Shown: piece by piece, positions 1 through 45,745 of the stretch
How positions within the stretch are numbered: position 1 is the stretch's first letter
Layout of the letters: each line of letters starts with the position of its first letter
From: a virus
Virus record (IMG/VR): IMGVR_UViG_3300032333_000196
Location: 1-45,745 of that record
Length of the DNA stretch: 45,745 nt
Strand: one strand, 5' to 3'
Notes under the pieces: model-generated
Databases searched by the model: none
What the model was told of the DNA's origin: nothing
The model's input: the letters and a program-made list of their open reading frames with translations, nothing else
Made by a program: the position numbers and the translations under genes

Positions 1-880
1 GACCGACCCTCAGAACCAGTGCTACAACATCGAGGAGGCTAGGCATTGGAAAATCCTGGCTTTGCCAGCCCTGGCGGTGAACGACGACCCGATGGGTCGA
101 AAGCCAGGTGAGGCCCTGTGGCCAGAGCGGTTCGATGAGACCTTCATGCACCGAGCCAGGGCCTTGAATCCCCGTGGTTTTGCCGCACTTTACCAGGGTC
201 AGCCCGCCCCCGAGGATGGGGAGTTCATCCGCAAGTCATGGCTATCTGGGTACATGCCAGACCAACTGCCGAAGGACCTGACCTACTACATCGCATCTGA
301 CCACGCCGTCTCCGTGGACCAGGACCGTGACGCAACCTGCATCATTCCTGTGGGCGTGGACTCCGAGGACAACATCTGGATTCTGCCAGACGTCTGGTGG
401 CGTCGGGCCCAGACAGACGACGTTGTGGAGGCCATGATTGACCTGATTGAGCGGTACAAGCCGTTCCTGTACTGGGCCGAAAAGGGCCACATCTCCAAGT
501 CCATCGGCCCGTTCCTACGCAAACGTATGCAGGAGCGGAACATCTACGCCGCCATCGACGAGGTCACGCCAGCCAAGGATAAGATGACCCGAGCCCAGGC
601 CATCCGAGCCCGCATGGCCATGGGCAAGGTCAGGTTCCCGAAGTTCGCACCGTGGTACCAGGAGGCCGAGCAGGAGATGCTCAAGTTTCCTGCGGCCAAG
701 CATGACGACTTCGTCGACGCCCTGGCGTACATCGGTCTGGGCATCGCCAAGCAGGTCGGTGCGTCCGTCAGACAGGAGGTTATCCACGCTGGATACCCCG
801 TCGGAAGCATGGGTTGGCTCAAGAAATCCGCAGACGACGTACGCAGACGGCAAAATCTATTGCGTCTTGGCGGATTCTGA
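1..880 (+). CDS. terL: Terminase large subunit, C-terminal part (5' end outside window)
   Basis: The reading frame is open from base 2 to the TGA at 878-880, giving 292 visible residues of the DNA-packaging motor. This is the RNase H-like nuclease half: YYIASDHAV supplies the first acidic residue (Asp codon 299-301), YWAEKGH the second (Glu 479-481), and the classical KHDDFVDAL block near 700-725 the last Asp pair. The ATPase half lies upstream of the window. The likely small subunit is at 42655-43236, so terS and terL are separated by the tail fibre and whatever lies beyond the right edge. The portal gene follows after 17 bp. Family assignment is secure; which TerL subfamily it belongs to is not. 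Confidence 0.93.
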   Translation, partial: TDPQNQCYNIEEARHWKILALPALAVNDDPMGRKPGEALWPERFDETFMHRARALNPRGFAALYQGQPAPEDGEFIRKSWLSGYMPDQLPKDLTYYIASDHAVSVDQDRDATCIIPVGVDSEDNIWILPDVWWRRAQTDDVVEAMIDLIERYKPFLYWAEKGHISKSIGPFLRKRMQERNIYAAIDEVTPAKDKMTRAQAIRARMAMGKVRFPKFAPWYQEAEQEMLKFPAAKHDDFVDALAYIGLGIAKQVGASVRQEVIHAGYPVGSMGWLKKSADDVRRRQNLLRLGGF

Positions 881-897
881 CACACCTTCGCAGACAA

Positions 898-2988
898 ATG
901 GAACCCGCAGAACAAGAAGACATGGGCCCTGGGGAGAATCCCGCCCAGGAACAGGCCGAGGGCGAAGGCCGTATCCGTCGCAAGGTGCCGCACCCTGACA
1001 AGGGCCGTGCGGAACTCGTGAAATCGTGGTGCGAGAAGGTGCGTAACGGCAAGGCCAAGCACGAGAAGGCGTTCAAGCGGATGGTCGAGGACATGGAGTT
1101 CGTGTCTGGCAAGCAGTGGAACGGTGACTGCGACGACAAGTATGTCGCCAACATCACGCAGCGTCTCATCGCCCAGCGTGTCGCCGCCCTCTACGCAAAG
1201 AACCCGAAAGCCACCGCAAAACGCAAGAAACGCATGGAGTTCTCCGTCTGGAACGAGACCATGGCCGAACTTCAGAACGCCCAGTCCATGGCCGCCATGG
1301 CCATGCAGCAGGGCATGCCGCCCGACCCCCAGGCGGTCCAGATGATGCAAGATGTGCAGCAGGGCACGCAGCGTCGACTGATGCTGGACAAGATTTCCCG
1401 CACGATGGAACTGCTTTTCGAGCACGTCATCGGCGAGCAGCAGCCCAACTTCAAGGCCCAGATGAAGCAACTCATCCGCCGTGTCTGCGTGACTGGCGTC
1501 GGCTACGTGAAGATTGGCTTCGAGCGAGTCACAGACAGACGCCCAGAGGACACAGACAAGATTCGTGACATCACGGAGCAGATTGCCGCCATCGAGCGTC
1601 TGCAGCAGGACATCCAGGACGGCGAGGTCAAGAACGACACGGCCAAGGCGGAGCAACTCAAGTTGATGCTCCACGAACTCAACGAGAAGCCCGAAATCAT
1701 CGTCCGTGAGGGCGTGGTCTTCGACTTCCCGCCGTCCACGACCATCATCGTCGACCCCAAGTGCCGCCACCTCTCCTCGCTGCTCGGTGCCGACTGGGTC
1801 GCCCAGGAGTTCATCCTGACGTGCGACGACGTGAAGGAAATCTACAAGGTCGACGTCGGCTCCGACTACACGCCGTACAAGGACCCCGCCATCAAGAACG
1901 AGGATGACTGCGACCAGTGCGTGGTCTGGGAAATCTACTCCAAGAAGGACAAGATGAAGTACGTCGTCATCGACGGCTTCCATGACTTCCTGCAGGACCC
2001 CGAGTGCCCCTGGCCCGAACTCGAAGGCTTCTGGCCCATTTTCCCGCTGGTTTTCAACGAGACGGAGAACGAGAAGCAACTGTTCCCCGAGTCCGACGTC
2101 CGTCTGATTCGCCCCGTCCAGATTGCCTACAACCGTGCCCGTGAGGGTCTGCGTGAGCACCGTCATTCCAACCGCCCCGCCTATGCCGTCCCGTACGGCA
2201 TGCTGGACGACAAGGACAAGCAGAACCTGTCTGAGCGGCCCGCCCATGCGGTCATCGAACTGCGTGGTCTGCAGCCTGGTCAGTCCGTCGACGCCATCCT
2301 TCAGCACATCAAGCCCGTCGCCATCGACCCCGCCTTGTACGACACGTCGATGCTTATCGACGATTCCCTTCGTATCCTGGGGTCCCAGGAGGCCAACATC
2401 GGCGGTACGGCCGCTTCTGGCACCACGGCCACCGAGGTTTCCGTGGCCGAATCCAGTCGTATGACGGCGGTCGGGTCCAACATCGACGACCTTGATGAGT
2501 TCCTCGGGGCCATCTGCAAGGCCACTGGCCAGGTCATGCTGAAGGAGTTCACCAGCGAATACGTGACCAAGGTGGTCGGTCCTGGTGCTGTCTGGCCTCA
2601 GTTCAGCGGCGAGGAAATCACCGAGATGCTCTACCTTGACATCGAGGCTGGTTCGTCTGGCCGCCCCAACCGTGCCCAGGAAATCCAGAACTGGGAGCGT
2701 CTTGCCCCTGTCCTGATGCAGACCCCTGGCGTTCCGCCCGACTGGTTCGCCAAGGAAACGCTCCGCCGTCTGGACGACCGTCTGGAAGCCTCCGACATCA
2801 TCATCGCTGGCATCCCGTCCATCGTCGCCCAGAACGCCAGCCAGAAGGCCATCGAAGGCGATGTCGCCAACGACCCGAACGCCCAGGGTGGCCAGGGTGC
2901 AAACAACCAGGAGCAGACTCCGTCCGCCCCTGGAGCCAACGGAGCCCAGGCCACAGACAATGCCACGCCTCCGATGGTGATGGGCTAA
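898..2988 (+). CDS. Portal protein
   Basis: A 696-residue protein directly after TerL and before the scaffold, the standard place and size for a podoviral portal. It forms the dodecameric DNA gate at the capsid vertex. The N-terminus is charged, followed by FVSGKQWNGD and NITQRLIAQRVAALYAKNP, a pattern common in portals that start with a basic helix and a wing domain. The C-terminal 60 residues are rich in Gln, Asn, Ala and Pro and likely disordered. An upstream start in this frame (814) would overlap terL by 67 bp, so ATG 898 is preferred. Identification rests on position and overall character, not on a single catalytic motif. Confidence 0.85.
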   Translation: MEPAEQEDMGPGENPAQEQAEGEGRIRRKVPHPDKGRAELVKSWCEKVRNGKAKHEKAFKRMVEDMEFVSGKQWNGDCDDKYVANITQRLIAQRVAALYAKNPKATAKRKKRMEFSVWNETMAELQNAQSMAAMAMQQGMPPDPQAVQMMQDVQQGTQRRLMLDKISRTMELLFEHVIGEQQPNFKAQMKQLIRRVCVTGVGYVKIGFERVTDRRPEDTDKIRDITEQIAAIERLQQDIQDGEVKNDTAKAEQLKLMLHELNEKPEIIVREGVVFDFPPSTTIIVDPKCRHLSSLLGADWVAQEFILTCDDVKEIYKVDVGSDYTPYKDPAIKNEDDCDQCVVWEIYSKKDKMKYVVIDGFHDFLQDPECPWPELEGFWPIFPLVFNETENEKQLFPESDVRLIRPVQIAYNRAREGLREHRHSNRPAYAVPYGMLDDKDKQNLSERPAHAVIELRGLQPGQSVDAILQHIKPVAIDPALYDTSMLIDDSLRILGSQEANIGGTAASGTTATEVSVAESSRMTAVGSNIDDLDEFLGAICKATGQVMLKEFTSEYVTKVVGPGAVWPQFSGEEITEMLYLDIEAGSSGRPNRAQEIQNWERLAPVLMQTPGVPPDWFAKETLRRLDDRLEASDIIIAGIPSIVAQNASQKAIEGDVANDPNAQGGQGANNQEQTPSAPGANGAQATDNATPPMVMG

Positions 2989-3000
2989 ATAGGGCTTGAC

Positions 3001-3014
3001 CTGTCTGCAGACAG
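3001..3014. promoter_or_regulatory. 14-bp perfect palindrome CTGTCTGCAGACAG between portal and scaffold
   Basis: Sits in the 50-bp gap before the scaffold gene. TTGAC (2996-3000) abuts it, so a -35-like hexamer would run into the palindrome. A good -10 is not obvious (TGTAAC at 3021 is poorly spaced). Operator or protein-binding site is an inference. Confidence 0.45.
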
Positions 3015-3038
3015 ACAGATTGTAACTTTACCACCAAA

Positions 3039-4082
3039 ATGGAAAACACCACGGACGATAAACTCCAGACGGCCTCGTCCGCCGTCGATACCGACAACAC
3101 GGGTGCCCCTGAATCCTCCTCTAATGTGTCTGCGAGCCAGACCTCTGAGGACACGAGCAAGGGTAACGACGCTAATGATGTGCCGCAGACCCCGTCGACT
3201 GCGGAGACAGACGCTAACAAGAAACGGTCCACCCTTCTAGACGTTGTCAAAAACGTCGCCAACAAGGGCAAGACCGACGTGGCTTCGTCGGCTACGGAGG
3301 ATAAAGAGGACACATCCGAGGATTCTCAGGCTGGACAAAAAGCGGTCAAGGACGACGCTTCCAGCGGACAGAAGGCCGAGGACAAACTCCCGTTCCATAA
3401 TCACCCCCGCTGGAAACAACTGGTTCAGGAGCGAGACAACTTCAAGTCTCGTTCCGATGAATACGGTAAGATTGAGACGTACATGTCTGTGAACCGTCTG
3501 ACCCCTCAAGAGGTGGCTCAGGGTTACCAGGTGATGGCTCTCATCAAGAACAACCCAGTGGAGGCTTATCGTGTGTTGCAGGGCCATCTGCAAAGACTTG
3601 CACCCATCGTCGGCGAAACGCTTCCCGAAGACATCGAGAAGAAGGTCGAGATGGGAGATGTGGACGTCGAGTCCGCAAAAGAACTGGCGAGAGCCAGGGC
3701 CCATGCCAACTTCCTTGCCGCTCAACAGCAGCAGGCGGTGGCAGAACAGCAGGCACAGGATTTCAACGCCAAGCAGGCTTCGGCCCGTGAGGCGGTGATG
3801 GGATGGGAGGAGACCATGAAGCGTCGTGACCCCGATTATTCTGCGAAGCAGAAGTTCGTCATGGACCGAGTCCGTAACGTGCTGCAGACGGTGCAACCGC
3901 AATCTGCCGAGGAAGCCCTGGCCATCGTCGATAAGGCGTACCAGGAAGTGACCCAGGACATGAGTGCGTTCATCCCGAAGCGGCCTTCGACCGTCTTGAC
4001 GAGTTCGGCATCGTCCGTCTCCGCAAAGCCCCAACCCAAGACGTTGCTCGACGTCGTACGGATGGCGGCTGCACGTCAGTAA
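3039..4082 (+). CDS. Capsid scaffolding protein (probable)
   Basis: 347 residues between portal and major capsid genes. The first 125 residues are Ser/Thr/Asp/Glu-rich and of low complexity. A central helical region follows (LAAQQQQAVAEQQAQDFNAKQA, then AREAVMGWEETMKRRDPDY), and the C-terminus is short and basic (PKTLLDVVRMAAARQ). This acidic, coiled, basic-tail layout is typical of scaffolds that guide capsid assembly and are then lost. The phrase TLLDVVK/R occurs twice, near residue 68 and at the C-terminus. The leader ACTTTACCACCAAA carries no SD sequence. No protease domain is visible, so it does not look like a protease-scaffold fusion. Confidence 0.75.
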   Translation: MENTTDDKLQTASSAVDTDNTGAPESSSNVSASQTSEDTSKGNDANDVPQTPSTAETDANKKRSTLLDVVKNVANKGKTDVASSATEDKEDTSEDSQAGQKAVKDDASSGQKAEDKLPFHNHPRWKQLVQERDNFKSRSDEYGKIETYMSVNRLTPQEVAQGYQVMALIKNNPVEAYRVLQGHLQRLAPIVGETLPEDIEKKVEMGDVDVESAKELARARAHANFLAAQQQQAVAEQQAQDFNAKQASAREAVMGWEETMKRRDPDYSAKQKFVMDRVRNVLQTVQPQSAEEALAIVDKAYQEVTQDMSAFIPKRPSTVLTSSASSVSAKPQPKTLLDVVRMAAARQ

Positions 4083-4107
4083 CAACCCCCCCTAACTACA
4101 TACTACT

Positions 4108-5154
4108 ATGGCCTTCACCGTTCAAGAACTCGAGAACATCGCTGCTGCGACCCTCGACTACTACATCAAGGACAAGCCGTTCGCCCAGACCATCCAGGAC
4201 AAGCCCCTGCTCGCCGCTCTCACCAAGCGTCAGAAGGGTTTCCCTGGCGGCAAGGGCAAAATCAGCCTGCCCGTCGTCTTCGACTACACCACCGCCATCA
4301 AGGGCTTCTCGCACCTCGATACGGTCACGTACGACAATCCCGCCAATCTGAAGCGGGTCGAATACAACTGGAAGGAAATCCATGCTGGCATCACCGTCTC
4401 CCTGACGGAACTCAAGCATGACGGCATCTCCGTCACCGACTCCCTCAACGGAGCCTCCACCTCCAAGCACTCCGACCGTGAGATGACCGCCCTCACTGGC
4501 CTTCTCGAGCACAAACTCGCTGACATGGCCGAAGGCTGGGCTCGCACGTTCAACGACATGCTCTGGAAGGACGGCACCCAGGATTCGAAACTCATCCCTG
4601 GCATCACGCACTTCATCACCGACGACCCGACCTCGGGCACCGTTGGCGGTCTTGACCGTGCCAATGTCGCCGCTTGGCGTAACCGTGCGGCCGTCGGGGC
4701 GAACAAGATTATCGCTTCGAAGACCAACCAGACGCTGACCAAGTTCCTCCGAGCCGAAGTCCGTCAGTTGACCCGCTTCGGTGGCAAGCCGAACCTCATC
4801 TTCTGTGGTTCGACCGCCCTCGCCAAGTTGGAGGAAGAAGTCTTCGAAAAGGGCATCTACACCCAGCAGGGCTTCACCAACAGCGGCTCGACCGAACTGG
4901 GCATGGCTGACATCAGCATGCGTGGCGTCGGTAAGTTCGTCTACGACCCCACCCTCGACGCCCTCGGCAAGTCGGACTACATCTACTTCATCGATGAGTC
5001 CAACATCAAGTTGATGGTGATGGACGGTGAGGACAAGAAGACCCACAACCCTGCTCGCCCGCATGACCAGTACGTCATCTACCGTGCGATGACCTGGACG
5101 GGCGGTCTGACGGCTACGCAACTCAACGGTTGTGCCGTCTACCAGGTGGGCTAA
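4108..5154 (+). CDS. Major capsid protein (HK97-like fold expected)
   Basis: 348 residues, right size and position for the shell subunit. It starts MAFTVQELENIAAATLDYYIKD and contains a long beta-rich body (GKGKISLPVVFDYTTAIKGF, WKEIHAGITVSLTELKHDGI), then an aromatic-rich C-terminus ending TATQLNGCAVYQVG, a pattern shared by many podoviral capsid proteins. It follows the scaffold after 25 bp (C-rich leader, no SD) and is followed within 25 bp by a strong terminator, consistent with separate high expression. The fold is expected from context and is not proven by sequence. Confidence 0.88.
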   Translation: MAFTVQELENIAAATLDYYIKDKPFAQTIQDKPLLAALTKRQKGFPGGKGKISLPVVFDYTTAIKGFSHLDTVTYDNPANLKRVEYNWKEIHAGITVSLTELKHDGISVTDSLNGASTSKHSDREMTALTGLLEHKLADMAEGWARTFNDMLWKDGTQDSKLIPGITHFITDDPTSGTVGGLDRANVAAWRNRAAVGANKIIASKTNQTLTKFLRAEVRQLTRFGGKPNLIFCGSTALAKLEEEVFEKGIYTQQGFTNSGSTELGMADISMRGVGKFVYDPTLDALGKSDYIYFIDESNIKLMVMDGEDKKTHNPARPHDQYVIYRAMTWTGGLTATQLNGCAVYQVG

Positions 5155-5158
5155 TCCT

Positions 5159-5169
5159 GTCTGACAGAC
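5159..5169. promoter_or_regulatory. GTCTGACAGAC inverted repeat after capsid gene
   Basis: An 11-bp dyad (GTCTG, A, CAGAC) between the capsid stop codon and the terminator hairpin, with the same half-sites as the palindromes at 3001 and 9248. Confidence 0.35.
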
Positions 5170-5176
5170 AAAACCC

Positions 5177-5207
5177 GAGGGGTGGCTGCGGCCACCCCTC
5201 TTTTTTT
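5177..5207 (+). terminator. Rho-independent terminator after major capsid gene
   Basis: A perfect 10-bp stem GAGGGGTGGC / GCCACCCCTC with a TGCG loop (5187-5190) is followed directly by seven T residues (5201-5207). It lies 22 bp after the capsid stop codon and probably caps the capsid transcript while letting some read-through into the tail genes. Confidence 0.92.
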
Positions 5208-5245
5208 GTTTGCAGACCAGACCTGCTGGGATTGACTGTCTGCGT

Positions 5246-5542
5246 ATGCAAACCGTCACCTGCGAAGTCCTGCTATCTGGAGACCTGGGTAACACCGTGG
5301 TCAAGGAAGGCGTCACCGTCCCCGAAATCGTCCTGCTGTTCGCCATCCATGGCATCGGCTCTGTCACCGACGTAAAGTTGGAAGGCAACGCCACCATCAG
5401 CAACAACAAGGAACTGGAGCGTCTGACCAACATCTACGGCAAGGAAGTCGTATCCAAGGCGTTCCCTGGTGCGAATCCGAGCCTTCCGAAGATGCTGTCT
5501 GACATCGGCATCGAGGACGCTCCCCTCTCGGAGACCAAGTAA
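5246..5542 (+). CDS. Small protein between capsid and adaptor genes, unknown function
   Basis: 98 residues starting MQTVTCEVLLSGDLGNTVVKEGVTVPEI. A longer frame from 5210 would begin inside the terminator's downstream flank, so ATG 5246 is preferred. The C-terminal half resembles the short KELERLTNIYGKEVVSKAFPG type of sequence found in small head-region proteins, with no catalytic motif. Its place between capsid and adaptor suggests a head-completion or decoration role, which is inference from order only. The stop codon lies one base before the ATG of the next gene, implying coupling. Confidence 0.6.
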   Translation: MQTVTCEVLLSGDLGNTVVKEGVTVPEIVLLFAIHGIGSVTDVKLEGNATISNNKELERLTNIYGKEVVSKAFPGANPSLPKMLSDIGIEDAPLSETK

Positions 5543-5543
5543 C

Positions 5544-6242
5544 ATGGCTCGGGGCACGTCTCTATCCCAGTTGCGTGACCAGTTGCGTGCCGAAATCGGT
5601 GCGTCGGCTAACCCCGCCATGGGTACCAATGCGGTCCACTCGATGAACCTGATGCTCTCCCGCACTCAGGAACGTCTGTGGAACGACTTCGACTGGCCGT
5701 TCATGGTCGTCGACAGGGATGTCCCGATGCAGACAGGACAGCGGTACTACGCTTTCCCGTCTGACCTGGACTTCAACCGTGTGTTTCAGACAGACGTGAA
5801 GTACTCCGCCACCTGGCGTACCGTCGGGTACGACATCGGTGTCGAGCAGTTCAACTTCATGGACTCGGACGAAGGCGAGCGTCAGGACCCCGTCCTACGC
5901 TGGCAGCACACGGGCGACGTGCAGTTCGAGGTCTGGCCGATTCCCGCCAGCAACGACACCATCATCCGATTCAAGGGCGTCCGCAACCTGAAGCCGTTGG
6001 TCATGGACACGGACATCTGCGACCTCGACGATAAACTCATCGTCCTGTTCGCAGCCGCCGAGATGCTGGCCCATAACAAGGCCGCAGACGCAGACACCAA
6101 GGCCGCCCTGGCCACCTCCTACTACGCCCGCCTGCGGGGCAACTCCATGAAAAGCGGGATGTTCACCTACGGTGGCGGTAGCGGCGACAGCAAGGGCTTC
6201 AGGGGAATGATGGGCGGCAAGATGCCTAATCCGCAGGGCTGA
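5544..6242 (+). CDS. Head-tail adaptor protein (podoviral connector)
   Basis: 232 residues. The segment MNLMLSRTQERLWNDFDWPFMVVDRDVPMQTGQRYYAFPSDLDF is very characteristic of short-tailed phage adaptor/tail-tube A proteins, which sit under the portal. The middle holds beta-rich sequence ending VQFEVWPIPASNDTIIRFKGVRNL, then an all-helical segment with AAAEMLAHNKAADADTKAALATSYYARLRG. The Gly-rich tail is probably flexible. ATG 5544 follows the previous stop by one base; the upstream extension in this frame lacks adaptor-like sequence. It lies five bases before the nozzle gene, the usual adaptor-nozzle order. Confidence 0.85.
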   Translation: MARGTSLSQLRDQLRAEIGASANPAMGTNAVHSMNLMLSRTQERLWNDFDWPFMVVDRDVPMQTGQRYYAFPSDLDFNRVFQTDVKYSATWRTVGYDIGVEQFNFMDSDEGERQDPVLRWQHTGDVQFEVWPIPASNDTIIRFKGVRNLKPLVMDTDICDLDDKLIVLFAAAEMLAHNKAADADTKAALATSYYARLRGNSMKSGMFTYGGGSGDSKGFRGMMGGKMPNPQG

Positions 6243-6247
6243 ACACC

Positions 6248-8803
6248 ATGTCTTACCTCGTCATCGAGAACTTCGTCGGCGGTCTCGATACGAGACGCAA
6301 CATCCTTACCTCCAAGCCTGGGAACCTGGTCAAGTTGGACAACTGCCACATCACCCGTGGCGGCGAAATCGAGCGACGCAAGGCTTTCGTACACGTGGGT
6401 ACCTTGCCCGCTGGCACGTACGGCCTGGAAGCCTGCGGAGACACGATGTTCGTCTTCGGGTCTATTCCGACCCCGTCTGGCATCCCTAGCGGAATCACCT
6501 ACCAGCGTCTAATCCACCCAGACGGTACGTCATTCTCCATGACCAAGGTCGTGTCGTTCACGTCCTACGCTGGCAAGCCGTTCGTCATCGTCGAGTTCAA
6601 CGACGGTGCCCGCTACTGCTACTACAACGGCGTGCTCGTCAATGACTCCGTCAACGGCATCTTCCGTGCGTCCCATGGCAGCATCCAGGGGTTCCTGCAG
6701 CACCTTGCTTCGCTGCTGCCGACTGGGTACACGTACACGGTGTCGCCTACGGGCATGACCGTCATCGGTCCTCCTGGCGTCGAGTTCACCATGTCTGTGA
6801 CGACCAACGGGAACCTGTCTGCGTCGTCTCCGCTGACGTCTGTTCAGTCCGTCAAGGGAATCCCAGAAATCCGTTCGTCCGCCTCTTTTGACATCACGGG
6901 TGGAGCAAACGGCAACGGCTCGGTGGGCAAAAGCATGAGTATCAATGCTACCACCCTTCCAGGAATCACGGGAATCTACGTCAACGGCGAGGACATCCTT
7001 CAGTCTGCGAATCCAGTCTATTTCTACACCGCACCTGGAGGCGGAGAAACCGACGCCCAGCGGCTGTCGAACTCAATCGCCTACATGATTAACCAGAAGA
7101 CGATTGACACTGGTTACTTTGCCGCCGCAGACAACAGGCGTAACAGGGTGATGGGAGCAGGCGGGATTGTCCTTGGTTACACCTACTACTCATCGCTCAC
7201 AATCTACTCAGACCCACTGATGGGTTCCGAGGCTAACGGGTTGATGGTCGTGTTTGAGTTTGAGGGCCACATCACCAACAACAACGGGCTTTTTACAAAC
7301 ATCCAAATCAGCCCGTTTGACACGGACCCGAACGACCCGAACTACGTACCTGTCAGGCATGTCGGTGACTTTGGTGCTTTTGCTGGTGCCGTAGACAACT
7401 CAATCACCGAGGTCAGGGTGGACGGTGTGGACATCCTCGGTGCTCCCGTACGCTGGCGTTCGTCAAACTCGTCGACCGCCCAGGCGGTGGTCGACCAAAT
7501 CAACTCCTTTACATCCGTTCCTGATTACACGGCGTCTGCCGTTGATGGCGGCCGAATCTCTTTGAAGGCAGCCGTCGGGGCTGGCTCAAGCCCCAACGGC
7601 AGACAGACCTCCGCAACCACCATCGGAAACTTCACGACTGGTGCGTTCACCGCCATGAGCGGGGGCGTGAACCCAATCGGTGGCGTCAGCCAGCGAACCA
7701 CGTTCAGCCTTTCGTCGACTGGGAGCAACAACATCGGCTCGACCGCCACTATCACCATCACGGATGTCGAGAACGTCGTCTACCCGTACTACATCGGAGC
7801 GACCCCGATGGGCGGTCTGAAACTCAACTTCTGTCTGACGTACAAGTCCAAGGTTCACATCCTGGCTGGCTCGTACATCATCTCGTCTGGCCTGGACATG
7901 CCGACCGTCTGGAAGCAAGGGGAACTCGGCTTCTCCTTCATCGACCTGTCGAACAACACCAACGGCAGCCAGGAACTCGTCGGTGCGTCGCCCTACCAGG
8001 GCCGTCTGGCCATCTTCACCCGTGAGTCCTGCCAGGTCTGGAACATCGACCCTGACCCGCAGAATAACTCCCTGTCCCAGATTATCATGAACACGGGGAC
8101 CATCGCCCCGAACTCGGTAATCGGCTACGGCGAAATCGACGTGTTCTACCTGTCTGACTCGGGCATCCGCTCGCTGCGTGCCCGTGACTCGTCCAGCCAA
8201 GCCATGGTTCACGACGTCGGCGTCAACATCGACACCCAGGCCGTAGAGTTGCTTCGTAACATCCCAGAAAGCGTGGCTTTCAACGCTTTCGCCGTAATCG
8301 AGCCCAAGGACAACCGAATCATGATGTCGATTTACGACAAGATTTTCGTCCTATCCCAGTATCAGACAGCCTCCATCAGTGCCTGGTCGACCTACACCCC
8401 CGAGGGCGTCATCAGCAAGATGGCCATCATGAAGGGCAGGGTCTTCAGCAGACAGGGTGACGGCATCTACCTTTACGGCGGAACAGACGGCATCACGTAC
8501 GACAACTGCGTGTCTGATGTCATCCTGCCTTACCTAGACGGAACCAAGCCAGCGACGATGAAGCACCTGCTCGGCATCGACCTGACTTCGGACGGCAACT
8601 GGGACTTCTTTATCGGTACCGACCCGTACGCCCCAGACGTGCGTGACCATGTAGCAACCATCTACAACTCGACCTTCCAGTTGGGTCGTGTTCCCGCCGT
8701 TGGCGTAGGTACGCACATCGGCGTGAGGCTCATCAGCATCGGCTCAGGCTATGGACGAATCGGTAACCTGATTCTCCATTATGAACTCAACGAGTCTGAG
8801 TAA
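6248..8803 (+). CDS. Tail tube/nozzle (stabilisation) protein, T7 gp12-like role
   Basis: 851 residues, beginning MSYLVIENFVGGLDTRRNILTSKPGNLVKLDNC, the opening seen in many podoviral nozzle proteins (few-charge N-terminus with a GGLDTRR element). The rest is beta-rich, Gly/Ser/Asn-heavy, with blade-like segments such as YQGRLAIFTRESCQVWNIDPDP and VFYLSDSGIRSLRARDSSSQA expected for a beta-propeller. Residues around 215-500 look like inserted Ig-like or decoration domains, since that stretch uses more A/T-ending codons and repeats VDGVDIL-type phrases. Its 3' end overlaps the next gene by 23 bp. Confidence 0.85.
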   Translation: MSYLVIENFVGGLDTRRNILTSKPGNLVKLDNCHITRGGEIERRKAFVHVGTLPAGTYGLEACGDTMFVFGSIPTPSGIPSGITYQRLIHPDGTSFSMTKVVSFTSYAGKPFVIVEFNDGARYCYYNGVLVNDSVNGIFRASHGSIQGFLQHLASLLPTGYTYTVSPTGMTVIGPPGVEFTMSVTTNGNLSASSPLTSVQSVKGIPEIRSSASFDITGGANGNGSVGKSMSINATTLPGITGIYVNGEDILQSANPVYFYTAPGGGETDAQRLSNSIAYMINQKTIDTGYFAAADNRRNRVMGAGGIVLGYTYYSSLTIYSDPLMGSEANGLMVVFEFEGHITNNNGLFTNIQISPFDTDPNDPNYVPVRHVGDFGAFAGAVDNSITEVRVDGVDILGAPVRWRSSNSSTAQAVVDQINSFTSVPDYTASAVDGGRISLKAAVGAGSSPNGRQTSATTIGNFTTGAFTAMSGGVNPIGGVSQRTTFSLSSTGSNNIGSTATITITDVENVVYPYYIGATPMGGLKLNFCLTYKSKVHILAGSYIISSGLDMPTVWKQGELGFSFIDLSNNTNGSQELVGASPYQGRLAIFTRESCQVWNIDPDPQNNSLSQIIMNTGTIAPNSVIGYGEIDVFYLSDSGIRSLRARDSSSQAMVHDVGVNIDTQAVELLRNIPESVAFNAFAVIEPKDNRIMMSIYDKIFVLSQYQTASISAWSTYTPEGVISKMAIMKGRVFSRQGDGIYLYGGTDGITYDNCVSDVILPYLDGTKPATMKHLLGIDLTSDGNWDFFIGTDPYAPDVRDHVATIYNSTFQLGRVPAVGVGTHIGVRLISIGSGYGRIGNLILHYELNESE

Positions 8804-9266
8804 GTTGAACTTCGACGACATTCTGTATGTCGCCGAGAACATGTCCGACTGGGACAAGCGTGAAATCTACGCAGGTCGGTGGACCGAGGACCCCTACGAC
8901 TTCGCCAAGCAGGTGCACGACATGGGGGCGGTAGGCTTCATCACTCACTACGACGACAAGCCCGTGTCTGTTGTCTGTGCCTACCCGATTTCACCTACAC
9001 TTTGGAACGTCACCATGTTCTCGACCGACCAGTTCGACAAGACGTGGTACACGACCATCAAGTACATCAAGCGTCTGTTCATCCCCGCCATTGTGTCCAC
9101 GGGTGCACTCCGTGCCGAGTGCCGTTCGATGGACGGCCATGAACTGGCACATCGATGGCTCGATGCCATCGGGTTCAAGAACGAGGGAATCAACCGAATG
9201 GTCGGCAAGCACGGCGAGGACTTCTATGTTTTCGCCTTTACTAAGGACTGTCTGCAGACAGATTGA
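8781..9266 (+). CDS. Internal virion protein A, T7 gp13-like (GNAT-fold family)
   Basis: 161 residues overlapping the nozzle gene by 23 bp. The sequence FDDILYVAENMSDWDKREIYAGRW..., HDMGAVGFITHYDDKPVSVVCAYPISPTLWNVTMFSTDQFDKTWY and LAHRWLDAIGFKNEGINRMVGKHGEDFYVFAFTKD closely follows the gp13-like family, which has a GNAT-type fold but is usually thought to act in virion morphogenesis. The DRYK-like acetyl-CoA loop is not convincing, so enzymatic activity is doubtful. The last codons (CLQTD) are encoded by the CTGTCTGCAGACAG palindrome. Confidence 0.78.
   Translation: MNSTSLSKLNFDDILYVAENMSDWDKREIYAGRWTEDPYDFAKQVHDMGAVGFITHYDDKPVSVVCAYPISPTLWNVTMFSTDQFDKTWYTTIKYIKRLFIPAIVSTGALRAECRSMDGHELAHRWLDAIGFKNEGINRMVGKHGEDFYVFAFTKDCLQTD
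9248..9261. promoter_or_regulatory. CTGTCTGCAGACAG palindrome at gene 3' end
   Basis: Identical to the 14-bp palindrome at 3001-3014. It overlaps the last codons of the gp13-like gene and ends just before the next start codon at 9273. Confidence 0.4.
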
Positions 9267-9272
9267 TTGACG

Positions 9273-9890
9273 ATGTGCTTTTCATCTGGAGATGGCGGTG
9301 CCGCAGACCGTGCTCGGGCTGAGGAAGAAGCACGCCAGCAGCGAATCCGTGAGGGTTCGAAGCGAATCAACGAGACCTTCGCCGAGTTTGACGACGGCTT
9401 CTTCAAGAAGCGTCAGATGGAGTATCAAGCCTCCCAGCGTCCCGAAGTGGACCGCCAGTACAAGGAAGCCCAAAGCAACATCATGTACGGTCTGGCCCGA
9501 AGCGGCCAACTTGGCTCGTCTGAGCGTACCCGCCAGTTGGGCGTGGTCGGTCGTGAGCGTGATGCCGCAGCCCTCAAGGTCGCAGACAAGGGCATGGAGT
9601 ACGCCAACCAGGCCAAGGCACAGGTCGAGCAGTCCCGAACGGACCTCATGAACCAACTCAACGCCACTGGTGACTCTCAACTTGCCGCCAATCAGGCCGC
9701 AAACCGCATGAGCGTCCTGCGTGCACGGCCTGCGTTTGAGTCCCTAGGCTCCCTTTTTGAGACGTCTGGCGGTATCGCCAAGAACGTCAGACAGGCCGAA
9801 TACTACAATCCAGGCTCCCCTGGTTGGTCTGGCCTTAACCCGATGAACCCAGGCAAAGGTGCTGCGTCTCAACGCATCGTAACCAACTAA
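9273..9890 (+). CDS. Internal virion/ejection protein (small), coiled-coil rich
   Basis: 205 residues from ATG 9273 (a TTG six bases upstream is also in frame). The N-terminus MCFSSGDGG is followed by a strongly helical, charged region (RARAEEEARQQRIREGSKRINETFAEFDDGFFKKRQMEYQ). A second helical region follows (ERDAAALKVADKGMEYANQAKAQVEQSRTDLMNQL), then a Gly/Pro-rich tail. Small proteins of this type precede the gp14-like protein in many podoviruses and are ejected or form part of the core. Function is assigned by order and character. Confidence 0.65.
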   Translation: MCFSSGDGGAADRARAEEEARQQRIREGSKRINETFAEFDDGFFKKRQMEYQASQRPEVDRQYKEAQSNIMYGLARSGQLGSSERTRQLGVVGRERDAAALKVADKGMEYANQAKAQVEQSRTDLMNQLNATGDSQLAANQAANRMSVLRARPAFESLGSLFETSGGIAKNVRQAEYYNPGSPGWSGLNPMNPGKGAASQRIVTN

Positions 9891-9891
9891 C

Positions 9892-10800
9892 ATGTGTGAC
9901 GGAGGAATGACTTATGCCACGTATGCCGCCCTAGCGGCAGGCACCGCTGCGAAATACTCAGCCGCCCAGAAGACCAAGTCCGCCCAGGAGGCTGTTCAGA
10001 CCATGGAAGCCGAGCGTCAGGGCAAACTTCGCAAGGAGGCCGAAGCCGCCCTGGCCAACAACATCAGCGGAAACGAGAAAATCCAGGTCGAATCAGACAT
10101 CACCGAGCAGGCAGACAAGCGAAAGGAGTCCCTCACCGAGTCTCTCGGTATGAACTCGAACGAGGTCGGCGTAGGCTCAAAACTCGACCAACTTGGCGTG
10201 TCTGCGGGCAACAGGCTTGTTCAGACAGACTCCGCCCAGAAAAGTGCTGAAAACGCAGCCTCGGCCGCATCCCTGACGAACTCGCTCTCCAAACTCGGCG
10301 GATTCGGCGACATGGTCGCTGGTCGCAACGTCGCCAACGCCCGTGGGCTTATGGAGCAGGCCCAACTTGGCAACTTCATGCAGGGCTCCAACTCCGCCGC
10401 TGGCGTCGAGATGGAGCGTGCTGGCCGTGCGGGCGACAACCTCAACATGATTGGCGACATCCTGAACACGGTCGCCATGGTATCCAGCGGTTACGCCGCA
10501 CAAGGTACCTCCCCGTTCAACACGGCTGCCGAGAACGCAGCCATCGTCGCCAAGAACCAAGCGGCCGCCCAGGCTGCCGCCGCTGGAGCCACAGGGGCTG
10601 CGGCCACTGGCACGGTTACGACCGCTGGTGCGGCCGCCCCTTTCGCATCCCTTGGTTCCACCTTGCTCGGCTCCCTTTCAAAGAAGGGCGGCGGTCCCAG
10701 GTCTAGTTACATCGGTCCGTACACCTCCTCTTACTACGACGGTTTCAATGCCGCCGCCAACCTTGGCAAGAGCAAGGGGCAAAACAAACTCAACGTCTAA
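9892..10800 (+). CDS. Internal virion protein B-like (T7 gp14 role)
   Basis: 302 residues. It begins MCDGGMTYATYAALAAGTAAKYSAAQKTKSAQEAV, a hydrophobic/amphipathic Ala-rich start followed by long charged helices, as in gp14-like ejection proteins that enter the host outer membrane. Residues about 220-260 are an Ala/Gly low-complexity segment (NQAAAQAAAAGATGAAATGT). The Tyr-rich tail reads SSYIGPYTSSYYDG. It starts one base after the previous stop and ends five bases before the next gene. Confidence 0.72.
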   Translation: MCDGGMTYATYAALAAGTAAKYSAAQKTKSAQEAVQTMEAERQGKLRKEAEAALANNISGNEKIQVESDITEQADKRKESLTESLGMNSNEVGVGSKLDQLGVSAGNRLVQTDSAQKSAENAASAASLTNSLSKLGGFGDMVAGRNVANARGLMEQAQLGNFMQGSNSAAGVEMERAGRAGDNLNMIGDILNTVAMVSSGYAAQGTSPFNTAAENAAIVAKNQAAAQAAAAGATGAAATGTVTTAGAAAPFASLGSTLLGSLSKKGGGPRSSYIGPYTSSYYDGFNAAANLGKSKGQNKLNV

Positions 10801-10805
10801 ACATC

Positions 10806-12353
10806 ATGGGAACCACACCTAACCCGTTTGCCAACGCCATCAACAACTGGGGCGTCGACCCCAAGGCTGCCGCCGAAGGCCAGTACATCTCCACCAACAC
10901 GCAGTTGAAGGCGGCCGAACTGGAAAAACAGAAGGGCATCCTTGATGCCCGCAAGCGTCTCGCCACGTACAATCTGCACCCTGCGGCCCTTGATGCCGCA
11001 CTTTCGAACGACTCCTTCAAGGCTGATGACGTGCTCAGGGCGTCTGGCTTCGGTGCGGCCCACAACACCCTTATCGGTGCAGACGGGAAACCTGTTGCCG
11101 TGTCTGACCCGAGGGTTCTTGCGTCTGCGTCCCTCCTGCTAGGCAACGCACCCAATGAGACCATCGGTGCCTGGGGTTCTGGTGCTTTCCAGAAGCCTGC
11201 AACCAGTAATGGAGACGCAGACGAGACGTTCATCAAGGGCACCAATGGCGGCCCAGACATGATTTTCAACAAGCGTACTGGGCAGGCCAGACTTGCCACC
11301 ATCAGTGGGCCTGGTGCTCCTGCCGCTGCCCCCGCCGCCCCCGCTGGTCAGCCTGTTGCCAAACAGCCCGCCCAGCCTGCGGCTGCTCAGTCTGTCGCTG
11401 GCGTGATGCCTAACACCTACCAGAAAATCGTGCCCTCTGTCACGCCTGGGGTTCCTTCTACCATCGTCACCTACCAACTTGGTGCCAATGGCCAGGAAAA
11501 CATCCTCAAGGTCGAGAATGTCGACACCCGTTCTGGCCAAGCCCTTAGCACGGCAACCCTCAGCCAACTCCGCAAGGACCGCTCAGACGCAGACAGACAG
11601 AAGTACGCCAAGGCCGTCCAGTCTGGCAATCCGTTCGAGTGGCTGCTGAACAAGCACATGGGCATGCTCGACGCCGACGGCAACCGAACCAATCCTGGCA
11701 CGGCCATCAACACGGTCGAAATGAACTCCTTCGTGAACACGGCCAAGCGTTTCCATAACGCTGGGTACGACATCACCGAGTCCTTCCAGGAAGCCCTGAA
11801 GGCCCACCCTGGTCTGGCCGCTGGTCGTGGGAACATGGAGGGCAAGGAGTGGGGCAGTTCCTTCTTTAACATGGACATCGAAAAGGACGCCGCTGGGCGA
11901 GTCCTCCAGGACCTTGGCAGGGGAGACACGGAACTCCTGACCTCTAAGAAGTTCAAACAGAACCTGAAGCCGTCCATGACGCCCTCTGGAAACACCATCC
12001 CCAGCGGCAAGCCAGACGACCCACTTACCCCCGACTTCGACGAAAGCATCCAGTACGAGGTGGACACCGCTAATACGGACTATTCCGACCTAAAGGGTGC
12101 CGTCCCTGTGCCTTTTGAGATTTCGGCCATCGGCGGGAACAAGAACTCGGTCTCGAACCTGTTCTCCACGAAGACCGCCAAGCCCCAGATTGCGACCGAG
12201 ATGAAGGATGAGACCAAACTCGTCCCCAGCCAAATCGGCAAGTGGGTCTACCAGAACGGCCCCGACGGCAATCCTACATTTGGTATCGTCATCAAGGACC
12301 CTAAGAGCGGGAAGCCGAAGTTCTCCCCAGTCACTGGCGAACTTCCAGAGTAA
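10806..12353 (+). CDS. Ejection/internal core protein (T7 gp15-like position)
   Basis: 515 residues between the gp14-like gene and the giant virion protein, the usual gp15 slot. The N-terminus MGTTPNPFANAINNWGVDPKAAAEGQYISTNTQLKAAELEKQ is helical. Residues about 165-200 are a Pro/Ala linker (GAPAAAPAAPAGQPVAKQPAQPAAAQ), and the remainder is a mixed domain with FEWLLNKHMGMLDADGNRTNPGTAINTVEMN. No enzymatic motif is seen. Core or ejection function is inferred from gene order; a tail-associated role is possible. Confidence 0.6.
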   Translation: MGTTPNPFANAINNWGVDPKAAAEGQYISTNTQLKAAELEKQKGILDARKRLATYNLHPAALDAALSNDSFKADDVLRASGFGAAHNTLIGADGKPVAVSDPRVLASASLLLGNAPNETIGAWGSGAFQKPATSNGDADETFIKGTNGGPDMIFNKRTGQARLATISGPGAPAAAPAAPAGQPVAKQPAQPAAAQSVAGVMPNTYQKIVPSVTPGVPSTIVTYQLGANGQENILKVENVDTRSGQALSTATLSQLRKDRSDADRQKYAKAVQSGNPFEWLLNKHMGMLDADGNRTNPGTAINTVEMNSFVNTAKRFHNAGYDITESFQEALKAHPGLAAGRGNMEGKEWGSSFFNMDIEKDAAGRVLQDLGRGDTELLTSKKFKQNLKPSMTPSGNTIPSGKPDDPLTPDFDESIQYEVDTANTDYSDLKGAVPVPFEISAIGGNKNSVSNLFSTKTAKPQIATEMKDETKLVPSQIGKWVYQNGPDGNPTFGIVIKDPKSGKPKFSPVTGELPE

Positions 12354-12362
12354 TCTGGACAT

Positions 12363-12374
12363 CTGTCTGCAGAC
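12363..12374. promoter_or_regulatory. CTGTCTGCAGAC palindrome before the giant gene
   Basis: GTCTGCAGAC (12365-12374) lies in the 37-bp gap between the gp15-like stop codon and the start of the 3,071-residue protein. No SD sequence is present in that gap. Confidence 0.4.
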
Positions 12375-12390
12375 GGCCTAGTCGTCTGCT

Positions 12391-15300
12391 ATGGAAAACG
12401 CACTGTCTGAGTACCTGCGGAGTTGGGTCATCAAGGAAGGCATCGACCCCGTCTACCTCAATACGCCCGAGGGCCAGAAACTGGTCCGAGATGAAATCGC
12501 CAGGGTAACCAAGGGCACAGACAACACTGCGACTGGCCTCATCGCAGGCGGTACGTACGATTATCCGCAGGCCGTCGAGACCAAGAACGCCACGGGTACC
12601 ATGCCGCAGGTCGACCCTGCCACTGGTTCCTACGTGACGCAGCCGAATCGTCACAGCATCTTGGGTGTCAAGACCAACGTCAGCAGCCAGATGCCTGGTG
12701 CACCTGGATACCCTGCGTTGAGCGGCGTCGTCATCAGGGACAAGGACGGTAGCACGTTTGAGATGAGCCCAGACGGAGCCCTTAGGCCGTACTCCACGCC
12801 CAATCTTCCCAGCATCCAGGCACCGCAGGAGCGGTCCGTAGGTCAGATTGTTGGCGACCTCCTCACCAAGATTCCCGTCGAGGCCGCACGTGGTGTTCTG
12901 TCTGCGAAGGACGCACTTTTCGGTCCGCCTGAAAACCCGTGGGTCGAACTTCCGAACGACCCCCGTGGCGTTCGGAATCCCGTCAACCAGAGCCCGTATT
13001 ACCCGACGGCTTCCCCTGGTGAAAACGCACTTTACGGCAAGATGGGCATCGTGCCCGCTGGTCAGGAAGGAAACACCCCGTTGTACGGCTACAAGCCGTG
13101 GGTGCCCGAGTCGACGGTTGTCGACCAGGCCAAGAAATACGGCGGCTTCATGGGTTCCATGGGCACGGGCATGGTTTCCAGAATCACAGACAGCATCAAC
13201 AATAACGGAATCCCCATCTACGGACCTAACGGCCTGAACCAGCCTGCCGTAAGTCAAGCCTTTGACCTGACTCAGGACGACAACATGCTCACTGGCGGCA
13301 TCAAGGCTGTCGGCAATAACGCCCTCGGTTTGGCTGATTTTCTCACTTCGCCGATGATGGTGGGGGTCACGGCTGGTGGTGCGGCTGTCGGCGGCATGAA
13401 TACGCTCGCTGCCACGCCTCGTGTTCAACCTGTACCCACATTCCCTGGCCCTGGCCTCGGCGGTGCCCCTCAGATGTGGTACAAGATTCCTGGTCAGGTC
13501 GGCAGATTCCCCGCTCGCTGGCACAATGCGACGCTCGGCTCGCAGGCTGCGAATACTCCCAACGCCGTCCGTCTGGCGAACGCCCTTAGTACTGGAGTTC
13601 AGGCGGACTTCGCCTTGGGCCTCGGTTCGCACGCACTCTCGAGTGCTGGCGACGTCATCAATAATACCTTCGGAGACGGCGTCCCCGTCGAGCAGCCCGT
13701 GTACACCCCGTACTCCGCCGAGTGGTATCAGCAACTCGGCGAGCAGATGCAGCAGACTGGAGACACCACGCTTCAGACGCCGTATTCCTCGCTCAATCAG
13801 AAAAGCGGAACCCAGGCTGTCTCGTCTGCGGTTGACGCTGGTCTGTCTGGACTCTTTGCCCACCAAATCGCCTCCCATACGCTGGCTGGCGACAGCATCC
13901 CGAACATCATCAACCCTCGTGGACAGGACCAACTTGCCCAAAGGAACAGGGAGACCCTGCTGGCTAGCCTCCTGAAGGGTCAGCCTACTGGCATCTCTCC
14001 CCGTGAGCAGCAAATCCTGAACGCCCAGGCAGACAACACCTTCCTCGGTCAGGAGCGTGTTCCCGAGGGCTCGCATGTGCTCGAGGCCGTACCCCGTGCG
14101 GACGGCAAGGGCATGCAGGCTGTTCCGTTCACGTCTGAAGTTGACCTCATCGACAAGACCAAGGGCATCCAGGGTACCATCGATGAATCCGAACGTCTGC
14201 GAATCAGACAGGAGTTCGAGCAGTTCCGACGCAGCATGGAGAACATGGATTTGTCCATGAATCAAGCCAACCTGCTGGCCGCATCTGGCAAGCCCGTCCG
14301 TGGCGTCGGTCCTGCTATCAAGCCCAAGGACGTCGAGGTTAAGAAGGGTGGCGAAGTCACCTCTCCGCTGGGTGTCCCCGAAGTCAACGGCGTTCCCGCA
14401 ACCAAGCAGGGCCAGGTCCAAGGTCAGGCTCAGGTCACCCTGAACCCCGAGGCTACCGCCGCCGCTCCTGCGGCCGCTCCTGCCGTGGACATGGCCGCCA
14501 TCGACCAGAAAATCAAGGCACTGCAGGATAAACTGCGTGAGATGGTCATGGACCCGAACACCGCAGACAAGGACATCAAGGCTGCCCGCAACGAACTCAA
14601 GGCCGCCGTCCGTGAGAAGGATGCCGCCCCGCAGGCTGCCGCCGCTCCTGCCCCTGCACCCACTGCGACCACCGCTCCCGCAGCCCCGACCGCCACGGCT
14701 GCCGCACCCACGCTTGCGGACGTCACGGCTGCGGCCATCCCGAAGCCGACGGCCAAACCCACGACCAAGCCCGTTGCTCCGCCTGAAAAAGCCCCGACCC
14801 CGACGGTTGCAGAGACGGCCAATGCCGCAGGTGGTGGTGCTCCCGCCACTCCTCCCCCCGCTCGGCCGACCCAGAAACAGGTGTTCTACGATGAGGCCGT
14901 CCTGCCTCCGCAGACAGACGCAGACAGGGCTCTGTACGGTCGTGACATTCCGACCTCGATTCCCATTCCCGCTGGCAACGAGGGCAAGAACTTCAAGTTC
15001 ATGGTCTACGACCGTCAGACCAAGGCCACCCAGTGGATTGAAGCGGACAACCCCCTCAACTTCAAGCAGGTGCGTGAGCGTGCGTTGGAGCAGTACGGCG
15101 ACAGTGCCGTTGTCGTCCAGATGCGTACCATCATCCCCAGTGGCGAGCAGGTCAAGAACCGCAAGGTGCGTGCTGAGATGCCCTACGAGGCTCGTGTTCG
15201 TGAGAAGAAGGGCGGCGGCGAGCGTATCCCCGAGGACCAGCGTCCCCCGCAAATCAAGCCCCGTGAGGCCCCCGACCGTGATGCGGCCGCCTTGCTCGAG

Positions 15301-18300
15301 CAGGTCAAGGACCCTCGCCGTCTGAGTTACGACGAAGTCGTCCGTCTGGCTGAACAGGGCAACAGCGTCGCCAAGGAGGAACTTCTTTCCAGACAGCGTC
15401 AGATGTCTGGCGACAAGGCGGACCGCCGAGCCACACGTCTTGACGGCCTGAAGCCCACCGTAGAATCAGCCGACGTCCTCAAGAAGCGTATCGACGAAAC
15501 TCCTGGCCAGATTCGCACCCTCGAAGCCGAGGTCGTCGAACTAAACAAGCATGCCGTCAAGATGGGCATCCGAGGCAAGACGCCCGAAGGCCAGAAGCAG
15601 ATGGCGGACCCCAAGAACTTCCCCAACGGCCGAACCCCTGCCATGGTTCGCCGTGAAATCGAACGCAAGCGTGACGCCTGGTCTGCGGCCAAGTCCGAAC
15701 TGAACAACCGCACCCGCCAACAGCAGGGATGGGTGGACGTCCGTGGTAAGAAGACCCTCAAGAGCAACGAGCCCGACCTGACCCCGATGGACCGTCCTGG
15801 CAACGAGGGCAAGGCCCCGTCTGCCCCGACTCCCGCTGGCCACCGAAGCGGCGACATGCCCCGTATTTCTGGCGTCCACGCCCTGCGTCAGCACAAGGGC
15901 GACCTCAGCCGACTTACCAACGACCAGTTGGCCGAAGTCCAGAAGGACCTCACCAGCAAGGGCCACACGGACAAGGACAAGACCGAGGAGGGCAAGACCC
16001 TTCGCAAGGTCAACCACGCCCTCGACCGCCGTGCCCTCAAGGCCAAGGGCGACGAGCAGTTGATGGACCTGCAGGACCTGAATACCCGCAAGCAGAGCAT
16101 CCCAGGCGAACTCGAGGCCGAGCGTCTGCGACTCAGCAAGGGCATCGACACCCTGTCTGGACCCGAGAAGTCCAAGATTATCGAGAACATCAAGGACCTC
16201 GAAGGCGAACAGCGTCGCATCGACGACGAACTGGCCTACCGCAGGCGTAAGGAAGCCGCCCGACGGAGCACCTACGGCGAAGGCAATCCTGGTGCCAAGG
16301 AAGGCAACGTCACGGTTCCGCCCAAGCCCGAGAAACTCCCCGCCCCTGGCGACAAGGAAGCCCCCAAGCAGCCCGCTCCTGATGCCGCCGAGGCGGCCCG
16401 CCGTGCGGAAGCCGAGCGTGCCCAGAAGGAAGCCGCAGACAAGGCTGAGACCCAGCGTCGTGAGGCCGAAGCCCGTGCCGAGTCCGAGCGTCAGGCGGCC
16501 GAGGAAGCCCGCCGCCAGGAAGAAGAACGTGCCGCTGCTGAGGAGACTCGCAGGCAGGAGGAAGAAACCCGCAGACAGGACGAGGAAGCCCGCAGACAGG
16601 AAGAAGAAGCCCGTCGGAAGGAGCAGGAAGAAGACACCCCCGAGGACGACTTCGTGTCCAGTGTGACCGAGAACGTCGAAAATCTCGAGGGCGTCGACGG
16701 GTTCTCGCAGGCCGTCCAGAAGCAGATGTTCGGCACCAAGAAGAACCCTGGCCTGCTGGCTAAAATCAGGGAATCCATTGAATCCTACGAGGCCGCCACG
16801 ACCCCCGCCGAAAAGCGTGCGGCCATCGAAAAGGTTCGTGAACACCAGTCCGAACTCGAGTCAATCCGAGACGACCTTCAGGAAAAGCACGACAATACCC
16901 CCGAAAGCCTGCAGGAAACCGACGCCTACTACAACCGTGAGGAGGCCATCAGTGCCCTCGAGGATGCGATTGATGGCATCATGGAGGCGACGTACAGGAA
17001 TGAGCCCAAGGACACAGACATCGACCGTGGTGCCCCCGCAGACAACAAGATGCCCGCTGGCAGGGAGCGAGTTTCAATCGACGCCGAGCAAATCGTCACC
17101 GACATCCAGAACGCCTACGACAGGCGTGGGCCGAACATGCCGATTTCGAACGGCCTTCGTGACGCACTCGGCAAGTACTACGACAAGACTGGGGTCAAAC
17201 TTGAGGTCAAGGTCAAGACGCCAGACAGTGGTGCCTACTTCGAGGTGGTCCTGGTAGAGCCAGGTTCTGGCAGACAGGTTGCGTCTGCTGAGTTCACCGT
17301 CGAGTTCAACGGCGACGTCTATGTCGCAAGGCTTGATACGAGTGGCGACTTCAGGCGGAACGGCTTCGCCACTGGCCTGATTGCCGAAGGTCTGCGTTCC
17401 ACTGGCGAGCAGTTCGTCAAGTCTGGCATCGAGAAGCGTACCAAGGTCAGCCTGCATGACGCCTCCGAGGGTGGTGCGTCTGGGCGTGCCCTCGAGAACG
17501 TCGTCGGCAGCGTCAAGACAGACGAGGCCATGAGCGATGAAGTCAGCCCCGAGGTCGCTGGTAGGTTCGACCCGACTCGTCAGTACTCCAGGAAGGGCTC
17601 TGGGGAAAGCATGGACAAGGGTGCTGCCGCACGTGGCAGGTGGGCTGAACATGAAGCACGCCTTCAGCATTTGAGCCCTGGTCAAAGGCGTGTCGTCGAC
17701 CGCATCATGAAGGGCGGTGCCAATGTCGCAGACGTACTCAAGGACATCAGTGAGTCGTTTGTCGGTGAGAACTCCGAGAACGGCAAGATGGCTCGGTACG
17801 CCAAGTTCCTCCTTGATAACGCAGACGCTCGCTCACTGTCTGCGGCAGTAAAGATGCAGACAGAGGGTGGACGCATTACTAGCGACGACTCGCAGTACAT
17901 TGGCCCCAGTGCAGGCAATAGCATGCGTAGCGGCCCTCGCTCGAGGGGCACAATCGAGATGAGTTACCACCACGTTCTCACCACCGATGGCGTTGGAAGC
18001 GGCAAGGGCGGCATCTCTGTAATCATGCACGAAATCACGCATGCCGTGACTGCAAACAAGATTAACCGTGCTCTTGTTGGCTTCACTGGTGACTACGTTA
18101 ACAAAGGCACTGTCGGCACCGCCTACCTAGACAAGGTTCGTGCCTTCGTTAAGTCCGAATCAAGCGACCCTGGTGTCCGACGTCTGGCCCGTGCTTACCT
18201 GAAGTACATCGAGAACGCAGACAAGAGCAAGCCCATCAACAGGGAGTCTATCGAAAGCGACGCCAAGCAGAGCATCGGAGTCTCCTCTAATAACCTGAAT

Positions 18301-21300
18301 GAAGTCCTCCAAAACAAGCAGTACGGCGGAGTGAACCTGCACGAGTTCGCATCCGAGTGCATGACCAACCCAGAGTTCCAAGCACAACTGTCTGCGATGA
18401 AGTTCTCGGAGAACAAGAGCATCATGCAGGTCTTTAAGGATGCCGTTGCCCAGATTCTCGGAATCGACTCGGCCAAGGCCGAAGGCACCTTGCTCCGTGA
18501 GGCCATGGAATCCACCATGGAGGTCGCCGCCACGAAGATTGAGGACGTCTCAAAGCCAGGTGAGGAGTTCTACTCCAACCTGCAGGAAGAACGCAAACAA
18601 CGCAAGATGAGGGGTGGAATGTCTGAAGCCGATGCTGATGCTGCTGCCAAGGGCGAACTCTCGCTTCACCGTGAAGGAGGCTCTGACCTGTTTGACCGTG
18701 AGCGTGGTGTCAGAAATGCTGGAAGGTCGTATGAGGACGTGCGTGCAGACCTGGACGCCGCAAAGAAAGCCGACACATCCAAGATGAGTGCCGTCGATGA
18801 GTTTCATCACATGCGTGAAGTCGAACGCCTGGAGCGTGAGGTGAAAATGATGGAGGATGAGATGAGAAATGTCCGCTCCAAAACCCCTTCGTACGACAAG
18901 GCCCTCGAAAACCTTCGACGCCTAGGCAAGGAAAACCCCACTTATGACGAGGTCATGAATGAGGTTGACCGAATGGACGACATGAGAAGCAGCGGTTCCT
19001 ATGAGCCCCGAGGCCTTGAACGTGACCGACGGCGTTATCTCAAAGGGAAGACCGACATGGAAATCGAAGCCGAGATGATTCGTGCAAAGGACGAATCCGT
19101 GGACAGAGACTTCGAAGACAGACAGGTAATGCGTGACGCAGACAGGCTTGCCAGTTCTGGAGAATGGGAGGAGCAGACGGAACTTGACCCAGGCGATTAC
19201 CAGAATCCAGCCAGCAATAAGAGCGTCGGCCGTGCTATCCGTGAGGAAGTCCGTGCCCACCAGAACTCGGTCGAGGACTTCGGCAAGTGGTTGAAGTCCC
19301 TGGACGCCGAGTCAGACAGCCGAAGCGTCTCCAGGAAGTGGACCAATCGGACCACCGACTTCGTGACGGCCTCGTTCCTGCAGGCGGCCCAAGGCGAGTT
19401 GCTCAAGATTGCCGAACGGTACGATTCCCCTGGTGCCATGCGTGTCAGCGGCATGCTGAACGGCACGCTCGCTGGACGCACGGACAGTGCCAGGGACATG
19501 GGCTACCACAGCGAGGTCAGCACCAACACCATCAAGTTCAACAACAGGGTAGCCAACACCATCAGGGCCTTCGAGTCTGAACTCCGTGGCATGTCCACCT
19601 CCGAGCAGCGTGAACTCCTGGAAGTCCTCGGGCGTGAGATGACCAAGGACGGTCTGCCGTCTGACCCCAAGTTGGCCAAGGCCGTCACGGAACTTCGCCA
19701 ACTGTACAAGGACATGTTCTTCTACCAGAAGCGTGCTGGGGTGAAACTTGACTGGGCTGGCGACACTTACGTCCCCCGTATGCTTGACAACTCCAAGGTC
19801 CTCGCAGACAGGGATGGCTTCGTCAACGCCGCCCAGAAGGCCTACGAGGCCAGCGGTCTGGACCCAGTCGAGGCCCTCGGTGCGGCCGTGCAGTGGTACG
19901 ACAACATCGTCCTCGGAGACAACGGGTTCAGTTACTCCGAAGGCGGCGGCTTCATCTTCGACAGCGGCAACATGAACGGCGAGCCCAAGCACACCCGCTC
20001 CCGCAAGTTCGACAAGTACGCAGACAGCCTCCTGGACAGGTTCTACAACCGAAACATCATGGACGTCACCCAGGCCTACGTCGGCCGTGCCGTCAGGAAC
20101 GCCGAAATCTCCCGCAGGTTCGGTGCCGACTTCGGCAAGTACCAGGAAATCCAGAGGTCCATCATCCGTGACGAAGCCAACGCCAAGGGCGTCGGCAACG
20201 GCGGTATCGTCCGTGAGTTGAACAACAACGTCGCCGCCCAACTTGGTGCCAACGGCGGAAGCGGCGTCATCAAGAACATCTCGAACGTGGTCAACTCGTA
20301 CACGGCCATCTCCATGCTCCCCCGTGCGACCTTCTCGTCGCTCACCGAGCCCGTGGTCATGGCCATCCGAACTGGCCGCATGACGGACGTCTTCAACGCC
20401 TACAGACACAGCATGGTCCAGTTCGGCAGACAGTTGGCCAGCCTGCCCCCCGACTACCGCACCAAACTGGCCGAGGACATCGGCGTCGTTGCGGCCCATG
20501 CGGTCAGCGGCTTCACGTCCTCCTCCGTCAACGGACGCTTCCTGAGCGACTCCGTCAACACCGCCTCCAGCCGTGTCACCTCGCAGTTCTTCCGACGGAC
20601 TGGTCTGCACCAGTTCACCGAGGGCACCCGTGTGGCCGCCGTCGCCATGGGCGAGGTGTTCCTCCGCCGTCTGGCCCGTGACATCAGCGAGAATAACGAC
20701 ATCAAGGCCTCGAGCACACGCTACCTGCGTGAACTCGGCATCAAGGACGTCGAAGGGTTCTCGAGGTTCGTGAAGACCCTGGAGGGCATGGATGAAGCCA
20801 CCCGTCTGGACGCCGTCACGAACAACAGGGCCTACCGAAACGCCCTCGTGAAGTTCGCCGAGCAGACCATCATGAACCCCAACGCAGGCACCCGTCCCCG
20901 CTGGGCCGCCCACCCGATTGGCTCCATGTGCTACAACCTGCAGTCCTACCTCGGTGCGTTCCACGAGAACGTGACGAAGCGTGTCATGCGTGTGTCTGCG
21001 GCTGCCGCCAGCGAGAAGGGTCTGACGGTCTCAGACAGGGTTCGCATGGCTGGTCCTCTCGCCACCTTCCCCGTTCTTGCCATGGCAGCCTACGCCCTGA
21101 ACAACAACGTGCGTGAGGAACTGTTCACCGACCCTGCCCGCAGGTTCGACGACCCAGACAGCCTTGGCATGAAGCAACTCCGTGCCCTGTCCCGCTCCAA
21201 CATCCTCGGTCGATTCGACGCCATCGTCAATCTGGCCACCAACGCCAAGTACGACAAGGACCCCGCCACGGCCCTGGTCGGCCCTGGTCTCGGCATCCTG

Positions 21301-21606
21301 TCTGAAGGCATCAAGGGGGCCAAGGACTACTTCGGCGACGACAACTCCAAGAACACGAACACGGCCGAACGCCGTGGCCATCGTCTGCTCTGGGACATCG
21401 CCATCAGGCCCCCTGTCAACGCCGTCATGGCCGTAGCCACCCCTGGACGGTTGTCTGCCCCGTTCGGTGCCGCCGCCATCCAGGCCGTGTCCCACCCTGC
21501 GGTTCGTGAGAACTACGTCGAGAACATGGCGGGCCCGCCTGTCGACCCGAAGAACAGACCCGTGAAGCAGAACTTCCTCGACGAACTCCAAGGCCAAGGG
21601 GAATGA
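12391..21606 (+). CDS. Giant polyvalent virion protein with zincin and GNAT-like domains
   Basis: 3,071 residues, about a fifth of the window. Visible parts in order: an N-terminal virion-type region (1 to about 560); Ala/Pro low-complexity linkers (about 690-860); helical charged segments; a long Glu/Arg/Ala coiled coil (about 1334-1417, repeats like ARRQEEE); a GNAT-like stretch with RRNGFATGLI (about 1655); and a zinc-metalloprotease motif HEITH (1880-1884), followed downstream by LHEFASECMTNPEFQ, which could give the third ligand. The C-terminal half is helical, with AHPIGSMCYNLQSYLGAFHENV near 2845-2865, resembling the polyvalent-protein (LPD-type) tails described by Iyer, Aravind and colleagues. 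Such proteins are packaged and injected to counter host defences or modify targets. Individual domain calls beyond HExxH are tentative. Confidence 0.8.
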   Translation: MENALSEYLRSWVIKEGIDPVYLNTPEGQKLVRDEIARVTKGTDNTATGLIAGGTYDYPQAVETKNATGTMPQVDPATGSYVTQPNRHSILGVKTNVSSQMPGAPGYPALSGVVIRDKDGSTFEMSPDGALRPYSTPNLPSIQAPQERSVGQIVGDLLTKIPVEAARGVLSAKDALFGPPENPWVELPNDPRGVRNPVNQSPYYPTASPGENALYGKMGIVPAGQEGNTPLYGYKPWVPESTVVDQAKKYGGFMGSMGTGMVSRITDSINNNGIPIYGPNGLNQPAVSQAFDLTQDDNMLTGGIKAVGNNALGLADFLTSPMMVGVTAGGAAVGGMNTLAATPRVQPVPTFPGPGLGGAPQMWYKIPGQVGRFPARWHNATLGSQAANTPNAVRLANALSTGVQADFALGLGSHALSSAGDVINNTFGDGVPVEQPVYTPYSAEWYQQLGEQMQQTGDTTLQTPYSSLNQKSGTQAVSSAVDAGLSGLFAHQIASHTLAGDSIPNIINPRGQDQLAQRNRETLLASLLKGQPTGISPREQQILNAQADNTFLGQERVPEGSHVLEAVPRADGKGMQAVPFTSEVDLIDKTKGIQGTIDESERLRIRQEFEQFRRSMENMDLSMNQANLLAASGKPVRGVGPAIKPKDVEVKKGGEVTSPLGVPEVNGVPATKQGQVQGQAQVTLNPEATAAAPAAAPAVDMAAIDQKIKALQDKLREMVMDPNTADKDIKAARNELKAAVREKDAAPQAAAAPAPAPTATTAPAAPTATAAAPTLADVTAAAIPKPTAKPTTKPVAPPEKAPTPTVAETANAAGGGAPATPPPARPTQKQVFYDEAVLPPQTDADRALYGRDIPTSIPIPAGNEGKNFKFMVYDRQTKATQWIEADNPLNFKQVRERALEQYGDSAVVVQMRTIIPSGEQVKNRKVRAEMPYEARVREKKGGGERIPEDQRPPQIKPREAPDRDAAALLEQVKDPRRLSYDEVVRLAEQGNSVAKEELLSRQRQMSGDKADRRATRLDGLKPTVESADVLKKRIDETPGQIRTLEAEVVELNKHAVKMGIRGKTPEGQKQMADPKNFPNGRTPAMVRREIERKRDAWSAAKSELNNRTRQQQGWVDVRGKKTLKSNEPDLTPMDRPGNEGKAPSAPTPAGHRSGDMPRISGVHALRQHKGDLSRLTNDQLAEVQKDLTSKGHTDKDKTEEGKTLRKVNHALDRRALKAKGDEQLMDLQDLNTRKQSIPGELEAERLRLSKGIDTLSGPEKSKIIENIKDLEGEQRRIDDELAYRRRKEAARRSTYGEGNPGAKEGNVTVPPKPEKLPAPGDKEAPKQPAPDAAEAARRAEAERAQKEAADKAETQRREAEARAESERQAAEEARRQEEERAAAEETRRQEEETRRQDEEARRQEEEARRKEQEEDTPEDDFVSSVTENVENLEGVDGFSQAVQKQMFGTKKNPGLLAKIRESIESYEAATTPAEKRAAIEKVREHQSELESIRDDLQEKHDNTPESLQETDAYYNREEAISALEDAIDGIMEATYRNEPKDTDIDRGAPADNKMPAGRERVSIDAEQIVTDIQNAYDRRGPNMPISNGLRDALGKYYDKTGVKLEVKVKTPDSGAYFEVVLVEPGSGRQVASAEFTVEFNGDVYVARLDTSGDFRRNGFATGLIAEGLRSTGEQFVKSGIEKRTKVSLHDASEGGASGRALENVVGSVKTDEAMSDEVSPEVAGRFDPTRQYSRKGSGESMDKGAAARGRWAEHEARLQHLSPGQRRVVDRIMKGGANVADVLKDISESFVGENSENGKMARYAKFLLDNADARSLSAAVKMQTEGGRITSDDSQYIGPSAGNSMRSGPRSRGTIEMSYHHVLTTDGVGSGKGGISVIMHEITHAVTANKINRALVGFTGDYVNKGTVGTAYLDKVRAFVKSESSDPGVRRLARAYLKYIENADKSKPINRESIESDAKQSIGVSSNNLNEVLQNKQYGGVNLHEFASECMTNPEFQAQLSAMKFSENKSIMQVFKDAVAQILGIDSAKAEGTLLREAMESTMEVAATKIEDVSKPGEEFYSNLQEERKQRKMRGGMSEADADAAAKGELSLHREGGSDLFDRERGVRNAGRSYEDVRADLDAAKKADTSKMSAVDEFHHMREVERLEREVKMMEDEMRNVRSKTPSYDKALENLRRLGKENPTYDEVMNEVDRMDDMRSSGSYEPRGLERDRRRYLKGKTDMEIEAEMIRAKDESVDRDFEDRQVMRDADRLASSGEWEEQTELDPGDYQNPASNKSVGRAIREEVRAHQNSVEDFGKWLKSLDAESDSRSVSRKWTNRTTDFVTASFLQAAQGELLKIAERYDSPGAMRVSGMLNGTLAGRTDSARDMGYHSEVSTNTIKFNNRVANTIRAFESELRGMSTSEQRELLEVLGREMTKDGLPSDPKLAKAVTELRQLYKDMFFYQKRAGVKLDWAGDTYVPRMLDNSKVLADRDGFVNAAQKAYEASGLDPVEALGAAVQWYDNIVLGDNGFSYSEGGGFIFDSGNMNGEPKHTRSRKFDKYADSLLDRFYNRNIMDVTQAYVGRAVRNAEISRRFGADFGKYQEIQRSIIRDEANAKGVGNGGIVRELNNNVAAQLGANGGSGVIKNISNVVNSYTAISMLPRATFSSLTEPVVMAIRTGRMTDVFNAYRHSMVQFGRQLASLPPDYRTKLAEDIGVVAAHAVSGFTSSSVNGRFLSDSVNTASSRVTSQFFRRTGLHQFTEGTRVAAVAMGEVFLRRLARDISENNDIKASSTRYLRELGIKDVEGFSRFVKTLEGMDEATRLDAVTNNRAYRNALVKFAEQTIMNPNAGTRPRWAAHPIGSMCYNLQSYLGAFHENVTKRVMRVSAAAASEKGLTVSDRVRMAGPLATFPVLAMAAYALNNNVREELFTDPARRFDDPDSLGMKQLRALSRSNILGRFDAIVNLATNAKYDKDPATALVGPGLGILSEGIKGAKDYFGDDNSKNTNTAERRGHRLLWDIAIRPPVNAVMAVATPGRLSAPFGAAAIQAVSHPAVRENYVENMAGPPVDPKNRPVKQNFLDELQGQGE

Positions 21607-21980
21607 CGCCAAGGGAGCGAAAAACGGAGGGGATGCGGAGACGACGAAAGAAGTTTCCGCATCTCACCCTTCTCGCTCTTGCCAAGCAGCGTGCCAAGCG
21701 TGACGGTCTGCCGTTCAATCTGTCTGGCGAAGACATCGTCATCCCCAGGCGTTGCCCTGTGCTCGGCATCACGCTGAAGCACGGCAAGAACAAGAAGGTC
21801 CTCGAGGAGTCGCCGACACTTGATAGGATTAAGCCGATTCGTGGGTACGTCAAAGGCAACGTCATCGTCATTTCGTCGCTGGCCAACAGAATCAAGAGCA
21901 CGGCCAACTGGAGGCAGATACTGACTGTCGGTGTCTGGCTGAAACGCTTGACTGCCAGCCGCCGCAGACAGACTGTTTAG
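21603..21980 (+). CDS. HNH-like endonuclease (small, phage type)
   Basis: 125 residues, overlapping the giant gene by 4 bp (ATGA). After a basic N-terminus (RERKTEGMRRRRKKF) comes RRCPVLGITLKHG...SPTLDRIKPIRGYVKGNVIVISSLANRIKS. The DRIxPxxGYVxGN segment is the signature of a small HNH-type nuclease family often found in phages. In such families the His and Asn bind the metal or DNA at the scissile site. It could be a packaging-associated nicking enzyme or a homing-type gene. The placement inside the virion operon favours the former only weakly. Confidence 0.7.
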   Translation: MTPRERKTEGMRRRRKKFPHLTLLALAKQRAKRDGLPFNLSGEDIVIPRRCPVLGITLKHGKNKKVLEESPTLDRIKPIRGYVKGNVIVISSLANRIKSTANWRQILTVGVWLKRLTASRRRQTV

Positions 21981-21981
21981 C

Positions 21982-22116
21982 ATGTTCTACCTCCTCCTCA
22001 CCGCCACCCTCGTGGCCGTCGGTTTCGCCGCTGGTTTCTACGCTGGTCTCAAGAACGCCAACTCCTCCAAGGTCACCAAGGCCAAGGAAATCCTGAAGTC
22101 CATCAAGGACGAATAG
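21982..22116 (+). CDS. Small single-span membrane protein (44 aa)
   Basis: ATG 21982 begins one base after the preceding TAG and the frame ends with TAG at 22114-22116. The protein reads MFYLLLTATLVAVGFAAGFYAG, one hydrophobic helix, followed by a basic amphipathic tail (LKNANSSKVTKAKEILKSIKDE). The next gene starts four bases later, so it belongs to the lysis cassette. It could be a holin/antiholin or a spanin partner; the sequence does not decide. Confidence 0.65.
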   Translation: MFYLLLTATLVAVGFAAGFYAGLKNANSSKVTKAKEILKSIKDE

Positions 22117-22119
22117 GCC

Positions 22120-22797
22120 ATGGGATACCATTTTCAGATACACCTGATTTTGGTATTCTGCCTTTTGGGTTGCAGCAGCAAGGAGGAACCAACGGTCAGT
22201 TCGCCTGGTGCCCCGCTCGAGGCCATCGGTGCCAAGCAGGACAAGATTGACGGGCGTGTTGCGGCCGCCGTTGTCGTGGCCTCGGAGGCCAACGACGCTG
22301 GCAAGCCCAAGGTCGTGAAGGCCGAACTAGGCGTAGCCTCGGCCTACCTGCCGAAGCCGTCTGAGGCGGACGTCGCCTTCGCCAGACAGCGTGCAGACAA
22401 GGCTGACGCCAAGCAGTACGAGCGGGAAATCCAGTATGCCGCCAAAATCAACGCCGACCTCGCCAAGGTCTGGGAGGAAGCCGAGAAGCAGAAGCGTCTG
22501 AACGAGGAGAACACCCGCCGTCTGGAGGCCAGGGTCAAGGAACTCCAGGACGACCAGGACAAGAACTGGTACACCATGGCGGCCATGGTCTGCTTCGGTA
22601 TCGCCCTCGTCATGGCCCTCATGAAGCAGTTCATGCGTGCGGGCATCGCCGCCATGTTCGGCATGTTCGTCGGCTCCATCCCCCGTCTGATGAACACGCC
22701 GTGGTTCCTGCCGTTCATCGGCGTATCCATCTTCCTGATTATCGGTTCAATCATCTGGCACGTGCGTGCCACCAAGGACGATGGGAAGACAGATTAA
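22120..22797 (+). CDS. Lipoprotein with central coiled coil and C-terminal membrane segments (u-spanin-like layout)
   Basis: 225 residues. The N-terminus MGYHFQIHLILVFCLLGC-SSK carries a lipobox (LLGC, Cys18), predicting signal peptidase II cleavage and lipidation. A charged helical region follows (about 100-150, EREIQYAAKINADLAKVWEEAEKQKRLNEEN). Two or three hydrophobic segments fill the last 80 residues (MAAMVCFGIALVMALM, GIAAMFGMFVGSIP, FLPFIGVSIFLIIGSIIWHV). One polypeptide anchored as an outer-membrane lipoprotein and by C-terminal inner-membrane spans is the layout of unimolecular spanins, although those have one span. The next reading frame overlaps its 3' end by 17 bp. Role in envelope fusion at lysis is inferred. 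Confidence 0.65.
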   Translation: MGYHFQIHLILVFCLLGCSSKEEPTVSSPGAPLEAIGAKQDKIDGRVAAAVVVASEANDAGKPKVVKAELGVASAYLPKPSEADVAFARQRADKADAKQYEREIQYAAKINADLAKVWEEAEKQKRLNEENTRRLEARVKELQDDQDKNWYTMAAMVCFGIALVMALMKQFMRAGIAAMFGMFVGSIPRLMNTPWFLPFIGVSIFLIIGSIIWHVRATKDDGKTD

Positions 22798-23044
22798 GTT
22801 CGCCCGACTGGGCAAGAACCCGCCAGACGGGAAGCCCAAGGGCACGCCGTTCGGGACGTGCAACAAGCAGACAGGCCTCATCACCATCGACCCCAGACAG
22901 TCCGAGGAGGAGATGATGGACACCATCATCCACGAGGTTCTTCATGCGTCGTACCCGTTCCTGGAGGAGGACGTCATCCACAGGGGTGGCAACGCCGTGT
23001 CTGAGGCACTCTGGAAACTGGGCTACCGAAGGGTCATCCAATGA
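22781..23044 (+). CDS. Small HExxH metallopeptidase-like phage protein
   Basis: 87 residues from ATG 22781; an in-frame GTG lies at 22766. The core MMDTIIHEVLHASYPFLEEDVIHRGGNAVSEAL contains HEVLH, a zincin HExxH motif, with acidic residues downstream that could complete a metal site. Small phage proteins of this kind (IIHEVLHA) are common in lysis or late regions and are of unknown substrate. It overlaps the lipoprotein gene by 17 bp and the holin-like gene by 4 bp (ATGA). Proteolytic activity is unproven. Confidence 0.7.
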   Translation: MGRQIKFARLGKNPPDGKPKGTPFGTCNKQTGLITIDPRQSEEEMMDTIIHEVLHASYPFLEEDVIHRGGNAVSEALWKLGYRRVIQ

Positions 23045-23418
23045 GTGCCGCCCCCGTCGACAACGGTGACATCGCCAAAGGAAGCGACGTCATCGCAGCC
23101 CTGAAGAACGGTGGGTTCACGGCCACGCTAATCGGGGCGGCTGGCATGGTCGCCAAGATTCTCCTGTCTGAGGAGCGGGTCCCCTGGCCCAAGGCCCTGT
23201 GCCACATCGGCGGTGCTGGCATCGTCGCCTTCCTGGTCGGCCAGGTCCTCGAATCAACCACCATGGCACCTGGTCTGCGGATGGCCGCACTGGGTGTCAG
23301 CGGAGCGGCGGCCACCCAAATCATCGACTTCGTCCTCAAGTGGGTGAAGGCCAAGGGTGAGGCGGAGGTCGCCAAGGTCTCCATCAAGAAAGGAGGCAAG
23401 CGTGGAAAAAAGCGATGA
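23041..23418 (+). CDS. Holin-like membrane protein
   Basis: 125 residues with hydrophobic segments around ATLIGAAGMVAKILL, ALCHIGGAGIVAFLVGQVL and MAALGVSGAAATQIIDFVL, and a very basic tail (SIKKGGKRGKKR). Small size, two or three spans and a charged C-terminus fit phage holins that form the lethal lesion in the inner membrane. The gene is coupled on both sides by overlap in a block of membrane proteins. Confidence 0.7.
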   Translation: MSAAPVDNGDIAKGSDVIAALKNGGFTATLIGAAGMVAKILLSEERVPWPKALCHIGGAGIVAFLVGQVLESTTMAPGLRMAALGVSGAAATQIIDFVLKWVKAKGEAEVAKVSIKKGGKRGKKR

Positions 23419-23767
23419 CAGCGGGAATCTCCAGATTGCTCTCATCGGTACGCTGGCAATCGCAGACGCAATCTGCATCAAGTTGTGGCTGGTGATGGAG
23501 GAAATCAGGCTCGCCCTGAATGACCCCCACGCCATGGCCTTCATCATCACGGACGAGAAGGTCGTCTCAGACAGCAAAAAAGCCGAAGCCATGCTCGACT
23601 CCGCCCAAAGCGGGTTCAGAGACACGGAGTCGGCCGTACTCCTGTTCAGCGTGACGCTGACCCTGATTACCCTTGCGATGATACTGAAGGTTGCGAGGGG
23701 TCTGTTCCGAGGAAGGACACAGCCTTCCGCAGGTGGTCGGGCGATTGGTGTGCGTAGACACGGCTGA
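23402..23767 (+). CDS. Two-span membrane protein, unknown (possible second holin/antiholin)
   Basis: 121 residues from GTG 23402, chosen because AGGAGG (23391-23396) lies five bases upstream, one of the few SD-like sites here (it also encodes Gly-Gly of the holin-like tail). The frame is open further upstream. Hydrophobic stretches are IALIGTLAIADAICIKLWLVM and AVLLFSVTLTLITLAMILKVA, separated by a charged loop. The last 101 bp overlap the 3' end of the convergent integrase gene; the encoded tail (GRTQPSAGGRAIGVRRHG) may therefore be weakly constrained. Confidence 0.55.
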   Translation: MEKSDDSGNLQIALIGTLAIADAICIKLWLVMEEIRLALNDPHAMAFIITDEKVVSDSKKAEAMLDSAQSGFRDTESAVLLFSVTLTLITLAMILKVARGLFRGRTQPSAGGRAIGVRRHG

Positions 23768-24728
23768 CGGTCTGGACCGTGTCCCCGAGCACGCCAGCGA
23801 TTTCGAACATGGAGATGCCTGCCTGTGCGGCCAGCGTGGCCCACGTGTGTCTGAGGGTGTGCGGGGTCATGCCCTCCCACGTGGCCGACTCGAGCGGGAA
23901 GCGGGCGATGAGTTCGGCCTTCAGTTTCTGGAATAGGAAGTGGATGGGGGTGTCCGTGTCCAAGACGAACTCGGTCTCCCCGTCTGAGGTCGCCTTGTGC
24001 ATCAACAGAAAGTTGTACAGGTTTTCATTCATGGGGACCTTGACCCTCCGCTTCTTGGTCTTCGGGCTACCGTCATGGAAGTCGATGACCCTGTTGACTA
24101 GGTCGACCCTGCTCCATTCGAGGGTCTCGATGGCCCTGCGACGGGAGGCCGTGAAGGCGGCGATGGTGACGAAGGCGGTCAGACGCCTGCTCCCGATGGA
24201 CTCGCACACCTGCAAGACCCTGCCGAGTTGCCCCTGGGTGAGGAATAGGGATTTTGGCTCGGCCGACGGGGGCATAATCATGTGGCGGAGGCTGTCTGCA
24301 GACAGGTAGCCAGACATGATGCAGTACCTGATGGCCGCCCGCAGCATACCCAGTTCCCGTCGGATGGTCCCGTTCCCGACCGTCCGTCGACGGTTGTTGG
24401 CGTAGCGGAGGCTCTCGGTGGAGCCGACGTCCCTCGGCTTCATGTCGCCGAACTCCTTGAGCAGGTGGTTCGAGCAGATGACCTGACGCTCGTAGCACAC
24501 GACACCTAGTTCGACGTGCTCCTGAAAGTAGCGGTCGATGACCATCTTGACCGTGGGGTCGGCCTTGGCGGCCTTGTCGTCCTTGTCCTTGGTCAGCCAT
24601 GCGGCGTAGGCCTTGATGGCCTCTGCGTGGTCTCTGGTGCCCAAGGAACGCACACGGGAGCGTCCTGCCTCGGACCAGCGGACTTCGTAGATACCGTCGT
24701 TGTTCTGTTTCAATGCGGGTGTTTTCAT
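23667..24728 (-). CDS. int: Tyrosine-recombinase integrase
   Basis: 353 residues. A catalytic domain at about 160-340 shows FTASRRRAIETLEWSRVD (Arg196), a Lys-rich beta hairpin (PKTKKRRVKV, 222-231), PHTLRHTWATLA (His290, Arg293) and VSRVYAHQSP (nucleophile Tyr325). The N-terminal part includes an AP2-like beta region (YEVRWSEAGRSRVRSLGTRDHAEAIKAY) and a SAM-like helical core-binding domain. The usual LGH histidine is Asp316 (VLGDTVQ), a substitution to check. The gene is the only minus-strand gene in its half and lies divergent from a small HTH gene, as in temperate phages. An attP site is not identified. Confidence 0.93.
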   Translation of the reverse strand: MKTPALKQNNDGIYEVRWSEAGRSRVRSLGTRDHAEAIKAYAAWLTKDKDDKAAKADPTVKMVIDRYFQEHVELGVVCYERQVICSNHLLKEFGDMKPRDVGSTESLRYANNRRRTVGNGTIRRELGMLRAAIRYCIMSGYLSADSLRHMIMPPSAEPKSLFLTQGQLGRVLQVCESIGSRRLTAFVTIAAFTASRRRAIETLEWSRVDLVNRVIDFHDGSPKTKKRRVKVPMNENLYNFLLMHKATSDGETEFVLDTDTPIHFLFQKLKAELIARFPLESATWEGMTPHTLRHTWATLAAQAGISMFEIAGVLGDTVQTVSRVYAHQSPDHLRKAVSFLGTDPSQPSVSSQG

Positions 24729-24753
24729 GGTGGGCAGGTAAGTTGTGAATGTT

Positions 24754-24792
24754 CCTACGTTTTGTCAACTGTGATTCTTGACACTTCGTCGG
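24754..24792. promoter_or_regulatory. Divergent int/HTH control region with paired GAC-N5-GT(C/A) sites
   Basis: Between int and the HTH gene. On the minus strand TTGAC-AAAAC-GTAGG occupies 24768-24754. On the plus strand TTGAC-ACTTC-GTCGG occupies 24778-24792. Each begins with a -35-like TTGACA and ends with GTCGG or GTAGG, so -35 and operator would overlap. The two face each other as TGTCAA-N9-TTGACA (24763-24783). No convincing -10 was found for either direction. Confidence 0.6.
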
Positions 24793-24814
24793 AGGCCTCC
24801 AGTCTGGCGGTCCT

Positions 24815-25042
24815 ATGGCAACCCTAAACTCGAAGGTCGACGTGCCCGCAATCATCAAGCGTTTCGGTGGCGTCAACGAACTGCATCAGCGTCTTCTCGC
24901 CCACGGCGTGGACGTCAACACCAAGACCATCGAGAAGTGGCGTGAGCGTGGCCGCATCCCCTCGTGGCGTCTCATCCAAATCTTGATGCTCGCAGACCGT
25001 GAAGGTCAGCCTATCTCCGTGATGGAGTACGTCGTCGCCTGA
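24815..25042 (+). CDS. Small HTH DNA-binding protein (Cro/YdaS-like)
   Basis: 75 residues. VPAIIKRFGGVNELHQRLLAHGVDVNTKTIEKWRERGRIPSWRLIQILML matches a short helix-turn-helix of the Cro/YdaS type; the KTIEKWRERGRIPSWRL segment would be the recognition helix and wing. Divergent from int across a 86-bp control region containing two inverted-repeat sites, so it is the best candidate for the regulator that binds them. Whether it is a repressor, Cro or excisionase-like factor is not determined. Start chosen as the first ATG; leader has no SD. Confidence 0.72.
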   Translation: MATLNSKVDVPAIIKRFGGVNELHQRLLAHGVDVNTKTIEKWRERGRIPSWRLIQILMLADREGQPISVMEYVVA

Positions 25043-25064
25043 TTTTCCCCCAACCCAAAAACCA

Positions 25065-25508
25065 ATGAAACTGAAGAAGCCCAAGGATAACATCGAGACC
25101 ATCAGCGTCGCCCGTCTGCGTGAACTGCACGACGAGCACCTGGCCCAGCAGGCCGCCAGCAAGCGTGCGGTCGAGACCATCAAGGCGGAACTCCTCCGTC
25201 GCTACAAGGACACGGCCGTCATGGAAATCCACGGACGTGGCAAGGAGCACGGCGAGTGCACCATCACGCAGGACGGCGTCAAGGTCCTCTGCGAAATCGG
25301 CAACACCGTCACGTGGGACACCGAGAAACTCAAGGCCATCGCCGCCACGCTTCCCGCCGACACGGTCAAGCGTCTGTTCAAGGTCGCCATCACGGTGCCC
25401 GAGACGGTCTACAAGAGCATCACGGAAAAAGACCTGCTTGACAAGGTGACGGACGCCCGCACTGTCCGTTACAGCGAACCGAAGTTCTCCTTCCCGACGA
25501 AGGAGTGA
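25065..25508 (+). CDS. Unknown early protein upstream of Sak4-like ATPase
   Basis: 147 residues, preceded by the leader CCCCCAACCCAAAAACCA. The first half is helical and charged (RLRELHDEHLAQQAASKRAVETIKAELLRRYKD). The second half is mixed alpha/beta (GKEHGECTITQDGVKVLCEIGNTVTWDTEKLKAIAATLPADTVKRLFKVAITVPETVY). Proteins with this layout are common immediately upstream of Sak4-type ATPases in phages, suggesting a recombination accessory role. No catalytic motif is visible and no function is assigned. Confidence 0.6.
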   Translation: MKLKKPKDNIETISVARLRELHDEHLAQQAASKRAVETIKAELLRRYKDTAVMEIHGRGKEHGECTITQDGVKVLCEIGNTVTWDTEKLKAIAATLPADTVKRLFKVAITVPETVYKSITEKDLLDKVTDARTVRYSEPKFSFPTKE

Positions 25509-25516
25509 ACCACTTT

Positions 25517-25584
25517 GAACGCTGGACTGAGGTATCAGCAATGACCTCGGGCAAATGTTGTGTGGCTCGTGAAGTCCAGCGTTC
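25517..25584 (+). ncRNA. Candidate structured RNA (three-way junction) in leader of Sak4-like gene
   Basis: A perfect 12-bp stem joins GAACGCTGGACT (25517-25528) to AGTCCAGCGTTC (25573-25584). Inside, GAGGT/ACCTC (25529-25548) forms a hairpin; it can extend to TCA/TGA closed by a GCAA tetraloop. GGGC/GCTC (25549-25552 and 25565-25568) closes a second hairpin. CAGCA in the first loop can pair with TGTTG in the second. A GUGA linker completes the junction. The next start codon is 27 bases downstream. A cis-regulatory RNA or ribozyme is possible, but it matches no class I can name. Confidence 0.55.
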
Positions 25585-25611
25585 TCCCCTCTCCCCCAAA
25601 AACCAAAAACC

Positions 25612-26031
25612 ATGAAAGGTATCATCAAGGCCGACGACCGCCTCAAGGTCGTCCCGAAAGTCAACATCGTCATGTTCGGCCCCAGCGGGGTCGGCAAGAC
25701 GACGCAGGCTCGGACCCTCAACCCGAACGACACGCTGTTCATCGACCTCGAGGCTGGCACGCTCGCCATCCAAGACTGGGCTGGTGACGTCGTCGACATC
25801 CGCAAGCAGGCCGCCGCCCTCGGCATCCACCCGTGGGAGTACTGCCGTGCCCTCACGCTGTTCATCTGCGGGCCAGACCCGAGCGACCCCACGGGCCCGT
25901 ACGGCATCGAGACGTACAAGCGTCTGTGTGCACACGAGGCGTTTGGCGACCCCGCCGTCCTCGCCAAGTACAAGAACCTGTACGTCGACTCCATCACCGT
26001 GGCCAGCCGTCTGGCGTTCGAGTGGGCCTAG
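25612..26031 (+). CDS. Sak4-like RecA-family ATPase, N-terminal part ending at an in-frame TAG
   Basis: 139 residues. Walker A is GPSGVGKTT (near residues 23-31), followed by LFIDLEAGTLAIQDW, the Walker B-type region of Sak4 single-strand annealing/recombination ATPases, and the pre-sensor segment YVDSITVASRLAFEWA. The TAG at 26029-26031 cuts the domain mid-fold. The frame continues open from 26032, through ACCCAGCCG, to the next feature. From memory of the family, a residue such as Lys normally follows EWA; AAG to TAG is a single change. TAG ends three other genes here (21980, 22116, 35250), so wholesale recoding is unlikely. Confidence 0.8.
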   Translation: MKGIIKADDRLKVVPKVNIVMFGPSGVGKTTQARTLNPNDTLFIDLEAGTLAIQDWAGDVVDIRKQAAALGIHPWEYCRALTLFICGPDPSDPTGPYGIETYKRLCAHEAFGDPAVLAKYKNLYVDSITVASRLAFEWA

Positions 26032-26046
26032 ACCCAGCCGTCGTCC

Positions 26047-26502
26047 ATGTCTGAGAAGACGGGCAAGTTGGACAAGCGTTCCGCCTACGGCACGCTGAAG
26101 TCCGAACTCATCCGCTGGCTCACCCACCTCCAGCACTCGGACCGCTCGACCATCCTCGTCGGCATCCTCGACAAGGAGAAGGACGAGTTCGGCCGTGACG
26201 TCTACAGCCCGCAAATCGAAGGCTCGGCCACCGCCCGTGAACTCCCTGGCATCTTCGACCAGGTCCTTACCCTGCAGACCTTCAAGGCCGAGGACGGTAC
26301 CATGCACCGTGCCTTTGTCTGCAGACAGGACAACCAATGGGGCTACCCTGCGAAGGACCGCAGCGGCCGCCTCGAATCCATTGAAGCCCCCGACCTCGGT
26401 CTCCTGATGAAGAAGATTCGGGAAGGGAAGCGACTAGACACCACGCTGATTACCAGCCTTACGGCCGACGTGTCCAACAACAACAAGGCGGAAACCAAAT
26501 AA
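26047..26502 (+). CDS. Sak4-like ATPase, C-terminal part (in frame with the preceding gene)
   Basis: 151 residues from ATG 26047, the first Met after the TAG at 26029. The sequence SEKTGKLDKRSAYGTLKSELIRWLTHLQHSDRSTILVGILDKEKDEFGRDVYSPQIEGSATARELPGIFDQVLTLQTF is the direct continuation of Sak4-type proteins: sensor loops, then the PQIEGSxTARELPGI segment. The spacing from the upstream part is exactly 15 bases in the same frame, so this is one gene interrupted once. Options are a disabling mutation, amber suppression in the host, or two polypeptides that assemble. No other disruption is seen, so the event is recent or tolerated. Confidence 0.75.
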   Translation: MSEKTGKLDKRSAYGTLKSELIRWLTHLQHSDRSTILVGILDKEKDEFGRDVYSPQIEGSATARELPGIFDQVLTLQTFKAEDGTMHRAFVCRQDNQWGYPAKDRSGRLESIEAPDLGLLMKKIREGKRLDTTLITSLTADVSNNNKAETK

Positions 26503-26516
26503 ACCCAAGAAACATC

Positions 26517-27068
26517 ATGTTCAGCAGCAAAGACTCCGCAGGCCAGTCCATCGGCCTCATCGCAGACAAGACCGTCAGCAAGGCGGTCGTCAACATCAGG
26601 GGCGTGAAGACGTCCCAGAACACGGGTAGCCGCTACCTCGACTGCGAGTTCACCCTCGTGGGCGGCACCGACAACGGCCGCAAGGTCTGGTCCATCGTCA
26701 TGGACCCGACGTTCGAAGGCAACAGCGACGCCGCCAAGGAGATGGGCAAGAAGTTCCTCGTCCGCATGCTCGAGGCCTCTGGTCTCGTGACCGTGGGTGA
26801 CGAAGGTACCTACCATCGCTTCTCCAACCTGCAGGACCTCGTCTCCGCCCTCAGCGGTCAGACCGTGGTCATCAAGGTCGGGGTCAAGAAGGGCACCGAA
26901 GGCTACGCCGACAAGAACACCGTGACGGATTTCCTCAGCCCCAACCCTGAGAGCGGTACGTCCGAGAAGTTCAAGCAGGCCATGTCTGGCGTCAGCCCCA
27001 CCGCTGGCCAGCCGTCCTACGGCAAGCCGTCGTTCATCGGTACCCCCGCCCCCCGCAACCCCTTCTAA
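26517..27068 (+). CDS. ssb: Single-stranded DNA-binding-like protein (DUF669-type)
   Basis: 183 residues directly after the Sak4-like ATPase. A beta-rich N-terminal domain includes GSRYLDCEFTLVGGTDNGRKVWSIVMDPTFEG and NLQDLVSALSGQTVVIKVGVKKG, and the C-terminal tail is Pro/Gly/Ser-rich ending APRNPF. Phage DUF669 and gp2.5-like proteins show this OB-type core plus a flexible tail, and are partnered with annealing ATPases. The tail lacks the strongly acidic tip of canonical SSBs, which weakens the analogy. The stop codon lies inside the terminator stem. Confidence 0.65.
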   Translation: MFSSKDSAGQSIGLIADKTVSKAVVNIRGVKTSQNTGSRYLDCEFTLVGGTDNGRKVWSIVMDPTFEGNSDAAKEMGKKFLVRMLEASGLVTVGDEGTYHRFSNLQDLVSALSGQTVVIKVGVKKGTEGYADKNTVTDFLSPNPESGTSEKFKQAMSGVSPTAGQPSYGKPSFIGTPAPRNPF

Positions 27069-27076
27069 GGGGTTTT
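27057..27076 (+). terminator. Short terminator-like hairpin overlapping the ssb-like stop codon
   Basis: AACCCCTT (27057-27064) and AAGGGGTT (27067-27074) form an 8-bp stem with CT loop, followed by two further T residues, giving a four-T run. The TAA stop lies inside the stem. Moderate strength. Confidence 0.55.
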
Positions 27077-27249
27077 AACCGACATCAATCAAAAGGGCTG
27101 GACCTCCAATACCTGGCCCGTATTAATCTAAGAAGTCCCAAGTTGCTCAGACAGCGTGGTTTTGTCGGTTCCACGTCTGTCTGCAGACAACCTAACAGGA
27201 TAACGCCGTTTTTTGGGACGGCCTCTTTCCTGGGGCACCCTTTTAAAAG
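27077..27249 (+). other. Non-coding leader of helicase gene with several predicted stems
   Basis: No credible gene in 180 bases. AACCGACA (27077-27084) can close with TGTCGGTT (27163-27170). Inside lies AATAC/GTATT (27108-27112, 27120-27124). After it come the GTCTGCAGAC palindrome (27179-27188) and GCCGT/ACGGC (27205-27209, 27218-27222). The half-sites CCGAC and GTCGG match the operator family described elsewhere. The element could be a regulated leader or a small RNA. Confidence 0.4.
27178..27189. promoter_or_regulatory. TGTCTGCAGACA palindrome in helicase leader
   Basis: A 12-bp perfect dyad in an intergenic region, preceded by another GTCTG at 27175, so the half-site is present in tandem. 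Confidence 0.4.
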
Positions 27250-28890
27250 ATGATTCTTCGACCACGCCAGACGGAACTGGTTGAGCGGGCATGTGCCGCA
27301 CTCAAGGAACGAAAGAACACCCTCGCCATCGCCCCCACTGGGGCGGGCAAGACGGTCATGCTGTCCGCCGTCTGCGACGCATGGCACCCAAAGAACATCC
27401 TCGTGCTGCAGCATCGGGACGAACTGGTCTTCCAGAACTCGGCCACGTTCCGCAACGTGACTGGCAGGCACGGCGAAATCTGCGATGCCGTCAACAAGGC
27501 GTTCGGGCAGGTGACCTTCGCCATGGTGCAGACGCTCTGCCGTGACCACACGCTGGCACGCATGCCCGTCTTCGACATGGTCGTAATCGACGAGGCCCAC
27601 CACGTGGCCGCCGAGTCGTACCAGAAAATCATCAGGACCGCACGGGAGAAGAACAAGGACGTCGTCATCTTCGGGGTGACGGCCACGCCCGAACGTGGCG
27701 ACAGCCAGGGTCTGCAGTCCGTCTTCGACAACGTCTGCGACGCCATCACGCTGGGCGAACTCATCGCAGACGGACATCTCGTCAGGCCACGCACGTTCGT
27801 CATCGACTGCGGCCTTGGCGAATCGCTTTCCAAGGTACGTAGGACGGCCAACGACTTCGACATGGGCGAGGTCGAGTCCATCATGAACAAGCAGGTGGTG
27901 AACGACGCCGTCATCACCGAGTGGCAGACACGCTGCCCAGACAGGCAGACCGTCGTGTTCTGCAGCACCGTCAAGCACGCCGAGGATGTCTGCCTAGCCT
28001 TCACCGCCCAGCGTATCGAGGCCCACGTGGTGCATGGGGCCATGTCCGAGAAGGACCGCAAGGCCGTGCTCAAGGCGTTCGACGAACGCAAGTTCAAGGT
28101 CCTCATCAACGTGGCCGTGCTGACCGAGGGCTGGGACTGCCAGCCCGTCTCCTGCGTCATGCTCCTGCGTCCGTGCAGTCACAAGAGCACCATGATTCAG
28201 ATGATTGGGCGTGGTCTGCGGAAGGTCGACCCCGAGCGGTACCCAGGCGTCATCAAGGATGACTGCCTCATCCTCGACTTCGGCCACAGCATCCTGACGC
28301 ACGGCGACATCGACGCTGGCACCCGCATCGAGGAACGCCAGAAGGCGGAGGCCAAGCCCGTCGAATGTCCGCAGTGCGGGACGCAGCATCCGTCTTGGCT
28401 GTCTGAATGTCCTGTCTGCGGACACGAGTACGAGAAGGAAGGCAAGGCCCCAGGCAAGGAGCGTGAAGCCCTCGAACGCTTCGGCATGACCGAGGTTGAA
28501 ATCATCGAGGCCAGCCCGTTCCGATGGGAGCACCTGTGGGAAGGCTCCGTGTCCGTGTGCTCGGCCATGACGGCGTGGGGCATGGTGGTCTGTCTGCAGG
28601 ATGGAACGTACGTCGCCATCGGGGCCGTCGAGAAGGGCCGCATCAGGGTCCTGAACCGTTCCAAGGAACGGGTGCCGTGCGTGGCCTCGGCCGACGACTA
28701 CATGCGTGAGCACGGAGACCGTGACGCCGCCCGCAAGTCCAAGCGTTGGCTCGGCCTGCCCGCCTCGGAGAAACAACTGAGCATGCTGGGCCTCGGACCG
28801 TTCTGCCTCATCAACAGATACTCGGCCGCCTGCCGTCTCACGTGGAAGTTTAACGAAGAACGTATTTGCAAGACGATTCACAACCTCTAA
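27250..28890 (+). CDS. SF2 DEAH-box helicase with zinc ribbon
   Basis: 546 residues. Walker A APTGAGKT (28-35), VVIDEAHHVAAESY (DEAH near 115), GVTATPERGDSQGL (motif III-like), TVVFCSTVKHAEDVC, FKVLINVAVLTEGWDCQPVSC and QMIGRGLRKVDPERYPG (motifs V and VI) define an SF2 helicase. A zinc-ribbon Cys4 follows near 375-396 (CPQCGTQHPSWLSECPVCG), then an accessory domain of unknown fold to the C-terminus. Likely acts in replication or recombination (UvsW/RadD-like role), unwinding or annealing strands with the neighbouring exonuclease and ATPase. Confidence 0.9.
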   Translation: MILRPRQTELVERACAALKERKNTLAIAPTGAGKTVMLSAVCDAWHPKNILVLQHRDELVFQNSATFRNVTGRHGEICDAVNKAFGQVTFAMVQTLCRDHTLARMPVFDMVVIDEAHHVAAESYQKIIRTAREKNKDVVIFGVTATPERGDSQGLQSVFDNVCDAITLGELIADGHLVRPRTFVIDCGLGESLSKVRRTANDFDMGEVESIMNKQVVNDAVITEWQTRCPDRQTVVFCSTVKHAEDVCLAFTAQRIEAHVVHGAMSEKDRKAVLKAFDERKFKVLINVAVLTEGWDCQPVSCVMLLRPCSHKSTMIQMIGRGLRKVDPERYPGVIKDDCLILDFGHSILTHGDIDAGTRIEERQKAEAKPVECPQCGTQHPSWLSECPVCGHEYEKEGKAPGKEREALERFGMTEVEIIEASPFRWEHLWEGSVSVCSAMTAWGMVVCLQDGTYVAIGAVEKGRIRVLNRSKERVPCVASADDYMREHGDRDAARKSKRWLGLPASEKQLSMLGLGPFCLINRYSAACRLTWKFNEERICKTIHNL

Positions 28891-28902
28891 CATTCACACG
28901 CC

Positions 28903-29088
28903 ATGACAATCCCAAAAAACAAAAACGAACACTCGGAGGAAGACTACATCGACAAGGTCTACGAGGCCGCAGTCACCATCTCAACGCACAAGGAGGAGGT
29001 AGGAAACTACGTCGCCATCGATGCGGAGACGCTGGTCATGCTCATCGAGTCGCATCGTGAGTATCGCAAAATCCTCCAGAGCAACTGA
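28903..29088 (+). CDS. Small hypothetical protein (61 aa)
   Basis: Twelve bases after the helicase; its TGA stop shares one base with the next ATG. The sequence MTIPKNKNEHSEEDYIDKVYEAAVTISTHKEEVGNYVAIDAETLVMLIESHREYRKILQSN is a charged, helical mini-protein with no recognised motif. Position between helicase and exonuclease suggests a recombination accessory or a structural spacer gene; inference only. Confidence 0.5.
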   Translation: MTIPKNKNEHSEEDYIDKVYEAAVTISTHKEEVGNYVAIDAETLVMLIESHREYRKILQSN

Positions 29089-29879
29089 TGGACCCGCTAT
29101 TCTCTCCCCCCGAAGGGAAGAAGGAGGACCTGTCCTCCCGACTGACCTCGCTCCTTGACGATGCGTGCATGTCAAGGAACAAATCGCAGGCCCCACGCAA
29201 GTACCTCGGGGCCTCCCGCTGGGGTCACCACTGCGAGCGGGCCCTCGGCTACGAGTACCATCAGGTACCCAAGGACGAAGGCTCCGACTTCAAGGGCAAG
29301 ACCATCCGCATCTTCGACATGGGACATGACGGCGAAGACCGCATGGCCGAGTACCTCAAGGCCGCTGGCTTCCTGCTCGTCACCCACAACCCCGACGGCA
29401 AGCAGTTCGGGTTCGAGGCCGCTGGCGGCCGTCTGAAGGGCCACCTCGACGGCATCATCCACGGAGGCCCAGACCTCGAGGGACTCAAGTGGCCAGCCCT
29501 CTGGGAGAACAAGGCCCTCGGCTCCAAGTCCTTCAAGGACGTCGTCTCCAAGGGCATCAAGGAGGCCAAGTACGTCTACTGGGCACAGGCCCAGACCTAC
29601 ATGGCCCACCTCAATCTCGAGTACTGTCTGTTCACCTGCCTCAACCGTGACACGGGCGAGGTCTACGCCGAGGTCATCAGGCTCGACACCTACGCAGCCC
29701 AGCAACTCATCGACAAGGCTGTCCGCATCATCTCGTCGCAGACAGCGGACGAACTGACCAAGTTCTCGCAGGACCCGTCCAACTTCGGGTGCAAGTTCTG
29801 CGACTACAAGGCCCGTTGCCACGCAACCACTCTCCCCCAACCCACCCAAAGCACCAACATCCCGTCATGGCTAAAGTAA
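29088..29879 (+). CDS. PDDEXK nuclease with Fe-S cysteines (Cas4/RecB-like exonuclease)
   Basis: 263 residues. The catalytic core reads GHLDGIIHGG (Asp near 118) and LWENKALGSKSFKDV (ENK near 139-141), the D...ExK pattern of PDDEXK enzymes. One Cys lies early (WGHHCERALGYEY) and three at the C-terminus in CKFCDYKARC, giving the four-Cys arrangement of AddB/Cas4-type 4Fe-4S nucleases. Together with the Sak4-like and SSB-like genes it probably forms a recombination pair of exonuclease and annealing system. The gene overlaps the next by 13 bp. Confidence 0.82.
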   Translation: MDPLFSPPEGKKEDLSSRLTSLLDDACMSRNKSQAPRKYLGASRWGHHCERALGYEYHQVPKDEGSDFKGKTIRIFDMGHDGEDRMAEYLKAAGFLLVTHNPDGKQFGFEAAGGRLKGHLDGIIHGGPDLEGLKWPALWENKALGSKSFKDVVSKGIKEAKYVYWAQAQTYMAHLNLEYCLFTCLNRDTGEVYAEVIRLDTYAAQQLIDKAVRIISSQTADELTKFSQDPSNFGCKFCDYKARCHATTLPQPTQSTNIPSWLK

Positions 29880-30148
29880 AGAAACCCAAGCCCAAGAAGA
29901 ACACGCTTGGCCCAGACTTCAATGGTCTGCTCATCGCAGACGGCTTCGACAAGGCCGTCATCGGCATCTCCACGTACCAGCCAGACAGGCTCCCGCTCGT
30001 GGTCTACGACTACGAACTGTGCGTCAAGGTCCTCATGGACCGTGACAACATGGACTACCGTGAGGCCGTCGAGTACATGGAGTACAACGTGACTGGCTCT
30101 TGGTTCGGCGAAGGCACCCCCATCTTCATGCACCGCAAGGCCAAGTAA
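29867..30148 (+). CDS. Small conserved phage protein, unknown
   Basis: 93 residues from ATG 29867, chosen because the sequence begins with a basic leader MAKVKKPKPKKNTLGPDF and not in the upstream part of this frame. The body IADGFDKAVIGISTYQPDRLPLVVYDYELCVKVLMDRDNMDYREAVEYMEYNVTGSWFGEGTPIFMHR is similar in character to small phage proteins near replication genes that end GEGTPIF. No catalytic motif. The gene overlaps the exonuclease 3' end and stops one base before the primase-helicase ATG. Confidence 0.65.
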   Translation: MAKVKKPKPKKNTLGPDFNGLLIADGFDKAVIGISTYQPDRLPLVVYDYELCVKVLMDRDNMDYREAVEYMEYNVTGSWFGEGTPIFMHRKAK

Positions 30149-30149
30149 G

Positions 30150-32432
30150 ATGACCCCGCATTTCCAATCGGTCAGCGACCACCTCGGTCTGCTGTTCAGG
30201 ACTCCTTTCGCCGCTGGCGAGTGGGTCTGCCTCCGTGGCATCGGCGAGAAGGGCACGGACCGTGAAGGCGTGTTCGCCGAGAACATCCTCATCCAGCCCG
30301 CCCTCGACTGCCCAGACAACCTCGCCCAAGTGGTCTACCACCACGTGCTCCGCTGGAACACGCACGGCATCGGGGCGTTCATCGTCCCAGGCGTCCTCAG
30401 CGAACCCGAGGCCACGTCCGCCCACGTCATCCGCTTCGACACCATCTGTTGCGACATCGACAGCGGCAACCCTTGGGGTGCCGTCAACCACATCCGAGCG
30501 GCTGGCATCGAGCCGTCCATGGTCGTGGCGTCTGGCGGACAGACAGAGCAGGGCAACGACAAGTTGCACGTCTACATCAGCACGTCCCGCAGGCTGGTCA
30601 CCGTGCAGGAGGCCGTCGCCATCCGCCATGACCTCGCCGCCAAGGTGGGCGGTGACCCGCAGTTCGGTCTGGGCACGGACGGCAATCCCTTCGGTCGGGC
30701 CCACCAGCCCATCCGTCTGGCTGGCTCCATCCACGGCAAGAACGGCAAGATGACCCTCGTCGAAATCCGTGAACGCAACGAGGCCGCCTACAACCCAGAC
30801 CACATCATCGAGACCGTCCAGCAGATGCAGCCTATGGCTGGACAGGCGTTCGAGCGTAAGAAAGGACCTGCCTCAGACAAGGGGCAGATGGACTTTCGGG
30901 CTCTGAACCTGACCGAGGAGGTCCACGAAGGCGGCGACGGGGACATGACCCGCTGGTCCCAGTTCAGCCGTGTGGCTGGCATGTTCATCTCGTCCATCAG
31001 ACGGGGTGAGGTGACCGAGCAGGAGGCACTCGAGCGTACCATCGGATGGATGGACTCCCACATGGTCCCGCCTTGGCCCATGCCGAGGGCCATCAAGGAG
31101 TTCAACGCCATCCTGCGGAAGGACCTGCACGCACACGGTCCGTTCCCCGAGCCCGTCAAGCCCATCGTGTCTGACGACGGCCAAGGATTGCTGGCTTGGG
31201 CCGCACACCGCTGGTCTGGAGGCACGCCTCCGAGCCGCAAGTTCCTCGTCGATAAACTCATCCTTGCGGGCAAGCACCAGATGCTCGTCGCCGAAGGCGG
31301 TGCGGGCAAGACCTTCCTCATGCTGGACCTTGCCCTGAAGGTGGCCGCAACCGATGTCTGCGGTCCGCAGGTCTGGTGCGGTCATCCCGTCAAACAGGGG
31401 GGCACCGCCGTCATCATCACGACCGAGGACGACCAAGAGGAACTGCACATCCGTCTGTCCGAAATCGACGCCGCTGGGACCCGCTTCGCCGTGCAGGACA
31501 GGCTCATCATCCTGCCTCTCATCAACTCGGGCGGCTCGTTCGCCCTTGTCGACAAGGACCCGAGGACCCAGGAATCCAGGGCGTCCAAGAAGTGGCTCGA
31601 ACTCATGGGCCACCTCAGACAAATCAAGGACCTCCGTCTGGTCGTCGTCGACACCCTCAACTCCGTCATGCACGGGGAGGAGAACTCGGCCACGGTCATC
31701 AACGAGTTCATCCGTGTCGCCTCGCAGGTCTGCGGCGAACTCGGCTCCGCCCTCATCATCACCCACCACGTCCGCAAGCAGGGCGACGAACCCATCCGCA
31801 ACACGGAGGACATGAAGTCCGCCGTCCGTGGCTCGTCTGCGTTGCCCGCCGCCTTCCGTGCCGTGCTCGGCATCTGGCATGCGTCGGATTACGAGCGTCG
31901 CATGACCGCCATGAAACTCACGCCCAAGCGTGGGATGCTGTGGAAGATGGCCGTCATCAAGGCCAACAACCCCGAGATGCTGGACAGCGAACTGACCCTG
32001 CTCAGACAGCCGTCTGGCCTGCTGACCGACTCGACCAAGGACGACCTGTTCAACTCGGTCAACATGGGCGAGCGTGAGGCTTGGCTGATGTTCGCCGTCA
32101 GGCACGCCGCCGAGTGCGGGCATCCGTACTCCATCGAGGGCAAGAACGCCAAGTCTGGCCTCTACCGCCGACGCAACGAACTGCCGCAGGTCCTCAGACA
32201 GACGGGAGCCCACGAGTTCGACTCGCTGGTCAACCGCCTCATGATGAAGGAGCATCTGGTGGCGTGTGCCGCCCGAGGCACCAAGGACAAGAAGTGGCTG
32301 GACATCCCCACGGGCACCTACGCCCAAGACAGCGAGGGTGCCGAACTCTCGTCTGGTGCCTACCTAGACATCCCCCACTGGGACGACTTCGCCTACGACG
32401 AAAAGAACAAACGCATCAACAAAATCAAATGA
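30150..32432 (+). CDS. AEP primase fused to RepA-like hexameric helicase
   Basis: 760 residues. The N-terminal part carries CCDIDSGNPWG (Asp102 and Asp104, the archaeo-eukaryotic primase acidic pair) and FGRAHQPIRLAGSIHGK, the Arg/His motif of prim-pol enzymes. From about residue 380 a RecA-like domain begins with EGGAGKTFLMLDLALKV (Walker A), ITTEDDQEELHIRL, LVVVDTLNSVMHGEEN (Walker B) and IITHHVRKQGD. This is the fusion of primase and RepA-type helicase that many phages use to start replication. Its C-terminal ~130 residues are helical (ALLFAVRHAAECGHPY-type) and may bind DNA. Confidence 0.85.
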   Translation: MTPHFQSVSDHLGLLFRTPFAAGEWVCLRGIGEKGTDREGVFAENILIQPALDCPDNLAQVVYHHVLRWNTHGIGAFIVPGVLSEPEATSAHVIRFDTICCDIDSGNPWGAVNHIRAAGIEPSMVVASGGQTEQGNDKLHVYISTSRRLVTVQEAVAIRHDLAAKVGGDPQFGLGTDGNPFGRAHQPIRLAGSIHGKNGKMTLVEIRERNEAAYNPDHIIETVQQMQPMAGQAFERKKGPASDKGQMDFRALNLTEEVHEGGDGDMTRWSQFSRVAGMFISSIRRGEVTEQEALERTIGWMDSHMVPPWPMPRAIKEFNAILRKDLHAHGPFPEPVKPIVSDDGQGLLAWAAHRWSGGTPPSRKFLVDKLILAGKHQMLVAEGGAGKTFLMLDLALKVAATDVCGPQVWCGHPVKQGGTAVIITTEDDQEELHIRLSEIDAAGTRFAVQDRLIILPLINSGGSFALVDKDPRTQESRASKKWLELMGHLRQIKDLRLVVVDTLNSVMHGEENSATVINEFIRVASQVCGELGSALIITHHVRKQGDEPIRNTEDMKSAVRGSSALPAAFRAVLGIWHASDYERRMTAMKLTPKRGMLWKMAVIKANNPEMLDSELTLLRQPSGLLTDSTKDDLFNSVNMGEREAWLMFAVRHAAECGHPYSIEGKNAKSGLYRRRNELPQVLRQTGAHEFDSLVNRLMMKEHLVACAARGTKDKKWLDIPTGTYAQDSEGAELSSGAYLDIPHWDDFAYDEKNKRINKIK

Positions 32433-32656
32433 GCAAGACCAGAGAATCACGTGCCTTCGAGAAACTCGACGAGCACCAGAAGGAAGCATGGCTGTCTGCG
32501 TTGTACGACTCAGCCATGAGGACGGGCTCCATCCGAGCCGTCGAAGACCGCCATCGCATCGGACGCAACCGTCTGTATCGCTGGGTCAAGAAGAAGAACC
32601 TCGCCGTCCCCCGTCCGCAGATGGGGCCGAAGAAGAAGGGAGGCGAGCATGCCTGA
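32429..32656 (+). CDS. Small HTH-containing DNA-binding protein
   Basis: 75 residues; ATGA overlap with the primase-helicase. The core TGSIRAVEDRHRIGRNRLYRWVKKKNLAVPRP is homeodomain/HTH-like with a basic C-terminus (KKKGGEHA). It resembles small helix-turn-helix proteins that follow phage replication initiators. DNA-binding is inferred from the pattern; target unknown. Confidence 0.6.
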   Translation: MSKTRESRAFEKLDEHQKEAWLSALYDSAMRTGSIRAVEDRHRIGRNRLYRWVKKKNLAVPRPQMGPKKKGGEHA

Positions 32657-33329
32657 CCAAGACTGGACCAAGCCGAAGCCCTTGGGGGAGTCCTACTCGG
32701 ACCCTTACGACAAGGACTCGGACCGCATCACGGTCACACGTGGCTACATCATGTGGGTCATGCGTGAGACCGCACGTCTGTCTGCCATTGTGCAGACGGT
32801 CGAACTCGAGAACGCCAGCCTCAAGTCGGACCTGCAGATGGAGAAGGACAACGAGGACCGTCTGGTCCGTGAATGGCAGCGGGCCAATAATGAAATCCAC
32901 GGGCTCAACTCACAGGTCGCCGCCTTGATTGATAACCAGACCAGCCTCAAGGCCGAGGTCGAGAGCCTGAAGAAACCTGCCGTCATCGGAGGATACAACA
33001 TCTCCGAATACATCCGCATGTCCAACTCGGAGACGCTTGAGTTCGACAACGGAGACATCTTCGCTGACATGACCCTCCCAGAGCGTATCAAATACATCGT
33101 CGAGTCACACGCCCGCCTCAAGGCCGAGTGCCAAGCCCGCCAAGCGGAGAACAGCGTGCTGGCAGTCGAGTGCGATAGCCTCAAGGCCGAGGTCGAGCGG
33201 CTCCGCAAGGCGGGAGACGAGATGGCGAAGAACTACTTTGACACGTACTGGGCTCTCAACGCAGAATCCACCAGTCGCCACGAACCTGCCAGCATCACGA
33301 ACTGGGAGGAGGCGAAGCAAAACCAATGA
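32649..33329 (+). CDS. Coiled-coil protein, unknown
   Basis: 226 residues with GGAGG seven bases upstream of ATG 32649 (also coding for the previous protein's tail). Long charged helices fill residues 50-115 and 150-200: ETARLSAIVQTVELENASLKSDLQMEKDNEDRLVREWQRANNEIHGL and ARLKAECQARQAENSVLAVECDSLKAEVERLRKAG. Between them is a short SNSETLEFDNGDIFADMTLPERIKYIV segment. No enzymatic motif. Position suggests an early or late-early role. Confidence 0.6.
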   Translation: MPDQDWTKPKPLGESYSDPYDKDSDRITVTRGYIMWVMRETARLSAIVQTVELENASLKSDLQMEKDNEDRLVREWQRANNEIHGLNSQVAALIDNQTSLKAEVESLKKPAVIGGYNISEYIRMSNSETLEFDNGDIFADMTLPERIKYIVESHARLKAECQARQAENSVLAVECDSLKAEVERLRKAGDEMAKNYFDTYWALNAESTSRHEPASITNWEEAKQNQ

Positions 33330-33553
33330 ACGACCTAATCAACAGGCTGGGTTTCGATGCGTGGGCTCACAACAAGTTCGTCAACGCCATCGAGGACTTG
33401 GTCGAAGGAAACAACGGGAGCGTTACCGTGGACTCGGATGACTACCGCATGAACGTGTGGTGGGACGACAAGTCCATCAACTGCTCCATCGCCGCCTACG
33501 CAGACGGCAAATGGCAGAACTACTCCAACGACTGCAAACGCATCGACCTATGA
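33326..33553 (+). CDS. Small protein, unknown (75 aa)
   Basis: ATGA overlap with the previous gene. MNDLINRLGFDAWAHNKFVNAIEDLVEGNNGSVTVDSDDYRMNVWWDDKSINCSIAAYADGKWQNYSNDCKRIDL has a Trp-rich beta-like second half and no known motif. It shares four bases with the transglycosylase gene, indicating coupling. Confidence 0.5.
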   Translation: MNDLINRLGFDAWAHNKFVNAIEDLVEGNNGSVTVDSDDYRMNVWWDDKSINCSIAAYADGKWQNYSNDCKRIDL

Positions 33554-33963
33554 TTGCCGCACTGCTCCTGTCCGTGGTCCTGCCGTCCGAGAAGATGGTC
33601 ACCGCCGTGGCCATGGCCGAGTCACGCATGGACCACGCCGCCGTCGGAGACGGAGGTCGGGCCATCACGGCTTGGCAAATCTGGCCGCAGGCTTGGGCCG
33701 ATGCCAACGCCTTCCGTCTGGCCAACGGTCGGTCTGCCATCCCCCGAGGCTCCGACACAAAGTCCGCCAGGGAACTGGCTACCTGGTTACTGGCGATGCA
33801 CATGCGTCGTCTGAATCAGGCTGGCCTGAGGAACCCCACCCCGCAGCAGGTCTACCTGTGCTACACGATGGGCTTCGAAGGGGCCAGACAGATTGGGTTC
33901 GACCCATCCCGTGCACCTGCCTACAAGCGGCGGGCAATCCAACGACTCACCCGATACCTATGA
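33550..33963 (+). CDS. Lytic transglycosylase-like protein (endolysin candidate)
   Basis: 137 residues from ATG 33550. MVTAVAMAESRMDHAAVGDGGRAITAWQIWPQAWADAN carries the SLT-type motif: catalytic Glu in AESRM, then AVGDGGRAxxAWQI. QQVYLCYTMGFEGARQIGFDPSRAPAYKRR completes a small goose-type/SLT fold. Hydrophobic MIAALLLSVVL at the start may be a signal or signal-arrest segment. It cleaves peptidoglycan beta-1,4 bonds. Its position beside replication genes and not the holin block is odd. One copy of the 14-bp TCCGACACAAAGTC repeat lies inside it (33751-33764). Confidence 0.72.
   Translation: MIAALLLSVVLPSEKMVTAVAMAESRMDHAAVGDGGRAITAWQIWPQAWADANAFRLANGRSAIPRGSDTKSARELATWLLAMHMRRLNQAGLRNPTPQQVYLCYTMGFEGARQIGFDPSRAPAYKRRAIQRLTRYL
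33751..33764 (+). repeat. TCCGACACAAAGTC repeat inside the transglycosylase gene
   Basis: Exact copy of the 14-bp repeats at 34266, 34298 and 34614, here within coding sequence (Gly-Ser-Asp-Thr-Lys-Ser). Confidence 0.6.
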
Positions 33964-34148
33964 ACAACGAAGAAGAACGACTGCGTGACAAGATGCTGAA
34001 CCTCATGGAGCAACTCAACCATGCCAACGTGCGAATCGAAGGATTCGAACGTGCCGAACGCACCTTCCGTGCGGAGGTTGAGGAACTCGAAGGGGTCATT
34101 CGCACGCAGGAAAAAATCATCAAAAAGTTGGTTGACAAGTTGGGATGA
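33960..34148 (+). CDS. Coiled-coil mini-protein (62 aa)
   Basis: ATGA overlap with the transglycosylase gene. MNNEEERLRDKMLNLMEQLNHANVRIEGFERAERTFRAEVEELEGVIRTQEKIIKKLVDKLG is one continuous amphipathic, charged helix. The stop codon lies inside the 19-bp inverted repeat at 34146-34185. Could be a Rz1-like or structural coil; function unknown. Confidence 0.5.
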   Translation: MNNEEERLRDKMLNLMEQLNHANVRIEGFERAERTFRAEVEELEGVIRTQEKIIKKLVDKLG

Positions 34149-34185
34149 TTTTATCAATGTCACGGACGTGACATTGATAAAATCA
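34146..34185. repeat. 19-bp perfect inverted repeat (hairpin) overlapping a stop codon
   Basis: TGATTTTATCAATGTCACG (34146-34164), two-base centre GA, then CGTGACATTGATAAAATCA (34167-34185). It is AT-rich in a GC-rich genome and includes the TGA stop of the coiled-coil mini-protein. As RNA it would fold with a four-base loop. Followed 16 bases later by a canonical terminator, so it may be a processing hairpin, a dimer-binding site or part of an origin. Confidence 0.7.
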
Positions 34186-34200
34186 CTTTGAGCCCGCTGC

Positions 34201-34224
34201 ACCCCTCTGTCTGAGGGGTTTTTT
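34201..34224 (+). terminator. Rho-independent terminator closing the early operon
   Basis: ACCCCTC (34201-34207), loop TGTCT, GAGGGGT (34213-34219), then a run of T residues to 34224. Lies 53 bases after the last gene of the rightward replication block. Confidence 0.88.
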
Positions 34225-34230
34225 GTGCCC

Positions 34231-34243
34231 CTGTCTGCAGACA
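34231..34243. promoter_or_regulatory. CTGTCTGCAGACA palindrome after the terminator
   Basis: GTCTGCAGAC at 34233-34242, placed between the terminator and the first pair of 14-bp repeats. Confidence 0.4.
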
Positions 34244-34265
34244 ACCACAGACATGCGGAGATTAG

Positions 34266-34311
34266 TCCGACACAAAGTCTGGTTAACCTCCGCAAACTCC
34301 GACACAAAGTC
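34266..34311 (+). repeat. First pair of TCCGACACAAAGTC repeats
   Basis: Identical 14-mers at 34266-34279 and 34298-34311, 32 bases apart. Each matches CCGAC-N5-GTC, the half-site plan of the operator family at the int and minus-operon promoters. Confidence 0.7.
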
Positions 34312-34576
34312 CCTCGCTGTGAATGAGGACGCTTCGTGCGTCCCCGTTTTGGGTTTTGAGGACACGCAGTCTGTAATCGCTTGTCTGTCATGTAGTTACA
34401 GACGTCCTGTGAATAGCGTCCTCAAATGAGTCAGGAACTTTTGTAAGTCGTTGTCTATCAACGCTTCATTTTTGAGGACGTGAGTCCTATTAATAGAATG
34501 GTGTCCTCATGGGCACACCCATGCTTCGCAGGTGTGCCACCAGACACTTCCATCCTATGTAGCCAACCCTATCCTT

Positions 34577-34627
34577 TCCGACACAAAGTAGATTGCCTGT
34601 CTGTGCTTGCATCTCCGACACAAAGTC
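34577..34627 (+). repeat. Second pair of TCCGACACAAAGT repeats, just upstream of rusA
   Basis: Copies at 34577-34590 (final base A, not C) and 34614-34627 (exact), 37 bases apart. The second ends 14 bases before the RusA start codon, so binding there could repress it. Confidence 0.7.
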
Positions 34628-34641
34628 TTTCGCTGCGTGCC

Positions 34642-35250
34642 ATGCAGCCGACAAGCGAGCAGGCCGACAAGCCCGAACAGACGCAGACCAGACAGACCAA
34701 GCCGACAGGCATCACCGCCGTCTGCCAAGGCCGTCCCAGACCTCAGCCCAGACCGAGGTTCGTCAACGGCAAGGTCGTCAGCACGGCGGACGCCAACGCA
34801 CGCCTGTGGACCGTCTGCGTAGACCGTGGTCTGAAGCAGGCCTCCGACATCGTCGGCGGAAGGGACGCCGTCAAGTCCGTCGTGGGCACTGGACCGCTGA
34901 CCGTCCGTCTGCAGTTCCGCATGCCCTTCGACCCCCTGGCCACGCCCAGCCGCCGCAAGGGCAAGACCGTGGGCGGTCCGCATGCCATGAAGCCAGACAC
35001 GGACAACCTAGCCAAGTTGGTCCTCGACCGCCTGACCAAGGCGTCCTTCGTCCCTGACGACGCCCTAGTCGCCAGCCTTGTCGTCGACAAGGTCTGGTCA
35101 CGCATCGAGGACCAAGGGGTGACCGTCTGGGTCCAGCCCTACGAGCCCGTGTTCCAGCCCTCTGGCGGGCCCGAGAGGGCGGGGTATGCCCCCAGTGCTG
35201 ACCCGACCCCTCCCGCATGGGTGAAGACGCTCCTACGGGCTGGCCAGTAG
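34642..35250 (+). CDS. rusA: RusA-like Holliday-junction resolvase
   Basis: 202 residues from ATG 34642. The motif KPDTDNLAKLVLDRL places Asp119, Asp121 and Lys125 in exactly the spacing of E. coli RusA Asp70, Asp72 and Lys76, and FVPDDALVASLVVDKVW supplies the third acidic residue. The enzyme cuts four-way junctions made during replication and recombination. An upstream frame extension (to 34480) crosses the repeat region and is rejected. The N-terminal 25 residues are Gln/Thr-rich and encoded by dense CAGAC words (TSEQADKPEQTQTRQTKPTG). It stands alone, downstream of the non-coding repeat region. Confidence 0.88.
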   Translation: MQPTSEQADKPEQTQTRQTKPTGITAVCQGRPRPQPRPRFVNGKVVSTADANARLWTVCVDRGLKQASDIVGGRDAVKSVVGTGPLTVRLQFRMPFDPLATPSRRKGKTVGGPHAMKPDTDNLAKLVLDRLTKASFVPDDALVASLVVDKVWSRIEDQGVTVWVQPYEPVFQPSGGPERAGYAPSADPTPPAWVKTLLRAGQ

Positions 35251-35253
35251 GCC

Positions 35254-35280
35254 AAAAAAAGGGGTCCCGTCTGGGACCCC
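35254..35280 (-). terminator. Terminator between convergent rusA and minus-strand operon
   Basis: GGGGTCCC (35261-35268), GTCT loop, GGGACCCC (35273-35280). On the minus strand the stem is followed by seven T residues (35260-35254), so it mainly ends the leftward operon. Rightward it has only TT. Confidence 0.85.
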
Positions 35281-35304
35281 TTGAGGTGCGCCGTCTAGGA
35301 CGGC

Positions 35305-35409
35305 TCAGTTACGCCACTTGGACGCCACGCATGCGTTGACCAGCAGGCACGTGATGACCGCCAGCATGGCGAGCCAGAGGGCGAAGAAGACGCAAGCCCA
35401 GCGGCTCAC
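35305..35409 (-). CDS. Single-span membrane mini-protein (34 aa)
   Basis: Starts with GTG at 35409-35407 overlapping the TGA of the upstream gene (GTGA). Sequence MSRWACVFFALWLAMLAVITCL then LVNACVASKWRN has one hydrophobic helix with a short basic end. Last gene before the operon terminator. Overlap coupling and hydrophobic pattern support it, but it is short. Confidence 0.45.
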   Translation of the reverse strand: MSRWACVFFALWLAMLAVITCLLVNACVASKWRN

Positions 35410-35921
35410 GCTTGGCCCCCCTTCGTCTGCGTCTGAGCCTTGGCCTTCCGCTTGGCCCAAGCCGCCTTCATGACGGCCGAGTGACGGCGACGCTTGGCAC
35501 GTTCCTTGCGGGCCTCCTTGAGGGCGTCCGTGTCCTTGGGCTTGCGGTCCTGCGTCATCTCATGGAGGTCCATGTAGGCGAAGTTAAGACAGCCGAGGAT
35601 TCGGCCCGTCATCGCCAGTTGGAACTCACGGGGGTTGTCGCCGTGGTGCGTCTCGTTCAGACCGAGGACCGACTTGAGCAGGTCACCCGCCGCCTGCATG
35701 GCGACGTGGATACGCTCCTTGGCCACGGTCACGTCCTGCATGTCCCGCTTGATGACGTTACGCAGACCCTGAAGGGTCCGCACGTCCGAGGGGGACAGAC
35801 GGGGGCGACCGAGGTTCGACTTCATCCGCATCAGGCTGTGGCCGTCTGCGAAGTGCTTGTCCTTGTTGCTGAGGTTATGCGTCGCCGTCGTGGCTTCGCT
35901 CTTGGCTTTGTTGTGACCCAT
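35406..35921 (-). CDS. Basic helical protein, unknown
   Basis: 171 residues after hammerhead ribozyme B; its mRNA would start at the ribozyme's cleavage site. The N-terminus MGHNKAKSEATTATHNLSNKDKHFADGHSLM is polar. The middle SPSDVRTLQGLRNVIKRDMQDVTVAKERIHVAMQAAGDLLKSVLG is helical, and the C-terminus KEARKERAKRRRHSAVMKAAWAKRKAKAQTQTKGG is very basic, suggesting nucleic-acid contact. No motif recognised. Leader ACCACCTTCCCCCCAC before ATG. Confidence 0.6.
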   Translation of the reverse strand: MGHNKAKSEATTATHNLSNKDKHFADGHSLMRMKSNLGRPRLSPSDVRTLQGLRNVIKRDMQDVTVAKERIHVAMQAAGDLLKSVLGLNETHHGDNPREFQLAMTGRILGCLNFAYMDLHEMTQDRKPKDTDALKEARKERAKRRRHSAVMKAAWAKRKAKAQTQTKGGQA

Positions 35922-35947
35922 GTGGGGGGAAGGTGGTTTTGTCTGAC

Positions 35948-36011
35948 GGGCTCGTCAGTGGACGCATGACGTCCAGACAGGGCGGGCTACGGCCCCCGCC
36001 CTGTTTCGCCC
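35948..36011 (-). ncRNA. Hammerhead ribozyme B (type II)
   Basis: Read 5' to 3' on the minus strand: GGGC (stem II, 36011-36008), GAAA (36007-36004), stem III ACAGGGCGGG/CCCGCCCTGT (10 bp, 8-base loop GGCCGTAG), C17 at 35976, stem I TGGACG/CGTCCA (6 bp, loop TCATG), CUGACGA (35958-35952), GCCC (stem II). All conserved core positions are present (C3 U4 G5 A6 N7 G8 A9, G12 A13 A14, A15.1-U16.1, C17). Cleavage is expected between 35976 and 35975. Stem II is the open one, hence type II. Its first base abuts the TAA of gene 36012-36542. Confidence 0.88.
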
Positions 36012-36542
36012 TTAGTTGTCCTTGGACTGGTCACCTCCGAAGTCGAAGCCCTCGGGGAACCGTCCGCTGGGCGGGGGAGTGTCCGTGGGCTTGTCTGCGT
36101 CCTTGCGGGTCTGCGGAGGCTTGTCCGTGAAGCGGTGGGTCGTCTGGTCGTCCATGAAGTCGTCGATGAACTGGCCGACGTCCTCGTGCATTTCCTTGAT
36201 GAGCCCCTGCGTCTTGGACTCGACCTTGACGCCGTGCTTCAGACAGTGCTTGAAGACCATCTCGTCATGCTCGCTCAGTTCCTTGCCCAAGCGGCAGACG
36301 ACCGTGCCCAGCAGGCAGATGCCCTGTCTGAGGAGTTCGGCCTGTTTCATGGCTTCGTCGTCGTCGCCGTCCTTGAGAGCCTCGAGGAGGTTCGTCACGT
36401 TGTCCTTGAGGGCTCCGCTCGTCACCGCCCCGATGACCATCCCGTGGGAGAGGTGGCCGAGGAAGTTGAGGAAATCCTGCGGGGGCATGACGATGCCGTC
36501 CTTCGGGAGGTCCGAGTTGCTGTCTGCGTTGTTGTCGGTCAT
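36012..36542 (-). CDS. Unknown helical protein of the minus-strand operon
   Basis: 176 residues starting MTDNNADSNSDLPKDGIVMPPQDFLNFLGHLSHG; the frame runs further upstream, but the C-rich leader CACCCAGATACAYACGCAC precedes ATG 36542. Helices MKQAELLRQGICLLGTVVCRLGKEL and MHEDVGQFIDDFMDDQ follow, then a Pro/Asp-rich tail (DKPPQTRKDADKPTDTPPPSG). No catalytic motif. Immediately followed by ribozyme B, which would cut its mRNA 38 bases after the stop codon. Confidence 0.6.
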   Translation of the reverse strand: MTDNNADSNSDLPKDGIVMPPQDFLNFLGHLSHGMVIGAVTSGALKDNVTNLLEALKDGDDDEAMKQAELLRQGICLLGTVVCRLGKELSEHDEMVFKHCLKHGVKVESKTQGLIKEMHEDVGQFIDDFMDDQTTHRFTDKPPQTRKDADKPTDTPPPSGRFPEGFDFGGDQSKDN

Positions 36543-36577
36543 GTGCGTATGTATCTGGGTGTGTATCTGGGTGGGTG
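36543..36577 (-). promoter_or_regulatory. CACCCACCCAGATACACACC leader element
   Basis: Minus-strand sequence just before ATG 36542 (CACCCACCCAGATACACAC, then CCAGATACATACGCAC). No SD. One of eight similar C/A-rich leaders in this operon. Confidence 0.5.
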
Positions 36578-36583
36578 GAAAGT

Positions 36584-36901
36584 TCAGCCGTTGCGGTGAC
36601 GGCGATAGAAGGTCTCGAGGAAGATGAGGCTGTCTGCGTTGACGTGGTCGTCGCCAACCTTGCCCTTGTGCACGGACTTGCACAGGCTTGCCAGCACAGG
36701 CTCAAGGGCGGTCAAGCGTCCACCCGTCACCTCCGTCATGAGCACCTGCAGTCGGATGACCGCTCGGGAAAGGTCGGGGGAGTCGACCCCCCGATTGGTG
36801 AAGCCCGTCTTCCCACCCTCGACCGCATCGCCGTATTTGGCGACGACGGTCTTGAGCAGGGCGGTGATTTCAGCCGCATTTTTATTGGAGATTTTTCGCA
36901 T
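36584..36901 (-). CDS. Small helical protein, unknown (105 aa)
   Basis: Start chosen at ATG 36901-36899 (MRKISNKNAAEITALLKTVVAKYGDAVEGG), because a promoter lies directly upstream and the longer frame (to 37012) reads through it and into the preceding gene. SPDLSRAVIRLQVLMTEVTGGRLTALEPVLASLCKSVHKGK is helical. With -10 TATCTT at 36917-36912 transcription would start about four to ten bases before ATG, so the mRNA may be almost leaderless. Confidence 0.62.
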   Translation of the reverse strand: MRKISNKNAAEITALLKTVVAKYGDAVEGGKTGFTNRGVDSPDLSRAVIRLQVLMTEVTGGRLTALEPVLASLCKSVHKGKVGDDHVNADSLIFLETFYRRHRNG

Positions 36902-36911
36902 CGATGGTTGC

Positions 36912-36939
36912 AAGATACCCAAAGCCGACGTTTTGTCAA
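36912..36939 (-). promoter_or_regulatory. Promoter with overlapping TTGAC-AAAAC-GTCGG operator
   Basis: -35 TTGACA (36939-36934), 16-base spacer, -10 TATCTT (36917-36912). The -35 is also the left half of GAC-AAAAC-GTC (36937-36927) followed by GG. The sequence downstream of the -10, GCAACCAT, is shared with the promoter at 38691-38718. Confidence 0.65.
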
Positions 36940-36957
36940 GCGACATTTTGGCGGGCC

Positions 36958-37620
36958 TCAGTATTCGAACGTGAGCATGACGGTGGTCAGGGGTACGTCC
37001 GTGGGTGCACACCCTTCCGTGATGATGTACACGTCACTCGCACCCAGTCGCCAGCACCCAAGCAGGCGGTGGCCCTCGGACACCTTCGTGCTCTTGGGCT
37101 CGGGCATGGGCTGGACCTCGTCAGACAGGGTCTTGTCATGGGGAGGCAAGGCGAGTTCGTTGACCGCCTCGTCTTCGGCGTCCAGACCGTTGCCCCAGCA
37201 TCCACCCGCATGCACGGTCAGCAGGGCGTGGATGACTTCGTTGGACAGACAGTCCTCGGCCCCGTTGGTGATGACCACGTTGCCTAGGTCGATAGACCTA
37301 CGGTGGACTTGGTAGGGGATGCCTTGCGTCCGTGACGTGGCACTGATGATTTCAATCATCTTGTCGCTGTCTGACGGCAGACCAAGGTCGTCGTCGCCTT
37401 CGGCGTTGTCGTCCTCGTCTTCGGGTTCATCGATTTCGATGTCGACGAACTCCATGATGATGCGGAGCATCCCGTTGTAGTCGGTCCCGTCAGACATGGC
37501 CGTCTTCGTGCGAGCGTTGAACCGCTCGAGGGACTTCGGCCTCTGTCTGAGGGCGTTGGCGGCGGCTCCTAGGATGAACCAGATGTTGCCGTCGGGATTG
37601 CGGATGATGGGCTTGGACAT
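36958..37620 (-). CDS. Acidic protein of unknown function
   Basis: 220 residues: MSKPIIRNPDGNIWFILGAAANALRQRPKSLERFNART at the start, an acidic run VDIEIDEPEDEDDNAEGDDDLGLPSDSDKMIEIIS near 85-105, and a C-terminal half GHRLLGCWRLGASDVYIITEGCAPTDVPLTTVMLTFEY. Leader CACCCACCCAGACACACCC before ATG. No known motif; the N-terminal helix (DGNIWFILGAAANALRQ) is similar in character to small phage proteins with an amphipathic start. Function unknown. Confidence 0.6.
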   Translation of the reverse strand: MSKPIIRNPDGNIWFILGAAANALRQRPKSLERFNARTKTAMSDGTDYNGMLRIIMEFVDIEIDEPEDEDDNAEGDDDLGLPSDSDKMIEIISATSRTQGIPYQVHRRSIDLGNVVITNGAEDCLSNEVIHALLTVHAGGCWGNGLDAEDEAVNELALPPHDKTLSDEVQPMPEPKSTKVSEGHRLLGCWRLGASDVYIITEGCAPTDVPLTTVMLTFEY

Positions 37621-37655
37621 GATGGGTGTGTGCTTGGGTGTGTCTGGGTGGGTGA
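37621..37655 (-). promoter_or_regulatory. CACCCACCCAGACACACCC leader element
   Basis: Upstream of ATG 37620 on the minus strand. Same C/A-rich family as 36543-36577. Confidence 0.45.
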
Positions 37656-37662
37656 AGGTGGG

Positions 37663-38022
37663 TTAGGCGGGCTCGTCCTCGTCGGACGGGGCGGTGTCAC
37701 GGACAGGTCGGAAGACCTCAAGGATGGTGTCGATGTCCCAGACAGGGGGCTTGTCTGAGCCGTCTTGGGTCGTGCCCATCACGAGGGCTTTCCCATAGAT
37801 GGGATAACCGTTGATGGTCATGAGCGTGTTAGGCTTGAGAGCCCCCTCGTCATCCACGTAGGCGACGTCACCGTAGGTGTTGAGGTGGACGACGGTGAAC
37901 GTGTCTGAGCCGAGGGCTTCGTTGATTTCTTCGAAGTGACCGATGGTCACCTCTTTCACCTTGAGGGTGGTGCGGTTCAATACCTCTACGAGGTAAGCGG
38001 ACGTTTGCTTGGGTGTGGGCAT
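37663..38022 (-). CDS. DUF3846-like phage protein
   Basis: 119 residues. QTSAYLVEVLNRTTLKVKEVTIGHFEEINEALGSDTFTVVHLNTYGDVAYVDDEGALKPNTLMTINGYPIYGKALVMGTTQDGS resembles the DUF3846 layout (short strand, then VVxL...DVAYVDDEG...PIYGKALVMG). The acidic tail is APSDEDEPA. Role unknown in the family; commonly in phages as an early gene. Leader ACCCACCCAGACATACCCACCCAC. Confidence 0.6.
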   Translation of the reverse strand: MPTPKQTSAYLVEVLNRTTLKVKEVTIGHFEEINEALGSDTFTVVHLNTYGDVAYVDDEGALKPNTLMTINGYPIYGKALVMGTTQDGSDKPPVWDIDTILEVFRPVRDTAPSDEDEPA

Positions 38023-38053
38023 GTGGGTGGGTATGTCTGGGTGGGTGAGAGTG
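38023..38053 (-). promoter_or_regulatory. CACCCACCCAGACATACCC leader element
   Basis: Before ATG 38022 on the minus strand; no SD. Confidence 0.45.
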
Positions 38054-38069
38054 TGTGTCTGCGGGGGCT

Positions 38070-38288
38070 TTAGCCCCCCATTTCGATGGCCTGGAACAGG
38101 ACGGACTGTTCCCAGTTGGTCAGGCGTTCTTGGGCGTCGACCTTTTTCAAGGACACCCGAAGGGTGTCGGCCCGCATCCTGTCCGTGGGGATGACGATGC
38201 CTTTGGCAAGGCGGTCAATCCGTGCAGACAGATACTTTTCAGCCGCCGCCCTTTGGGCGGTATTGAGTTGGATGAACTTGGGAGGCAT
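38070..38288 (-). CDS. Small helical protein, unknown (72 aa)
   Basis: MPPKFIQLNTAQRAAAEKYLSARIDRLAKGIVIPTDRMRADTLRVSLKKVDAQERLTNWEQSVLFQAIEMGG is charged and helical with a mid-loop. Short spacing and its own leader (CACCCACCCAGATACACCC, then ACGCACATACC) support expression. No motif identified. Confidence 0.55.
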   Translation of the reverse strand: MPPKFIQLNTAQRAAAEKYLSARIDRLAKGIVIPTDRMRADTLRVSLKKVDAQERLTNWEQSVLFQAIEMGG

Positions 38289-38329
38289 GTGCGTAGGTAT
38301 GTGCGTGGGTGTATCTGGGTGGGTGAGAG
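38289..38329 (-). promoter_or_regulatory. CACCCACCCAGATACACCC leader element
   Basis: Before ATG 38288 on the minus strand, followed by ACGCACATACCTACGCAC. Confidence 0.45.
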
Positions 38330-38653
38330 TTATCGGATTTCAGACAGACCGAGGCCGACCTGTCGGACAGCACGGAGGTGGGCGTCCAAGTGCGGACGCA
38401 TCACGTCCACGTTGATTTGGGCTTCCTCGTAGCGGAGTTCCTTGGCCAGACGGAGACCGCTGTCTGCGAAGGACTCGAGGGTTTCGGCCTGCTCGAGCAT
38501 GCGGTTGAGCATGCCCACGGCCAGCCGCAGGTTGACCACCCGCACTTGGGCTTCCTCACGCAGGGCGTGGGCCTCAGCGACGGCCTTTTCGTGGCGTTTC
38601 TGAGCGTGGATTTCGTGCAGGTCGGGAGCGGTGTTTTCGTTCGTGTTTTCCAT
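38330..38653 (-). CDS. Small coiled-coil protein, unknown (107 aa)
   Basis: Start at ATG 38653 (MENTNENTAPDLHEIHAQKRHEKAVAEAHALREEAQVRVVNLRLAVGMLNRMLEQAETLESF); a further in-frame ATG at 38692 would begin inside the promoter's -10 region. Leader CCCAACCCACCCAGAACC, then ACAAAAAACC. The protein is helical, Ala/Glu/Arg-rich, and ends LRAVRQVGLGLSEIR. No motif. Confidence 0.6.
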   Translation of the reverse strand: MENTNENTAPDLHEIHAQKRHEKAVAEAHALREEAQVRVVNLRLAVGMLNRMLEQAETLESFADSGLRLAKELRYEEAQINVDVMRPHLDAHLRAVRQVGLGLSEIR

Positions 38654-38690
38654 GGTTTTTTGTGGTTCTGGGTGGGTTGGGAATGGTTGC

Positions 38691-38718
38691 ATGATGCCGA
38701 CTTTTTGTCGGTTGTCAA
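38691..38718 (-). promoter_or_regulatory. Internal promoter with perfect CCGAC-AAAAA-GTCGG operator
   Basis: -35 TTGACA (38718-38713), 16-base spacer, -10-like CATCAT (38696-38691). The spacer contains CCGACAAAAAGTCGG (38711-38697), a perfect inverted repeat with 5-base centre. GCAACCAT follows the -10, as at 36912. Confidence 0.65.
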
Positions 38719-38791
38719 GCAGGAGTTTTGCTGGGTATGCGTTATGCGTAGGTGTGTCCGTGGGTGTCTGTTATGTGCGTGACCGCAGGGC

Positions 38792-39457
38792 TCACTCGTA
38801 GCGAGCCCTCTCGGTCGAACGGTTTTCGAACGGCATGTCTTCCAGACAGACAATGTGCTTCACCTCGGGTGACGTGGACCTGTAATCACGGACAGTGCGG
38901 GACGTGACGTGCCCGTCGCCGTGGTCTACGACCACCGTGTCCCCACGGAAGACAAGACCTTCGGTCTTGCGGAAGTAGTCCCGCATGGCTTCGACTACGT
39001 CGACCTGTCTGTAGTCGGTCTTCGTCTTTTCGGCGTAGGCATAGACGGCGTCGGAGACGATGTGCGAGTCCGTGGGGAAACATGCGACCCCCTCATACCA
39101 CGTCGCCCAGCAACCGCCTTCGGCGGGGCTGAACTCGTAGAGTTCGATGCCGTAGAGGGTGACGAACTTGTCCTTGGGCTGCTTCGCAGACAGCAGGGCT
39201 TCGACCTCCTTTTCCAAGAGTGCAGAGCACTCCTTTCGCTTCTCGAGGACCGACTGCCACTTCTGTCTGGACTCCTCCTGTTCGGCTTCAGCCGAAGCGA
39301 CGGCCCGCTGGCGGTCCCACTCGGGGTCTTCCGTGTCAGGCTTGGTCTGCTTCGCAGTCCTCACCTTGACAGACAGCCTGCTGTATTCAGCAGACAGTTG
39401 CTCGAGGTGAAGGTCGAAGGCCGTGAGGTCGTTTTCGAGTTTCGTGATGATGTCCAT
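38792..39457 (-). CDS. Protein with coiled-coil N-terminus and beta-rich C-terminus, unknown
   Basis: 221 residues. Residues 1-90 are helical (MDIITKLENDLTAFDLHLEQLSAEYSRLSVKVRTAKQ, then EAEQEESRQKWQSVLEKRKECSALLEKEVEALL). Residues 100-221 form a separate region with YEFSPAEGGCWATWYEGVACFPTDSHIVSDAVYAYAEKTKTDY and RGDTVVVDHGDGHVTSRTVRDYRSTSPEVKHIVCLEDMPF. The parallel GCWATWYEGVACFPT resembles no family I recognise. Leader CACCCACCCAGAATACCC. Confidence 0.6.
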   Translation of the reverse strand: MDIITKLENDLTAFDLHLEQLSAEYSRLSVKVRTAKQTKPDTEDPEWDRQRAVASAEAEQEESRQKWQSVLEKRKECSALLEKEVEALLSAKQPKDKFVTLYGIELYEFSPAEGGCWATWYEGVACFPTDSHIVSDAVYAYAEKTKTDYRQVDVVEAMRDYFRKTEGLVFRGDTVVVDHGDGHVTSRTVRDYRSTSPEVKHIVCLEDMPFENRSTERARYE

Positions 39458-39498
39458 GGTGTGTGTGTGTTTTCGGGTGGGTATTCTGGGTGGGTGAA
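39458..39498 (-). promoter_or_regulatory. CACCCACCCAGAATACCCACC leader element
   Basis: Upstream of ATG 39457 on the minus strand; CGAAAACACACACACC then ATG. Confidence 0.45.
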
Positions 39499-39512
39499 AA
39501 GGTGCGAGTGGC

Positions 39513-39866
39513 TTAGGCGTTGCGGGACGTGGGGAAGTTGCGGTATTCGACGCAGACCGTCTTTAGACGGCCCTCCATGTAACCAGTGTTGAAGGACCAG
39601 ACGTCGACCGTCATTTCCACAGACGGCTCATTCATGTCCTCGGGGTCACCTACGGTGATTTCCCGCTCGTAGTTGGAGACGGCGAAGCCCCAGACCAGAC
39701 CGTCGAACTCGGCCCAGACAGTCCCCCAATGGGGGGAAGTCTTGACCAGTTCGGTCAACGCACGGACCTTCACGGGGTCCGATAGGACCGCCTTGTGTGC
39801 GTCGGTCAGACGGGGAAGGCTTTTGCCTTCGGGACGGGAGACCAGTTTTCCGATGATGTTGCTCAT
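39513..39866 (-). CDS. Small protein downstream of ribozyme A, unknown (117 aa)
   Basis: MSNIIGKLVSRPEGKSLPRLTDAHKAVLSDPVKVRALTELVKTSPHWGTVWAEFDGLVWGFAVSNYEREITVGDPEDMNEPSVEMTVDVWSFNTGYMEGRLKTVCVEYRNFP. The latter half is strand-rich. Its mRNA would carry the 3' part of ribozyme A at its 5' end after self-cleavage, then the leader CACCCACCCATAATACACC. No motif recognised. Confidence 0.58.
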   Translation of the reverse strand: MSNIIGKLVSRPEGKSLPRLTDAHKAVLSDPVKVRALTELVKTSPHWGTVWAEFDGLVWGFAVSNYEREITVGDPEDMNEPSVEMTVDVWSFNTGYMEGRLKTVCVEYRNFPTSRNA

Positions 39867-39904
39867 GTGTGTGTTTTTGTGGGTGTATTATGGGTGGGTG
39901 AAAA
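39867..39904 (-). promoter_or_regulatory. CACCCACCCATAATACACCC leader element
   Basis: Before ATG 39866 on the minus strand. The CATAATAC part resembles a -10 hexamer, so a promoter role is also possible. Confidence 0.45.
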
Positions 39905-39918
39905 GGTGTCTGCGGCGT

Positions 39919-39980
39919 GGGCTCATCAGTGGAGGTTTCACCTCCAGACAGCACCCCCTACGGGGTTCGCTGTTTCGCCC
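39919..39980 (-). ncRNA. Hammerhead ribozyme A (type II)
   Basis: Minus strand 5' to 3': GGGC (stem II, 39980-39977), GAAA (39976-39973), stem III ACAGC/GCTGT (5 bp) topped by ACCCC/GGGGT with GTAG loop and GA bulge, C17 at 39947, stem I TGGAGGT/ACCTCCA (7 bp, GAA loop), CUGAUGA (39929-39923), GCCC (stem II). All conserved core bases are present; expected cleavage lies between 39947 and 39946. Stem II is open, giving type II. It begins 12 bases after the stop codon of gene 39993-40967. Stems differ from ribozyme B but keep pairing. Confidence 0.9.
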
Positions 39981-39992
39981 TGTCTGACTACG

Positions 39993-40967
39993 TCAGTCGA
40001 ACTTGATGACGTAGCCAGCCTGTTCGAAGACCTTGGTCAGCGACGCCATGCTTTCAGCAGGGGTGTCATGCCGACCGTCCTCGAGTTTCGGGAAGTGCAC
40101 CGTCGAAGACGGTTCCTCAGACATGTCGACTTGTCGACCAGCACAACCGTAGCAGGCCGTCATTCGGTCTGAGACCGAACCCACGGGGGTCTGCATGGCC
40201 CCGACGTTCTCCAAGAAGGCGAAGCCTAGCCTGCGGAACACCGCAGGATGCATCAGCCAAGTGGCGATTTGGGTCAGGTCCAGCATGGTCCCAGCCCGCT
40301 TGATTGTCACCTTTTGGGTGACACAGAGCGGGGTCCGTCTGGCATCGCCCCAAGAGGACGAATGAAACGAAGTTTCAGTGACGATTTCGACCTGTCTGCC
40401 ACCCCGTTCAAGGGCATCGACAATCGCAACCAGTGCGGCCCCTCTGTTGGCGTACTGCTTCGCAGTGACGTAACAGTTGGCGGTCTGCGGGAACAGCAGA
40501 CGGATGACCTTAGTCTCTCCGAGACTATCTTCGTCGGGGTCGACGTCGTAGTGGCAGGGGTCTCCAGCACAGAAGGCACCGACGTCCAAATCTCCACCAG
40601 CCACGTCATGGTCAATGACCATGCCCTGCGTGGTGGATTGAGGCAACTGAGCGTAAGCATGATTGAGGTTTTTGACCCCTTCGGCGTAGCCGACTTTCGT
40701 CATGTCCACGGTGCCTTGGTAACCAAGGCCGTTGTCCCATTCCTCAGACGGCTCCTTCTGGGAAGCCCTGAAAGGGCTCGTGTTGGAGGTGGACTCCAGC
40801 CACTTCGTGAAGGCCGTGGTGTCGTCGTAGTCGAAGACTACGGAGAAACCCTTACCTTTCACGGTCTGGCCGTAGACTCTGAGCCCCTCTCCGAGGGGAT
40901 GGATGACCTTCGTTTTGCCAGTCCCAAACGTAAGTTTGGTCTGCGGGTTTTCAGCGGGGTTAGGCAT
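39993..40967 (-). CDS. Protein of unknown function next to AAA+ ATPase
   Basis: 324 residues. Features: VFDYDDTTAFTKWLE near 50; a run YVTAKQYANRGAALVAIVDALERGGRQVEIVTETSFHSSSWG in the middle, which has the strand-helix-strand feel of a Rossmann or von Willebrand A-type domain; and CYGCAGRQVDMSEEP near 275, a short Cys pair. A vWA-like partner for the neighbouring MoxR/CobS ATPase is plausible because such pairs are common, but the MIDAS motif DxSxS is not seen. Followed at 12 bases by ribozyme A. Confidence 0.6.
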   Translation of the reverse strand: MPNPAENPQTKLTFGTGKTKVIHPLGEGLRVYGQTVKGKGFSVVFDYDDTTAFTKWLESTSNTSPFRASQKEPSEEWDNGLGYQGTVDMTKVGYAEGVKNLNHAYAQLPQSTTQGMVIDHDVAGGDLDVGAFCAGDPCHYDVDPDEDSLGETKVIRLLFPQTANCYVTAKQYANRGAALVAIVDALERGGRQVEIVTETSFHSSSWGDARRTPLCVTQKVTIKRAGTMLDLTQIATWLMHPAVFRRLGFAFLENVGAMQTPVGSVSDRMTACYGCAGRQVDMSEEPSSTVHFPKLEDGRHDTPAESMASLTKVFEQAGYVIKFD

Positions 40968-41000
40968 GTCTGTGGGTGTATCTGGGTGACGGGTGATGGG
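40968..41000 (-). promoter_or_regulatory. CACCCAGATACACCCACAGAC leader element
   Basis: Minus-strand leader before ATG 40967; no SD. Confidence 0.4.
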
Positions 41001-41015
41001 TTGGGCAGACAGGGC

Positions 41016-42509
41016 TCAGAGAGCCCCCTTGTCTGCGGTTTCGGCGTCCTTCCGCTTCTTCTGGAGGGCTTTCAGCCCTTCCGTCAGACGTTCACGGACA
41101 GGCCGCTCTCCAATCTTGGAGAGGACGAAGATGTCGGCCAACCTTCCCATAGGGAAGCCAGCCTCGACCATCGCTCGGGCCCCGTTGATTGCGGCCCGAG
41201 GGGAAATCACGGTCAAGACGTTAGTCTCCCGAGCGATTTTGCGGAAGTCCACGACGGTCTGGCACCATTCCAAGGCCTTGGCCTTGTCTGCGTCAGACCA
41301 CGGCATCGATTTGACGACACTGACAGCGATGCTGTCATCGTAGTCACACTCGAAGTTGGCGAAGCGGTCCAGAGTTGCCATGTCCAACTTGTTGCGGCCC
41401 GAATACTCTCGGTTGGCACCGTTACCGTTGGTATTGGCCGAGGCCAAGAAGCGGAACTTGGGGTGGGCCTTCACTTTCCCATCGGGAAAGTCACAGAACC
41501 CGTTGGCCAAGGCGGCGTTCACAGACAGGAGTACCTGTGGGCTGGACGCATCGACTTCGTCGAACAGGAACAGACCGCCGTTTTCGAAGGCCTTGCGGAA
41601 CTCGGTGGTAACGTAGTTACCATGAGCGTCGTTGTAGCCCATCAGTTGGTAGGTCTTGGCTACCGCACCGCTGAAGTAGAACTTCAGCCCGAGCACCGTA
41701 GCGACCTGCATCCCGAGAGTGGTTTTACCACTCCCAGCGGGACCGAAGACTAGGACGCCGAAGCCACCGATGCGAAGCATCCTAGAGATTTCGTCGAGGA
41801 GTTGGTGCTTCTTGCTCCCCTTGGGGAGGGAGCCGAGTTTGAGTTCGTCGCTGTCGGGAACCTTCGGTTCCTCGGGTTCGTCCTTGGGCTTGGGCTCATC
41901 CTTGGGCACCTTCGGGGCCTTCGGCTCCTGCTTGGGCTTGGGCTGTTCGGGCTTCGGAGCCTTCGGCTCGCCGTCACCCTTCTCCCGAAGGGAGTCGAGT
42001 TCCTTGTCGGTCAGGTCGTTGTACACCTTCTGGAGTTCCTCCAGAGTGTGGTTGGCGATTTTCGAATACGGAACTTCGTTCCGAGTGCACCACTTTCGAA
42101 CGATGTGACGGTTTTTGGAGGTCACAACGGCTTTGCCGTCACGGGGGAGTTCGGGGTCACCTTCGGTGGGTTCGGTGCTGTCTGCGTCCCCTTCACCTTC
42201 GGTGGGTTCGCCGTCCTTGGCACCGTCCTTCCCTCCTTCGGAGGGACTGTCTGCATCCCCTTCGCCGTCGGTCTGAGCACCGTTTTCGGAGCCCTTACCT
42301 TCGGTAGGTTCGCCCTTGGGCTCGCCCTTGGGAGTGTCTGTGGGTGTGCTCGGGTTACCCGAGGCGGTTTTGGACGGCTCAGACGGGCCGTTTTCGGGGT
42401 CGGCGTCGCCTTGGGCATGTCCGTGGGTGCCTGAGGTGTCCGCAGGGGTCACGTAGGCTTCGCCGAGAATGAGTTCGTCGGCGTAGGGGTTTTGGTGGGG
42501 GTTAGGCAT
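41016..42509 (-). CDS. MoxR/CobS-like AAA+ ATPase with low-complexity N-terminus
   Basis: 497 residues. The C-terminal AAA+ module has VFGPAGSGKTTLGMQVA (Walker A near 256), GGLFLFDEVDASSPQVLLSVNAAL (Walker B), RFLASANTNGNGANREYSGRNKLDMATLDRF (sensor 1 / second region) and SPRAAINGARAMVEAGF (arginine/sensor-2 area), as in CobS-type MoxR ATPases known also in cyanophages. Residues 25-125 are Gly/Asp/Glu repeats (EPTEGEGDADS), and about 165-220 Pro/Lys repeats (PKPEQPKPKQEPK). It remodels a partner protein; the 324-residue neighbour may be that partner. First gene of the minus operon. Confidence 0.85.
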   Translation of the reverse strand: MPNPHQNPYADELILGEAYVTPADTSGTHGHAQGDADPENGPSEPSKTASGNPSTPTDTPKGEPKGEPTEGKGSENGAQTDGEGDADSPSEGGKDGAKDGEPTEGEGDADSTEPTEGDPELPRDGKAVVTSKNRHIVRKWCTRNEVPYSKIANHTLEELQKVYNDLTDKELDSLREKGDGEPKAPKPEQPKPKQEPKAPKVPKDEPKPKDEPEEPKVPDSDELKLGSLPKGSKKHQLLDEISRMLRIGGFGVLVFGPAGSGKTTLGMQVATVLGLKFYFSGAVAKTYQLMGYNDAHGNYVTTEFRKAFENGGLFLFDEVDASSPQVLLSVNAALANGFCDFPDGKVKAHPKFRFLASANTNGNGANREYSGRNKLDMATLDRFANFECDYDDSIAVSVVKSMPWSDADKAKALEWCQTVVDFRKIARETNVLTVISPRAAINGARAMVEAGFPMGRLADIFVLSKIGERPVRERLTEGLKALQKKRKDAETADKGAL

Positions 42510-42559
42510 GGTGTTTTTTTGGTTGGTTTTTGCCGTAGTGGCACCGACACTCTGTCTGG

Positions 42560-42577
42560 CCGACCCTTTGTCGTCAA
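42560..42577 (-). promoter_or_regulatory. Operator-like ACGAC-AAAGG-GTCGG upstream of AAA+ gene
   Basis: On the minus strand TTGACG (42577-42572) runs into ACGAC-AAAGG-GTCGG (42574-42560). Same half-site plan as the int promoter sites. No clear -10. Upstream of ATG 42509 and divergent from the TerS-like gene. Confidence 0.5.
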
Positions 42578-42596
42578 ATCTATTTTCAAAACGGGG

Positions 42597-42611
42597 TTGA
42601 CCAAAAGTCGG
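42597..42611 (+). promoter_or_regulatory. Operator-like TTGAC-CAAAA-GTCGG upstream of TerS-like gene
   Basis: -35-like TTGACC (42597-42602) with GAC-CAAAA-GTC-GG to 42611. A weak -10 AATGTT would start at 42620. Together with the minus site 20 bases away it makes a divergent control region. Confidence 0.5.
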
Positions 42612-42654
42612 TTTCGACCAATGTTTGCAAGGGTCAAATCGACGTCGAAAAAAA

Positions 42655-43236
42655 ATGAAAAATCTTCAAATCGGTTCGGGTCCAGACAGCGAAAACGTGC
42701 CCGAAAACGGGCCCGAAAATGGGCGTTTGCATGAGGGCATTTGCAGGGGTGCAAATGGGCGTCTGCACCCCGTGCTAAATGCAGAGGGTCTAACGCCCCT
42801 GCAGGAGGACTTCGTCCAAACGTATGTTCGGGTAGGTGGGTCCGTGGGCGTAGCGTGTGACGCAATAGGGATTTCGGCCTCGTCTGGTCGGCGTTTGCTC
42901 CGTCTGCCATTGGTCAAAACCGCTATTCAGACAGCCCTCGATTTAGGCCTGCGGACCGAGGGGGCCAGCCTCGCTTGGGGGTGTATCCGTGGGCTCCTGA
43001 CGGATGCGGGGACTCCCGCCAACGTGCGTTTTGCGGCCGCCCGCTGGACCCTAGAGCACTCTGGCCTTGGGCTTTCAGCCCAAACGCTCGCCCACGCACA
43101 CTCCTCTCCGCATTATGCGAGGCTGGCAGACCTGTCTGAGGTCGAACTTCAGGCCATAGTCGAAGCGGGAGTGCAGGACGGGGTGCAGACAGGGGGTCCA
43201 GACAGCCCGCCAATCACGCCCGTTATCTGCCCATGA
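42655..43236 (+). CDS. terS: Terminase small subunit-like protein
   Basis: 193 residues from ATG 42655 (a TTG at 42625 is also in frame). LTPLQEDFVQTYVRVGGSVGVACDAIGISASSGRRLLRLPLVKTAIQTALDLGL is the TerS pattern: LTPxQExFVxxYV, then an HTH and a short recognition helix ending LPLVKTAI. TPANVRFAAARWTLEHSG resembles the helical oligomerisation segment. It recognises the packaging site. It is separated from terL by the tail fibre. The N-terminal 40 residues are Gly/Asn/Glu-rich. Confidence 0.72.
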   Translation: MKNLQIGSGPDSENVPENGPENGRLHEGICRGANGRLHPVLNAEGLTPLQEDFVQTYVRVGGSVGVACDAIGISASSGRRLLRLPLVKTAIQTALDLGLRTEGASLAWGCIRGLLTDAGTPANVRFAAARWTLEHSGLGLSAQTLAHAHSSPHYARLADLSEVELQAIVEAGVQDGVQTGGPDSPPITPVICP

Positions 43237-43393
43237 CAGGCAGGATACCCACACACACACCCCCGCATACCCCCCCCTTTTGCCTCGCACGCAAGTATCT
43301 CAGGTGCCCCGAGAAAAATTGTGGCCCAAAATGAAACACCTACATTTTGAGGCCTTGCAAACGAAGCAAATCGAAGCAGTTTGACGTCCGTCA
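43237..43393. other. 157-base gap between TerS-like and tail-fibre genes
   Basis: No gene seen. It starts with a C/A repeat tract (CACACACACACCCCCG), then C-rich CATACCCCCCCCTTTTGCC, and an AT-richer stretch from 43310. No clear promoter, terminator or hairpin was identified. Confidence 0.4.
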
Positions 43394-45745
43394 TGTCTAA
43401 CCCCCCTACACCTTACGCTCGAATCTTCGATTTTGAGGCTTTTAGTGCGAATAACCCTGCGACCCAGCAGCCTGGTGTCCAGTTCGAAGGGGAGTTTGAC
43501 GCCATCAAAATCACGCTTGACGGCCTGATTTCCCGCCTGTCTGAGATTCAGCGGTCTGACGGCAAGATTGACGTCTCTGCCTTTGACGACACCACCCTCC
43601 TGAGTGACGTCTCGAGTGCGGCCTATTCGAACGTCTACGCTCAAATCTACCCCCTGGTCGCCGAGGCCCTGGACTACAAGAACCAGGCGTCTGGCTTTGC
43701 CACCAACTCGGCCAACTCCGCTGCCGCCTCTGCCCTGTCTGCCGCTGCGGCCCTGCAGCACAAGAACGCCGCACAGGCTGCGATTAACACGGTGAACGGG
43801 TACGTGCAGCAGGTGGCCCAGACGCTCGGCTCCATCAACGTCTCTGTCAGCAACGCCCAGTCTGCGGCCGCACAATCCGAGCAGAGCAAGCAGGCGGCAC
43901 TGGAAGCCAAGCAGAACGCCGAAGAAACCCTTGGAAGCGTGCAGTTGCTACAGCAGTCCCTGGCCAACCAGTACGACAACATGCTGGATGCGGACATGAA
44001 TCTTGGTGACGTCTCGAACAAGGCCCATGTATTGTCGAACCTCGGTCTGGACGGCGGTAGCGACAATGAGCGTTCGATTTACAACCGTTTCAAGGCGTTG
44101 TACCACATGTATGGGAACTACAACGGAGGCACGCTGATTGGTTCAGTACAGACCATGTACCCTAGTGCTGATTCGCTCCTGTACCATGTTTTCGGCCTGT
44201 CATTCAACCAGGAGAGTGGCCTGTTTATCAATGGACCAGCGTTTGGCGTAGGATACACGTTTGCAAGGGACAACCTTGGGCAAGGTCTTGAAGAGGACAA
44301 CGCCCAGAACAAGAATCGAGACCAGCGTATCGAAATCCTGAAGAAACGAATGTCTGCTGTTTCTTCCATCTTTAGGACGACGCTGCTTGAGACTGGCAGT
44401 AACTTTGGGTACAACGGAGACAATCGAATCGTCACCTTGCAGGATTTTGCCAACGATTTCGGCGGTTTGTTCAGTTACAACGTCAATGGATGGACCAGCG
44501 GTGCAATCCTCTCCACTGTCACGGAGCAGTTGAATCTTCGTTTCGACACCCCAAACGACGGCAAGAAGTACGGCATCCTGAACGGAAACTGGGCTTCCAT
44601 CGACGAAAGCCCGAGCGGAATCCCTGATTACGACAACTTCAAGGTCTACGGGGCTGGCGAGCAGGTGTTGTTCGGTGGCAGTTTCTACCGTTTCAACGCT
44701 TTCATCGGTGCCGCAGGGTACGGTCCTGACACCCATGCTTATGCCTGGACGATGATTGGCGGTGGCGGTGGTGCGTCGCTTCCGATTGACATCAGCGACG
44801 TCACTGGTCTGCAGACGGAGTTGGACGGCAAGGCGTTGTCTTCGCATGGTCACGGCATCGCCGATGTAACCGACCTGCAGACGGCCCTGGATGGGAAGGC
44901 GTCCTCCTCCCATTCACACGGAATCTCCGACGTCACTGGGCTGCAGACCTCCCTGGATGGGAAGGCTTCGTCGTCTCACACGCATGCCATTTCCGCCGTT
45001 ACTGGCCTCCAAGACGCCCTGGATGGCAAGTCTTCATCGTCCCACACGCACGCTATCTCAGCCGTGACTGGTCTGCAGACAGCCCTTGATGGCAAGGCTG
45101 CCACGTCCCACACCCAGGCCATCTCGACCATCACGAACCTGCAGAACACCCTGGATGGCAAGGCTTCCTCGGTCCACACGCATGCGATTGCGGACGTCAC
45201 GAACCTGCAGACGACCCTCGACGGCAAGGCCTCCTCGTCTCATACGCACACGATTGCCAACATCACCAACCTGCAGACGTCCCTGGACGCCAAGGCCTCG
45301 ACGTCGGCCCTGACGTCTGGTCTGGCTGGCAAGGCGAACACCTCGCATACTCACGTCATCGCAGACGTGACGAACCTGCAGACCACGCTCAACGGCAAGG
45401 CTGCGACGACCCATAGCCATTCCATTTCCGACGTCACGGACCTGTCGACGACCCTGTCTTCCAAGGTCCCGAACGAGATGGCCTGCTCGACCACGTTCGA
45501 CAAGGACGTCACGGTCACGGCTCCCAGCGGCATCACGGTCCTGGCCTATGACGGCGGGGATGACGGCACGGTGACGGTGACTGGGGCTGTCGGCAACAGG
45601 TTCTGCTTCTTCCAGGCCGCTTCCGCCACCAACCGAATCCGCTTCAACTCGGTGATGAACGTGGAGGACAAGTTCTTCACGAAGGGTCCGAAGTCCTACG
45701 TCGAGGCCATCGTCACAACCGAGGGCGTCGTCGTTCACGGCGACC
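43394..45745 (+). CDS. Tail fibre (3' end outside window)
   Basis: 784 residues are visible with no stop. N-terminus MSNPPTPYARIFDFEAFSANNPATQQPGVQFEGEFDAIKITLDGLISRLSEIQ is the fibre-attachment type. An Ala/Gln coiled region follows (SAAASALSAAAALQHKNAAQAAIN, about 110-185). Then a globular region (about 190-465). From about residue 465 nine degenerate 20-residue repeats like SHTHAIxDVTxLQxxLDGKA run, after which a C-terminal domain starts (VPNEMACSTTFDKDVTVTAPSGITVLAYDGGDDG). Host recognition is expected at the missing end. Confidence 0.82.
44797..45445 (+). repeat. Tandem 60-bp repeats encoding HxH fibre units
   Basis: About nine units of DVTGLQTALDGKA plus SHTH. HxH is present in most (HGH, HSH, HTH) but one unit reads SHTQ (around 45110), and one interruption (STSALTSGLAGKA near 45297-45335) lacks it. 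In T4 gp37 HxH pairs bind iron along the trimeric needle; the same is inferred here. Two units contain GTCTGCAGAC (44807-44816 and 45071-45080). Confidence 0.7.

Follow-up and report, generated by a model that had tools for sequence, protein, structure and literature searches.

Genomic Setting

The stretch of DNA analyzed here (the window) is a virus record of 45,745 bases. Its plus strand carries genes for a helicase, a Cas4-type exonuclease, a primase and RusA, together with an ORF of 3071 aa (12391-21606) that is very large for a phage record of 45 kb. On the minus strand, a run of ORFs from 35406 to 42910 encodes an AAA ATPase, a DUF7192 protein, a DUF3846 protein and several unknown proteins, and it is within this run that two candidate hammerhead ribozymes, termed A and B, are found (Table 1), with B preceding the last ORF. 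As an earlier note on this DNA had stated, B begins on the first base after a stop codon, namely the TAA of the upstream ORF, which ends at 36012. The product of that ORF had no match among PHROGs families and only a weak, sub-cut-off match to TFX_C in Pfam, and a search for relatives of the downstream protein found none. No recognizable Shine-Dalgarno sequence precedes the downstream ATG, no terminator-like sites were seen on the minus strand near B, and a tRNA search of the window returned none. Comparisons with GenBank phages gave no match for the 34.4-42.6 kb region by Megablast and none for the two proteins flanking B by tblastn; related-locus searches with the downstream protein of B and with alignments of the ATPase and DUF7192 likewise yielded no confirmed relatives.

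Table 1. Features of the ribozyme-bearing minus-strand region, in window coordinates.
Feature	Position	Strand	Remarks
Type II hammerhead ribozyme B	35948..36011	-	sequence, scanners, sub-threshold Rfam RF02276 match
B stem II, GGGC/GCCC	36011-36008/35951-35948	-	4 bp, open
B GAA	36007-36005	-	
B stem III	36004-35995/35986-35977	-	10 bp including A15.1-U16.1, closed by a loop
B C17	35976	-	predicted cleavage 35976/35975, 3' of C17
B stem I	35975-35970/35964-35959	-	6 bp, 5-nt loop UCAUG
B catalytic core CUGACGA	35958-35952	-	
Core-tail hairpin CUGACG(AGCC)CGUCAG	35943..35958	-	-7.1 kcal/mol; enriched and N7-covarying in relatives
Predicted 5' leader of the downstream mRNA after cleavage	35922..35975	-	stem I and core-tail hairpins side by side; folding z = -3.9
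ORF upstream of B	36012..36683	-	223 aa; TAA stop abuts B
ORF downstream of B	35406..35921	-	171 aa; ATG at 35921, 21 nt past the end of the core-tail hairpin
Type II hammerhead ribozyme A	39919..39980	-	same compact subclass as B; sequence, scanner, sub-threshold RF02276 match
DUF7192 gene	39993..40967	-	directly upstream of A

Two Type II Hammerheads in One Gene Run

Read along the minus strand from 36011 to 35948, B has the letters GGGC GAA A(CAGGGCGGG)GGCCGTAG(CCCGCCCTG)T C TGGACG-TCATG-CGTCCA CTGACGA GCCC. The CUGACGA, the GAAA, the UC cleavage site and the stems from which the element had been recognized are all in place on this strand; the general hammerhead core (CUGANGA, GAA(A) and a UH cleavage site with the A15.1-U16.1 pair) is present, and the topology is that of type II, where loops close stems I and III and stem II is left open. 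A strict hammerhead scanner matched only A and B in the 45.7 kb window, against 0.017 matches per strand in mononucleotide shuffles of it, and a looser scanner again picked out these two alone, with 0 matches in 30 shuffles. The Rfam model RF02276 (Hammerhead_II) aligns with both copies end to end at 24.8 bits for A and 23.3 bits for B, each below its gathering score of 37 bits, and no match in the Rfam search of the window reached the gathering score; matches to RAGATH-23, PhotoRC-I and HOTTIP_1 were far under it and were set aside. Judged by its anatomy, B is a type II hammerhead and not a curated member of RF02276. Its identity is supported by the exact core and topology, the chance controls, the RF02276 alignment and the covarying relatives described below.

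The stems of A and B differ in sequence yet stay paired through compensatory changes, as the earlier note had observed (e.g., stem I pair 5 is G-C in one copy and C-G in the other). That note had also taken the two gaps as independent occurrences of one fold; the fold is indeed found in both, but long stretches are common to the two copies (GGGCGAAACAG, CTGTCTGGA and TCCACTGAYGAGCCC), so that A and B appear to be paralogues and not wholly independent occurrences. In the same way, the GTAG of loop III is kept between A and B but was rejected as a conserved element of the class, as only 10 of 293 compact relatives have GTAG in stem III. Just upstream of A (39991-39982, minus strand) lies GTCAGAC, the same letters as in the sequence following B, which is possibly a rearranged copy of a B-type tail.

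Compact Type II Hammerheads Between Phage Genes

Pattern scans, all but one of them in IMG/VR and the other in GTDB genomes, gave about 400 loci with 477 structurally valid type II hammerheads. The patterns fixed the exact core, a GTC site and chosen stem II letters, hence the counts below come from pattern-selected sequences and true frequencies will differ. Kinship was handled by dereplication, one-per-contig resampling and within-contig examples, with no further phylogenetic correction. Two groups could be distinguished by the length of the stem I strands, a long group (20-23 nt; 62 dereplicated copies) whose loop and tail motifs fit the loop I-tail pseudoknot of Perreault et al., and a compact group (17 nt; 293 dereplicated copies), including A and B, in which stem I consists of 6 bp and a loop that is mostly T-N-A-N-G.

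Most compact hammerheads sit in the gap between a stop codon and the start codon that follows. An ORF stop lies within -12 to +3 of the ribozyme start in 239 of 286 copies, compared with 21-30 of about 280 at control offsets, and in 115 of the 286 it abuts the ribozyme start and stem II or overlaps it by one base, while the next start codon follows at a median of 23-26 nt downstream. Up to seven compact copies occur per locus, and all copies keep to a single strand in 44 of 46 multi-copy contigs. Such stop-to-start placement and one-strand arrays are as predicted if these ribozymes process transcripts between genes.

The earlier note had proposed a search of related phages for covarying copies, and hundreds of relatives have now been found. 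In a set of 24 sequences, all six stem I pairs and one stem II pair show double-sided changes with 100% pairing; stem III was seen to vary while staying paired, though this was not formally counted. One locus (L269, position 2155, plus strand) bears a hammerhead with a stem III insert of more than 100 nt and an intact core. At its gathering score Rfam detects 0 hammerheads in 12 loci that jointly hold dozens of intact, covarying copies, indicating that the low score reflects the model and not decay. We thus describe a large compact type II subclass, located mostly between stop and start codons, that falls below the Rfam 15 cut-off in the loci tested.

A Tail Complementary to the Catalytic Core

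In the published type II consensus, loop I forms a pseudoknot with the tail. No such pseudoknot of at least 4 bp is available to B, whose loop UCAUG finds no complement in the tail GUCAGACAAAACC; its tail pairs instead with the catalytic core. The letters CGTCAG (35948-35943) are the exact reverse complement of CTGACG (35958-35953), a pairing that uses 6 of the 7 core nucleotides and the last base of stem II, so that the core-tail hairpin cannot coexist with the active fold. The earlier reading of B as a type II hammerhead stands in view of the core, the controls and the relatives, but it was incomplete in overlooking this tail, which lies just outside the element as then delimited. We propose a core-tail subclass having C(N7-complement)UCAG within 2-16 nt after the core, which includes B and leaves out A, where CAG alone matches.

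The tail was part of no search pattern, and enrichment was assessed without its N7 partner, as C?TCAG 2-16 nt after the core. This motif is found in 48 of 293 compact copies, against 2/293 and 3/293 at two downstream offsets, about 4 copies expected from composition, 2.8% at non-ribozyme CTGANGA sites in the same loci, and 0 of 62 in the long, pseudoknot-bearing group. Counted from the core, TCAG most often begins at +5 (24 copies), and beyond about +12 its starts fall to background. N7 is the variable base of the core, and the base facing it was left free in this search; the partners are T-A in 23 copies, C-G in 18, A-T in one, T-G in five and C-C in one, i.e., 42 of 48 Watson-Crick with five further G-U pairs (p about 5e-5; over 20,000 permutations of partners the mean was 22.5 and the maximum 37). 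With one copy per contig, 29.3 of 34 are paired versus 15.5. In a fixed-register alignment of the same 24 sequences as above, a set chosen for its tail, the sole free core-tail pair varies on both sides in 10 sequences, and the stems of the active fold (six pairs of stem I and one of stem II) covary fully. In tails with one mismatch the N7 bias is weaker (32/68, p about 0.002), and these were left out of the main claim; a complement of the core on its 5' (upstream) side showed no enrichment in the relatives.

Single phages (L084 and L361) hold both T-A and C-G forms. The second of these is a gene-by-gene array of seven compact hammerheads within 2.3 kb (7366-9687, minus strand), with a near-identical leader, CCTGAGGAGG, after each hammerhead and before the start codon. 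Every one of the seven carries the tail. Six have a stem II of 5 bp whose 3' strand supplies part of the tail, and in these stem II switches between ATGAC/GTCAT, where N7 is U, and ACGAC/GTCGT, where N7 is C. A dependence of this three-way kind is what two selected structures that exclude each other would leave behind, and the enrichment of the tail together with the N7 covariation makes the core-tail hairpin as a whole look selected. Two other uses of the tail were set aside: a terminator, as no T-run follows the hairpin, and selection of the tail as a means of escaping a strong stem II, as copies with the tail show no clear gain in stem II strength.

Ribozymes in Kindred Phages

To find kin of the phage, window proteins were compared by tblastn with the hammerhead loci. 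Three distantly related loci (L267, L307, and L325) have the ATPase-DUF7192 pair in common with the window at 23-43% identity and bear a compact hammerhead just after DUF7192, which is the position of A. Three others (L144, L156, and L168) have the replication module in common at 44-56%, and each carries one B-like, tail-positive hammerhead in a gap other than that of B; the latter two also encode RusA, and here the hammerhead is placed between primase and RusA. The earlier note had held that homologous phages lacking the core would count against a function. The gap of A keeps its hammerhead, whereas the replication-module kin carry B-like copies but not in the gap of B. From these comparisons a conserved position is seen for A and not for B, the flanking genes of which have no recognizable relatives.

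A further relative (L406) is GenBank MW202803.1, Podoviridae sp. ct52p938, having the ATPase and DUF7192 in common with the window. Its type II hammerhead (1949-2004) has stems different from those of B and a tail, GTCAGACAAA, identical to that of B. The annotated start of the hypothetical protein UOF82150.1 (CDS 1985-2233) falls inside this ribozyme, and the likelier start looks like an ATG that follows AAAGGGG about 25 nt downstream of it; ribozymes of this kind may therefore be a source of start-site misannotation in phages. The same phage has an annotated RNA ligase gene (20569-21669), for which 5'-OH and cyclic-phosphate ends could be substrates.

Lock, Switch, or Plain Cutter?

We consider it likely that B is a transcript-processing ribozyme equipped with a selected core-tail hairpin, its cleavage being deduced from the anatomy. 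In this scheme a polycistronic phage mRNA would be cut by B in the gap that separates one gene's stop codon from the following start, leaving the 4-bp stem II as the sole link between the products. The tail CGUCAG would then capture the core CUGACG in a local 6-bp hairpin and break stem II, so that the upstream product, ending in the stem III hairpin, is released and re-ligation becomes unlikely, and the downstream mRNA would be left with a 5'-OH end and the stem I and core-tail hairpins about 20 nt before its AUG. Predicted energies are consistent with such a course. The cost of separating the cleaved products drops from a median of 4.4 to 0.1 kcal/mol with the tail (1 M standard state), a gap much of which follows from how the tail-positive copies were chosen; with the separation penalty mostly removed, products should be released at cellular concentrations. 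That the hairpin serves specifically as a post-cleavage lock, with the leader role that this entails, is the proposal that we favor, at slightly less than an even chance.

The same energies also bear on the uncut RNA. For uncut B the fold with the core-tail hairpin is predicted at -44.7 kcal/mol and the active fold at -38.0 kcal/mol, and the hairpin is favored in 45 of 48 tail-positive copies by a median of 2.85 kcal/mol, although these secondary-structure energies omit the tertiary energy of a folded hammerhead and do not fix which state dominates before cutting. A hairpin favored before cleavage could slow the ribozyme, which speaks against the lock and fits a switch just as well. The main rival is accordingly an off-switch acting before cleavage, in which the nascent RNA partitions between the active hammerhead and the core-tail fold, and the fraction cut is set by a ribosome terminating on the abutting stop codon, by Mg2+, or by a protein or sRNA. 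Such partitioning would suit two folds that exclude each other and lie close in predicted energy, as well as the co-variation of stem II in the L361 array, and where the stop codon abuts or overlaps stem II a terminating ribosome could mask its 5' strand. The hairpin, however, is very short, forms locally and shows no trace of a sensor domain, neither a ligand pocket nor a factor site was seen, the tail is transcribed last, once the active fold can form, and neighboring copies within one phage differ in the presence of the tail; for the switch we would therefore allow a minority share, rating it rather unlikely. A further suggestion is that these are bistable phage hammerheads whose core has a second selected partner, the hairpin controlling cleavage or its reversal gene by gene along operons, which we put forward tentatively, at somewhat less than even odds.

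Around 84% of compact copies, and A as well, have no exact tail, from which it follows that on present alignments the tail is not essential. This agrees with a plain constitutive type II hammerhead next to a neutral or lineage-inherited complement, the more so as tails within a phage may be copied along with the ribozyme and related sequences inflate counts. An inherited tail would, however, hardly be expected to stand out against offset, composition and non-ribozyme CTGANGA controls, to retain its N7 covariation after one-copy-per-contig resampling, or to appear in T-A and C-G forms inside single phages, and we regard this reading as improbable. Since the repeat CTGAYG...CRTCAG is palindromic and A and B have the look of duplicates, it might also act in the DNA, as a protein site or as a recombination hotspot that moves ribozymes; yet five of the six non-Watson-Crick N7 cases are U-G, which is compatible with RNA, the loop varies in length, and the tail goes with compact hammerheads only and is absent from the long class, so that very little weight can be placed on this idea. 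Even less is left for a chance or degenerate hammerhead-like sequence devoid of activity, for which the score below Rfam gathering would speak, given the scanner nulls, the intact core and the failure of the same threshold on every hammerhead in the 12 loci mentioned above.

Comparison with Known Systems

Type II hammerheads clustered in phage and prophage operons were reported in 2011, when processing of long phage transcripts was proposed and cleavage was observed in vitro for three tandem arrangements, one of them also in E. coli (PMC3088659, Perreault et al., 2011). B has the core, topology, open stem II and between-gene phage placement of RF02276, and the ribozyme itself is a further case of what has been known since then. 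What appears new from the alignments is the core-complementary, N7-covarying tail, of which no published description was found in full-text searches of largely open-access literature. Bacterial hammerheads have also been found to be overrepresented in the neighborhood of Mu-like phage genes and of other ribozymes (PMC10085705). The non-circularly permuted hammerheads of that study are likewise natural variants, whereas the strands of B follow the ordinary type II order without rearrangement. The phage link is noted in reviews (PMC6155905, PMC10085705), and the biological role of prokaryotic hammerheads is regarded as an open question in the field (PMC6155905); a covarying hairpin that ties up the core suggests an action after, or instead of, constitutive cutting, and probably provides these cutters with a built-in lock or switch.

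The closest engineered parallel is RiboJ, a synthetic insulator that joins the sTRSV hammerhead to a 23-nt hairpin (PMC8794103). In outline the two are alike, as self-cleavage lets the downstream mRNA start with a defined structure and a hairpin stands before the ribosome binding site, on the side of B as a prediction. For a RiboJ-like insulator, i.e., a stable hairpin clear of the ribosome binding site, the predicted fold and spacing of B fit, but its downstream ATG lacks a recognizable Shine-Dalgarno sequence. RiboJ differs in being engineered, in deriving from a plant satellite RNA hammerhead, and in having its hairpin added rather than made from the core. If our reading is true, engineered ribozyme insulators and ribozyme switches would have their natural counterpart in the core-tail hammerheads.

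What the first reader, a model, noticed from the sequence alone, without database searches (positions are those of the whole stretch)
39919..39980. Complete type II hammerhead ribozyme in a phage operon gap (ribozyme A)
On the minus strand every core element is present in order: stem II 3' strand, GAAA, stem III with terminal U-C, stem I, CUGAUGA, stem II 5' strand. Stem I is 7 bp, stem III 5 bp plus a 5-bp cap, stem II 4 bp. Cleavage is expected after C at 39947. Hammerheads are established in bacteria and phages, but this location between a 324-residue unknown gene and a 117-residue gene suggests self-processing of a polycistronic phage mRNA.
Basis: partly seen in the sequence, partly recalled or inferred. 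Interest (0 to 1): 0.92.

Follow-up and report, generated by a model that had tools for sequence, protein, structure and literature searches.

The report
Self-cutting RNAs between phage genes
This virus of bacteria carries two tiny self-cutting RNAs (hammerhead ribozymes) just after stop codons in one operon, apparently to chop a long message into separate gene messages; the kind is known, but one of the two can form a second, mutually exclusive fold of its catalytic core, seen in many related phages, that could act as a release or shut-off switch.

Summary
39919-39980 (-) folds exactly as a type II hammerhead (z -4.25). A covariance model built only from other phages finds it at 57 bits (E 5.5e-15) and a sibling, HHR-B, at 35948-36012 (-), at 58.3 bits; the next hit has E 0.02. 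Rfam's type II model scores HHR-A 24.8, below its cut-off of 37, and reports none of 38 such ribozymes in nine other loci.

They lie on the coding strand, up to nine per genome. They start at the upstream stop codon: first stop base at -12..0 in 308/468 sites against 52/1236 control positions; often the stop codon supplies the near-invariant A at -1. In roughly an eighth, HHR-B included, core CUGAN can pair with N'UCAG just after stem II; N7 and N' are complementary in 107/110. That fold excludes the catalytic one.

Best reading: ribozymes that cut phage operon mRNA between genes, some with a built-in release or shut-off hairpin. The kind is known (Perreault 2011); the alternative pairing and stop-codon fusion I found nowhere described. 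Cleavage is untested.

The parts
39919..39981 (-). HHR-A, type II hammerhead; 39981 is the near-invariant A just before stem II; predicted cut between C17 (39947) and 39946
   Evidence: fold z -4.25; model R1 57.0 bits, E 5.5e-15; Rfam RF02276 24.8 bits, below cut-off
35948..36012 (-). HHR-B, second type II hammerhead, core CUGACGA; A(-1) at 36012 is the last base of the upstream TAA stop codon; predicted cut between C17 (35976) and 35975
   Evidence: descriptor scan; model R1 58.3 bits, E 2.1e-15; sequence
35943..35958 (-). Alternative hairpin of HHR-B: core CUGACG 35958-35953 with CGUCAG 35948-35943, loop AGCC; excludes the catalytic fold
   Evidence: predicted fold of the downstream product; N7/N' complementary in 107 of 110 relatives
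39993..40967 (-). 324-aa DUF7192 gene upstream of HHR-A; the same gene-ribozyme junction occurs in five other phages
   Evidence: Pfam PF23822 E 2e-26; synteny
41016..42509 (-). 497-aa AAA ATPase gene (phrog_249, CobS-like), upstream in the operon
39513..39866 (-). 117-aa gene of unknown function, first gene after HHR-A
36012..36542 (-). 176-aa gene whose TAA stop abuts HHR-B
   Evidence: sequence
35406..35921 (-). 171-aa gene, 26 nt after HHR-B
35259..35282 (-). terminator-like hairpin with T run near the end of the operon

Best explanation
HHR-A and HHR-B are active type II hammerheads that cut the minus-strand operon mRNA in cis, once after the DUF7192 gene and once about 4 kb later, releasing a 3,971-nt middle message (39946 to 35976). 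The upstream product of each cut ends a short way past its stop codon in the stem III hairpin with a 2',3'-cyclic phosphate; the downstream product begins with a 5'-OH on the first base of the stem I hairpin. Both new ends are hairpin-capped, which would let adjacent genes differ in mRNA stability and translation. In HHR-B the GUCAG after stem II lets the spent core refold into a second hairpin flush with stem I; I think this mainly releases the upstream product and makes the cut final. Shown here: anatomy, conservation, orientation, position, covariation. Inferred: cleavage, end protection, and that the refolding follows the cut.
For: Model hits at E 1e-15 for both. All of the ribozymes in each of 18 records are on one strand, 2-9 per record, in one block; 101 of 103 loci with two or more have one strand only. 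Starts tied to the upstream stop codon, 308/468 against 52/1236. DUF7192-ribozyme junction recurs in five diverged phages. A(-1) in 468/493 and loop I U in 464/493, both outside the search patterns and present in both window ribozymes. N7/N' complementary 107/110, 71/74 after clustering. Downstream product folds into the second hairpin in 105/106. Clustered prophage hammerheads cleave in vitro and one set in E. coli (PMC3088659).
Against: No cleavage or transcript data for this phage. HHR-A lacks the N'UCAG partner. Nearest-neighbour energies favour the alternative fold by a median 2.6 kcal/mol even before cutting, so it may block rather than follow cleavage. Nine annotated phages with homologues of the query genes have no such ribozyme, so the device is dispensable for those genes.
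Confidence: 0.7

Rival explanations
1. The alternative pairing is an OFF switch that acts before cutting. A ribosome finishing the upstream gene covers the 5' strand of stem II, the core pairs with N'UCAG instead, and the ribozyme cuts only when translation of the upstream gene is sparse, as in an attenuator.
For: Stop codons overlap or touch stem II in many members. The alternative fold is the predicted MFE in 90 of 106 uncut RNAs that have it, by a median 2.6 kcal/mol.
Against: The energies leave out the hammerhead core and tertiary contacts. The subclass does not differ clearly in stop-codon position from the rest. The helix stops at the stem I boundary (pairing across it is rarer than expected), as suits the cleaved product. 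HHR-A's stop codon is too far away to cover stem II.
Confidence: 0.25
2. The ribozymes make RNA circles or spliced RNAs by cutting and rejoining, for example of the block between HHR-A and HHR-B.
For: Two same-strand hammerheads bracket eight genes; hammerheads can ligate (own knowledge).
Against: No such products were detected for prophage clusters (PMC3088659). Each cut leaves half-ribozymes on different ends, and HHR-B's alternative pairing would oppose rejoining.
Confidence: 0.05
3. They are 3'-end protecting hairpins or relics that no longer cut.
For: No biochemical data exist for these two.
Against: Every core base, A(-1) and the loop I U are intact in both; core letters stay fixed while stem and loop letters vary over the relatives (stems were selected for in the scan).
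Confidence: 0.05
4. The CUGAN/N'UCAG inverted repeat is a DNA site for a protein and has nothing to do with RNA folding.
For: Symmetric DNA sites also keep matched halves.
Against: One half is fixed to the ribozyme core; departures include U/G, a pair in RNA, twice and C/A never (small numbers).
Confidence: 0.05

Closest known systems
Type II hammerhead ribozymes of bacteria and prophages (Perreault et al. 2011, PMC3088659; Rfam RF02276 Hammerhead_II)
   Same: Same core, same permutation (open at stem II), GUC cleavage site; clusters flanking single genes or gene blocks in prophages; operon processing already proposed there
   Different: Scores below RF02276's cut-off; 4-bp stem II and 6-7-bp stem I with a conserved A(-1) and loop I U, and no sign of the loop I-tail pseudoknot reported for most type II motifs; starts on or near the stop codon; a subclass has a covarying alternative pairing of the core
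Hammerheads of viroids, whose core can be held in an inactive pairing (own knowledge)
   Same: Core sequence pairs elsewhere and is then inactive
   Different: There the rod-like circular genome supplies the partner; here a 5-nt sequence right after stem II does
Transcription attenuators (own knowledge; likeness of working only)
   Same: Two mutually exclusive RNA folds next to a translated stretch
   Different: The outcome would be RNA cleavage, not termination; not shown

Membership tests
Type II hammerhead ribozyme | Core boxes CUGANGA, GAAA and UH at the cleavage site | tested here: met
   CUGAUGA/GAAA/UC in HHR-A, CUGACGA/GAAA/UC in HHR-B
Type II hammerhead ribozyme | Three stems, I and III closed by loops, II open | tested here: met
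   MFE fold of HHR-A; model alignment of both
Type II hammerhead ribozyme | Tertiary contact between stem I and stem II | tested here: inconclusive
   A(-1) and loop I U conserved and present in both, but no excess of the loop I-tail pseudoknot in relatives
Type II hammerhead ribozyme | Self-cleavage after position 17 | not testable with these tools
   needs in vitro transcription
Rfam RF02276 (curated family) | Score at or above the gathering cut-off of 37 bits | tested here: not met
   HHR-A 24.8 bits, HHR-B not listed; an operational cut-off, and 38 similar ribozymes in nine loci give no gathering-level hit either
Phage operon hammerhead group described here (model R1) | Significant match to a model built without the window | tested here: met
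   57.0 and 58.3 bits, E 5.5e-15 and 2.1e-15
Core-pairing subclass (HHR-B) | N'UCAG directly after stem II with N' complementary to N7 | tested here: met
   HHR-B: C7 with GUCAG
Core-pairing subclass (HHR-A) | N'UCAG directly after stem II with N' complementary to N7 | tested here: not met
   HHR-A: U7 followed by ACGCC

The most novel reading that the evidence does not exclude
Phage operon hammerheads are translation-aware or self-finalising switches: the stop codon of the upstream gene is built into the ribozyme, and in a subclass the catalytic core covaries with an adjacent sequence to form a second, inactive fold that decides when the mRNA is cut or when the cut becomes final.
Probability: 0.4. 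Interest if true: 0.8.

Novelty: new variant of a known kind. Interest (0 to 1): 0.6.

Why it matters
What hammerheads do in bacteria and phages is open; a 2023 paper (PMC10085705) says the biological reason for their gene associations is still unknown. These data give a specific, testable picture: ribozymes fused to stop codons split phage operon mRNAs into hairpin-capped messages, and some have an evolving alternative fold of the catalytic core. They also show that the current Rfam type II model misses this phage group at its cut-off, so annotation undercounts it.

Tried and rejected
Rfam at gathering cut-off: no hit. Loop I-tail pseudoknot: no excess over shuffles. Alternative hairpin as a general property: members without N'UCAG show no more core pairing than shuffled tails, so it is a discrete subclass; the imperfect CUG/CAG hairpin predicted after HHR-A is therefore not claimed. 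Extension of the alternative helix into stem I: rarer than expected. Attachment to particular genes: flanking proteins fall into about 320 clusters, apart from recurrent DUF932, DUF7192 and AAA genes. A replicate of the covariation in GTDB genomes: only two pattern hits, and model R1 does not match those loci, so there is no replicate. Relatives of the DUF7192 protein in IMG/VR by direct search and of the region in INPHARED by megablast: none. Solved structure related to the DUF7192 protein: none significant. Ribozymes in nine annotated phages, most with named hosts: none. Other hammerhead permutations in the window: none. No structure prediction was run, since the question is an RNA.

Full report
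THE THING ITSELF. The minus strand of 39980-39919 reads GGGC GAAA CAGC-GA-ACCCC-GUA-GGGGGU-GCUGU C^ UGGAGGU-GAA-ACCUCCA CUGAUGA GCCC in essence (exact letters). Its minimum-energy fold is the type II hammerhead secondary structure (-30.1 kcal/mol, z -4.25). Rfam's type II model matches it end to end, but at 24.8 bits against a cut-off of 37. My own descriptor scan of the whole window, all three classical permutations and both strands, returned two elements only: this one (HHR-A) and HHR-B at 36011-35948 (-), with core CUGACGA. A covariance model from 36 ribozymes of other phages gives 57.0 and 58.3 bits; the third hit has E 0.02. The stems in that alignment covary fully, but the sequences had been chosen by a scan that requires stems, so that table is not independent evidence.

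ITS PLACE. The window is an IMG/VR virus record of 45,745 bases. The 9.7-kb region that holds the operon has no megablast match in INPHARED. The minus-strand operon reads: AAA ATPase (CobS-like), DUF7192, HHR-A, genes at 39513-39866, 38792-39457, 38330-38692, 38070-38288, 37663-38022 (DUF3846), 36958-37620, one near 36584-36900, 36012-36542, HHR-B, 35406-35921, then a terminator-like hairpin at 35282-35259. HHR-B starts on the base after a TAA stop codon and ends 26 nt before the next ATG. HHR-A starts 12 nt after a TGA stop codon and ends 52 nt before the next ATG. Cutting at both would free a 3,971-nt RNA.

RELATIVES. After a structural filter they gave 539 ribozymes (493 distinct cores) in 351 loci, against 0 in 2.2 Mb of shuffled sequence. 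Outside the patterns, the base before stem II is A in 468/493 and the first loop I base is U in 464/493. Both of the window's ribozymes have both. [quoted passage not shown] that role is inference. The loop I-tail pseudoknot reported for most type II motifs shows no excess here.

GENE CONTEXT. Where a reading frame of 70 codons or more ends near the ribozyme, its stop codon begins at -12..0 from stem II in 308 of 468 sites, against 52 of 1236 control positions in the same contigs (Fisher p about 4e-159; related contigs are not independent). 99 are exactly at -2 (UAG sharing A(-1) and the first G of stem II) and 48 exactly at -3. In the GGGC set the next start lies a median 26 nt beyond the ribozyme (simple gene caller). 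In 18 whole records the pattern occurs 2-9 times, always on one strand and clustered, with 0 matches to the reversed control pattern. Flanking proteins are nearly all different from phage to phage, but the DUF7192-ribozyme junction recurs in five other phages, and a ribozyme precedes a DUF932 gene in many. MW202803.1, a complete public phage genome with the AAA and DUF7192 genes, has an unannotated ribozyme upstream of these genes in the same orientation, with the alternative pairing (CTGACGAGGCTGTCAG). Nine other annotated phages tested have none.

THE ALTERNATIVE PAIRING. In HHR-B stem II is followed by GUCAG, which pairs with CUGAC of the core; with G8-C it makes a 6-bp hairpin CUGACG-AGCC-CGUCAG. 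In the two locus sets not selected for it, a perfect N'UCAG stands at +1 in 49 of 402 members; shuffled tails give close to none and other offsets have few. Where UCAG follows at +1, the base before it is complementary to N7 in 107 of 110: C/G 53, U/A 54, U/G 2, U/U 1; 71 of 74 after clustering similar cores; Fisher p 8e-19 on the clustered C/G, C/A, U/G, U/A counts. At the homologous site before the DUF932 gene, different phages have C7 with G or U7 with A. N7 is the one freely variable base of the CUGANGA core, so its covariation with a base outside the ribozyme points to a real second helix. That helix uses core bases 3-8, so it cannot coexist with the catalytic fold.

HOW IT PROBABLY WORKS. 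Predicted: the alternative helix ends flush with stem I, and the downstream cleavage product folds into two adjacent hairpins from its first base in 105 of 106 members that have the pairing. Inferred: after cleavage only the 4-bp stem II and tertiary contacts hold the halves together, and the alternative helix would displace stem II, releasing the upstream mRNA and preventing rejoining. The rival is that it forms first and blocks cleavage: nearest-neighbour energies favour it by a median 2.6 kcal/mol even in uncut RNA, but they leave out the hammerhead core and its tertiary contacts. A ribosome on a stop codon that touches stem II would cover GGGC and part of the core, which would couple cleavage to translation; this is a geometric inference from the ribosome footprint (own knowledge), strong for HHR-B and weak for HHR-A.

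WHAT IS KNOWN. Perreault et al. 2011 (PMC3088659) found type II hammerheads in prophages flanking genes or blocks of genes, showed cleavage of three clusters in vitro and one in E. coli, and proposed operon processing. Its text has no occurrence of 'stop codon', 'ribosome' or 'alternative structure'. A 2017 review and a 2023 paper still call the role open. The paper library is open-access only, so an earlier report of the alternative pairing cannot be excluded.

VERDICT. HHR-A alone is a new member of a known kind. The stop-codon-fused, operon-splitting group to which it belongs, and the core-pairing subclass shown by its sibling HHR-B, make the whole a new variant of a known kind.

Noticed in passing
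whole window, e.g. 39945-39951 and 35974-35980: The 7-mer CAGACAG/CTGTCTG occurs 116 times (69 on +, 47 on -) against 8.9 expected, 25 per 10 kb against a median of 0.8 in other loci and 0-1.3 in the nearest relatives. Both ribozyme cleavage sites fall inside CTGTC^TG. It looks like a DNA-level motif, unexplained.
   Followed up: partly
36557-36577, 37634-37654, 38027-38047, 38305-38325, 40972-40992 (-): A leader motif close to CACCCACCCAGATACACCCAC precedes several minus-strand genes that show no obvious Shine-Dalgarno sequence; 0 expected by chance.
   Followed up: partly
38718-38691 and 36939-36912 (-): Two promoter-like sites (TTGACA, 16 nt, CATCAT or TATCTT) with similar flanking letters (CTTGACAA..GTCGGC..TGCAACCAT), possibly internal promoters of the operon.
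   Followed up: no
L390 (MW202803.1) 1865-1921 +: Unannotated type II ribozyme with the alternative pairing in a complete public phage genome; the annotated start of UOF82150 (1902) lies inside it, and an in-frame ATG at 1947 is more likely.
   Followed up: yes
about 44790-45450: Imperfect tandem repeats of roughly 60 nt seen by eye in the sequence, as in a repetitive fibre-like gene.
   Followed up: no
L086, L130, L169, L194, L270 and others: A hammerhead with the core-pairing sequence commonly precedes a DUF932 (phrog_1221) gene in diverged phages.
   Followed up: partly
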